Source: Oscillatoriales cyanobacterium PMM_0008 (GTDB lineage: Bacteria; Cyanobacteriota; Cyanobacteriia; Cyanobacteriales; Aerosakkonemataceae). Taken from it: a DNA stretch of 42,178 nt. Numbering within the stretch: position 1 is the first letter of the stretch; each line of letters begins with the position of its first letter. Shown here in pieces: positions 1 to 42,178 of the stretch. The DNA lies in NCBI GenBank assembly GCA_949128025.1, contig CASBRD010000122.1, positions 1 to 42,178 of the forward strand, given 5' to 3'. The notes below the pieces were generated by a model. That model had not been told where the DNA came from, did no database searches, and was given only the letters and a program-made list of their open reading frames with translations. The translations under genes were made by a program, and so were the position numbers.

Positions 1-138
1 AAGATTTGGATACAACATGATGGTACAGAGATTGGGATTGCTGATGAGTTGGTGAAGTTGGGAGTGCCAAAGTCAGATATTGTTTTGGCTTTTCACGAGC
101 CTTTGGTAAGACAATATACAGGGTTTGCAGTGGGTTAG
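1..138 (+). CDS. xisI: XisI protein, C-terminal part (cut by window edge)
   Basis: The first 45 codons are open in frame 1 and end in TAG. The peptide contains [17 protein letters not shown] and ends near QYTGFAVG, which I recognise as the C-terminus of XisI, the fdxN-element excision controlling factor family. XisI is usually paired with XisH, a nuclease-like protein, and most cyanobacterial copies lie far from any fdxN element, so excision control cannot be assumed here. The start, the partner gene and the promoter lie outside the window. The assignment rests on a short but characteristic tail. Confidence 0.8.
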
Positions 139-154
139 GTTGAAATTTTGATAA

Positions 155-194
155 TTATAGCTAGGGGTTAGGGGCTCTCTTGCTAGGAACTAGG
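155..194. repeat. Dispersed GGGGCTAGGG-type repeat
   Basis: This stretch is nearly the reverse complement of 26700-26741. Both contain a CTAGGGG...GGGGCTCTCTTGCTAGG core. Shorter relatives (CCCTAGCCCC) lie at about 11249-11260, 14631-14640 and 35649-35658. It is non-coding here, downstream of xisI. No terminal inverted repeats are visible, so how it moved is unclear. Confidence 0.7.
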
Positions 195-310
195 GTCAGA
201 AGGGTTTAGAATCAATGGTTTGGTGGAATTCAGAATGTCCTAACCGACGAAAGCGGTTGCTATAACTGATTCCAAATCCGCAACGATTACCCCCGTTATG
301 TCTCTAGGCT

Positions 311-338
311 GTAGAGACGTTTCATGAAACGTCTCTAC
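311..338. repeat. Perfect 28-bp palindrome
   Basis: Two 14-bp arms meet without a loop: GTAGAGACGTTTCA followed by its exact reverse complement. It lies in the gap between xisI and the EamA gene (139-499). Palindromes of this GTAGAGACGTTnCA type are widespread intergenic repeats in cyanobacteria. It could form a cruciform or an RNA hairpin, but no T-run follows, so a terminator role is not supported. Confidence 0.75.
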
Positions 339-411
339 AATGTTTAGGCCAAAAATTCTCATGGGGTAACCAACCCGGATTTGGTATGATTGCAAAAACT
401 GAGCAGAAATT

Positions 412-502
412 GGAAACCCCCAAATAAGTGGAAAAATCCTGATTTCTTTGGGGGTTAATTAAGGGTTTCTGGGAGTTCAGTTTATTTACGCCCACCTACT
501 TA
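412..502 (-). repeat. Partial copy of a TIR-bearing small repeat with an adjacent hairpin
   Basis: Positions 463-502 are the reverse complement of the left 40 bp of the element at 22410-22498, ending in its terminal sequence GCCCACCTACTTA. The other end is not recognisable. A separate hairpin lies just beside it, with arms ACCCCCAAA (416-424) and TTTGGGGGT (447-455). On the minus strand the hairpin lies about 45 bp past the EamA stop and might act as a weak terminator. The repeat end overlaps the EamA stop codon at 500-502. Confidence 0.65.
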
Positions 503-1423
503 CCGACTTTTTCCAAGTGCGATCGCCATCGATCCCGATACCACCAAAATCGCCCCAAACACTGCCAAAAGTGTGAGGCGTTCCGGTGCAACCAAAGTAG
601 GTAGAAAAAACGACACGCCCCACATTCCCACCAAAGTTACAAGGGGTGCTAAAGCCAAAACTGCACTTACTTTTGATGCTTCCCAGTGTTCCAAAGACTC
701 AGCAAAAGCACCATAAGCGAATACAGTATTCAAAGCACAAAAAAGCAGCATTCCCAAATGTAAGGGATTGAGAGTCAATAACTGTTGGGGTGTAGCAGCA
801 GGACTAAACAATAATGCACAACTGCCATAAATCAACAGCATGATATTTGCAGAAGATAATTTTTGCAGCAATTGCTTTTGAGCCAAAGCATAAATAGCCC
901 ACGTCACTCCTGCCACTAAGACCATACCACTACCCAAGAGATATTTTGTTGGTTCTGTGATGAAAGATCGTAATTGTTCGTTGAAGAAAAGAACAAATCC
1001 TAAAGTCAAAATACCTAAGCCTATCCATTGGCGTAGGGTGTAACGTTCCTTGAAAAGAAATACGCCTCCTAAACCCATTGAAACGGGAGCAAGCTGAATT
1101 AAAACTTCGGCGTGAGATGGCGAAGTGTATGCCAATCCTTGCAGGAATAGCAAGTAGTTAATCGCTAAATAGACAATGGCAATACCTAGCAATTTTAGGG
1201 GGAGCGATCGCAGTTTTTCTACTGGTGGTAATTGTTGCCTTCCTGCTAAATACAAACCGAGCAAAACAAAAGCCACCAAAAAGCGAAACCAAGTGACAGT
1301 GTAGACATCGAGCGCTTGCAGGGTCACCACCAGCGCAATAGGTAGAATTCCCCAGAGGAAAACAGTTAGAAGAGATAGCGCTAATCCTAAACGCCATCTA
1401 CCAGAACTTTGATGAAGTTGCAT
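500..1423 (-). CDS. EamA/RhaT (DMT) family permease
   Basis: This 307-residue protein is almost wholly hydrophobic, with about ten membrane segments arranged as two five-helix halves, as expected for EamA transporters of the drug/metabolite superfamily (usual length about 290-310). Typical stretches are a LxWG element in helix 1 and AxxYxxFAESLE near the start of the last helix group. The substrate cannot be predicted; relatives export amino acids, metabolites or drugs. The ATG at 1421-1423 is used. The gene stands alone on the minus strand. Its stop codon TAA lies inside the terminal sequence of a small repeat, so the last residues may differ from the ancestral end. Confidence 0.85.
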   Translation of the reverse strand: MQLHQSSGRWRLGLALSLLTVFLWGILPIALVVTLQALDVYTVTWFRFLVAFVLLGLYLAGRQQLPPVEKLRSLPLKLLGIAIVYLAINYLLFLQGLAYTSPSHAEVLIQLAPVSMGLGGVFLFKERYTLRQWIGLGILTLGFVLFFNEQLRSFITEPTKYLLGSGMVLVAGVTWAIYALAQKQLLQKLSSANIMLLIYGSCALLFSPAATPQQLLTLNPLHLGMLLFCALNTVFAYGAFAESLEHWEASKVSAVLALAPLVTLVGMWGVSFFLPTLVAPERLTLLAVFGAILVVSGSMAIALGKSR

Positions 1424-1430
1424 TATGGTA

Positions 1431-1465
1431 TTTTAGATTTTAGATTTTAGATTTTAGATTTTGGA
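1431..1465. repeat. Heptanucleotide tandem repeat (STRR), TTTTAGA x5
   Basis: There are four perfect copies and one imperfect copy of a 7-bp unit, directly upstream of the EamA start. The same unit recurs at 31540-31567. Short tandemly repeated heptamers are a known feature of filamentous cyanobacterial genomes. Confidence 0.85.
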
Positions 1466-1509
1466 TTGATTGCTAATCCCAATCTAAATAAAATTGAGCA
1501 AACCGCTAA

Positions 1510-2124
1510 TTATTGTTGTTGCGATCGACGGATAATTTCGCGATACTCCATTACTGCATCATATTGTTCAGATGGTTTGACATAACTCGCCAACAGAGAA
1601 AAGTCTAAATTAGGTAGCAAGCTGCTGCGATCGATCGCTTCATATTCTTGTTCTCGCAAGGCGTAGAGAGAAAACTTATTTTTTTTCCAAAACCAAACCT
1701 CTTGCACACCTAACCCTTTATAAATCTCTAACTTGTCCACATTACCGCTGGTAATAACCACTTCAATAGCAATGTCAGGAAATTCTTTTTCCTGCCCAAT
1801 ACAATAGCACTCATCTGGTTCTAATCCTCGTAGTTTAGCTTCTTTTCTAAATGTGGCAGAACCAATGCCGATAAACCGGGTGCGTGTCTCTTGGAAGTTA
1901 GCTTCCATCAACATTGCAATAGTTTTCTTGATTTTTTCATGTTCCGGCGATGTTGCCATAATCTCCAAAGTTCCTTCTAGATAACTCAGCCGCAAATTGG
2001 GGAAATCATCACCCAGAGTAGACAGCAAAGCTTCATATTGCTGCCAGCTGACACCATATAAAACTACCCGCTGTTCGGCTATTAATTCGATGATTGGTTG
2101 TTCTAGAATAATGTTTGAAGTCAT
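1510..2124 (-). CDS. Uma2 family endonuclease-like protein (DUF820)
   Basis: The 204-residue product has the Uma2/DUF820 layout: an N-terminal YEALLSTLGDD helix, the strand pattern LRLSYLEGTLEIMATSPEHE, then the PD-(D/E)XK-like core EFPDIAIEVVITSGNVDKLEIYK..GVQEVWFW. The acidic residues of PDIAIEV and the lysine of KLEIYK are the presumed metal-site residues. The reading frame is open further upstream, but I choose the ATG at 2122-2124 because AAGGA lies about 9 bases before it and the upstream 66 bp look like repeat-type intergenic DNA. The gene follows ligA on the same strand. Uma2 proteins occur in many copies in cyanobacteria and their role is unknown; a second one is at 17592-18239. Confidence 0.85.
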   Translation of the reverse strand: MTSNIILEQPIIELIAEQRVVLYGVSWQQYEALLSTLGDDFPNLRLSYLEGTLEIMATSPEHEKIKKTIAMLMEANFQETRTRFIGIGSATFRKEAKLRGLEPDECYCIGQEKEFPDIAIEVVITSGNVDKLEIYKGLGVQEVWFWKKNKFSLYALREQEYEAIDRSSLLPNLDFSLLASYVKPSEQYDAVMEYREIIRRSQQQ

Positions 2125-2186
2125 GAGCAATTTTCCTTCGTGGTTTTCGCGTCTATGTGCTAAGGCGCAGGCTTCGCCAACGTGGT

Positions 2187-4274
<2,088 letters not shown>

Positions 4275-4290
4275 CTACTCAGAAATTTAC

Positions 4291-5295
4291 TTAACAATTA
4301 GCTAAAACTGCTACATGACTGACTGCTGCCGATATAGTTACAGGTAGTTTATATCCTCCACCGTGACAGGATAGAACAGGACAAGATACTCTTTTAGCTA
4401 ACTCTAGTACATATTCGGTTAATAATTTAAAGTCTCGATTCGTCCAATCTGTGATTCCTTTACCGCAATCATCTTTATGAGAATCGTAACCTGAAAATAT
4501 CAATATTAAATCTGGATTCCAGGGTAGTTGTTCCAGAGCTAATTGAAATCTAGGCAGACTTTCCTTACCTCTATAAAATTTTCCATCTAAGTTAATTTTA
4601 TCAAATAAATCATCTTTAAATCTTTGAGATAGGATGGGAATATTGCAGTGTCCAGCTTCTTCTCCTTGCGTTGTCGTACCTGCTTTGAGGTCAGATGCTT
4701 TAGCCATATATAAATCTGCGACACTATGGATACTTATGCAGTAAACACTCGGATCGTGGCTAAAGATTGACTGAGTTCCATCTCCATGATGAATATCCCA
4801 ATCTACAATTAGTATTTTATGAAAACCTTGAGACTGAGCATACCGGGCGGCAGCGGCTAGAGGATTGAGCAAACAATATCCGTGTCCCCAATCTTTATGG
4901 GCGTGATGACCGACTAAACTGAAGCAGTAGGCGCGTTCTAAAACGCCTCTTTTCATATGGTCTATGGCTTCGAGCATTCCTCCTAAACCATATAAATAAC
5001 CTGGTAGGCAGTATTCTAGATTTCGGCATTCAATACTTAATTTGGGTCTGTTCTTTAAAGGCTTATCCAATGCCATTAGAGCTAACTGGATGAGATACCT
5101 ATCTGCGTGTACTCGGAGATATTCGGCGTATTCTACATTTCTGACGGGAAGAGTTGGATAATCAGCCAGGGCTTTCTCAAGTTCCTGCCTGACTTTGCTG
5201 TAATGTGGTAAAGAGTGTCCGACGAACGAAATCTGACTACTGGGTTTGGATGTATAGCAGGTATGAGGGTGTAAGTAGGTAGCAAATTTTGTCAT
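4291..5295 (-). CDS. Histone-deacetylase-family (arginase-fold) metal-dependent deacetylase
   Basis: The 334-residue protein carries the HDAC-family active site: the histidine pair in VGHHAHKD (His130-His131), zinc ligands in VDWDIHHGDGTQ (Asp167, His169), a third ligand in SGYDSHKDD (Asp271) and the transition-state tyrosine in HGGGY (Tyr315). The family includes AcuC, polyamine deacetylases and protein lysine deacetylases; the substrate cannot be told from sequence. All catalytic residues are present, so activity is likely. The ATG at 5293-5295 gives the normal family length. The gene is separated from ligA by about 50 bp on the same strand and may share its transcript or have its own promoter in the 5296-5466 gap. 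Confidence 0.9.
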   Translation of the reverse strand: MTKFATYLHPHTCYTSKPSSQISFVGHSLPHYSKVRQELEKALADYPTLPVRNVEYAEYLRVHADRYLIQLALMALDKPLKNRPKLSIECRNLEYCLPGYLYGLGGMLEAIDHMKRGVLERAYCFSLVGHHAHKDWGHGYCLLNPLAAAARYAQSQGFHKILIVDWDIHHGDGTQSIFSHDPSVYCISIHSVADLYMAKASDLKAGTTTQGEEAGHCNIPILSQRFKDDLFDKINLDGKFYRGKESLPRFQLALEQLPWNPDLILIFSGYDSHKDDCGKGITDWTNRDFKLLTEYVLELAKRVSCPVLSCHGGGYKLPVTISAAVSHVAVLANC

Positions 5296-5466
5296 AATTT
5301 CAAGACATTTCCACGGTTTTTAAGTACGGGCGCATATCAAGCCATGTTAATACTAATTTGAAAAATAATTGCATAAATGACTACCTAAGAAAAAAATCTA
5401 TGGCAAAAATTTAAAATCTGCGATCGAAAATCTGCTAGAGTTGTTGGAGTGCTTGAGGATGGAAAG

Positions 5467-5739
5467 ATGAGAGTCTGGCTTGCCAGTTTCCTACTTTTGT
5501 TTGCGTTGGCACAACTTTTCGAGTGGATGAAACACTTAGCGCTGCCATTGCCTGTGTTTATTGTGGGTGGGGTGTTTCTGGCTCTAGCATCTAACTACGA
5601 TAAGCGATCGGGCTGGCCTTTCCGTGGTAAAATGTCTGAATTCCAGGCTAGCCAAAACCATATACCGACTGCGATCGATTCCACCGACGCACCCCAAGCT
5701 CAACCTGTTTCCACTATTTGGCGACCAGAAGATAGATGA
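5467..5739 (+). CDS. Small two-helix membrane protein of unknown function
   Basis: The 90-residue product starts with two hydrophobic segments (about 1-18 and 28-44: LASFLLLFALAQLF and LPVFIVGGVFLALAS), followed by a polar, probably cytoplasmic tail ending in TIWRPEDR. I choose the ATG at 5467 because GAGG lies 8 bases before it; a GTG at 5449 would add six residues. I do not recognise a named family, but short proteins of this shape are common in cyanobacteria. It is divergent from the deacetylase gene. Confidence 0.65.
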   Translation: MRVWLASFLLLFALAQLFEWMKHLALPLPVFIVGGVFLALASNYDKRSGWPFRGKMSEFQASQNHIPTAIDSTDAPQAQPVSTIWRPEDR

Positions 5740-5751
5740 ACATCGGCATAA

Positions 5752-5788
5752 TAATTCCAAAAGACCTTCCCCGCAAGGGGACGGAAAC
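5752..5788 (+). CRISPR. Solitary CRISPR-repeat-like sequence (no array)
   Basis: This 37-nt sequence ends in GGGGACGGAAAC and holds the stem-loop CCCCGCAAGGGG at 5769-5780. The length, the GAAAC end and the internal stem resemble the 35-37-nt repeats of cyanobacterial CRISPR arrays. There is no second copy nearby and no cas gene in the window, so it is at most a relic or orphan repeat. The match is from memory of repeat families, not from a search. The rest of the 5740-6027 gap shows only the possible promoter below. Confidence 0.4.
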
Positions 5789-5931
5789 TTGAGGAATCCG
5801 GTGACATATCAAGTTTAATTTGTTAACGGGGAACGAGCAACTAGAAGTTAGCGAAGATATCTATGCCAAGGTTTTGGAAAAGTCGAGGCCCGATCGCACT
5901 TTTTATATCTGTTTCACGGCTATTCCCTCGG

Positions 5932-5963
5932 TTGTCAAAAAGAGGCTGAATGCGCTGTATAAT
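5932..5963 (+). promoter_or_regulatory. Possible sigma-70-type promoter
   Basis: TATAAT at 5958-5963 is a perfect -10 hexamer. TTGTCA at 5932-5937 could be a -35, but the 20-base spacing is longer than usual. It lies about 65 bp before the gene at 6028. It is suggested by sequence only. Confidence 0.35.
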
Positions 5964-6027
5964 TCAATTTAGCGCCCCTTATAAATTCCGTTAGAATTTA
6001 GCAGCGGGGAGAAAAGATTAAGAACCT

Positions 6028-6636
6028 ATGCCTTACAGTAATTTCACTCTCAGCAAAGCTGTAGAAGATTTCCATCTCACAATCGTTGAAGGGGGTCGCT
6101 TCCTGCCAGAAATTCCCTCGGTCACTCCTACTCCTTTGCTTCAGGATATTCTTAAGGAAACGATTCCCTGGGCGATCGCGGTGAGTAGCGAGAAAGCCCG
6201 TTCTGAAGGTATCATCAATCCTGTGTTACTAGAGGTAAAACGCCAACTCAAAGGACAGATTAGCGTTTTCTCTGGCGAGGAATTCAATGTGGAACCGGAG
6301 GCTGAACTCACAGGCTATGTTGACTTTCTTCTTAGTCGTTCCCCAGAGCAGCTATTTATCAAAGCCCCTGCGGTTATTGTGGTGGAAGCCAAGAAGGAAG
6401 ATCTTAAACCTGCTCTAGGGCAATGCCTCGCGGAAATGGTGGCAGCTCAACGCTTTAACCAACAAAAGCAACAGCCTATCTCGACGATTTACGGAACGGT
6501 GAGTAGTGGCACGGTTTGGCGGTTTCTTAAGCTGGAAGGGCAATGCGCGTCCATTGACCTTACAGATTACCCTCTCCCTCCGGTTGAGCAAATCTTGGGC
6601 TTTCTCGTTTGGATGGTACAGTCGGGCCGATCGTAA
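6028..6636 (+). CDS. Orphan PD-(D/E)XK nuclease-like protein
   Basis: The 202-residue product has a restriction-endonuclease-like core: an acidic residue in TGYVDFLLSR, then the strand VIVVEAKKEDL with the E-x-K pair, then a helix starting GQCLAEMVAAQRF. This D...ExK...Q pattern matches the PD-(D/E)XK fold. No recognition domain or methyltransferase is adjacent, so it is not a normal restriction system. The protein at 9095-9721 has the same core motif with little other similarity. GGGGAG lies 18-23 bases before the ATG, too far for a good ribosome site. Biological role unknown. Confidence 0.7.
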   Translation: MPYSNFTLSKAVEDFHLTIVEGGRFLPEIPSVTPTPLLQDILKETIPWAIAVSSEKARSEGIINPVLLEVKRQLKGQISVFSGEEFNVEPEAELTGYVDFLLSRSPEQLFIKAPAVIVVEAKKEDLKPALGQCLAEMVAAQRFNQQKQQPISTIYGTVSSGTVWRFLKLEGQCASIDLTDYPLPPVEQILGFLVWMVQSGRS

Positions 6637-6647
6637 AATAATTGCAA

Positions 6648-6671
6648 ATTTCAGATTTCAGATTTCAGATT
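6648..6671. repeat. Heptamer tandem repeat ATTTCAG x3
   Basis: Three perfect 7-bp copies lie just past the stop of the PD-(D/E)XK gene. It is an STRR-type repeat. Confidence 0.8.
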
Positions 6672-6731
6672 TGTTTGGCCCACAAGGGGCGTTTAGAAAA
6701 CGGGAGAGTGGCTCAAGAGAGTAGGAAATCC

Positions 6732-7091
6732 CTAAGTTAGCACTCGCGCAACATTGAGCGGCTGCGTTGCGGTTCCCAGCACTTCGTAGATGTCTTGCGC
6801 TTGTTGTTTGCCTCTCGGAACGACGCGATCGATCCACCGCAGATCGAATAATTCTGGTTGATTTAATTGAGCGATCGATGCTTCGCTAGTGATAATACCA
6901 CAATTGTAATGTTTTGTCAATTCTTCCAACCGCGCCGCTGTATTTACCACATCTCCTATTACGGTCGAATCTAGACGCGAATCTGCACCCAACGCACCAA
7001 TCACAGCCTTTCCGGAGTGAATGCCGATCGTCCGGTCACCGAAGGTAGATGCACCCGCTTCCTGTTTGACAGACCGCCATGCTGTATCGCA
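6732..7091 (-). pseudogene. C-terminal fragment of a class III adenylate/guanylate cyclase
   Basis: The minus strand is open from a TAA at 7092-7094 to the stop at 6732. The peptide reads FGDRTIGIHSGKAVIGALGA..RLDSTVIGDVVNTAARLEEL, the second half of a class III cyclase catalytic domain, including the GDVVNTAARLE motif with the transition-state Asn and Arg. The first half of the domain, with the two metal-binding aspartates, and any sensor domains are missing. Internal GTG codons could start a 90-residue product, but it could not form an active site. This is a 5'-truncated remnant. Confidence 0.8.
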
Positions 7092-7297
7092 TTATACTTT
7101 GCTTTGGCTGTCAAAAATTTTTTACAAATCCCAATAGTGGGAAATTAATATAATTAAAACACAAACTTGCTACAGTCACAATCATACTTCTGATATATCC
7201 GCTGCTTCATACCAACGACAGTGAGAACCGTAAATATACTGAGCTAGGTTTGCTGTGTATGATTGACTGCCGAAGATTTACTTATAGCGGTTTTCAG

Positions 7298-7373
7298 CTT
7301 TGTAGGTTGGGTTGAGGCACGAAACTAGGGCAAATGCGTTGGGTTTGGCTCGCGCTCAACCCAACCTACAAAG
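7298..7373. repeat. 19-bp perfect inverted repeat (GTAGGTTGGGTTGA type)
   Basis: The arm CTTTGTAGGTTGGGTTGAG (7298-7316) is matched exactly in reverse complement at 7355-7373, with a 38-bp spacer. It is a common intergenic repeat type in cyanobacteria. The surrounding gap, 7092-7533, contains no gene I can support; an AACCGGGTTTCT motif at about 7399-7411 recalls the centre of the 22410-22498 element. Confidence 0.75.
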
Positions 7374-7533
7374 AAATGGCGAAGGTATTGTTTAAAAAAC
7401 CGGGTTTCTCTTGTCCCTCACTGACCTGAAAAGGACTGTAAGTGTCTTTGAATTACCCTACAGATGTAGTGGGTGAGGCAAGGGGATGCGTAAGTCTTAT
7501 AGAATAGATTTTTGATCTAGCGTAGGACTTGTT

Positions 7534-9021
7534 ATGGCACAGGCGCTTGCTTCCATCACTACCACTGATTTAGCTACCTTGGCGATCGATCGCATCACCC
7601 GTGCTGGTTGTGAGTATGGGGATGTGCGCTTTTGCACCTACCGTACTCACAACCTCACCGCACGCGATCGCTCTTTAGGAAACCTTTCAGACAATATTAG
7701 TTCTGGTTTTGGGGTGCGCGTCTTGCTGGATGGCGCTTGGGGTTTCGCCGCCAGTCACAACCAAACGCCAGCGGAAGTAGAAAGAATTGTCGATTTGGCG
7801 ATCGAAATCGCTAAAGCGAGTCGCCTCAGCCAACAAACAAAGGTACAATTAGCACCTGTTCAAGCTTACCGCGATACCTACATTACTCCGATCGCAATTG
7901 ACCCTTTCACAGTACCCATTACCGAGAAAGCAGAACTGCTGCTAAAAATCAACGACCAGTTGCTTCAATATAGCGACAAAGGCATTAAAAAAGCGTATTC
8001 TTTTCTGCGATTCACCCGTGAAGACAAAACCTTTGCATCTACAGAAGGTTCTTTAATTCAACAAACAATTTACCGCAGCTATCCGGGATTTGGCTGCACT
8101 GCTGTCGCCAACGGCGATGCACAAAGTCGCAATTACGAACGTCCTCCCCTCAATAAAGGTTACGAATATATTGATACCCAAGATTTGCTAAGCCAAGTAA
8201 ATCGGGTTGCAGAAGAAGCGATCGAAAAAGTCCACGCGCCAAAAAGTCCTTCTGGTATTCGTACCACGCTTATTCTCAAACCAACAAATGTGTGGTTAAC
8301 CATCCACGAATCTGTCGGACATCCTACCGAACTCGATCGCGTTTATGGCTACGAATCTAACTTTGCCGGAACCAGTTTTGCCACTACCGATAAATTGGGC
8401 AAACTCCAGTATGCTGCACCTTGGGTGAATTTTAAATGCGATCGGACCCAACCAGGAGGACGCAGCACAATAGCCTACGATGATGAAGGCGTTCCCGCGC
8501 AAGATTGGTACGTCGTCAAAGATGGCATCTTAGTAGATTATCTCACCGATCGCGAAACAGCTTATCGCCTCGGTCGTCCCAGCAGCAACGGTTGCGCCTA
8601 CGCCGATAGTTGGTCTAGCGTACCGATGGTGCGGATTCCCAATTTAGGATTACAACCGGGTCCTGATGGTGGTAAACATACTGCTACTTTGGAACAGATG
8701 ATTGCGGATACCGAAGAAGGGATTTTAATTGACGGTATTGGCAGTTTTTCGATCGACCAACAAAGACGCAATTTCCAATTCGGCGGCGATGCCTTTTGGA
8801 AAGTGGAAAAAGGCAAAGTAGTGGGAATGTTAAAAGATGTGACTTACCACTCCATGACTACTGATTTTTGGAATAGCGTTGATGCGATCGGCCCCGCTTC
8901 CGAGCGTCAACAATGCGGTACAAATATGTGTGGGAAAGGTGAGCCAATGCAGGTAGCGCAGATGACTCATGCTTCCGTACCAGTGCGAGTCCGAAATATT
9001 CATATTGGAGGAGCATCATAA
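7534..9021 (+). CDS. tldD: TldD family metalloprotease
   Basis: The 495-residue protein has the TldD zinc motif HESVGH (His258, Glu259, His263) and, near the C-terminus, the conserved cysteine region CGTNMCGKGEP (Cys461/Cys466), one of which should be the third zinc ligand. In E. coli TldD works with TldE in a heterodimeric protease that degrades unfolded peptides, processes microcin B17 and handles the CcdA antitoxin. Length is typical. The partner gene tldE follows at 9773 with one unrelated gene in between. It probably starts an operon; the gap upstream (7374-7533) carries no distinct promoter I would defend. Confidence 0.95.
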   Translation: MAQALASITTTDLATLAIDRITRAGCEYGDVRFCTYRTHNLTARDRSLGNLSDNISSGFGVRVLLDGAWGFAASHNQTPAEVERIVDLAIEIAKASRLSQQTKVQLAPVQAYRDTYITPIAIDPFTVPITEKAELLLKINDQLLQYSDKGIKKAYSFLRFTREDKTFASTEGSLIQQTIYRSYPGFGCTAVANGDAQSRNYERPPLNKGYEYIDTQDLLSQVNRVAEEAIEKVHAPKSPSGIRTTLILKPTNVWLTIHESVGHPTELDRVYGYESNFAGTSFATTDKLGKLQYAAPWVNFKCDRTQPGGRSTIAYDDEGVPAQDWYVVKDGILVDYLTDRETAYRLGRPSSNGCAYADSWSSVPMVRIPNLGLQPGPDGGKHTATLEQMIADTEEGILIDGIGSFSIDQQRRNFQFGGDAFWKVEKGKVVGMLKDVTYHSMTTDFWNSVDAIGPASERQQCGTNMCGKGEPMQVAQMTHASVPVRVRNIHIGGAS

Positions 9022-9094
9022 ATTGACACAGTTACCCCCATAATTGGGGGCAGTCAGTTATTTTTATTCACCACCAACAGCGGAGAAATTTAAA

Positions 9095-9721
9095 ATGGTT
9101 CAAACGTTCCAAGCAAAAAATATTACCATCCGCGACTTGATAGACAAATTTAGTCTTCAGTTTGTAGAAGACCTGCAATTTTTTCGAGAGTGGCAAGAGA
9201 ATTTACCCGACCTCACAGACTTGGAAAAACAACTATTAGATAAAGTCAAAGCAGGCTACATTAACCTAGTAAACTATCCACCAGTTCTCGAAAATGTAGT
9301 GAAGATGTCAATGCTAGACCCGATTTTATTTATCGGTGACTTTTATCTAGCTCCCTTCCACGTCAAAGCAGAACAATCTATCAGCATTGCCGAAGAAGAT
9401 GAAGGTGTTATCATTACTGGTAGTCTAGATGTTCTAGTGCTAAAAGACCAATTTTGGGTAATGGTTATCGAATCTAAGAAATTTGATTTTTCCATAGAAG
9501 CCGGACGCGCCCAAATCCTTGCCTATATGTTAGCCAATCCTCACCCAGAAAAACCCAGCTATGGTATGATTACGACTGGAGGCAGTTTTATCTTCCTCAA
9601 ATTAATCAAAGGAGAAAGACCTCAATATAGTCTATCTAAGACATTTGTAACTCTTAACCCAGGAAATGAATTATATGATGTTCTGCGAATCCTGAAGCGT
9701 CTATGTGAAACAGTTGCTTAG
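9095..9721 (+). CDS. PD-(D/E)XK nuclease-like protein between tldD and tldE
   Basis: The 208-residue product has the core GSLDVLVLKD, then VMVIESKKFDFS, then GRAQILAYM: Asp, Glu-x-Lys and a following Gln helix, as in PD-(D/E)XK nucleases. I choose the ATG at 9095 because GGAG lies 9 bases before it; a TTG at 9044 would add 17 residues. It begins 73 bp after tldD and ends 51 bp before tldE, all on one strand, so co-transcription is likely. It shares the nuclease core with the gene at 6028. Whether it works with TldD/TldE is unknown; it may simply have been inserted. Confidence 0.75.
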   Translation: MVQTFQAKNITIRDLIDKFSLQFVEDLQFFREWQENLPDLTDLEKQLLDKVKAGYINLVNYPPVLENVVKMSMLDPILFIGDFYLAPFHVKAEQSISIAEEDEGVIITGSLDVLVLKDQFWVMVIESKKFDFSIEAGRAQILAYMLANPHPEKPSYGMITTGGSFIFLKLIKGERPQYSLSKTFVTLNPGNELYDVLRILKRLCETVA

Positions 9722-9772
9722 CAGAAACAACACTCACTTTAAAAAATCGTCAATCCAAAATTACCAAGAGCC

Positions 9773-11116
9773 ATGATAGCAACAGCATCAAATCTGATCG
9801 GCGAAGACCGAGCATTATCCCTGATCGATTCAGTTATTAAACAATCTGAAGCAGAGGGAGTATTTGTCAGTCTCAGCAATAACTCTGAATCCCTCAGCCG
9901 CTTTTCGGAAAATCAGATTAGTCAAAACATTAGTCGCACTAAATTTAACCTCAACATCACCAGCTATTTCGGCAAAAAGAGCGCGTCTAGTTCCACAACA
10001 GAGTTAGATGCAGATGCGATCGCATCTACCCTCCGTCGTTCCGAAGAACTAGCCAGAATTGCTCCCGAAGATCCAGAATGGGTGCCACTTTTAGAACCGC
10101 AAAACTACGAACAACGCACCCCAGCTTTTGATGAAAATACCGCAAATCTTTCACCTTTGGAAAGAGGAAAAATTGTCCAGCGGGTGTGTATTTTGAGTGG
10201 AAAAACTGGCGTCGATGGTTCCGGTACACTGAGTACAGAAGCTTCCCTGAGCGCGATCGGCAACTCCAAGGGTTTGCGAGCTTGCAATCAAGGAACAGAA
10301 GCAGATTTTAGCTTTACTGCTAGGATTGATGACGGTTCATCCTGGGGGAATCGCACCGCTTGGGCTATCAATTCTTTGCCAATTGAAACTTTAACAGAAC
10401 AGTTAATTGAAAAAGCAATTAGCTCTCGCCAACCTCGCGAAGTCAGTCCGGGAAAATATCCGGTAATCTTGGATGCAGCTGCTTTTGGAGATTTACTAAG
10501 TTGGGTAATTTGGAATCTCGATGCGCGGGCGGCGGATGAGGGCCGATCGTTCATGTCTAGCACCGATGAAAAAGGTAAACCTGCGGGTAACCGTTTGGGT
10601 GAAGCAATGTTTAGCCCATTAATTCAGGTGCAGCGAAATCCGGCGCATCCCCTGCTACAAAGCGGCACTTTCTTTGGTGATGGTTTGAGCAATAACTACT
10701 TGGAAATCATCAAAGATGGTGCTACTAAAACTTTGTCCTATAGTCGCTATTGGGCATTACAAAAAAACCAAGAACCAACTGGTGCAATGTATCCCTTTGT
10801 CATGTCTGGTACAGAACGAAGTTTAGCCGAATTAATTGCCCAAACAGAACGAGCAATTTTGGTAAGTCGTGCCTGGTACGTCCAATATGTCAATCCTCGA
10901 ACATTAGAGGTGACAGGCATGACTCGCGATGGTACATTCTGGATAGAAGATGGTCGGATTAGTTACCCGATTAAAAACTTCCGTTTCAACCAAAGTATAC
11001 CGGAAATGTTGCGGGATGTTGATGCTATTAGTACCGTGCAACGCTTTGGCAGTAGTGTAGTGCCCGGTGTGCGGGTGAAAGAGTTTAATTTTAGCAGTAT
11101 CACCGACAGCGTTTGA
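9773..11116 (+). CDS. tldE: TldE/PmbA family protein
   Basis: The 447-residue product matches TldE (PmbA), the partner of TldD. It has the same overall fold motifs (LSRFSENQISQN near the N-terminus, LLQSGTFFGDGLSN and GMTRDGTFWIEDG near the C-terminus) but no HExxxH, as expected, because the zinc site is on TldD. The ATG at 9773 has AAGAG close upstream. The pair should form the heterodimeric peptidase. Downstream lies a repeat-rich convergent gap to the dus gene. Confidence 0.92.
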   Translation: MIATASNLIGEDRALSLIDSVIKQSEAEGVFVSLSNNSESLSRFSENQISQNISRTKFNLNITSYFGKKSASSSTTELDADAIASTLRRSEELARIAPEDPEWVPLLEPQNYEQRTPAFDENTANLSPLERGKIVQRVCILSGKTGVDGSGTLSTEASLSAIGNSKGLRACNQGTEADFSFTARIDDGSSWGNRTAWAINSLPIETLTEQLIEKAISSRQPREVSPGKYPVILDAAAFGDLLSWVIWNLDARAADEGRSFMSSTDEKGKPAGNRLGEAMFSPLIQVQRNPAHPLLQSGTFFGDGLSNNYLEIIKDGATKTLSYSRYWALQKNQEPTGAMYPFVMSGTERSLAELIAQTERAILVSRAWYVQYVNPRTLEVTGMTRDGTFWIEDGRISYPIKNFRFNQSIPEMLRDVDAISTVQRFGSSVVPGVRVKEFNFSSITDSV

Positions 11117-11132
11117 TTTATAGCTAGTGCAA

Positions 11133-11244
11133 GTGGTCAGTGGTCAGTGGTCAGTGGTCAGTGGTCAGTGGTCAAGAAAATTTCTCCTCTGCTCCTCTGC
11201 CCCTCTGCTCCTCTGCTCCTCTGCTCCTCTGCCCCTCTGCCCCC
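11133..11244. repeat. Two tandem repeat blocks: GTGGTCA x6 and GCTCCTCT-type
   Basis: Six perfect 7-bp copies run from 11133 to 11174. A pyrimidine-rich block of 8-bp units (CTCTGCTC / CTCTGCCC) runs from about 11183 to 11244. They fill the gap between the convergent tldE and dus genes. A CCCTAGCCCCTAG motif follows and overlaps the dus stop codon. Confidence 0.9.
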
Positions 11245-11256
11245 TTTCCCTAGCCC

Positions 11257-12357
11257 CTAGCGGTGGGCAGTCTCGCAGCTAGGACGAGCCACAAGTCCAG
11301 GATAGGGCTCCAAGGCAAATTCTTGGTCTGGGTCGGTTAATAAATAGCGATCGCATATTCCGAATAATTCAGCTTCAGTCTGGGATTGGCGCATATCCTT
11401 TAAGAAACCTCCGGCGACATCTACACCTTGACCGATGAAATTTAGATACATCTTCATCTTGTTAACACGCGCACGCTCCGGTACAGTCGGCGCTGTCATC
11501 GTTCGACGCAGTAACTCAATGTAGTCGCGAACTTCAGCCAGAGTAACGATCTGCACAGATTGACCGCTCAGATATTGGCGGATTTGCTTAAAAATCCAGG
11601 GATTTCGGATCGCAGCGCGACCGATCATCACCCCTGCGGCTCCTGTGGTGTCCAGGACGGCGGCGGCGCTAGCGGCAGATGTGACGTTACCATTTGCTAA
11701 AACCGGGCAATTAACCCGTTGCACGGCATAGGCAATCAGATCGTAATGCACAGGGCTATGATACATCTCCTTAACAGTACGACCGTGCAAGCTCAGCAAA
11801 TCGATGTTGTGCAGGTTAATCAAGTCGAGGATGCGATCGAAGTTAGCGGTATTTTCAAAGCCAATTCGCATTTTGACTGTGAAAAGCCCATCAACAGCCC
11901 CCCGCAATTCGCCAAGGATTTGGCTGACTTTTTCAGGATCGCGCAACAGCCCTCCACCCACATTTTTGCGGTAAATTCTGGGAGCAGGGCATCCCATATT
12001 GAGGTCGATTCCCGCGACTGGGTAGCCACTCAAATCTTTAGCAGTGCGTACTAGGTCGGGAATACTTTCACCGATGATCTGAGCAAAGATGGGGCGTCCG
12101 GTGGAGTTCTCTGTAATCGATCTGAGGATGTTTTTATCTAGACCAGAACTAACATGGACGCGAAAATACTCAGTAAAGAAATAATCGGGACTGCCATAAT
12201 TAGCCAGAGCGCTCATAAAGTGCAAATCCGTCACATCCTGCATGGGAGCAAGCGCTGTCAAATTAAGTCCCGGATCGAGAGGAGCAGGAAGTAGAGCAGA
12301 TTTTGGCATTTGCGCGATCGTTTGAATTGCCGAGAGGTTTGAACGTTGTCTGTACAC
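11257..12357 (-). CDS. tRNA-dihydrouridine synthase (Dus)
   Basis: Dus enzymes reduce uridines in tRNA to dihydrouridine using FMN and NADPH. The 366-residue product shows an N-terminal LAPMQDVTD flavin motif, the NMGCPAP segment whose cysteine is the likely proton donor, RKNVGGGLLRDP, the TVKMRIGF strand, SLHGRTV, and the phosphate-binding VLANGNV and GVMIGRAAIRNPWIF. The fold is complete. The subclass (A, B or C) is not clear from sequence. Starts at GTG 12357 or ATG 12309 are possible; neither has a clear ribosome site. The stop codon TAG lies in a CCCTAGCCCCTAG repeat. Confidence 0.92.
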   Translation of the reverse strand: MYRQRSNLSAIQTIAQMPKSALLPAPLDPGLNLTALAPMQDVTDLHFMSALANYGSPDYFFTEYFRVHVSSGLDKNILRSITENSTGRPIFAQIIGESIPDLVRTAKDLSGYPVAGIDLNMGCPAPRIYRKNVGGGLLRDPEKVSQILGELRGAVDGLFTVKMRIGFENTANFDRILDLINLHNIDLLSLHGRTVKEMYHSPVHYDLIAYAVQRVNCPVLANGNVTSAASAAAVLDTTGAAGVMIGRAAIRNPWIFKQIRQYLSGQSVQIVTLAEVRDYIELLRRTMTAPTVPERARVNKMKMYLNFIGQGVDVAGGFLKDMRQSQTEAELFGICDRYLLTDPDQEFALEPYPGLVARPSCETAHR

Positions 12358-12379
12358 TGGATAATTTGAATTATTCTAT

Positions 12380-12464
12380 GTAGGTGGGCGTAAATAAACT
12401 GAACTCCCAGAAACCCGGTTTCTAAGGGCCTGGAGTTTTACGTTTAATTAGGCCCACCTACTTA
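12380..12464 (+). repeat. TIR-bearing small repeat, copy 2
   Basis: This copy closely matches 22410-22498. The ends GTAGGTGGGC (12380-12389) and GCCCACCTAC (12452-12461) are inverted, and the centre contains the small inverted repeat AGAAACCCGGTTTCT. The outer bases of the left end have drifted. It lies upstream of dus. Confidence 0.8.
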
Positions 12465-12512
12465 TCAGTATATTCCACTACCAATTTATCTGGATGCAGA
12501 GCATTCAAGATT

Positions 12513-12541
12513 CTCGTTACCAGACTCAGCCTGGTAACGAG
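12513..12541. repeat. Hairpin repeat, 11-bp perfect arms
   Basis: CTCGTTACCAG (12513-12523) and CTGGTAACGAG (12531-12541) flank the loop ACTCAGC. No T-run follows. It is a repeat of the CGTTACCAG type found between cyanobacterial genes. Confidence 0.7.
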
Positions 12542-12543
12542 TT

Positions 12544-12681
12544 AAGAAGGATCTGCCTTTGACCAAGTACTTGGCTGATGATATAATTACTGAAATTCGG
12601 CTATCACCGATCGGGCCGATTGAGATAACAACAGCGGTGGCAACTGGAATGAAACAATTGCAGCAGCTTCGTCAAATTTGA
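12544..12681 (+). pseudogene. Possible C-terminal remnant of an unknown gene
   Basis: A 45-codon open stretch beginning KKDLPLTKYLADD and ending QLQQLRQI, then TGA, reads like coding sequence and ends 12 bp before the hydrolase start. Its only ATG is near the end. The inverted repeat at 12513-12541 abuts its 5' edge, so a repeat-associated deletion may have removed the rest. I do not recognise the family. Confidence 0.3.
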
Positions 12682-12693
12682 AGGGTGGTAACT

Positions 12694-13611
12694 ATGCAAA
12701 CAGTTTTAACTGAAAATACACAAACGCAGTTTTACACTTGGAAGAATTATCGGTGCGCCTACGAAGTTTATAACCCAAGTAGTAATGATGGGATTCCCCT
12801 GTTGTTGATTCATCCGATCGGTGTTGGGTTGTCTGGTAATTTTTGGCAACGATTCTGTCGCCAATGGTATGCCACAGGCAAGCGCAATCCCATCTATAAT
12901 CCCGATTTATTGGGATGCGGTGAAAGCGATATGCCGCGTGTGGCTTATCATCCTAGTGATTGGGCAAAACAGTTGCACTACTTTTTACAAAATGTGGTAA
13001 AGAAACCAGTAGTTTTAGTAGTGCAAGGCGCGTTATTCCCTGTAGCAGTTGAATTAGTGCAATTAGCGAAAGAATCTAATTTAATTCGGGGATTGGTATT
13101 AGCGGGGCCACCAGCTTTGAGGTTGATTAATACTAACACACCAGAGCGGCGGCATAAAATCAATTGGAATATCTTTGATTCTCCTGTTGGGAGAGCATTT
13201 TTTGAATATGCGAGAAGCCGCAAGTTTTTGCGTAATTTCTCAATTCGGCAACTTTTTGCTGAGGATGAGAAAGTGGATACTGAGTGGTTGGATATGTTGA
13301 AGGCGGGTGCGAAAAATGCGGCCAGTCGCCATGCTGTTTTTTCGTTTTTGGCTGGGTTTTGGCGACAGGATTATCAAGATGCGATCGCGCAAATTACTCA
13401 ACCAACTTTAGTAGTCATGGGAGAGACAGCATCCAGTATCAGTCGATCAGGAAAAAAAGAAACTCCAGATGAACGTTTGGCTGACTACTTAAGCAGTTTG
13501 CCTTCATGTCGCGGGATGAAAATTAAGGGAAGAAATGTTTTACCTTACGAAGAAACGACGGAATTTATAAATGCCATAACACCATTTATAAATGAGATGG
13601 CATCCGTTTAA
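12694..13611 (+). CDS. Alpha/beta-hydrolase-fold protein, catalytic triad not visible
   Basis: The 305-residue protein has the alpha/beta-hydrolase layout: LLLIHPIGVGLSG (HG-type oxyanion loop), NPDLLGCGESD, a strand at the nucleophile elbow, and a C-terminal PTLVVMGE strand. At the elbow the usual G-x-S-x-G is replaced by VVQGALFPV (Ala113 where Ser is expected), and the C-terminal histidine position reads GRNVLPYEE. So neither Ser nor His is apparent. It could be a non-enzymatic member or use other residues. The ATG at 12694 has AAGG nine bases upstream; a GTG at 12685 is possible. Related triad-less proteins seem to occur in other cyanobacteria, which I recall but cannot check here. Confidence 0.8.
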   Translation: MQTVLTENTQTQFYTWKNYRCAYEVYNPSSNDGIPLLLIHPIGVGLSGNFWQRFCRQWYATGKRNPIYNPDLLGCGESDMPRVAYHPSDWAKQLHYFLQNVVKKPVVLVVQGALFPVAVELVQLAKESNLIRGLVLAGPPALRLINTNTPERRHKINWNIFDSPVGRAFFEYARSRKFLRNFSIRQLFAEDEKVDTEWLDMLKAGAKNAASRHAVFSFLAGFWRQDYQDAIAQITQPTLVVMGETASSISRSGKKETPDERLADYLSSLPSCRGMKIKGRNVLPYEETTEFINAITPFINEMASV

Positions 13612-13680
13612 CGACATCACCAAGATCCCATTTGCCATATAGTTAGATTTGAGTAGGTTTTAGATCGCGGAGAAAAACTG

Positions 13681-14340
13681 GTGGAAACAGAGAATAATTT
13701 GCAAATTGAGCATCAAAATGTACCTGTCGAACATCAGGGACTGCACAGTTTTTTGTATAGTTCCGAGTCGGAACACGCTGTCACGGCGGTCACGGCGTCT
13801 CCTGACACGGTGAGTGATGGTTCGCAAGTGCTACCGTTGGAGATTTGGTGCGATCGCAGCCAAAACACTAAAACCGCAGGCGTGTACGCCGTACTAGCCG
13901 CCAATCGCGAGACGCAGTACATCGGTTACTCGCGCAACGTACTGCTATCCCTCAAAGGTCATCTTACCCAAAACGGTGCAGAAACTTGTGCCCTCGTGCG
14001 GGTACAACCGTTCACATTTCCCAAGCGAGAAGCAATGGAAGAATTGCGGGATGCGTGGCTATCCGAACTTGACTATATTCCCCCAGGAAACGGCGAAATG
14101 AGCGGAATGTGGGCTGCTACAGTTGGTGAAGTGGCAAAGGCGGCGATGTCGGCGGCGGAACGCCAAGCTTACGAAGAGAAAAAACTCAAATTGCGAAAAG
14201 CGATCGCGGATACAACACTAAAAACAGAAACCGAAAAACTTAATATAAGTGATGACGAACAGCGTCGTCGGCTGGAAGAAGCAGTGAAAAACGACGATTG
14301 GAGTGGAGTTATCGACACTCAAACACAGGAAACTCGGTAA
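13681..14340 (+). CDS. GIY-YIG domain protein
   Basis: The 219-residue product has a GIY-YIG-type core at about residues 65-130: AGVYAVLAANRETQYIGYSRN, where GVY and YIG are the two signature triplets and the following arginine is the expected catalytic-site residue. The N-terminal 50 residues are polar and low in structure; the C-terminal 70 are charged and helical (EKKLKLRKAI...DDEQRRRLEEAV). Similar single-domain proteins occur in cyanobacteria and plastid-bearing plants, with no established substrate. The start is GTG at 13681 with GGAG eight bases upstream. It lies 69 bp after the hydrolase-fold gene on the same strand. Confidence 0.8.
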   Translation: METENNLQIEHQNVPVEHQGLHSFLYSSESEHAVTAVTASPDTVSDGSQVLPLEIWCDRSQNTKTAGVYAVLAANRETQYIGYSRNVLLSLKGHLTQNGAETCALVRVQPFTFPKREAMEELRDAWLSELDYIPPGNGEMSGMWAATVGEVAKAAMSAAERQAYEEKKLKLRKAIADTTLKTETEKLNISDDEQRRRLEEAVKNDDWSGVIDTQTQETR

Positions 14341-14341
14341 A

Positions 14342-14374
14342 CAGATTTTAGATTTTAATTCAATCTAAAATCTG
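14342..14374. repeat. 13-bp perfect inverted repeat after the GIY-YIG gene
   Basis: CAGATTTTAGATT (14342-14354) and AATCTAAAATCTG (14362-14374) flank a 7-base loop. It begins two bases after the stop codon of the GIY-YIG gene. It is A/T-rich and weak as a terminator stem. Confidence 0.65.
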
Positions 14375-14411
14375 CAACTTGAAATCAGCAATTCCCAATC
14401 CATAAAATTGC

Positions 14412-14445
14412 TTTGTTGGGTTTCGCTGTCGCGAAACCCAACAAA
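14412..14445. terminator. Strong hairpin, possible bidirectional terminator
   Basis: The 15-bp perfect arms TTTGTTGGGTTTCGC (14412-14426) and GCGAAACCCAACAAA (14431-14445) enclose a 4-base loop, and TTTTC follows. It lies between convergent genes (GIY-YIG and MFS), where a terminator would serve both. The same sequence type is also a common cyanobacterial repeat. The rest of the gap to 14640 holds 10-bp tandem units (ATCTGCGTTC-like, about 14520-14562). Confidence 0.55.
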
Positions 14446-14640
14446 TTTTCGATAACAAATTGAGCTTCATATCATGTCCTTACGCATCGGTTACCTAAAA
14501 AAATCGTGTGATTATTCTTATCTGCGTTCATCTGCGTTCATCTGTCTTCATCTGCGGTAAAAATTCAACCAACGATAACAACAGACAATTTAACGATATC
14601 ATTCCTCAACCCAACAAAGCGTTCCCGCTTCCCTAGCCCC

Positions 14641-15861
14641 TCAAGCCAACCTATGTTTAGAAAAAGTTGCGATCGCTAACCATAACGCCAAAGCGAAGAG
14701 AAACGCACCTAAGAAAAAGGGTATTTCCGGTAAACGAATTGAGGCCCGATCGGATGTAAAGTAGCCGAACAAATTAGTAGCTAGCAGCGGGCCGATAATA
14801 CTTGCTAAAGCCGTCAGAGAAGCCAAAGCACCTTGAAGTTCGCCTTGTTCTTGCGAATTCACTTGAGCGGAAACCAGTCCTTGAGCTGTTGGTTTAACAG
14901 TGAAATCAAACCCATTCAGCACAATAATCCAGTACAACATCCATCCCGCACTGGCAAAAGCGTAGAGGAGATAGCCAATCATACTGAACGTCAACCCTAT
15001 GATAATTATTTTTCTAGAACCGAAGCGAGAAATTAGCGGTCGGATCAAACCTCCCTGGACAGCCGCCGTCATCAGTCCCAGCAACGCCAGAGACAGTCCA
15101 GCTTGGACAGTGGTCCATTCAAACTTATAGGTAGTAAATAACACCCAAGTACTGATAAAGCATTGCAGAGCAACATCAGTACACAACATAATTGCTGCCA
15201 AACCGAAGACGATCGAACTTTTTCTCAACAATCCCAGAGAGGCAATTGGGTTAGCGCGAGACCAAGAAAAGGGACGGCGGTGTTCTGGTGAGTGAGACTC
15301 CGATACAACCAGAATTCCATACAGGAGATTCAGGAATGTGATTATAGCTGCAACTGCGAAAGGAAAACGCAATCCCCAAGCGCCCAGCAAGCCGCCCAAA
15401 GCTGGCCCGACGACCCATCCCAAAGCAAGGACGGCTCCCACCAAGCCGAAATTTTTTGGTCGTTCTTCCGGGGTGCTGACGTCTGCAATGTAGGCAAAAA
15501 CAACAGCGACGCTGCCACCAGTAAGACCATTAAGGATTTGTGCGGTGAATATCCAAGGCAGAGTGGGGGCAAATGTCAGGCCGATATAGGTTAGCCCCGT
15601 TCCAAAGAGGGAAAATAGCAGTACTGGTTTGCGACCAAATCGATCGGAAAGAGCGCCCTGGATAGGTGAGAAAACAAACAGCATCAGTGCGTAGGTGGTA
15701 GTGACCGCCCCATAATAGTAGGAGGCGGTAGAAACATCACCGATAAATCCAGCAATCAGTTTAGGAAGAATGGGAGCGCTAAGACCAACCCCCATCACGT
15801 CTATGAACAAGGTGATTAAAACGAAAATAAGACCGGGCGGGCGCTTCAATTTCATCATCAA
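14641..15861 (-). CDS. MFS drug-efflux-type transporter (TetA-like)
   Basis: The 406-residue protein has about twelve hydrophobic segments and the major facilitator motif A in the loop after helix 2 (GALSDRFGRKPVLL). An early FIDVMGVGLSAPILP and a helix-5 LGWVVGPALGGLLG (motif C) point to the proton-antiport drug exporters of the TetA/Bmr type. The substrate is unknown and tetracycline resistance should not be assumed. Three successive ATG codons open the gene; an AGAGA lies upstream. It is divergent from the glutathione transferase gene with 87 bp between them, so shared control is possible. Its stop is immediately followed by a CCCTAGCCCC-type repeat. Confidence 0.88.
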   Translation of the reverse strand: MMMKLKRPPGLIFVLITLFIDVMGVGLSAPILPKLIAGFIGDVSTASYYYGAVTTTYALMLFVFSPIQGALSDRFGRKPVLLFSLFGTGLTYIGLTFAPTLPWIFTAQILNGLTGGSVAVVFAYIADVSTPEERPKNFGLVGAVLALGWVVGPALGGLLGAWGLRFPFAVAAIITFLNLLYGILVVSESHSPEHRRPFSWSRANPIASLGLLRKSSIVFGLAAIMLCTDVALQCFISTWVLFTTYKFEWTTVQAGLSLALLGLMTAAVQGGLIRPLISRFGSRKIIIIGLTFSMIGYLLYAFASAGWMLYWIIVLNGFDFTVKPTAQGLVSAQVNSQEQGELQGALASLTALASIIGPLLATNLFGYFTSDRASIRLPEIPFFLGAFLFALALWLAIATFSKHRLA

Positions 15862-15948
15862 TATCTCTTCAATTCATACGGATTGTAGTATTTACCAGCA
15901 TAGACTAAACTCTAAAACTGTTGATTTCGATACCAAATAGACAAGTTT

Positions 15949-16557
15949 ATGAGCAGAGTTTTGTACTACGCACAGCGATCGCCTTACGCCCGGAAAGTGC
16001 GAATCTTGCTAGCCGAGAAAAATTTGCCTTGTGAAATGAAGGAAACCGATATTATGAATAAATCGCCGGAATTCCTGCAAGTTTCTCCGATTGGCAAAGT
16101 GCCGGTTTTGGTAGATGAGGATGGCACGACTATTTGGGATTCTACCTTAATTATGGAGTATCTGGATGAAACTTATCCAGAGCCAGGTTTTTATCCGAGC
16201 GATCGCAAAGAACGGCTGGAATGTCGGAAATGGGAAAATTTAGCCGATACTTTGGCAGATAATATCATATTTTTGTGGTATCAACAGATGAAGGGCGATA
16301 ATGCAGATCCCAAAGATCGAGCTAAATACCAAGCTGCGATCGATCGGCTTTTACCAGTTTTGGATGAGAAATTAGCTGCATCTAGCTATTTGTTAGGAGA
16401 TAGTTGGACGGCAGCAGATATTGCGGTATTATCTGCTCTTGGTTATTATAGTTTGCGTTTTGGTGAAGATTGGCAACAGCAATATCCGAAGTTGGGGGAA
16501 TGGTTTAAGAATTTGCATGAACGGGAATCGGTAAAATCAACTGTTCCTGTGGGCTAA
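15949..16557 (+). CDS. Glutathione S-transferase family protein
   Basis: The 202-residue protein has an N-terminal thioredoxin-like domain (about 1-80) with YAQRSPYARKVRILLAEK, the cis-proline segment GKVPVLVDEDG and the glutathione-binding WDSTLIMEYL, then an all-helical C-terminal domain with the capping motif SWTAADIAVLSALGYY. The serine in RSPYARK is the probable catalytic residue, as in zeta/beta-type bacterial enzymes. It could conjugate or reduce electrophiles in the cytoplasm. Its divergent pairing with an exporter suggests joint detoxification, which is inference. Confidence 0.92.
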   Translation: MSRVLYYAQRSPYARKVRILLAEKNLPCEMKETDIMNKSPEFLQVSPIGKVPVLVDEDGTTIWDSTLIMEYLDETYPEPGFYPSDRKERLECRKWENLADTLADNIIFLWYQQMKGDNADPKDRAKYQAAIDRLLPVLDEKLAASSYLLGDSWTAADIAVLSALGYYSLRFGEDWQQQYPKLGEWFKNLHERESVKSTVPVG

Positions 16558-16575
16558 GTAAGTTAGGCTTTGGAG

Positions 16576-16602
16576 GGTGCGTTATACGTTTAGTAACGCA
16601 CC
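16576..16602. repeat. 9-bp inverted repeat GGTGCGTTA
   Basis: GGTGCGTTA (16576-16584) and TAACGCACC (16594-16602) flank a 9-base loop, shortly after the glutathione transferase gene. It may be a terminator stem without a T-run, or a repeat. Confidence 0.5.
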
Positions 16603-16677
16603 TCTAGCTAATTCCCAAACGCGATCGCCAGAGTAAAATGATAGTGCGATCGCATTTAACTTCAACAAATTATCTAT

Positions 16678-16902
16678 ATGAAAAACGCACTTTTAGAACG
16701 AATTACTCTCGCTCCGAATATCTGTCACGGTAAACCTTGCATCCGGGGAATGCGCTATCCAGTCGAGTTCATCCTGGAATTGCTCAGTTCTGGTATGAGC
16801 ATCGAAGAAATTATAGAAGATTACGACGATTTGGAACGCGATGATATTCTAGCCGTTTTGCTGTTTGCAGCTAGACTGACTTTGGCTGGGCACAATTTTT
16901 AG
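16678..16902 (+). CDS. DUF433 family protein (antitoxin-like)
   Basis: The 74-residue product is a full DUF433 domain: an N-terminal strand ERITLAPNICHGKPCIRGMRYPVEFILELL, then SIEEIIEDYDDLERDDILAVL. DUF433 proteins are winged-helix-like and are usually encoded just before a DUF5615 PIN-like toxin gene. No DUF5615 gene follows; the next gene is a DUF29 protein. Its last codons (AATTTTTAG) are the left edge of the segment duplicated at 18510, so the downstream DNA may have been replaced. Confidence 0.88.
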   Translation: MKNALLERITLAPNICHGKPCIRGMRYPVEFILELLSSGMSIEEIIEDYDDLERDDILAVLLFAARLTLAGHNF

Positions 16903-16948
16903 CTATACTTAACTTATTGGAAACCAGCCGGGGAGGTCGGTATCAATT

Positions 16949-17470
16949 ATGACTCAGGAATTAATTGATTTAAGAGCGAGTATCCTGGAAGGACGCTATG
17001 AAGATGCTTTGGTAATTGTAGATGAACTAGATTGGATGAGTAAAAAAGCAACACTGCTAGCTATTAAATCATTTCTTCTCAGGATGCTGATTCACTTGAT
17101 TAAAAACCAACTCGAACAGAGATTAACTAATTCTTGGGCTGCTTCGATTCGCGGATCGATTATCGAAATTAAAAAACGAAATCTTCAAGATAATGAAACT
17201 TCCTATTACCTCAAAGAGGATGAATGGGAAACAATTCTTGAAGAAACGCTGGAACAGGCAATTAGTGATGCTAGCGTGGAAGTTTTTAATGGTGCATATA
17301 CTCCATTTCAATTATCTGATATGGTAGATAGAAATCAGATAATTGAAATGGCTAAAAATATGTTAAATTTGACATATTATCACTCAGCTAAGGAGTTAAA
17401 CGCTGTAGTTAATGATTATTTAACTCAGTTACCTGGGGGTGAAGATTGGCAATTTGGTAGGCAAAGATAG
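16949..17470 (+). CDS. DUF29 family protein, copy 1
   Basis: The 173-residue protein matches the DUF29 family, abundant in cyanobacteria and of unknown function. Recognisable parts are MTQELIDLRASILEGRYEDAL, FLLRMLIHLIKNQLEQRLTN and SWAASIRGSIIEIKKRN. It is predicted to be helical and soluble. A copy at 18563-19084 differs at about 32 of 173 positions. The first 80 residues differ at only about six positions, so the C-terminal half has drifted or been exchanged. GGGGAGG lies upstream but about 13 bases from the ATG. Confidence 0.88.
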   Translation: MTQELIDLRASILEGRYEDALVIVDELDWMSKKATLLAIKSFLLRMLIHLIKNQLEQRLTNSWAASIRGSIIEIKKRNLQDNETSYYLKEDEWETILEETLEQAISDASVEVFNGAYTPFQLSDMVDRNQIIEMAKNMLNLTYYHSAKELNAVVNDYLTQLPGGEDWQFGRQR

Positions 17471-17591
17471 GGAGTTGGAATGTATGCGATCGCACTCACT
17501 GTTATTGTAACCAAAAACGAACGATTGCTCGCACGTTCATCCCATCGAAAAGTGCGATCGCTAAAAATGGATTAAGAAAATGCGATTAAAT

Positions 17592-18239
17592 TTATAATTG
17601 CTGAAATTGCGCTAATAACCAAGCGCCTACCTGTGCTTGATTCTCATCGCGACTGCGCCGTAAAGCTTCCTCTAGCAAAGAAATTGGCAATCCAGGTAAA
17701 ATTTCAGATTGAGTAATGCGCCTACTGCCATTATTAGCGATAATCGCAAAAGCAATAATTTGAGCGTTTTGTACATTTACTACCCAATATTCAGCAACTT
17801 GTAACTCTTCGTAAAGTAATCGTTTTGCGCCTAGATCGTCAGCTAAACTTGTATCGGCAACTTCAATCGCTAAATCTGGCGGTGGAACATTATCGAGATT
17901 AGCTATGGCGGTTCCAGTTGGTGCTAATTGCGATCGCTCTCCAATATAATAAGATATATCTGGTTGTGCTTCTCTGACACCAGGTTTTCGGTAGCTACAG
18001 TTATCAAGTCCGTTAACGGCGATACCTTTGGCAATACAGAATAGACTAACTGCCAAAAAAATAATTCCATGATCTTTGGCGTGATTTGGCCCAACTCCCA
18101 TTGTTTCAATCCTCATTTGTCGGTTACGGTAGTAGCATTTGGCTTTTTTATAAGCGGGATCTTCAGAAGTTTGGATAAATTCATCCCAAGTTGCTACTAC
18201 CCAGGTGTCAGTTGGTAATTTAGTTTGTAGTGTAGTCAT
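17592..18239 (-). CDS. Uma2 family endonuclease-like protein (DUF820)
   Basis: The 215-residue product has the Uma2 pattern: YYRNRQMRIETMGVGPNHAKDH, then REAQPDISYYIGE, then PPPDLAIEVADTSLADDLGAKRLLYEELQVAEYWVVNV. The PDLAIEV acidic pair and the lysine of GAKRLLYE form the presumed PD-(D/E)XK site. It lies opposite to the DUF29 genes. A fragment of a second copy (its first 15 codons and upstream region) remains at 19107-19151, showing that the DUF29-Uma2 pair was duplicated together. Confidence 0.85.
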   Translation of the reverse strand: MTTLQTKLPTDTWVVATWDEFIQTSEDPAYKKAKCYYRNRQMRIETMGVGPNHAKDHGIIFLAVSLFCIAKGIAVNGLDNCSYRKPGVREAQPDISYYIGERSQLAPTGTAIANLDNVPPPDLAIEVADTSLADDLGAKRLLYEELQVAEYWVVNVQNAQIIAFAIIANNGSRRITQSEILPGLPISLLEEALRRSRDENQAQVGAWLLAQFQQL

Positions 18240-18370
18240 CGCTTACCTCTTTCATAATATTATAGGCGATCGCACTTTCTATTATGATAAATAAAAAAGA
18301 GCCATACGGCTAACGTTATGCTGAACGCGATCGCGTTTTGTACCATATTTCATCAATATAGCTACTCTTT

Positions 18371-18438
18371 GGTACGTTGTTGCGCTTTAGCGCTCTTATC
18401 CTAGCTGTAATAAGAGCGCTAAAGCGCAACAACGTACC
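18371..18438. repeat. 29-bp perfect inverted repeat (GGTACGTTGTTGCGC family)
   Basis: The left arm 18371-18399 is matched exactly in reverse complement by 18410-18438, with a 10-base loop. The arms begin GGTACGTTGTTGCGCTTTAG. The palindrome at 22551-22594 has the same outer 15 bases, and both have CAAGTTGCTAGTTA-type flank sequence on one side. It is absent from the equivalent place in unit 2 of the duplication, so it entered after or was lost from one copy. Confidence 0.85.
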
Positions 18439-18562
18439 TTTATCCAAATAACTAGCAACTTGCGTTATTATGATAAATAAAAAAGAGCGATCGCGCTTTG
18501 TACCAGAGTACAATTTTTAGCTATACTTAGCTTATTGGAAACTGGGGAGGTCGGTATCAATT

Positions 18563-19084
18563 ATGACTCAGGAATTAATTGATTTAAGAGCGAGTATTCT
18601 GGAAGGACGCTATGAAGATGCTTTGATAATTGTAGATGAACTAGATTGGATGAGTAAAAAAGGGACGCTGCTGACTATAGAATCTTTTCTGATTAGGATG
18701 CTAATTCACTTGATTAAAAACCAACTCGAACAGCGATTAACTAATTCTTGGGCTGCTTCGATTCGCGGTTCGATCATGGAAATAAAAAAACGCAATCTGC
18801 AAGATAATAAAACTTCCTATTACGTTAATCAAGATGAATGGGACTCCATGCTTGAAGATACCCTAGAACAGGCAATTCGCGATGCAAGTGTAGAAGCGCT
18901 AAATGGTAATTATACTTCATTTCAGCTATCAGAAATGGTAGATAGAAATCAGGTAATCATCACGGCTAAAAGTCTATTGTTTTTGACATACTCTCACTCG
19001 ATCAAGGAGTTAGCCGCAGTGGTAGATGATTTTTTAACTCAGGTGCCAGGGGGGGAAGATTGGCAATTTGGTAGGCAAAGATAG
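18563..19084 (+). CDS. DUF29 family protein, copy 2
   Basis: This is the second copy of the 173-residue DUF29 protein. The upstream region from 18510 (ACAATTTTTAGCTATACTTA) matches 16892 onward and includes the last codons of DUF433, proving that the segment was copied from there. The 5' untranslated region differs from copy 1 by a four-base deletion. Both copies keep an intact frame, so both may be functional. Confidence 0.87.
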   Translation: MTQELIDLRASILEGRYEDALIIVDELDWMSKKGTLLTIESFLIRMLIHLIKNQLEQRLTNSWAASIRGSIMEIKKRNLQDNKTSYYVNQDEWDSMLEDTLEQAIRDASVEALNGNYTSFQLSEMVDRNQVIITAKSLLFLTYSHSIKELAAVVDDFLTQVPGGEDWQFGRQR

Positions 19085-19106
19085 GGAGGTGGAATGGATG
19101 CGATCG

Positions 19107-19151
19107 CACTACCCAGGTGTCAGTTGGTAATTTAGTTTGTAATGTACTCAT
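19107..19151 (-). pseudogene. 5' fragment of a second Uma2 gene
   Basis: Read on the minus strand from ATG at 19149-19151, the codons give MSTLQTKLPTDTWVV, matching the first 15 residues of the Uma2 protein at 18239 (MTTLQTKLPTDTWVV). The frame then runs into sequence from the end of the DUF29 copy. About 700 bp present in unit 1 are missing. The upstream region to 19302 is also conserved with unit 1. Confidence 0.8.
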
Positions 19152-19341
19152 CGCTTACCTCTTTAATCATATTGTAGGGAGATCGCACTTTCTATTATGA
19201 TAAATAAAAAAGAGCGATACGGCTAACGCCGATCTGAACGCATCCGCGCCGCCACGCTGAACGCGATCGCGCTTTGTGCCATATTTCATCAATATGGCTT
19301 AGGATATATTTTATAGACGTTCGATCGGAGAACACTTAGTT

Positions 19342-19533
19342 ATGTCAGATACTACTGTAAAGGATAAAGTTCTCAAGGCGGTAGAGGAAATGTCGCCGGA
19401 CGTTACTTTTGAGGAAGTGATGGAACGCCTTTACTTTTTGTACAAAGTTGAACAAGGTTTAAAGCAAGTCGAGGCTGGTGATATTATTTCCCATGCAGAA
19501 GCTAAAAAGCGGATTAAGAAATGGCAAGCATAA
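19342..19533 (+). CDS. Antitoxin-like protein of a RelE/ParE-type module
   Basis: The 63-residue acidic, helical protein (MSDTTVKDKVLKAVEEM..DVTFEEVMERLYFLYKVEQGL...SHAEAKKRIKKW) is typical of short cyanobacterial antitoxins placed before RelE/ParE toxins. GGAG lies about 11 bases upstream of the ATG. The toxin start ATG overlaps its last codons by 13 bases, the usual coupled arrangement. The toxin is truncated, so the antitoxin may be orphaned. Confidence 0.7.
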   Translation: MSDTTVKDKVLKAVEEMSPDVTFEEVMERLYFLYKVEQGLKQVEAGDIISHAEAKKRIKKWQA

Positions 19534-19658
19534 ACTGGACAACTCAAGCTTTAACTGATTTGGAAGCAATTGGTGATTTTATTGCGCGAGATGCACCGAG
19601 TTTTGCAGAGGTATTTGTGGATCGGGTATTTCAGGCGGTAGAACGTCTGGAAACTTGA
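19521..19658 (+). pseudogene. Truncated RelE/ParE family toxin
   Basis: The 45-residue product starts MASINWTTQALTDLEAIGDF and continues DAPSFAEVFVDRVFQAVERLET before TGA. This is the N-terminal half of a RelE/ParE toxin. The usual second half (the GR..RE.....YRI region with the functional residues) is missing. From about 19650 the sequence becomes the 3' end of the DUF433 gene on the opposite strand, so the truncation is a recombination or deletion junction rather than a point mutation. Confidence 0.8.
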
Positions 19659-19951
19659 ATCGCTCTCAAACGCTGCATCAAGGGAGAGGGATTCTTTAAC
19701 GCTTCTTGATAGCGTTTTTCTCGCCAATCATTCAATCGCTTCATATACGCATCTACCTCTTCTTTATTTTGCTGGTAGTAGGTAATAGTTGCATTAACTT
19801 TCTCTAAGTTCAGTGACGGTAAATGTTCGAGTATTTCCTCTGGCGAACATCCTTGCAGGTAATAATCAATCACATTGTCAATACCAATGCGATGACCTTT
19901 GATACGGATGTCATCTGGATCTAAAAATTCAAAGTAATCTTCTAATTGCAT
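19631..19951 (-). CDS. DUF433 family protein with a chimeric tail
   Basis: The 106-residue product has the DUF433 core: DPDDIRIKGHRIGIDNVIDYYLQGCSPEEILEHLPSLNLEKVNATITYY, followed by a helical extension to QRLRAIQ. The last residues, VSRRSTA, are encoded by the opposite strand of the truncated toxin gene and are therefore foreign. The usual DUF5615 toxin partner would lie just downstream and is absent, probably lost in the same event. The gene may still encode a DNA-binding antitoxin-like protein. Confidence 0.8.
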   Translation of the reverse strand: MQLEDYFEFLDPDDIRIKGHRIGIDNVIDYYLQGCSPEEILEHLPSLNLEKVNATITYYQQNKEEVDAYMKRLNDWREKRYQEALKNPSPLMQRLRAIQVSRRSTA

Positions 19952-20063
19952 CGTTCTACCTCTGTACTATCTTTTAATTTTATCTTACAGATATCTTGCA
20001 CAAACCTGTTTATCCTTGCATTTGTGGTGCAGGTGTTCCCGCCAGCAATTTAAAAATCCAGTG

Positions 20064-20819
20064 TTATCCGAAATTCATCCTACTAAGAAAAGCACGTAAT
20101 CGATCGCACTTTGGCTCCGTAATCACCGCCCTTGCCGCCCCTTCTTCCGCCACCCGACCTTTATCCATAAATATCACCCGATGCGCCACATCCCGCGCAA
20201 ACTGCATTTCGTGCGTTACCACCACCATCGTCATTCCTTCAGTAGCCAATTGCTGCATCGCTAGCAGCACTTCCCCTACTAACTCCGGATCGAGGGCGCT
20301 GGTGGGTTCGTCAAAGAGCATGATCTGCGGGTTCATGCACAAACTGCGTGCGATCGCAACTCGTTGCTTTTGTCCCCCAGAGAGTTGATCTGGATAAACT
20401 TCTGCTTTTTCGGCTAAACCAACCTTTTCCAAATAAAATCGCGCCTGTTCCTCACTTTGGGAGCGAGATTTCCCCAATACCTGACGTGGAGCCAAGGTTA
20501 AATTTTCCAGTACGCTTAAATGAGGGAACAAGTTAAACTGCTGAAAAACCATCCCAACTTGCGATCGCAATCTGCGTAATTCGGTTTGGCTAAGTTTCGG
20601 ATGCGACAAATCCATCCCATTGACTACCAAACGCCCGCCATTAATAGCCTCTAAGCGATTGAAGCAGCGCAACAAGGTACTTTTCCCACAACCGCTCGAA
20701 CCAATCACCGCCACCACTTCCCCACGATTGATAGAGCCGCTAATTCCTTGTAGGACTTTAAGAGAACCAAAATTTTTCTCAACATTCTCAAATGCGATCG
20801 CTGGGGTATAATCCTGCAT
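20064..20819 (-). CDS. bgtA: Amino-acid ABC transporter ATP-binding protein (BgtA/GlnQ type)
   Basis: The 251-residue protein is a complete ABC ATPase: Walker [10 protein letters not shown] (40-48), Q-loop FQQFNLFPH, signature LSGGQ (146-150), Walker B IMLFDEP (167-172) and the switch histidine in VVVTHEM. The close match to the polar amino-acid class (GlnQ/HisP) and the divergent neighbour, a BgtB-type fusion protein, suggest that the two form the basic amino acid/glutamine uptake system described in Synechocystis and Anabaena. The genes start 47 bp apart, so the short gap must hold both promoters. The symbol is by analogy. Confidence 0.9.
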
Positions 20820-20866
20820 AACTGAGTTTAGTATATTTCTACTTAGCTTATTTTAAGGTATCGCAA

Positions 20867-22393
20867 ATGCACAGATTATTTCAATCTCGTAAGCTAGGCT
20901 GGGGTTTGGTTCTCAGCTTGTGTTTGTCGATCTTATGCCTTTCCCTTTTCATTACCAGTCCTATCAAAGCCCAAAAAACGCTTAAGGTTGCCACAGAGCC
21001 AACTTTTCCGCCCTTTGAGTTTCAGGGTAAGAAGGGGGAGTTAGTAGGTTTTGATATTGATTTGATCGAGGCAATTGGTAAAGCCGCTGATTTCCAAGTT
21101 CAATTTCAGAATATGCAATTTGACGGCTTGATCCCGGCTTTGCAGGCAAAAACTGTGGATGCTGCGGTGAGTGCAATGACAATTACCCCCGAACGTCAAA
21201 AAGCCGTAGATTTTTCGCGTCCTTATTTCAAAGCTGGATTAGCGATCGCCGTTAAAGCTGACAACCAAGATATCACATCTTTAAAAAGTCTGCAAAACAA
21301 GCGCATAGCCGTGCAAATCGGCACTACTGGCGCTTTAGAAGCTAAAAAAATTCCCGGCGCTAAAATTCGTACCTTTGATAACGCACCTCTATCCCTTCAG
21401 GAATTGCTCAACGGTAATGTAGATGCCGTCATCAATGATGCGCCAGCAACTCTCTATGCGCTCAAACAAAATAATCTCAAAGGACTAAAAGTTACATCCC
21501 AATTGCTTACAGAAGAATACTATGGCATCCCTACTCCTAAAGGTTCTCCCAATTTAGAAGACATCAACAGGGGACTGACAACCATCCTCAACAATGGCAC
21601 CTACGAACAAATTTATCGCAAGTGGTTTAACGCTCAACCACCACAACTACCCGAAACCACAAGCATTGATAATGCCACTAGCTCCATTAATACTATTACC
21701 ATCATTTCAAACGCTCTCCCCAGCTTATTGAAGGGCGTAGTAGTAACGCTATATCTAACAATATTGTGCGGATTTTTTGGAATGATTGGCGGTTCGCTAA
21801 TTGGCATTGCCCGCCTCTCATCAATAACTCCATTGCGCTGGGCAACCACAGCGTATATCGACTTTTTCAGGGGTACACCCTTGCTGGTGCAGATTCTGAT
21901 GATTTATTTTGGCATACCCGCTCTAGTGCAAGGATTTGGGATAAAATTCAGTCTGAACCCTTTTATGGCAACTGTGTTGGCGCTAAGTCTCAATAGCGCC
22001 GCCTATATCGCTGAGATTGTCCGCGCCGGTATTCAATCTATTGAAAAAGGACAGACAGAAGCTGCTGAGTCCCTGGGTTTGGGAAGTCTAGAAACTATGC
22101 GGTATATTATCTTTCCCCAAGCATTGCGACGGATGCTACCACCGCTAGGAAGCGAGTTTATCACCCTGCTTAAAGACACTAGCTTGGCATCGGTGATCGG
22201 TTATCAAGAGCTATTGCAAGAGGGACGGCTGATTATAGCAAATAACTACCGTTCTTTTGAAATTTTTGGCACTGTTGCCCTGATTTACCTGGCACTAACA
22301 TTCCTCTCCTCTCGTGTTTTTAATTTATTAGAAAAAAGGATGAACCCGGTTAATAAGCCTGCTCAAGTCAAGCTTCCATTGACTGCGGAATAA
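20867..22393 (+). CDS. bgtB: Substrate-binding/permease fusion protein of an amino-acid ABC transporter (BgtB type)
   Basis: The 508-residue protein fuses two normally separate subunits. Residues 1-35 are a signal peptide or anchor (LVLSLCLSILCLSLFITSPI). Residues about 38-262 are a family 3 solute-binding domain (LKVATEPTFPPFEFQGKKGE, VDAAVSAMTITPERQKAVDFS). After a linker, about 280-490 is a HisM/GlnP-type permease with the EAAESLGLG loop that contacts the ATPase. This arrangement is that of cyanobacterial BgtB, which takes up basic amino acids and glutamine. The gene is divergent from the ATPase gene. Specificity cannot be read from the binding site by eye. Confidence 0.92.
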   Translation: MHRLFQSRKLGWGLVLSLCLSILCLSLFITSPIKAQKTLKVATEPTFPPFEFQGKKGELVGFDIDLIEAIGKAADFQVQFQNMQFDGLIPALQAKTVDAAVSAMTITPERQKAVDFSRPYFKAGLAIAVKADNQDITSLKSLQNKRIAVQIGTTGALEAKKIPGAKIRTFDNAPLSLQELLNGNVDAVINDAPATLYALKQNNLKGLKVTSQLLTEEYYGIPTPKGSPNLEDINRGLTTILNNGTYEQIYRKWFNAQPPQLPETTSIDNATSSINTITIISNALPSLLKGVVVTLYLTILCGFFGMIGGSLIGIARLSSITPLRWATTAYIDFFRGTPLLVQILMIYFGIPALVQGFGIKFSLNPFMATVLALSLNSAAYIAEIVRAGIQSIEKGQTEAAESLGLGSLETMRYIIFPQALRRMLPPLGSEFITLLKDTSLASVIGYQELLQEGRLIIANNYRSFEIFGTVALIYLALTFLSSRVFNLLEKRMNPVNKPAQVKLPLTAE

Positions 22394-22409
22394 ACGAATA
22401 CCTCAACAC

Positions 22410-22498
22410 TAAGTAGGTGGGCGTAAATAAACTGAACTCCCAGAAACCGGGTTTCTAAGGGCTTGGCAGTTTTACGTTTAATTATGCCCACCTACTTA
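22410..22498. repeat. 89-bp element with 13-bp terminal inverted repeats, copy 3
   Basis: The ends TAAGTAGGTGGGC (22410-22422) and GCCCACCTACTTA (22486-22498) are perfect inverted repeats, and the centre holds AGAAACCGGGTTTCT and paired AAACTG/CAGTTT, so the whole element can fold on itself. The related copy at 12380-12464 and half copy at 463-502 share the sequence. It looks like a tiny non-autonomous mobile element; the terminal TA could be a target duplication, but this is not proven. Confidence 0.8.
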
Positions 22499-22550
22499 TT
22501 AACTCAAGTTGCTAGTTACTTGCATTCGCTCTTGTTTGGAATTGGCTAGT

Positions 22551-22594
22551 AGGTACGTTGTTGCGCTAAAGCGCTTTAGCGCAACAACGTACCT
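22551..22594. repeat. 44-bp perfect palindrome (GGTACGTTGTTGCGC family)
   Basis: AGGTACGTTGTTGCGCTAAA+GC is followed directly by its exact reverse complement, with no loop. It belongs to the same family as 18371-18438. A diverged half copy (GGGCTAAAGCCCAACTACGT) lies at 26153-26172. The gap 22394-22726 contains this, the TIR element, and no gene. Confidence 0.9.
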
Positions 22595-22726
22595 TTTGTA
22601 TTATTGTTAAGTTGGATTACGGTTTTTGTTACAAAGTATGCAATTAACCCATAGTAACGTTAGGGCGTCGCAGTTTAAGGGCAAACTGATCGATATCGCG
22701 ATACGAAGCAATAAGGAATCTATCTA

Positions 22727-23251
22727 ATGAACAACATCACTAGATTTAAGCCAATTCTGCTAATTTTGGGAATAGTTGCAACATTGGTAGGTTTGGCGTG
22801 GCGAGTAGATGCAGCAGACATTGTACGCTATCGGCTTGACCCCAGCTCGCCTTATGTCAACCAATTTTTAGAATCTGTTGCAATTCCTGGTAATAAAGAC
22901 TTATTATTTCTGAGCGGCATGGTTCCGCCTGCGATCGATCCCAACGCCAATCCTAATACGCCTCAAGCCTATGGTGACACAAAGACTCAAACCAGAAACA
23001 TCCTCAAAAATATTGAATCAATTCTTAAAAAGCGCGGCTACTCGATGAGTGATGTCATCAAGGTGCATGGATACCTGGTTGGCGATCCATCTCTGAACGG
23101 CAAAGCCGATTTCGGAGCGTTTCAGGAAGCATACGCAGAGTTTTTTGGCAACAGCAAACAGCCTGAAATTCCTGTGCGGACTCGTACCCAAGTCACGCAA
23201 TTAGTCGGACCCGGATGGTTGGTGGAAATCGAAGTGGTAGCGGCTAAGTGA
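22727..23251 (+). CDS. Exported RidA/YjgF-like protein
   Basis: The 174-residue protein has an N-terminal hydrophobic signal or anchor (about 8-28, ending in VDAA) followed by a RidA-type domain: LLFLSGMVPPAID, KTQTRNILKNIESILKKRGYSMSDVIKVHGYL and PEIPVRTRTQV..LVGPGWLVEIEVVA. The conserved arginine of VRTRTQV fits the position that binds the imine carboxylate in RidA enzymes. Classical RidA is cytoplasmic; the leader suggests a periplasmic or membrane-bound variant with unknown substrate. AAGGA lies shortly before the ATG. Confidence 0.85.
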   Translation: MNNITRFKPILLILGIVATLVGLAWRVDAADIVRYRLDPSSPYVNQFLESVAIPGNKDLLFLSGMVPPAIDPNANPNTPQAYGDTKTQTRNILKNIESILKKRGYSMSDVIKVHGYLVGDPSLNGKADFGAFQEAYAEFFGNSKQPEIPVRTRTQVTQLVGPGWLVEIEVVAAK

Positions 23252-23331
23252 TCGATCGCTAAAAATCTCATCCCTAAATTGACCGGCTGCGCCTGTCGAT
23301 ATAATCATGGTCATGGGCAAATCAACAAGCG

Positions 23332-24616
23332 ATGACTGCACCTGAGCAACTTCAGCAACTGAAAAATTGGCAGAGGCTTACTCAATGGTGGCACCGTCGA
23401 AAGCCGCAAGAAGAAAGCGATCGCCTAAACCCAGAGCATTCGCCCCACAACTTGACGGTGCGGCTGATTATTGGCGGTACGACTTTAATCGTCAGCCTAT
23501 CTGCTTACTATAGCTATCATCTAGTGCGGAACCTGTTGCTGGAGAACCTGAAGAACAAAGCGTTTTTGGAGGTGCAGCAAGGTGCGGAAGAAATTGATAA
23601 CTGGATTGGGAAATACAAGGCTGCTTTAGAGTCCAGTGCTAACAATCCAACATTCCGAACGATGCTAAAAACATGGTAAACGGAGAACAGGGCATCCAGC
23701 TAATCCCTATTGAGGGTACCCAGCAGTATGTTGCTTACATCCCGCTTAAGGAAGCAAACTGGTCTGTTGCCTTGGTGATTCCTCGGCAAAACATTGAAGC
23801 GCAACTGCGACCCCTAGACCTGATGGCAATAGTTATGGTGGGACTGGCAGGCACGATGATTGCCGTTCTCTGGCAGGTGCAATCCTTTGAGCAGTCCCAA
23901 CTCAAAAAGTCAAAGCTCATTGCCGAGGTGGCTAAAAAAGCAGCAGATGCTGCTAACGAGGCAAAAAGTGAATTCTTGGCAAACATGAGTCACGAACTGC
24001 GTACCCCCCTCAACGGCATTTTGGGTTACGCCCAAATTCTCCAACGCGATCGCAATTTGACAGCTAAGCAACAGGATGGCTTGGAGATTATATACGAGTG
24101 CGGATCGCACTTACTAACCCTGATCGATGACATTTTAGACTTGTCTAAAATTGAAGCCCGGAAAATGGAACTGGATAACAGCGATTTTCATTTTCCGTCC
24201 TTCCTTCAATGTGTGGAGGAAATTTGCCGCATTAGAGCCGAACAGAAAGGAATTGATTTCAATTATCTACCTGCACCTAACCTACCGGAAAGCATCCAGG
24301 CTGATGAAATACGCCTGCGCCAGGTGTTGATCAATCTCCTGGGCAATGCCATTAAATTCACGGAGAAAGGGGGTGTTACGTTCAAAGTAGAAGTCAAGAG
24401 TTTGGGAGTTCGACAGTTCCAGACTCAGGAATCAGAACAAATTCAAAAGAAACGCTAAAAGCCATACGGGTGGTCGTCTCATCGGCGTCGGTATCGCAGA
24501 TCGATCGGCAAAAGAGCCTGAAAGCCGGGGCTGATGATTTTTTGGCAAAGCCTGTCCAAGCAGACGAGTTGTTTCGCCTGTTAGAAAAACATTTGGCGAT
24601 CGCATGGGAATTATGA
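23332..24616 (+). pseudogene. Eroded hybrid histidine kinase
   Basis: Three pieces in three frames make up a remnant. Piece 1 (23332-23679) has an N-terminal membrane helix and the start of a periplasmic Cache-like sensor. Piece 2 (from 23673) has the end of that sensor ([20 protein letters not shown]), a second helix, the phosphoacceptor box [10 protein letters not shown] and the N-box ([13 protein letters not shown]). Piece 3 (about 24420-24616) is the second half of a receiver domain (KAGADDFLAKPVQADEL). Most of the sensor, the G boxes of the ATPase and the receiver aspartate are gone. At least two internal deletions plus frameshifts are needed. It cannot be an active kinase. Confidence 0.88.
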
Positions 24617-24910
24617 GCCAAAGGCTCCAGAAACGATCGCTACTCGATCGATACGATCTAATTACTCGACAGCCAAGATACAGCGGTTTTCTCTTTCAGT
24701 GAGGTACAGCATTTTGAAGATCTCTGGATCTCTGGATCTCTGGAGTGGAGGAAAAATTATCTACCATCACGCCCGCGCAAACTGCTATAAAACAGCGCTG
24801 TTGACGCCACAGCGCTGTCGCCACCGGCTCGACATCCCATTACCAAATAACTGGGATGGCGGTACTTAAGAGAGCGTCGGAGCTAGCTTGTCCTTATGTA
24901 CAAGTACCAT
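24617..24910. other. Gap without a gene; short repeats
   Basis: It holds three 8-bp units GATCTCTG (24719-24742) and two copies of the palindrome ACAGCGCTGT (24792-24801 and 24809-24818). I see no gene, promoter or terminator I can support. The 3' end of the cyAbrB gene follows. Confidence 0.6.
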
Positions 24911-25312
24911 CTAATCTTCGTCTTCTTCCTCCGGAGCATCCAGATCTCGGTCAAGTTGAATCAAACGAATATGCTTGTATCCGAGTCGGATTTCAAACTC
25001 ATCACCTGGCTTTAAACCCATTGCCAGGGTGTAGGCAGATCCAATCACAATCTGACCGTTCTTATGAACGCTCACCCGGTAAGTCGCTTCGCGACCCCGA
25101 CCATCTTTCTCACTTTCTGGCTCCAGAGCAATACCTTTAGCTGCCAGCACAGCATCGTAAAAGTCTGTCAGATTGACGCGAGTCTGGTTGTTTTTGGTGT
25201 TGGTGTAGTAGCCGCAAGCCTTAGCGGTTTCCCGGCGCGGCAAATGGGAAAGTTCTTTGACTTTTTGTAGTAGTCCTTTCCCTGTTAGTGCCGCTGTTGC
25301 AGTTTCAGCCAT
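24911..25312 (-). CDS. Cyanobacterial AbrB-family transcription regulator (cyAbrB)
   Basis: The 133-residue protein begins MAETATAALTGKGLLQKVKE and continues LSHLPRRETAKACGYYT, the conserved N-terminus of the cyanobacterial cyAbrB proteins, which regulate nitrogen, carbon and stress genes. A C-terminal AbrB-type domain follows (YRVSVHKNGQIVIGSAYTLAMGLKPGDEFEIRLG) and an acidic tail ends the protein. The frame is open 12 codons further upstream, but the family start is the ATG at 25310-25312. I cannot decide between the cyAbrB1 and cyAbrB2 types. The upstream TATAATATCG-like sequence at about 25360 may be promoter, unproven. Confidence 0.92.
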   Translation of the reverse strand: MAETATAALTGKGLLQKVKELSHLPRRETAKACGYYTNTKNNQTRVNLTDFYDAVLAAKGIALEPESEKDGRGREATYRVSVHKNGQIVIGSAYTLAMGLKPGDEFEIRLGYKHIRLIQLDRDLDAPEEEDED

Positions 25313-25762
25313 AAATTTGCCTCGGACTAAATTTAACTTCTTTTGCATTATTGAACCATATAATATCGTTCATCAAATATCAACCACTAGACTGAATTGT
25401 TTTGGGAATGCTTAATACCGATCGCGATCGCCAAGTACGCCCTGTAAGTAATATTGCTCTTTTCTGCATTGGTAATTTTAGCTCATACGGCGGCAGGGAT
25501 AAGTTCTTGTTCGCTTTCCTCCTCACCACCGCATGGGTAGGTCGGAAGCTTTGCTTCCTACCGTTTCCCCTCAAAACCAAACTGCGGTTACCCGTTAAAA
25601 CGTCAGCCGGAGCCAACGGTTACCATGAAATCGGATGCTTTTTTCTCGAAAAGATGATTTTGCCCGTAACTTGCAGTTTGGGGAAATACTCGCAGAATTT
25701 GGGATTACACATCTGAGCGCTGGCATAGTATTTCCGGCGATCGCATTATCCAGCTTTTGAGC
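25313..25762. other. Gap with inverted repeat and a possible frameshifted remnant
   Basis: A GGAAGCTTTGCTTCC inverted repeat lies at about 25543-25558 within GTAGG...CCTAC flanks, a typical cyanobacterial repeat. From 25625 a peptide MKSDAFFSKR can be joined by a one-base shift to DDFARNLQFGEILAEFG and further, ending near 25761, which could be a short dead gene of unknown family. Longer open frames here show no family features, so I do not annotate a gene. Confidence 0.4.
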
Positions 25763-25972
25763 TTAGAAAGGATTCCACTCTACTGGGCCTCGCGAGGCAC
25801 CTTCACCCGTGCCTTGCCACCTTTTCACCTCTGATGGACCCGATTGTCTTATTGTCTGTAGTTGCCCTGCGATCATCGCCTGCATTTGTTCGAGCTCTTC
25901 ACGGCTCCACTTATAGATGTGCGGCGCTACATCTTTGGGACTGAGGTTCTCTTGAGCGCTATTTTGCGGCAT
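25763..25972 (-). CDS. Small hypothetical protein
   Basis: The 69-residue product (MPQNSAQENLSPKDVAPHIY, then KWSREELEQMQAMIAGQLQT, ending near GPVEWNPF) is polar with one amphipathic helix. I choose the ATG at 25970-25972 rather than a start 15 codons upstream because the upstream residues look unrelated. No family recognised; composition looks protein-like, so it may be real, but there is no strong ribosome site. Confidence 0.4.
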   Translation of the reverse strand: MPQNSAQENLSPKDVAPHIYKWSREELEQMQAMIAGQLQTIRQSGPSEVKRWQGTGEGASRGPVEWNPF

Positions 25973-26152
25973 AGTTTTGGCCCTGCTTAAAGCTAATGCC
26001 CTGATTATTGCACTCACTCGCCACTAATCCAATAGGCATCTTATTTACGTCCATCTTCTTGTACTTGCTTATTAATTCGGTTGGGGGTAAACTATAGCCC
26101 TTCTCAGGTAGATGAGGTATGACTGACAGCTTATATAACCACTAAATTAAGA

Positions 26153-26172
26153 GGGCTAAAGCCCAACTACGT
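26153..26172. repeat. Diverged half copy of the GTACGTTGTTGCGC palindrome family
   Basis: GGGCTAAAGCCCAACTACGT resembles the right half of 22551-22594. It lies in the gap 25973-26731, which otherwise contains the membrane-protein remnant below. Confidence 0.5.
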
Positions 26173-26463
26173 ACCTCACTTACTTGAGAACCGCTATATG
26201 TGTTTTTTTTACCTGCCAAGCCACATTTTAATTTTAGTATGGGTTGCACCCTGATTTTTTCTGTCTTTCAATCAAGTAAATTTGTTAACAACATCAGAAG
26301 TAGCCACTCAAAAGTATCAATAAAGACTTTTTATGGTATTTCTAATAGAGAAGGTTCTGACCGTCGGGTCGTCAGAGTTCTGCAAGCGGAGGATAGAGAC
26401 GCTGCATCGGACGCACAAAGTTTTAGTAACCGCAAATCCAGGGAGATATCCAGGTATCTGATT

Positions 26464-26677
26464 ATGATGCTGTTTGCTGGCTTTATTCGGGATTGCAGCA
26501 GACATAATTCACATTGCAGTTAAGTCTAGCCCATTGGAGCCTTTACTTGCGGTAGTGGAAGATGGTGGTGAAATGCTGGTAATGAGCGTCATTACCTCAT
26601 TCGTTTTCTTACTGCCCGAAAATTCATATCCAAATGTGAGCCTGCTGGAAGAAAAACAAGTAAGTCGCATTTCATGA
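26464..26677 (+). pseudogene. Frameshifted remnant of a small membrane protein
   Basis: A hydrophobic, protein-like stretch LALFGIAADIIHIAVKSSP, then EPLLAVVEDGGEMLVMSVIT and FVFLLPE can be read from about 26474. In the frame before it, IMMLFA precedes, so a one-base shift would join MML to LALFGIAAD. It has two helices separated by an acidic turn. The start is damaged and the family name is unknown to me. Confidence 0.35.
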
Positions 26678-26699
26678 CCCTTAATTCTAAACCCTTCTT

Positions 26700-26741
26700 C
26701 CCCTAGTCCCTAGCAAGAGAGCCCCTAGCCCCTAGTTATAG
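26700..26741. repeat. GGGGCTAGGG-type repeat overlapping the DUF2243 stop
   Basis: It is nearly the reverse complement of 155-194. The TAG stop of the minus-strand DUF2243 gene (26732-26734) lies in it. Confidence 0.75.
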
Positions 26742-27217
26742 GTTGTCGCCTCGCGCCGTCCCGATCGCAACAAAATCCAGCCGATCGCCACAAGCACCGC
26801 ACTAATGGCAAGAAATCCAATATCCCATGCCAACTCATTTGGGCCAGTTTTGACATGATGAATACCTAATATCTGGTGGTCGATCAGACCTTCAATAAGG
26901 TTGAACGACCCTGCACCGATAAGCAATGACCCACCAAAAGTCTGTAAAGACAGGGGAACGTTGCTATTAGACACTGCACGCCACAGGAAGACTACCCCAG
27001 CCACGGTGAACGCATACATAGCAGCATGGAAGATACCGTCCCAAAGCGTGTTCGCTTCTAGACTAGAGATGTTTGTGATAGGTCGAACACTTGTCAACAT
27101 ATGGTGCCATTGGAGGATTTCATGCAGTACAATTCCATCGAAAAATCCGGCAGCGCCTATACCAAGTAGGATACCAGCAGCTATTAAGTTCCCAGGTTGG
27201 TTTTGTTGTTTATCCAT
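26732..27217 (-). CDS. DUF2243 membrane protein
   Basis: The 161-residue protein has four hydrophobic segments and the DUF2243 signature GFFDGIVLHEILQWHHM near the N-terminus, with a second related GSFNLIEGLIDHQILGIHHV later; the HxxxQWHH and HQxxxxHH histidines are conserved and may bind metal, which is inference. Function unknown. The ATG at 27215-27217 is chosen because AGGAG precedes it closely; nine upstream codons are also open. Its last codon is followed directly by TAG in a dispersed repeat. Confidence 0.87.
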   Translation of the reverse strand: MDKQQNQPGNLIAAGILLGIGAAGFFDGIVLHEILQWHHMLTSVRPITNISSLEANTLWDGIFHAAMYAFTVAGVVFLWRAVSNSNVPLSLQTFGGSLLIGAGSFNLIEGLIDHQILGIHHVKTGPNELAWDIGFLAISAVLVAIGWILLRSGRREATTYN

Positions 27218-27849
27218 AGGACTCCTTCTATTAACTAATCCCATTTCTGAGGTAAGCTCTAAAAGTAGAAATATCTGTCGCTCGCTTTGTATTCATAAAT
27301 AGACTTTTCTTTGCTTAATAACATTCTAGCGAATTACAACAATGGTTTATCCTATCAGGAAAAAAATAACCTGGGAGTTTTTACAAGGAAAGTTAAACAG
27401 CAAACAAAGTTATTCCTCAAGAGCGATGCTGTTTTACTTACCGCCTATAAACTCCCAGGATAACTATCCTTGGAGAGCCATGTCTTGTGCTTACTACTAA
27501 AATAACTGCTGGGATATATACCAGCTTCTACCGCAGGTTAAGGTCTGCTTTATACCAAAAGAACGGCTCTCCTATTAAGTGACTGTACTGGAGGCTTGTT
27601 CCTATAGGCAGACGAGCAGACAAGCTAACAGAGATAAATTGTAGATCTAGGCTCCTAACGCCGGGCGATTTGGGCGAAAGCGCATACCTGATGCAACCAG
27701 ATCGCGAACGCAGCAAGATGGTAGGAGAGTAAACAACATGAGCTTATTGTCCGTAGATGAAATCAAAAAATATTAATCAGCAGTCTTTTGCGGTTCATTG
27801 TTCATGGTTTATGGCAATGAACCATTAACTATCAAAAGGAGATAAGCAA
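27218..27849. other. Long gap with inverted repeats
   Basis: CCTGGGAGTTT (27370-27380) pairs with AAACTCCCAGG (27449-27459) over a 68-base spacer. GGTTCATTG (27792-27800) pairs with CAATGAACC (27815-27823). AAGGAGA lies just before the ATG at 27850. I see no convincing gene between. Confidence 0.55.
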
Positions 27850-28338
27850 ATGGAAATAACGACAACGAATACTACCAATCAACAGGAAAATTCTAGCAAT
27901 GTCAGCGATGGTGAGCGTTGGGGTTCGTTAATCGGTGGTGGCGCACTGGTACTCTATGGTTTATCAAAAGGCTCTTTGAGGGGTGCGATAATGGCACTTG
28001 CTGGCGGGGGTCTGGTTTATCGCGGCGTAACTGCACAAACGGGAATACAGGAAGCAACTGGCATGAACCAAAGTATCAAAGTTGAAAAGACGGTGACGAT
28101 CGCTAAATCGCCTGAAGAATTGTATCGCTTCTGGCACAAGTTTGAGAATTTGCCTCGCTTTATGAAGCATCTCAAATCTGTGAAGGTATATGACGACAAG
28201 CGATCGCACTGGATTGCCAATGCACCTATGGGCAATAGCGTCGAATGGGATGCGGAGATTATTAACGAGCAACAGTACAGGTGGTTCTCAAGGCATCGGC
28301 AAAGCAACGGCGCTTCTATTTGCTGGCAAAGGGTATAA
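27850..28338 (+). pseudogene. Truncated SRPBCC (COQ10/cyclase-like) gene with DUF2892-like N-terminus
   Basis: The frame encodes a glycine-rich membrane-like N-terminal part (GERWGSLIGGGALVLYGLSK, ALAGGGLVYRGVTAQ) and the first half of a polyketide cyclase/START-like domain (VEKTVTIAKSPEELYRFWHK, then LPRFMKHLKSV). At about INEQQ (near 28275) it runs out of family sequence, and the last 20 codons are the out-of-frame start of an SDR gene. The second half of the START-like domain is missing. A good ribosome site is kept, so a truncated product could be made. Confidence 0.8.
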
Positions 28339-28447
28339 TGTTGTACTCGCGGCTCGTCGGGCCGATCGCTTGTCAGCCGCTGCCGAAGAGGTGCAAAAGC
28401 AAGGGACAGTAGCACTGGCAGTTCCCACGGATGTAAAATGGCTTTAA
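28277..28447 (+). pseudogene. N-terminal fragment of a short-chain dehydrogenase/reductase
   Basis: In another frame than the SRPBCC part, the sequence reads TGGSQGIGKATALLFAGKGY, then NVVLAARRADRLSAAAEEV and ALAVPTDV before KWL and stop. This is the NAD(P)-binding Rossmann start (TGxxxGIG) of an SDR. The start codon and first strand are lost at the 5' junction, and the catalytic Ser-Tyr-Lys part is lost at the 3' end, so it is dead at both ends. Confidence 0.85.
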
Positions 28448-28485
28448 CAGCGCAAACAAAACAGCCTAGTGTATAAACTGCTGCT

Positions 28486-31400
28486 ATGAAACTGGACTTG
28501 CCCTTCAAATTCACACCAGCGCGTCGCACCAGGACGCCTTATTTCGTCCTGCTGTTAACCCTGCTGCTTACTGCTCTAGCCACCTACTATGTCGCTGTAA
28601 CGGCAAGAGCTAAAGACGATCTGCGATTTGAAAATGCAGTCGATCGCACGGAGAGCGACATTCAAAAACGTTTGGAAACTTACATTACTCTGCTGCGTAC
28701 AGGCAGCGGATTATTTGCTGCTTCCGAGCAAGTCAGCCGCGATCGCTTCCATGCTTATGTTAACCGCCTCGAACTACGCCGCAGCTATCCCGGCATTCAG
28801 GGAATCGGTTTCTCAGCGCGAATAATGCCGTCAGAAAAAGACGCCTTCGTCGCTGAGGAGCGGAAACAGGGCGTGAGAAATTTTGCAATACGACCGGATT
28901 ATAAGCGTGCCGAGTATCACTCAATTATTTACCTGGAACCATTAGATCGGCAGAACAAAGGTGCGATCGGTTTCGATATGTTCACCTCCTCGGTGCGCCG
29001 CGCTGCAATGGAGAGGGCACGCGATACCGACGCACCCGCCGCCTCCGGTAAAGTCAGGCTGATTCAGGAAATTGACAAAAACAAACAGGGCTTCCTGATC
29101 TATGTGCCAGTTTATCGCAACGGCACAATGCCCAAAACAGTTGCACAACGTAGAGCCGCATTGCAGGGTTTTATCTACAGTTCCTTTCGTGCTGAGGATT
29201 TAATGGCAGGAATCTTCGGCAAAGAGAAATTTCCCTACGTGGACTTTCAGATTTATGACGGAACTGAGATCGACCCCAAGAATTTATTCCACTCATCCTA
29301 CAGCAGACACACTTCCAACAGTAGATCTTACCGACCCCGCTTTAAAACCACCGAAACTATTAATATCGCCGGACGCCCTTGGAGCATTGTTTTCGCTTCC
29401 AGACCGGAACTCGATCGCGTTTCGGAAATCAGACTGGTGCCTTACATCGCAGTGGGCGGAGTGCTAATCTCCCTTGTGCTGTTCGCTCTCATGTGCAGTC
29501 AAGTACGCGCCCGCATTGCGGCAGAACGCTTGGCAGCTGAGTTGCACTCCTCGGAAGCGGCGCTGCGGGGAAGCCAAGAGCGCTTCCGACGGCTGTTTGA
29601 CTGCAATCTGGTCGGAGTTGCTTTCTGGAACGTGGAGGGGTACATCACCGAGGCTAACGACGCCTACCTTCGCCTTGCTGGCTACACTCGCGAAGAATTT
29701 GCCGCAGAGGGAAGGATCGATTGGAGACGCCTTACGCCTCCAGAGTACAAGCACTTGGACGATCGCGCGATCGAGGAGTGCATGGCGATCGGAGTTTCCA
29801 ATATTTACGAGAAGGAGTACGTCAGAAGGGACGGCAAGCGGGTGCCGATCATCCTTGGCGTTGCCCTACTCAACGACTCCCAGCACGATGGGGTAGCCTT
29901 CGGGCTGGACATCGCAGAACGAAAAAAGGCATCAGAAGCACTGCGCGAGAGTGAAGAACGCTTCCAGGCTTTCATGAACCACAGTCCAACCGCGTCGTCG
30001 ATTACAGATGAGGATGGGCGTATCGTCTACCTGAGTGAAACTTATTCCCGCATTTTCAAGATGGCGAGCGACGATGCGATCGGGAAAACAGTATTCGAGT
30101 TATATAGCCCTGAGATCGCAAGCATATTCTTGGAGAATATCAGGACAGTTGCTCGCACAAATGAAGTGGTTGAAACGGTCGAGCCTGCGCCCCGTCTAGA
30201 CGGTACGCTTGGTGATTTTCTGGTCTATAAGTTCCCGATTTTAGATGCGTCTGGGCAACGCCTGGTGGGAGGGGTGGCGATCGATATCACGGAGCGCAAG
30301 CGAGTGGAGGAGGAGCGCGAAGAACTGCTTACTCGCGAACAGGCGGCACGCGCTGAAGCGGAGGCGGCAAATCGCATGAAGGACGAGTTCCTGGCAACCC
30401 TTTCCCACGAGCTGCGAACGCCTCTGAATGCAATGGTAGGATGGACGACTTTACTGCGAACGAGAAAGTTTGACGAGACTACTACTGCTCGCGCCTTGGA
30501 GACAATCGATCGCAATACAAAGGCACTTTCCCAACTGATTGAAGATCTGTTGGATGTCTCGCGCATTATGACGGGGAAGTTCCGTATAGAGATGCGTCCG
30601 GTCAATTTGGCTTCTGTTATGGATGCTGCTATTGATGCAGTGCGATCGCCAGCAGAAGCCAAAAACATTCAAATTAATTCTGTCTTTGAAGACAAGGTAA
30701 TTTTAGTATCCGGCGACCCTACTCGCTTGCAGCAAATTGCCTGGAATCTACTTACAAATGCAATTAAGTTTACGCCCAAGGGAGGGCGGATAGAGATTCG
30801 TCTCCATCGCCATAACTCTGATGTTCAAATAACAGTTACTGACACTGGGCAAGGCATTTATGCTGAATTTTTACCTTATCTTTTTGAGCGCTTCCGTCAA
30901 GCCGATGCCAGCATTACTCGCAAGCATGGCGGACTTGGTTTGGGGCTGGCAATTGTTCGCCATCTAGTCGAGTTGCATGGAGGAAGAATTCGTGCCCAAA
31001 GTCCAGGACAGGGGCAGGGCTCGACGTTTATTGTAAGTCTACCGCTGAGGACTATTCGCGATTACGATAACATTTCCGAGACATTTTTAACCGGGGATGG
31101 ACAGGATATAACCCGTAACGACAATGACAATATACCGATCGATAATTCTGAGCTTCATGGTTTATGGGTGCTTGTTGTTGATGATGAACCTGATGCACGC
31201 GATTTGGTGACTACCGTGCTGGAAGAACGCGGGGCTAAAGTAACGGCAGTTGCATCGGCTAAAGAAGCGTTTGAGGTAATTGCCAAGGGGACTGCTGGTG
31301 GAAAACCAGATATCCTAATTAGCGATATCGGGATGCCAGAAGAAGATGGATATACTTTAATCCGCAAGGTTAGAGCGCTTGGGCCAGAACAAGGCGGAAG

Positions 31401-31545
31401 GATTCCAGCTTTAGCACTCACAGCATACGCCAGGGCCCAAGAGAGGGAAAGAGCGATCGCAGCTGGGTTTCACATCCACATAGCAAAGCCTGTGGTGCCA
31501 GAAGAACTGGTAGCAATCGTTGCCAGTCTCGTCAATCGATTTTAG
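28486..31545 (+). CDS. Hybrid histidine kinase: CHASE-PAS-PAS-HisKA-HATPase-REC
   Basis: The 1019-residue kinase starts with a membrane helix (about 18-40), a periplasmic CHASE domain (about 70-290, with YPGIQGIGFSARI and IIYLEPLDRQNKGAIGFDM), and a second helix (about 320-345). Two PAS domains follow (about 365-480 and 490-610). The phosphoacceptor is His641 in SHELRTP, then an ATPase domain with N and G boxes (NLLTNAIKFTPKGG, DTGQGI, GGLGLGL). A C-terminal receiver has acceptor Asp947 (ISDIGMPEEDG). CHASE domains sense small extracellular ligands; the ligand here is unknown. No response regulator gene is adjacent, so signal may pass through the fused receiver. The stop codon lies at the first unit of an STRR. 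Confidence 0.95.
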   Translation: MKLDLPFKFTPARRTRTPYFVLLLTLLLTALATYYVAVTARAKDDLRFENAVDRTESDIQKRLETYITLLRTGSGLFAASEQVSRDRFHAYVNRLELRRSYPGIQGIGFSARIMPSEKDAFVAEERKQGVRNFAIRPDYKRAEYHSIIYLEPLDRQNKGAIGFDMFTSSVRRAAMERARDTDAPAASGKVRLIQEIDKNKQGFLIYVPVYRNGTMPKTVAQRRAALQGFIYSSFRAEDLMAGIFGKEKFPYVDFQIYDGTEIDPKNLFHSSYSRHTSNSRSYRPRFKTTETINIAGRPWSIVFASRPELDRVSEIRLVPYIAVGGVLISLVLFALMCSQVRARIAAERLAAELHSSEAALRGSQERFRRLFDCNLVGVAFWNVEGYITEANDAYLRLAGYTREEFAAEGRIDWRRLTPPEYKHLDDRAIEECMAIGVSNIYEKEYVRRDGKRVPIILGVALLNDSQHDGVAFGLDIAERKKASEALRESEERFQAFMNHSPTASSITDEDGRIVYLSETYSRIFKMASDDAIGKTVFELYSPEIASIFLENIRTVARTNEVVETVEPAPRLDGTLGDFLVYKFPILDASGQRLVGGVAIDITERKRVEEEREELLTREQAARAEAEAANRMKDEFLATLSHELRTPLNAMVGWTTLLRTRKFDETTTARALETIDRNTKALSQLIEDLLDVSRIMTGKFRIEMRPVNLASVMDAAIDAVRSPAEAKNIQINSVFEDKVILVSGDPTRLQQIAWNLLTNAIKFTPKGGRIEIRLHRHNSDVQITVTDTGQGIYAEFLPYLFERFRQADASITRKHGGLGLGLAIVRHLVELHGGRIRAQSPGQGQGSTFIVSLPLRTIRDYDNISETFLTGDGQDITRNDNDNIPIDNSELHGLWVLVVDDEPDARDLVTTVLEERGAKVTAVASAKEAFEVIAKGTAGGKPDILISDIGMPEEDGYTLIRKVRALGPEQGGRIPALALTAYARAQERERAIAAGFHIHIAKPVVPEELVAIVASLVNRF

Positions 31546-31567
31546 ATTTTAGATTTTAGATTTTAGA
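31540..31567. repeat. STRR TTTTAGA x4 overlapping the kinase stop
   Basis: Four perfect copies of the same heptamer as at 1431-1465. The kinase stop TAG (31543-31545) is in the first unit. Confidence 0.9.
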
Positions 31568-31599
31568 TTGTTACTCCGTTCCCGCCAAAAGATTATGTA

Positions 31600-31667
31600 G
31601 GGGCGAAGCATTCCGGTAATTAACCTCTGCATATAACCGATAAGTTATTTGCCGGAATGCTTCGCCC
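31600..31667. repeat. Inverted repeat element GGGCGAAGCATTCCGG
   Basis: The 16-bp arms GGGCGAAGCATTCCGG (31601-31616) and CCGGAATGCTTCGCCC (31652-31667) are perfect. The TAA stop of the AAA-WD40 gene follows directly at 31668-31670. A relative with GGGGCGAAGCATTTGG arms lies inside that gene at 33733-33801. Confidence 0.9.
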
Positions 31668-34562
31668 TTACTTCTGTACCTCATAACAGCGGGAATCCCT
31701 GTAAGATTCTTGTGGGATGGGCATCCTGCCCGTCCCGAAGTACAATTTAGATGCGCGACAGCTTAAATCTCTTTTGACTTTTGAATGAGTGACTTTTGAC
31801 TTTTCCCTAGCCTCTCCTATTCCATCACAAATATGTTTATCGATTTGGCTAAGATTTTGATTGTTCTGCAAATAATTACGTGCCGAATTGCAAGCTTGAA
31901 TTAACATATCGTCGAGATTCATATTCCACAAAATCACTTTATTATCCGAACTTGCCGATGCAAGCATCTCACCATCCGGCGACCAAGATACACTCCACAC
32001 CTCACCCTGATGATTCTTCAAAATTCTTAGCAAGCTTCCGTCAATATGCCACAGTCTCACCATTTTATCTGTACTCGCCGTAGCAAGCGTCTCACCGTCC
32101 GGACTAAAGCTGATGCTAGTGACTTTACCTCTATGCCTTAAAATACTAAGCAAAGTGCCGTCAATGTGCCATAATTTCACCGTTTTGTCAGCACCCCCAG
32201 AGGCAAGCATTTGACTGTCTGGACTGAAACTTACGCTAGTAACCGAACCTTGATGTCCTTTCAAATCTCTTAGCCACACACCGTCGCGACTCCAAAGTTT
32301 AACTGTGCCATCTGCACCAGCTGAAACAAGCGTTCTGCCAGTGGGACTCCAACTCACGCAAGTCACCGAACCTCGATGTCCCTTCAATGTTCTGAGTTCT
32401 TGTCCGTTGAAACTCCAAAGTTTGACGGTGCCATCTGCACTTGCAGAGGCAAACGTCTTGCCGTCTGGGTTAAAACTTATGCTTGTTATTTTATCGGTAT
32501 GAGCCTTTAAAGAAAGGAGCAATTTACCGTTGTTGTGCCAAAGTTTGACAGTTCCATCATCACTAGCCGAGGCAAGTGTTTGACGATCCGGGCTGAAATT
32601 GATACTCCTAACTTTATTACTAGCGATAGGAAATGTTGCTTTCAGAGTCCCATCACTATGCCAAAGTTTTATAGTTCCATCATCGCTAACCGTGGCGAGA
32701 ATAAAAGTTTTTCCTTGTCTTATTCCCGCAGCGGAGGTATTACTTTGAGGACTGAAAGTTATGAAAATAATTTTACTGAGATTTTCCTGCAAATAATTAG
32801 GCTTTTTTAGAGAGTAAACTGCCAGATTTAACGCCATCAAAACTCGTATCCGCGTATCGGAGTTAATTCCAAACGGCCACCGTTGCATTCTTCTACCTGC
32901 CCGGATACTTTGTGTTAGAGCATCCCACTTGTTATTCGATTGCAAAAGTTCTTCTGAATATAAAGTGAGGGCGTTGATTTCGATGTTTCTGCGATCGGTC
33001 CATGCTTTTAGCCAAAATATCTCGCCGATTAAGGTGAAGAATAACCCCAAAACTACAACTGCTCTGATATTAATGGCGACTCTCATTTGTCGCTCGTGCT
33101 TTAGTTTGGCTTCTGTTAATTTTCGTCGCTGTTGCTCGTTACTCAGTTGTGCGAGTAAATCTTTTTCTCTACTAAGTCGATCGATTTCGGTGCGACTTTG
33201 TTGTTCTTTGTTGCGTAATTCTCCTAAAGCTGCTTCTTGGCTGGCTGCTAGGAATTGATAATCGCGATCGCTCAAACTTTTGCCTGTTGACCAGTTGAGT
33301 GCTTCCTCCAATGCTTGTCCCCGCAACAATCGCGATTCATCTTGACAATTGGAGGCTATCCATGCTGTTAATGGTGCGGCATGGGGACGCAAATCAAAAA
33401 AAGCTTTTTCTACCCAAGTTTCGTTAAAAATTGCCTCGTAAATGCGGTTGGAAACTTTTAATTTGCCAGCACGCATAACCACTAAACCGGATAGTCTTAA
33501 TTGGGTTTGTTCGGGGGTGTCATCGGCTGGAATTTCTCCTAGTTGCAAGATTTTATGATATAATCCCAGCAATCTCCCGGCGCGTTGCTGATTTGACAGG
33601 ATGCGATCGCGAATTGTCTTGATATGCGCTGGTTCATCCTGGGATTCCCAATTGTCGATAATGTGGGATTTTACCAGATCGGTAATTGGTGATTGGTGAT
33701 TGGTGATTGGTGATTGGGCGTTTCCAGTTTGGAGGGGCGAAGCATTTGGTAAGAAAACCTGGGAGGATACCGAAAGATGATCGCCCAAATGCTTCGCCCC
33801 TACTACTAATTTACAAAGTTTTTGAGTTAAAAACGGCTGTCCGCCTGTCCATTCCAATATTTCTTTTAAAATTTCTTGGGGTTTATCTACCTTTCCCTCT
33901 AATCCTTTTGCTAATGCTTGAGCTTCCTGCAATTCAAAACCATGCAGTTCAATTGCACGACCGATATTAAACGGCGTGCGAGTTGGATCGGAAATTAAAT
34001 CGCTTGGCGTGGCGACTCCCAACAAAGCAAATGTAAGTCGCTGATATTCTGGTTTTTGGGCGCGTTTATTATGGCAAGATCTAATCAGGGCGAAAAAGTC
34101 GTCAAGCGAATCTTTGAAGCTAAGAACGCTATCAATTTCATCGATAAAAATAACTATTTTTTGAGAAACTTGTGCCAGCAGCACTTCTTCAATCAATTCA
34201 CCTAAGCGCTGGACTGGTGGTATTAATTCGCGATCGCGCCACCAAGTCATAAACTCGATCGCCTTAAACAGATTGAAACAAGTCAATAGTTTATAGGCAA
34301 TGCCTCCATACCATTTATCCAAAGAAACTTGTTGGTTGCCAATATCTGAAATGTCGATAGTGGCACAGGCAATTCCTTCGGCTTTTAGCCTTTGCATCGT
34401 TCGCACCAGCAAACTGGATTTCCCCATCTGACGAGAATTGAGTACATAACAAAATTCGCCAGTTTCCAGTCCTTCATAAAGTTCATTGTCAGCCTGTCGC
34501 ACCACATAAGTAGGTGCATTATCTGGTAAACTTCCGCCTATTTGATAGTGATAATTTGTCAT
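31668..34562 (-). CDS. AAA-like ATPase with membrane segment and WD40 repeats
   Basis: The 964-residue protein starts with an AAA-like (STAND-type) domain: Walker A variant [11 protein letters not shown], Walker [13 protein letters not shown], and sensor regions [13 protein letters not shown] and [15 protein letters not shown] repeat-encoded insert (about residues 254-293), a helical and coiled region with one membrane segment (about 493-515), and about seven WD40 repeats follow (FSPDGE..ASAS-D..VKLWH). Many cyanobacteria encode such proteins; they are thought to be sensors that switch on ATP binding. The C-terminal tail after [12 protein letters not shown] is encoded by repeat-type DNA. It starts 24 bp after the C39 gene on the same strand, so it may end an operon. 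Confidence 0.9.
33685..33801. repeat. STRR and inverted repeat inside the AAA-WD40 gene
   Basis: Four copies of ATTGGTG (33685-33712) are followed by an element with 17-bp perfect inverted arms AGGGGCGAAGCATTTGG (33733-33749) and reverse complement (33785-33801). Together they are in frame and encode about 40 residues, including the repetitive [13 protein letters not shown], between the ATPase core and the next region. Confidence 0.88.
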
Positions 34563-34586
34563 TGTGATGTAAGTATTTTATCTAAT

Positions 34587-35633
34587 TTATCTACTTTTTA
34601 GAGTAGGTACTCCTTCTAAAAACGACCCGCTAAGAAGCAAAACTGTTTGAGAATCTAATTTACCAGTAACTTTCAAACCCAGATTTTTTTGAAAGCGTCG
34701 GATAGCTGGAACTAACTCGGCCTCGGTTGGAATTATTTGGCCCGATCGCTGAAGATAAGACACCGCTTGAGAAACCGTTATCGAGATATCTTGACTGCGA
34801 AAAATGGGGAGATATTGTCCGCCCCAATTTTTTTCAAATTGCTGGCGATCGATCGTGTAAATTTTTCCTCTAGTTGGCTCACCAATTATAGCATTATTGC
34901 CATTTAAACCTAACAAGGCTACCGCATGAGGAATAACGCGAACGCCATCTCTAAACCAAACTCCCAACACACCAGGACGATTGATTAGTCGCATTTGCTC
35001 CCAAGTTGCTTCTAATTCAATCCCATCCATATCAAGAGAGCGAGTTGCTATCAGTAATTGCGCCATAGAAGTGCCTAAGCGACTGGTTCCGGCCAAACGA
35101 GCAACCTTTGATTCTGCTGCATCTATTCCCCAAACGCGCAGCACAGTAGCTAATGCGGATGGCCCACAACTGCTATTAGAAGTTTGTTTGAATACACCGT
35201 TGGGTTGCAAGTTATCTTCTAAAGAAGCGTAAATAGGAGATAAAAAGTAAGCTTCAGCAGCAGTAAAACTTCCCAATCCTAGTGAGCAAATCAAAAGTAC
35301 AGATACTACCTGAATGCGGGAAGTATGCCGGCTGATGGTGAAAGCTATGCCGCAGATGAATAGCAGCAAAAGGCGCATAATTGTCCAAGTGACTTGCAAG
35401 CTATAGAAACGCCATTCTACTGGTAGAGCTTGTATTTCTGGAATTAAACGAGCTAGTAATACCAAGCCCAAGTAAACAACTAAAAATGCGATTAATAAGT
35501 GTGTTTTACCTTTAAAAATATCGTTTGCAGTTGCTCCTTTTCGCAACATTACTCGTCCGATGCGTTGTCCTATAACGAACATCCAAGAACCCAAAATTAG
35601 CGTTACCAGCGTCTGTAGTAGCATATTGTGCAA
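34587..35633 (-). CDS. Membrane-anchored C39-like cysteine peptidase with peptidoglycan-binding domain
   Basis: The 348-residue protein has four hydrophobic segments in the first 125 residues, then a papain-like C39 domain with the cysteine in NSSCGPSALATVLR (Cys156), the histidine in IPHAVALLG (His236) and, in the position of the usual Asp-Pro, GEPTRGK. A PG_binding_1-type domain ends it (AIRRFQKNLGLKVTGKLDSQT, about 315-335). C39 peptidases usually cut double-glycine leaders of exported peptides and are joined to an ABC exporter; here there is no exporter and the domain should face the periplasm. Neighbours are a PH-like membrane protein 18 bp upstream and the AAA-WD40 gene 24 bp downstream. 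Confidence 0.85.
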   Translation of the reverse strand: MHNMLLQTLVTLILGSWMFVIGQRIGRVMLRKGATANDIFKGKTHLLIAFLVVYLGLVLLARLIPEIQALPVEWRFYSLQVTWTIMRLLLLFICGIAFTISRHTSRIQVVSVLLICSLGLGSFTAAEAYFLSPIYASLEDNLQPNGVFKQTSNSSCGPSALATVLRVWGIDAAESKVARLAGTSRLGTSMAQLLIATRSLDMDGIELEATWEQMRLINRPGVLGVWFRDGVRVIPHAVALLGLNGNNAIIGEPTRGKIYTIDRQQFEKNWGGQYLPIFRSQDISITVSQAVSYLQRSGQIIPTEAELVPAIRRFQKNLGLKVTGKLDSQTVLLLSGSFLEGVPTLKSR

Positions 35634-35651
35634 GATGTGAGTTTAGATTCC

Positions 35652-36149
35652 CTAGCCCCATTTTTCCGGCGGCATACCCAGAAAGCTGCGAATCAGATTA
35701 AGAGTTTCTAATTTTTGTGCGATCGACTTAAGTCCCAAGTTGAGCTTTAAGCTTTCACCGGATTTCAAAAAGAGCGTAATCTGATAATCAACCGCTTCCT
35801 GATGATGCCAGCTTGGTGACTGAAGCTGCACATCTAAAACATCGGTAAGGGAATGCCAAATCACCTTAGTATTAAGCAAACCGCGTCGCTTAATAGTGAA
35901 GCTGTTGTATTCCTTATCAAAATGACAGATAACCACCCGTCCGGCTAAAATTAGCACTAAACCACTCGCCACAAGACTTAATAAAAGAAGAGGTGGTATC
36001 CACAAGACGTAAGTTAACCACCTAAGTTGGTGGTAAATTAGCAAGATGAGCAAAAAAGTGCTTACCATCCACCCACCTGTACCTAGCCACAGTGAATAGG
36101 GTCGATATCGAAATTTCAGTTGCGTTTTTGTGTTTTCTAAGATAACCAT
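35652..36149 (-). CDS. Two-helix membrane protein with PH-like C-terminal domain
   Basis: The 165-residue protein has two membrane helices (about 23-42 and 48-70) and a beta-rich C-terminal part (VVICHFDKEYNSFTIKRRG, then VIWHSLTDVLDVQLQ and ITLFLKSGESLKLNLG) that resembles the bacterial PH/YdbT-like fold. Function unknown. It starts 56 bp after the rhodanese gene. Its stop TAG lies in a CCCTAGCCCC repeat. Confidence 0.65.
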   Translation of the reverse strand: MVILENTKTQLKFRYRPYSLWLGTGGWMVSTFLLILLIYHQLRWLTYVLWIPPLLLLSLVASGLVLILAGRVVICHFDKEYNSFTIKRRGLLNTKVIWHSLTDVLDVQLQSPSWHHQEAVDYQITLFLKSGESLKLNLGLKSIAQKLETLNLIRSFLGMPPEKWG

Positions 36150-36205
36150 TGTTTTATTTCACCACCAAAAACAGTATATCAACTTTTTGCGATCGCACTA
36201 TCTAA

Positions 36206-36751
36206 CTAATTACCCGTGATAATCTTTGTCCCAGGTGCGGTAATTTGTGCTAAAATCTCTGCATCTTTTGACGCAGGCACAGCCAGTCGCCATGATTTGA
36301 TACCTCCTTCTAGGACAACAAAATTTAACCTTGTTTTTCTCAATTCTTTGTAGGCTTTAACCGCACGCATCCCCCTTGTACAATAAAGTACGATAATTGG
36401 CTGAGTATGATTATTTTGGATATACCTTTGGGCAATAACCCGAATCTGCTGCACGCCGAATCCAGCCTGAATATCTGTTAGGGGTACAAGCAGGCTGTTA
36501 CCGATGCGATCTTCTGCGTATTCTTCTGGCGATCGCACGTCAATCAAAATTGCATTTCTCAACTTCCCCTGCTTCAATTCGGAAGCGGTCACTTTTTTGG
36601 CACTCAAACTGGCGATAAAGGTTGGAACATCCATGTGATTAACCACTGCTGCTAATGTAACAGAACTAACACCGACAATGCTGAGAGAAAGAATTACTGG
36701 TAAAGGACGTAAATAACGAATGATGCCTTTTTTCAAGTTTTTACTGTGCAT
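36206..36751 (-). CDS. Exported or membrane-anchored rhodanese-domain protein
   Basis: The 181-residue protein has an N-terminal hydrophobic leader (about 17-37) and one rhodanese domain: ILIDVRSPEEYAEDRIGNSL, then IIVLYCTRGMRAVKAYKEL with active-site Cys124 in the loop CTRGMR, and VVLEGGIKSW. Rhodaneses carry sulfur as a cysteine persulfide or sense redox state. The leader places it on the outer side of the membrane. Part of the minus-strand cluster 37570-34587. Confidence 0.88.
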   Translation of the reverse strand: MHSKNLKKGIIRYLRPLPVILSLSIVGVSSVTLAAVVNHMDVPTFIASLSAKKVTASELKQGKLRNAILIDVRSPEEYAEDRIGNSLLVPLTDIQAGFGVQQIRVIAQRYIQNNHTQPIIVLYCTRGMRAVKAYKELRKTRLNFVVLEGGIKSWRLAVPASKDAEILAQITAPGTKIITGN

Positions 36752-36781
36752 TTTTGAGTCTTCCTTTTGAGTGTGGTAAGT

Positions 36782-37570
36782 CTAAAACCAGCGGTAAGAC
36801 TTCATCAGGTAATATGCGATCGCAACAATCGGAAATGAGCATACGTGCATTGACATAACAGTGCTTGCAAGGGTGGGACGTTTTTCTCGAAGAAGGCTTG
36901 CGATCGCAAAACCTTTCATAACAAAACCAAAGATAAACCCAATTAGCAATATTCCTCCTGTCACTGCATAAAGAAAAGTGCGATCGGCTAAGCCACTTAT
37001 CGATTCCACCAGGAATAAGCTGGCAAAACCTAATCCCATGAAGAATAGATAAACCAAGAAAATAAACTTTCCTTGGCTAATATTTTTTAAGTACCCCGTG
37101 CGCTGACAAAAAGAAAGGCACATTGCCGCAGATATCGCAGATCCAATCAGGGAAATTGGAAAAAATATACTGAAAGATACTAAGCCGAGCGGGCAAATTA
37201 TTATGTAAAATATGTTTGCTAAAGTAGCGAATTTACAAGCTTTTAGGTAAGGAAGATGTTCTTGTTTGTGCAGAATATAAGCTTCGATGATAACGATTGC
37301 AAGGAGAGGTATTCCATAGGGGAAAATTGTTGCGATCGCGGGAAGAAATAAAAGCTGAGAAGCAAATTCAATATTGCTGGTATTGGCAAATCCACCACCA
37401 CAAGCTGTTGCTGGGAAACCAATAATTAGCAGTAATCCGACAGCGCCTAATATAACTTTGATTAAGGATTGCCACTTTTTCTGATACTTATTTTTGTTTA
37501 AACTGCGAGTTGCTAGTGGAAAATTAGTGATGGGAACGATGGCTGAATCAAATTGTTTGTAACGCTGCAT
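36782..37570 (-). CDS. Polytopic membrane protein of unknown function
   Basis: The 262-residue protein has about six or seven hydrophobic segments (the first about 38-57, IKVILGAVGLLLIIGFPATA, followed by CGGGFANTSN). I do not recognise the family. It is the first gene of the minus-strand cluster; AGGAG lies about eight bases before its ATG. The next gene begins 30 bp downstream. It is divergent from the HTH-TIR-AAA gene. Confidence 0.65.
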   Translation of the reverse strand: MQRYKQFDSAIVPITNFPLATRSLNKNKYQKKWQSLIKVILGAVGLLLIIGFPATACGGGFANTSNIEFASQLLFLPAIATIFPYGIPLLAIVIIEAYILHKQEHLPYLKACKFATLANIFYIIICPLGLVSFSIFFPISLIGSAISAAMCLSFCQRTGYLKNISQGKFIFLVYLFFMGLGFASLFLVESISGLADRTFLYAVTGGILLIGFIFGFVMKGFAIASLLREKRPTLASTVMSMHVCSFPIVAIAYYLMKSYRWF

Positions 37571-37666
37571 GGTTATGCTCCTGAAAGATAAGTGGTAATT
37601 GCATCTTCCTGTTTATTATTAAGACAGATGCTTCACTGAGTTCTTGACTGACTTCTTCGAGATCTC

Positions 37667-37686
37667 ATCGACTTTTTATCGACTTT
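37667..37686. promoter_or_regulatory. Direct repeat ATCGACTTT x2, 11-bp period, possible operator
   Basis: ATCGACTTT occurs at 37667-37675 and 37678-37686, one helical turn apart, in the divergent gap between the membrane-protein gene and the HTH-TIR-AAA gene, about 50-70 bp before the ATG at 37738. It could bind a dimeric regulator such as the neighbouring HTH protein. This is a suggestion only. Confidence 0.3.
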
Positions 37687-37737
37687 GTGGAAAACTGGCA
37701 TTTAAGATGTGAAAAGTATCTTTGCTATGCAGAAGCA

Positions 37738-39543
37738 ATGTCCCGATCGCTAAAAGTTCGTTCTGAGTGCATCCCCACAGTCAAGTCGTCTCTCCTCAGA
37801 AACGGCTTTCCCAGTCAAAAAGTCCTCGCTGAAGATCTAGGGATAGCCCAATCTACTGTGAGCAACTTTCTCAATGGCAGACCCGTTGATTATGTGAATT
37901 TTAGGGAAATTTGTCAGATATTGAGTCAAGAGTGGCGAAATATAGCCGATTTATCGGATCATTTGCCAGAAAATGAAATAAATAACCTTAAAGCTAAAGT
38001 TTTCATCAGCAGTCGCCATCAAGACTTCCGCCTTGTCCAGCAGTTGCAGCAAGCTTTGAGTGCGGCGGGACACGAAGTTGCGATCGCATCTGAAAACACT
38101 CCGCCCGAACAATATTTACAAAGCTGCGATTACTTGCTGCTGCTGTTGTCCCAGGAATCCGCCGTCAGCGAAATCGTCTTGGAAGAAGTGCGGGTCGCCA
38201 AAGAATTGCACAACTTTACCGCCCAAAAGCCAGCAATTTTACCGCTATGCGTAGGTTTACAAAGTAAAACGCCTCTTTCCTTCGATTTACTGCAACTTTT
38301 GCATGGAATTCAGCCGTGGCAGTGGCGTAGCGACGACGACACCTCAACCATAATCTCAGAAATCCTCAGCGTAGTGGCCCAAGGACGCACGTCCCTAAGT
38401 GCCTCCAGCAAATTAGCTGTAAACTGGGCTACTGAAGGGACTGGGAATTGGGGAGTGGGAATTGGGAATTGGGAATTGGGCATTCTTCCCCACTCTCCCA
38501 CTCTCCCCCTCCCAGTCGCGTCACCAGAGTTACCGGAGGGGCAAGTAGAGGTGGCATCGAGCTTTTATATCGATCGTCCTCCCATTGAAACGCGCTGTTA
38601 TGAGACAATATGTCAGCCTGGTGCCCTCATCCGCATCAAAGCGCCCAGGCAGATGGGCAAAACCTCGTTAATGGCGAGGATTTTGCATCACGCAGAGGAA
38701 CAAGGCTCAAGAGCGATCGCGTTGAGTTTTCAGTTAGCTAATAAACGAATTCTTACCAACTCGGATACATTTTTACAGTGGTTTTGTGCTAGCGTCGGAC
38801 AAGAATTGGGGATGCTGGAAAACCTGGGCAAGTGTTGGGAATTAGCCGATATTATTGGCAGCAACCAGTGCTGCAAAGCTTACTTTGAACAGTGTTTGTT
38901 GCCGGAAATATCGACTTCCCTAACATTGGGTTTGGATGAAGTCGATCGCGTGTTTGAATCTCCCGAAATTGCCGATGACTTTTTTGGTTTGTTGCGAGCT
39001 TTGCATGAAGAATCCAAGCGACGCGATATTTGGAAAAAATTTCGCTTGGTAATTGTTCATTCCACAGAAGTTTATATTCCGTTGGATATCAATAAATCAC
39101 CTTTTAATGTGGGATTGCCGATTGAATTACCGGAGTTTAACTCGCCGCAGGTGCAAGAGTTGGCAATGCGGCACAAACTAGATTGGAATGAGAAACAAGT
39201 CGAGCAATTAATGGGTTTAGTGGGAGGACATCCCTACTTAGTGCGGTTGGCTATGTATTGCATTGCGCGTCAGGATGTTACTTTAGATCGGGTGGTGGAA
39301 GAGAGTGCCACAGAAGCGGGAATTTATAGCGATCATCTGCGGCGGCATTTGTGGAATCTAGAAAAATATCCAGATTTGTTAGAAGCGATGAAAGAGGTTG
39401 TGAGTGCTTCGGGGGGAGTGCGATTGCGGTCAGAATTAGCGTTTAAATTAAATAGTATGGGGCTGGTGAAGTTAGATGGCAATGATTGTACTCCCAGGTG
39501 TAGTTTGTACGAGCAATATTTTCGCGATCGCGTTTGTAGATAG
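37738..39543 (+). CDS. HTH-TIR-AAA-like (STAND) protein
   Basis: The 601-residue protein begins with a phage-repressor-like HTH (LRNGFPSQKVLAEDLGIAQ, then STVSNFLNGRPVDYVNF), followed by a TIR-like domain (about 87-185: KVFISSRHQDFRLVQQLQQ, YLLLLLSQESAVSEIVLEE with a candidate catalytic Glu near 149), a linker and an AAA-like ATPase (Walker A APRQMGKTSLM, Walker B LTLGLDEVD, then KSPFNVGLPIELPEF). It lacks WD40 repeats. TIR-STAND proteins often act in immunity or signalling; the HTH suggests DNA or partner binding. The ATG at 37738 is chosen over a GTG at 37687 because the family starts at MSRSLKVR. The linker is encoded by tandem repeat DNA. Confidence 0.88.
   Translation: MSRSLKVRSECIPTVKSSLLRNGFPSQKVLAEDLGIAQSTVSNFLNGRPVDYVNFREICQILSQEWRNIADLSDHLPENEINNLKAKVFISSRHQDFRLVQQLQQALSAAGHEVAIASENTPPEQYLQSCDYLLLLLSQESAVSEIVLEEVRVAKELHNFTAQKPAILPLCVGLQSKTPLSFDLLQLLHGIQPWQWRSDDDTSTIISEILSVVAQGRTSLSASSKLAVNWATEGTGNWGVGIGNWELGILPHSPTLPLPVASPELPEGQVEVASSFYIDRPPIETRCYETICQPGALIRIKAPRQMGKTSLMARILHHAEEQGSRAIALSFQLANKRILTNSDTFLQWFCASVGQELGMLENLGKCWELADIIGSNQCCKAYFEQCLLPEISTSLTLGLDEVDRVFESPEIADDFFGLLRALHEESKRRDIWKKFRLVIVHSTEVYIPLDINKSPFNVGLPIELPEFNSPQVQELAMRHKLDWNEKQVEQLMGLVGGHPYLVRLAMYCIARQDVTLDRVVEESATEAGIYSDHLRRHLWNLEKYPDLLEAMKEVVSASGGVRLRSELAFKLNSMGLVKLDGNDCTPRCSLYEQYFRDRVCR
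38441..38515. repeat. STRR inside the HTH-TIR-AAA gene
   Basis: Copies of GGGAATT/ATTGGGA heptamers (38441-38480) are followed by a CT-rich block with CACTCTCC units (about 38485-38515). They encode the linker NWGVGIGNWELGILPHSPTL between the TIR and AAA domains. The same word types occur between genes elsewhere in the window (for example 42121-42178). Confidence 0.88.
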
Positions 39544-39595
39544 TTTGTAGAGAATAGTTCATGGCAATGACCTATTCCCCAATTCCCAATTCTTT

Positions 39596-41833
39596 TTACT
39601 TTGAATTAGTCATCATCTGGTTAACCGGGGGATTGTACAGCCGCAGATAGTTCCAGTAGTTGCCAAACACCTGTTTAACGTAGTTTTTAGTTTCTGGAAA
39701 AGGGATAGTTTCGATAAATTCATCTGGATCGGTCAAATTTTTCTGCCCAATCCATTTATCGACGTTACCGGAACCGGCATTGTAACTAGCCAATGCCAAT
39801 AGAGAGTTATTTTTAAATTTCTGGTGGGTTTCCAGCATCAACCATGTGCCGAGATTTATGTTGTCGTTGGTATTGTCTAAGGCGTATTGCTTAAGATTGA
39901 TGATTCTGGCTACGGAGGCTCCAACTTGCGGCATCACTTGCATGACACCAACGGCACCGGCATTAGAGCGGATATTCGGCATAAATCGCGACTCCTGCCT
40001 CATTAGACTAACTACTAGCAAAGGATTTAGCTCACGCTTTTGCGACCAAGTTTCGATCGTTTCTTCATAGGGAAAAGGATATAGAGCATACCAGTAAATG
40101 GGTTGTTGCTTGAGAGATTGAAACTCGGCTTGCTCAGAAGGCGTCTCTCGGTCTTCCAGGGCAGCAACTTGAGTAATTCCTGATATGTAATCCCCCACTG
40201 CCAGTTTCAGGAGACCATCGGTAAACTGTTGAGTTACGGTTGGCTCGATCCGGTTTTGGAATTCTATCTGCCATAGTACCCAGGCATCCCGGTCTTGAGC
40301 CAATTGGTATAGTTCTTTCAATGTTTCAGACCCCATTGGCAGTACGGGGCGCTCCCTCGGTAAGGCTACTTGAGGTGTGATCTTCCGCACGGTGTCGAAG
40401 GTTCCGACATCCCAGCCAAGCATAGTGGCAGAGCGCCAAGCATAGTAAGATTGCGGGTATTTTTTCACTACCAGTTCAAAAGCGGCTTTGGCTTCCTGCT
40501 GCTGTCCCAGTTGCATTGCCCATTTACCGGCCCAAAAGCCTGCCTGACGAGCCGGTTCGCTATTGGGGTTTTGAGTGAGGATTGGCTGTCCCCATTGTAA
40601 TGCTGCCTGGAAATCCCCAGCAGCTGCTTTAGCTTGAGCCATTTTCCAGCGATATTCTGCTGCTGCATCGGAGTTGCCATATTTGGTTAGCAATAATTGA
40701 TTAGTCTCTTCAGCTGCTTTGGGATTATTGAGATTATCCAAAGCTTCTGCTTTTGCTAGCAGTGCGTCACCGGCTTGGTCGGGAAATTGCTCGATCGCTT
40801 GGTCGAGATAAGGCACCGCCTCTATGGATGGTTCTATTTTGGCTATCTGGAGTAGGGCGTTGCCGGTTTCTTTGGCTTTGGGGTACTCGCTCACCATCTT
40901 TTTATAGGCGAGCTTAGCGTCTGTCTCCCTCTCGGCTAGCTGGAGTCCTCTAGCGACAAGGTAGGCGTGGCGAGATGAGGGTGGGGCTTTGGCATAAGCG
41001 GTGCTGGCTTGGCCGTATTTTTTGTCTTTCCAGTAGCCAAGAGCGATCGCTTGCCAGTCTTCTGGCTTGAGTGGCTCTACAGGTTTTCCGTCTATCATTC
41101 CAGGCTGGCTGAGTATCTTGTCTAGCACCAAACTAATTTCTGGCGTGTCAAAGCTATACTTTGCCAGTAACAACATCAAGTCCCGTTGATTCGGTTTCTC
41201 CTTGAGCCAGGAATTTGCCATTTCCAGGGTGAGGGGATGGCTGGGGTATTTCGCGATAACTTCGTTCCAATCTTCTCGTTTCGTCTTGCCCAGTGCAACG
41301 AGGGCTTCTGGGATCGCGGGAGAGTCGGGATAGTGTTTGAGCAAATCCTGCCACTGGGCAGTTGCTTTAGTTTGGTCGCCGATGGCTTGGTAAGCTTGGG
41401 CGCGTTTGACGATCGCTTGTGCGCCTAAAAGCGAATAATCGCACTCTAAGCCTTCTAACAAGTCCACCGCCTTTTGTCCTTGGTGCTGTTCAATTAGATC
41501 GGATGCCAGCAGATAACGGGCTCTAGCACTCTCGCGCTCTCCGTCTCCATTGGCGATCGCTTCTAATTCTTTAGCTCGTTTCTCTGGCTGCATCAGCGCC
41601 AGGGAAAAAACTGTCGTGTTGCTCTTATATCCCGTCGTTTCGCGGCTTTTTCCCCGCAACAGACAGGCGATCGTTCTTCGCGCCAGCCCTCGCCCAAAGT
41701 GTCTTTCAAAGATGGGATATCCAATCAGCAGCACACTCAGTCCGAAACTGACAGCAACTGCAATTTGTTGTCTGCGTTGCTTTTGCCTCGACAGACCGTA
41801 GCCGGAAAATTTAAAACCTGACATTTTTCTCAT
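39596..41833 (-). CDS. slt: Slt-type soluble lytic murein transglycosylase with TPR-like superhelix
   Basis: The 745-residue protein has an N-terminal membrane anchor (about 22-45), a long array of TPR-like helical repeats (about 80-560), and a C-terminal lytic transglycosylase domain. In the latter, SLMRQESRFMPNIRSNAGAV carries the catalytic Glu of RQESRF, with GVMQVMP and ALASYNAGSGNV as the other signatures. It cleaves peptidoglycan glycan strands in the periplasm to form anhydro-muropeptides. Length is normal for Slt70-like proteins. The ATG at 41831-41833 has GAGG about five bases upstream. It is convergent with the HTH-TIR-AAA gene. Confidence 0.93.
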   Translation of the reverse strand: MRKMSGFKFSGYGLSRQKQRRQQIAVAVSFGLSVLLIGYPIFERHFGRGLARRTIACLLRGKSRETTGYKSNTTVFSLALMQPEKRAKELEAIANGDGERESARARYLLASDLIEQHQGQKAVDLLEGLECDYSLLGAQAIVKRAQAYQAIGDQTKATAQWQDLLKHYPDSPAIPEALVALGKTKREDWNEVIAKYPSHPLTLEMANSWLKEKPNQRDLMLLLAKYSFDTPEISLVLDKILSQPGMIDGKPVEPLKPEDWQAIALGYWKDKKYGQASTAYAKAPPSSRHAYLVARGLQLAERETDAKLAYKKMVSEYPKAKETGNALLQIAKIEPSIEAVPYLDQAIEQFPDQAGDALLAKAEALDNLNNPKAAEETNQLLLTKYGNSDAAAEYRWKMAQAKAAAGDFQAALQWGQPILTQNPNSEPARQAGFWAGKWAMQLGQQQEAKAAFELVVKKYPQSYYAWRSATMLGWDVGTFDTVRKITPQVALPRERPVLPMGSETLKELYQLAQDRDAWVLWQIEFQNRIEPTVTQQFTDGLLKLAVGDYISGITQVAALEDRETPSEQAEFQSLKQQPIYWYALYPFPYEETIETWSQKRELNPLLVVSLMRQESRFMPNIRSNAGAVGVMQVMPQVGASVARIINLKQYALDNTNDNINLGTWLMLETHQKFKNNSLLALASYNAGSGNVDKWIGQKNLTDPDEFIETIPFPETKNYVKQVFGNYWNYLRLYNPPVNQMMTNSK

Positions 41834-42178
41834 AGAGCCTCGTGGCGACAGAAATCCATCTGTTTTTTATGTGATCGAGCCAGAGTGAGCCAATGCCGTC
41901 AGGAATTTACGGTCGCTCACGGGCGGGTGGAGGAGACTGGGAACTGCGATCGCTGAGTGGCCCTTCATAGATGCCGGGGATCGCATCCTCAAACGCTACA
42001 AGTTTAACAACACAAAAGTGCTTTAATTTACACTTCCTCGGCTAAAACTGCGATCCCGTAAGCCTAAAAGCCCAATTTTACATGGAGAATAAGGACTAGA
42101 AAAGTCAAAAGAAAATTGGTCATTAGTCATTAGTCATTAGTCATTCTCTCCCACTCTCCCACTCTCCCACTCCCCCAC
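41834..42178. other. Terminal gap with tandem repeats
   Basis: CATTAGT x3 plus a part (42121-42145) and CTCTCCCA units (42146-42178) end the window. No gene is visible. The promoter of the transglycosylase gene should lie at its left side but shows no clear elements. Confidence 0.6.

Follow-up and report, generated by a model that had tools for sequence, protein, structure and literature searches.

Organization of the locus

The window – a 42,178-nucleotide stretch of cyanobacterial DNA – carries a minus-strand operon of five genes and, divergent from it, a gene whose predicted product combines a helix-turn-helix (HTH), a TIR and an AAA_35 domain (Table 1). A check of open reading frames agrees with the coordinates given for the six genes by an earlier, sequence-only reading and with its intergenic gaps of 30, 56, 18 and 24 bp. 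Pfam upheld the placing of both ATPases in one class (AAA_35 in each), along with the domain calls TIR_2, WD40, Rhodanese and Peptidase_C39 with PG_binding_1. By its fold the plus-strand ATPase belongs to the STAND type, and for both proteins the Pfam assignment is AAA_35; the PH-like protein has a PH-type barrel in its predicted model but no Pfam match above cut-off; and the HTH is strongly conserved in orthologues, but its HTH_3 match is sub-threshold (18.1 bits, cut-off 23).

Table 1. Features of the divergent locus (positions in the window)
Feature	Position	Strand	Basis
HTH-TIR-AAA_35 protein, short-type STAND, proposed autoregulator	37738..39543	+	ORF, Pfam, orthologues, fold
Cro/C1-type HTH domain, highly conserved	37738..37962	+	orthologue alignment
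TIR domain, degenerate across the orthologue group, absent from several members	37999..38382	+	Pfam, alignment
AAA_35 (STAND-like) domain, Walker A RIKAPRQMGKTSL, Walker B LTLGLDE	38530..39525	+	Pfam, alignment
91-bp promoter element	37605..37695	.	two copies in sister genome G001, one in window
Proposed operator array: a pair of AAGTCGAT repeats at 11-bp spacing, followed by degenerate copies	37634..37685	-	sequence
Polytopic membrane (TM) protein, about 6 hydrophobic segments	36782..37570	-	ORF
Exported/anchored rhodanese, C-x2-G-x-R loop	36206..36751	-	Pfam Rhodanese
2-TM protein with PH-like domain, EROS-like predicted fold	35652..36149	-	model
4-TM protein with C39-type peptidase and PG_binding_1 domains	34587..35633	-	Pfam, alignment
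Long-type protein: AAA_35, then a hydrophobic segment (residues 495-513), then WD40; its gene closes the operon	31668..34562	-	Pfam

The reading frame of the HTH-TIR-AAA_35 gene can be opened at a GTG (37687-39543, plus strand); orthologues, however, begin at ATG 37738, and it is this start that sets the divergent gap at about 167 bp. Predicted promoters and terminators were no commoner in a scan than in shuffled sequence.

Two of the envelope proteins repay closer description. The model of the PH-like protein (pLDDT 74) comprises two TM helices and a PH-type barrel and matches EROS/CYBC1 (E 5.9e-6). The catalytic Cys, His and Gln of the putative C39 peptidase are invariant across 11 aligned homologues; the acidic partner is Glu in the window, L073, L074 and L081, and Asp in the remaining seven.

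Conservation and erosion of the module

Relatives among the cyanobacteria show the same arrangement: an operon closed by a membrane-anchored AAA_35-WD40 gene and, divergent from it, an HTH-(TIR)-AAA_35 gene. Of their loci, 23 have 5.5 kb or more of sequence upstream; in these NfeD was found 21 times, SPFH 20 times and the WD40 partner 19 times; NfeD and SPFH occur together at 20, with Pfam NfeD and Band_7 confirmed on examples. The WD40-AAA_35 proteins of the module (n=23) form one group (100/99), separate from the paralogues in their own genomes. A long-type AAA_35 gene lies within 6 kb of a short-type one in 18 of 31 cases from 10 genomes, against an expectation of 0.38 (the count drew on 68 of 70 AAA_35 rows). 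The ATPases and the envelope genes thus form one conserved unit, in line with the candidate module of the sequence-only reading, and relatives did not display the pattern – envelope genes mostly without ATPases – by which that reading would have been overturned.

The individual envelope genes were searched for in 60 relatives. Among these the TM gene is nearly confined to the family; it is full-length in nine genomes, every time at the module locus, and all seven close copies of the PH-like gene (at least 62%) lie inside it. C39 is less firmly tied to the locus: six of its 11 full-length copies are inside it, one is next to a WD40 ATPase only and four are elsewhere. In one relative (G002), counted as in-locus for TM and C39, the HTH gene is on a separate contig. 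An IS605-type transposase gene sits in the gap of this split locus.

That an envelope operon merely came to lie beside unrelated members of a large AAA_35 family is very improbable. The family is multicopy, with 13 matches in the window's own genome, and 4 of 11 genomes have their C39 homologue away from any of these ATPases; but synteny at 19 of 23 loci, the single WD40-AAA_35 group, the common promoter array described below and a gene order conserved across families largely refute it. Judged by these sequence comparisons, the ATPases are not chance neighbours.

The window locus is itself a trimmed copy of the module. Neither an NfeD nor an SPFH (Band_7) gene was found there, and its promoter bears the likely trace of their departure: the single 91-bp copy in the window is a junction of the two copies in G001, its first 45 bp matching the NfeD-side copy (42/45) and its last 46 bp the TM-side copy (46/46). 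The pair was apparently lost by deletion between the repeat copies. Assembly collapse was considered as a reason for the absence and is unlikely, the identity of the repeats being 76%. The rhodanese of the window is a chimera of two tandem copies found in the sister genome.

The regulator and its candidate operator

The plus-strand protein contains a STAND NTPase core (AAA_35, 4.8e-144), and the Pfam match reaches residue 613 of 618: C-terminal sensor repeats are absent. Its predicted fold is like that of CED-4 (Z 11.2, 268 aligned, rmsd 6.7), of STAND-like ATPases from archaea and of RPP1, a TIR-NLR of plants; Foldseek matched the model to RPP1 (best, over the whole protein), 2qen and 2fna. 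The HTH falls under the Pfam cut-off as both HTH_3 and HTH_26; it is kept in 12 aligned orthologues, and helices are seen in this region of the model. Mean identity to the window is 0.78 for the HTH (33 orthologue rows), 0.80 for AAA_35 (32 rows) and 0.565 for the TIR (27 rows).

Within the divergent promoter are tandem 11-bp repeats (AAGTCGATGAA); in the array the AAGTCGAT pair is followed by the degenerate copies ATCTCGAAG, AAGTCAGTC and AACTCAGTG. Among the 60 relatives the repeat pair (at most one mismatch) occurs in 13, exactly the 13 with an orthologue of the HTH (best match at least 115 bits; next best genome 92 bits), whereas the reversed pattern gave five matches in four genomes, none among the 13. 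Across 386 genomes of the phylum the pair is present in 6/6 with the orthologue and in 4/380 of the others (reversed control: six matches in six genomes), although shared ancestry means that these genome counts are not independent. All 25 site clusters precede an ORF on the same strand, at 17-304 bp, as compared with 324 of 2117 random positions (15%); the genes that follow are NfeD (12), TM (2), pilin-containing (6) and other (5). Seen from the orthologue loci, 27 of 32 have the pair and 29 at least one copy. Phased direct repeats, candidate sites by sequence, are thus present in candidate target promoters.

The periodicity extends in weaker form to the wider family. Upstream of HTH-family genes (n=69) the signal is highest at lag 11, with a mean of 21.9 of 40; the figure for 550 other genes is 17.1. 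Several of the paralogous HTH genes bear repeat variants of their own directly upstream. Among paralogues the excess is modest: a score of at least 22 is reached by 18 of 37, against 62 of 550 controls, and none reaches 28. HTH-AAA_35 relatives whose HTH is 55-62% identical, those in G023 among them, fail to match the pattern. One genome without the orthologue (G008) has three matches at up to two mismatches, against one for the reversed control. At the same stringency the array is the sole site in the window's own genome, and for this reason no wider regulon is seen there.

Might an unrelated regulator bind the array, with the HTH-AAA_35 gene and the envelope operon both mere targets? We consider this unlikely. 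The array is known by sequence only, one genome lacking the cassette (G017) has it before other genes too, and the four phylum genomes without the orthologue have one match each. One of those four matches, however, lies just upstream of an HTH-family gene (in G229), and both the coincidence of array and orthologue among the 60 relatives and the paralogue-specific upstream variants point to the HTH protein itself.

Decay of the TIR domain

The TIR of the window, taken alone, matched no PDB sequence and gave marginal profile matches only, hence the use of a fold search. This upheld the TIR fold (SPARTA 8i87, Z 12.7, 127 aligned, rmsd 2.8; RPS4, Z 12.5; AbTir, Z 11.8). The window protein has what we take to be the catalytic Glu, a position assigned from the canonical TIR motif and the paralogue alignment. 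This residue is retained in 9 of 28 TIR rows, the others having Gln (16), Asp (2) or Thr (1); the module TIRs aligned lack one segment that paralogues have; and the domain is missing at 6 of 32 orthologue loci. Across the group, then, the putative active site is not intact. On these alignments conservation extends to HTH and ATPase, whereas the TIR has degenerated or been deleted; in most of the lineage, we propose, it is a vestige or has a structural role.

This decay bears directly on the defence role that had been suggested. In an immune module the WD40-STAND protein would sense phage or envelope damage, with the envelope genes as effectors or guarded targets – a quite unlikely reading, as is the enzymatic role it would assign to the TIR-STAND protein, production of an NAD-derived signal or depletion of NAD. 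Its attractions are the TIR fold, the RPP1 match, the putative catalytic Glu in the window and the occurrence of related TIR-AAA_35 and AAA_35-WD40 pairs on plasmids. But beyond the TIR losses, matches to PADLOC-DB 2.0.0 are only partial: the WD40 ATPase matches HEAT-ARM_XIII over the WD40 region only (3.5e-35, 158 of 1,972 model positions), the TIR matches SAVED_TIR at 2e-5, and the remaining matches of the six genes are above 0.009. Among viral contigs, 30 pattern matches yielded no confirmed relative, and of the other window genes, those scanned have housekeeping, transport or signalling roles. A defence island was also rejected, PADLOC returning no system from the six genes and nine other window proteins (one match among the nine is the BRCT end of a DNA ligase). 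Of the earlier interpretation, then, the conserved ATPase-envelope unit stands and the defence role is not supported: regulation of the envelope seems to fit the locus better than a weapon against phage.

A proposed STAND regulator of envelope genes

We consider it probable that the plus-strand protein is a STAND transcription factor of NLR-like architecture that autoregulates an envelope regulon, with the WD40-STAND protein as its probable partner. The proposal draws on co-conservation, on the co-occurrence of site and gene, on site position, on TIR decay and on the STAND fold, all read from sequence. The HTH-TIR-AAA_35 protein would bind, probably as an oligomer, the helically phased 11-bp direct repeats of its own divergent promoter – and, in relatives, a few further promoters – and so govern both itself and a regulon comprising the NfeD-SPFH pair, pilin-like proteins, the TM protein, the rhodanese, the PH/EROS-like protein and the C39 peptidase. 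The membrane-anchored AAA_35-WD40 protein would probably signal the state of the envelope or membrane to it. Several findings weigh against the proposal: the sub-threshold HTH match, the missing sensor repeats, the orthologue loci and HTH-AAA_35 relatives that lack the repeat pair, the matches in G008, the single site in the window's own genome, the modest lag-11 excess, the Glu kept in the window TIR and the presence of a nearby long-type gene for only 18 of 31 short-type ones. DNA binding by the HTH, the sign of regulation, signalling between the ATPases and the stimulus are elements that we infer. The array, the regulon, the NfeD-SPFH core and its apparent deletion from the window all go beyond the sequence-only reading.

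A bolder version, which we hold only tentatively, is a two-STAND relay: a WD40-STAND membrane sensor and an HTH-TIR-STAND factor in which gene control has replaced TIR enzyme function, within a wider autoregulated HTH family. If true, the sensor-helper pair would follow NLR logic, and cyanobacteria would possess a general class of autoregulated switches, each paralogue with its own 11-bp repeat code.

The autoregulator proposal yields a testable predicted operator, regulon and partner. It would show a protein of NLR architecture employed, or re-employed, in transcriptional control, with TIR decay visible in living relatives. It would also connect a dedicated control system with two sets of proteins in filamentous cyanobacteria, the pilin-like proteins and the SPFH/NfeD membrane proteins, the latter poorly understood. 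Among the matches listed from the open-licence PMC literature (titles and abstract starts) we found no description of the module; among those listed for PF14516/AAA_35, none named PF14516 and all were unrelated by title.

Comparison with known systems

The ternary conflict systems of VMAP/iSTAND type, as far as described in passages of PMC7159879, likewise join STAND and TIR modules in filamentous hosts, but neither vWA nor MoxR was found by Pfam among the genes scanned here. The PH-like protein shares with EROS/Ycf4 two TM helices and a PH-like domain in its predicted fold, yet identity is 17% and there is no Pfam Ycf4 match. In relatives NfeD adjoins SPFH as in NfeD-SPFH (stomatin/slipin) operons (compare SPFH1/SPFH2 in the portion of PMC2636767 consulted); the module differs in that SPFH is shortened to about 180-230 aa at most loci, and in being flanked by two AAA_35 genes and interspersed with pilin-like, PH and C39 genes, while the window locus lacks both NfeD and SPFH.

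Plant and bacterial TIR-NLR and TIR-STAND proteins offer the same succession of TIR and STAND ATPase, RPP1 being the top Foldseek match; here, however, an HTH precedes the TIR, there is no LRR or other sensor C-terminus, and the TIR is degenerate or lost in the group. Parallels among transcription regulators are AfsR, MalT and GutR, in which a STAND NTPase is fused to a DNA-binding domain (the window HTH being predicted). AfsR is a STAND-family SARP regulator, and SARP promoters, in the part of PMC10936776 that describes them, have direct repeats with a spacing of 11 or 22 bp, equal to one or two turns of the helix; in the array proposed here the spacing is 11 bp. The window regulator differs from AfsR in lacking C-terminal sensor repeats, and from all three in its N-terminal Cro/C1-type HTH followed by a TIR-like domain and in the second, membrane-anchored WD40 AAA_35 protein that its target operon encodes.

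Conservation of the locus

The six open reading frames of the window locus have the positions and gaps that a sequence-only reading had given them, and Pfam returned AAA_35 in both ATPases and TIR_2 in the plus-strand protein, with WD40 repeats, Rhodanese and Peptidase_C39 with PG_binding_1 in the operon. The active-site Cys of the rhodanese is kept in 8/8 aligned sequences, and the Cys, His and Gln of the C39 protein in 11/11 aligned homologues; by the positive-inside rule we take its C39 domain to be periplasmic. In the WD40 ATPase a single hydrophobic segment separates the ATPase from the propeller, and 7 of 8 other long-type (AAA_35-WD40) proteins checked show the same arrangement. The predicted structure of the PH-like membrane protein comprises two transmembrane helices and a PH-type barrel (pLDDT 74); the model matches EROS/CYBC1 (E 5.9e-6, TM 0.61), of which the photosystem I assembly factor Ycf4 is reported as an orthologue (PMC5379978, in excerpt). 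A CHASE-PAS histidine kinase gene adjoins the WD40 ATPase gene, as it does in the relatives G001, G005 and G006.

Of the 44 loci found when genome contigs were scanned with the HTH alignment, 28 are close (HTH identity at least 72%); every record title is cyanobacterial. Family members share an HTH-TIR-AAA_35 gene divergent from an operon whose last gene encodes AAA_35-WD40; the intervening genes vary, and in relatives include NfeD, SPFH/Band_7 and the type IV pilin-like Pilin_GH. Gene content was counted over 32 loci, without G041 and L093/G002 (contig begins at the gene), of which 23 extend 5.5 kb or more upstream. Among these 23, NfeD occurs at 21, SPFH at 20, the WD40 partner at 19 and Pilin_GH at 13, while the polytopic membrane protein (TM) occurs at 8, PH at 7, C39 at 5 and rhodanese at 3. 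The ATPases and envelope genes form a conserved neighbourhood. Exceptions are the window (neither NfeD nor SPFH), L107 (pilin only), L101 (NfeD only), L096 (WD40 partner absent from the locus) and L077, whose genome has a WD40 partner adjoining C39 on a different contig.

A TrkA/ion-channel protein follows the WD40-AAA_35 gene in the one copy scanned, with equal-length ORFs there in five further loci. Microcoleus-type genomes have a second operon past the HTH gene, with pilin, fatty acid hydroxylase and rhodanese, and a candidate operator site lies upstream of it in G010 and G041.

Coordinates of the features discussed, by sequence record
Record	Feature	Positions	Strand
Window	HTH-TIR-AAA_35 gene	37738-39543	+
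Window	five-gene operon	37570-31668	-
Window	91-bp stretch	37605-37695	
Window	rhodanese gene	36206-36751	-
Window	CHASE-PAS histidine kinase gene	28486-31545	
L073	NfeD-SPFH segment	5025-6165	
L074	NfeD-SPFH segment	1014-2154	
L074 (G002)	IS605-type OrfB transposase gene	3-686	
L084	second operon	11097-13285	
L119	second operon	12306-14345	
L119	TrkA/ion-channel protein	3063-4121	
L211 (plasmid pMIC7113.03)	AAA_35-HisKA-HATPase_c gene	5626-7659	
L212 (Nostoc plasmid)	AAA_35-WD40 protein	9775-14103	

Candidate operator repeats

The divergent region contains tandem AAGTCGATGAA-type repeats spaced 11 bp, accompanied by degenerate copies; at most loci the array lies about 50 bp from the start codon of the HTH gene. 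With at most 1 mismatch the repeat pair is present in 13 of 60 relatives, exactly the 13 whose best HTH match reaches at least 115 bits (at least 67% identity), the next genome standing at 92 bits; the remaining 47 gave 0 matches at that threshold, and the reversed-pattern control 5 hits in 4 of them. Across 386 phylum genomes the pair occurs in 10, including 6/6 with an HTH orthologue (G169 and G370 being new); the other four have one 1-mismatch hit each, that in G229 directly upstream of an HTH-family gene, and the reversed control gave 6 hits in 6 genomes. Allowing 2 mismatches weakens the signal, with 3 hits in G008, a genome without the orthologue.

The 30 matches in the 60 relatives fall into 25 site clusters, every one with a same-strand ORF start 17-304 bp downstream (random positions: 324/2117). 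That ORF is NfeD in 12, TM in 2 (window, G006), pilin-containing in 6 and other in 5; 14 clusters lie at the module itself, as expected. In G006, G001, G004 and G011 the pilin sites and the HTH gene are on different contigs; in G010 and G041 the sites lie beside the gene. In G017 (L179, L180), with no cassette in the stretch seen, candidate sites lie ahead of genes for a membrane protein and for a kinase with VIT/VWA domains.

A lag analysis, independent of the repeat motif, found self-similarity upstream of 69 HTH-family genes to peak at lag 11 (21.9/40, compared with 17.1 among 550 controls), with lag 22 second at 18.4. Scores of at least 22 at lag 11 were reached by 41/69 family genes vs 62/550 controls; among paralogues alone 18/37 reached 22 and 0 reached 28. 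Some paralogous HTH groups have repeat variants, such as AAGTCAG or AAGTCAAG. Several of L121-L135, proteins that combine the same HTH family with WD40 and other parts, have their own upstream 11-bp variants.

The TIR domain

Compared with the window, HTH averages 0.78 identity (33 rows), AAA_35 0.80 (32) and TIR 0.565 (27). The putative catalytic position, which we take from the canonical motif in a placement that the paralogue alignment supports, is Glu in 9, Gln in 16, Asp in 2 and Thr in 1 of 28 TIR rows, window included. A BB-loop-like segment with the next helix, read in two paralogues, is absent from the aligned module TIRs. TIR is missing altogether at 6/32 loci, one of which (L101) has an interrupted ATPase frame. 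These six keep the HTH and a repeat pair, so the domain cannot be required for the conserved function.

Pairing of the two ATPase types

The 23 module WD40-AAA_35 proteins form one group (support 100/99) among 34 rows. Nearest outside are proteins from an Allocoleopsis plasmid, encoded next to an HTH-TIR-AAA_35 gene; the window genome's own WD40-AAA_35 paralogue, itself paired with a TIR-AAA_35 gene, comes next. A long-type gene lies within 6 kb of a short-type one in 18/31 cases, in 10 genomes (expected 0.38): the pairing is general. On Allocoleopsis plasmid pMIC7113.03, HisKA and HATPase_c domains are joined to the AAA_35 partner, whose neighbours are two AAA_35-WD40 genes and an HTH-TIR-AAA_35 gene that has a repeat copy. 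A Nostoc plasmid encodes an AAA_35-WD40 protein that bears the annotation N-acetylmuramoyl-L-alanine amidase, which again ties the ATPase pair to the cell wall.

The window locus as a reduced copy

In the sister genome G001, 91-bp stretches preceding NfeD and the TM gene agree at 69/91 positions (72/91 in the same-genus G002). The window has a single copy. Over its first 45 bp it matches the NfeD-side copy at 42 positions and the TM-side copy at 33; over its last 46 bp it matches the TM-side copy at 46 and the NfeD-side copy at 36. The roughly 2.2 kb between the copies are absent. This is the pattern expected from deletion between two repeats. The module SPFH was not found elsewhere in the window genome, the best match being a 64% paralogue. 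The window rhodanese gene is also a chimera, of two tandem G001 copies: its first 240 bp match copy 1 at 229 positions and its last 300 bp are identical to copy 2. L073 and L074 come from two same-genus genomes. Their NfeD-SPFH segments share 95-100% identity per 100 bp, against mostly 75-96% in the TM-RHO stretch after it, which suggests recent transfer or recombination. In G002 the divergent gap contains an IS605-type OrfB transposase gene, and a separate contig carries the HTH gene.

Discussion

We conclude, on strong comparative evidence, that the HTH-(TIR)-AAA_35 protein is a putative STAND transcription factor governing an envelope regulon of its own. Its whole-protein model with TIR (pLDDT 69.8) matched, in Foldseek, the plant TIR-NLR RPP1 and the archaeal ATPases 2qen and 2fna and, in a second structural comparison, CED-4. 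From the pairing, the co-inherited membrane WD40 protein is likely the regulator's partner: it would act upstream, and the regulator would then control the envelope regulon.

STAND regulators, SPFH-NfeD operons (PMC2636767, in excerpt) and TIR-STAND proteins are each already known singly. No literature on their combination was found among the matches listed, nor any mention of it in the available portions of PMC7159879, PMC10907252 and PMC7517822. AfsR, as presented in the accessible part of PMC10936776, joins a STAND ATPase to a DNA-binding domain and has target promoters with phased direct repeats; the HTH-(TIR)-AAA_35 protein, with its STAND ATPase, its putative DNA-binding HTH and phased repeats at its candidate target promoters, would follow this plan.
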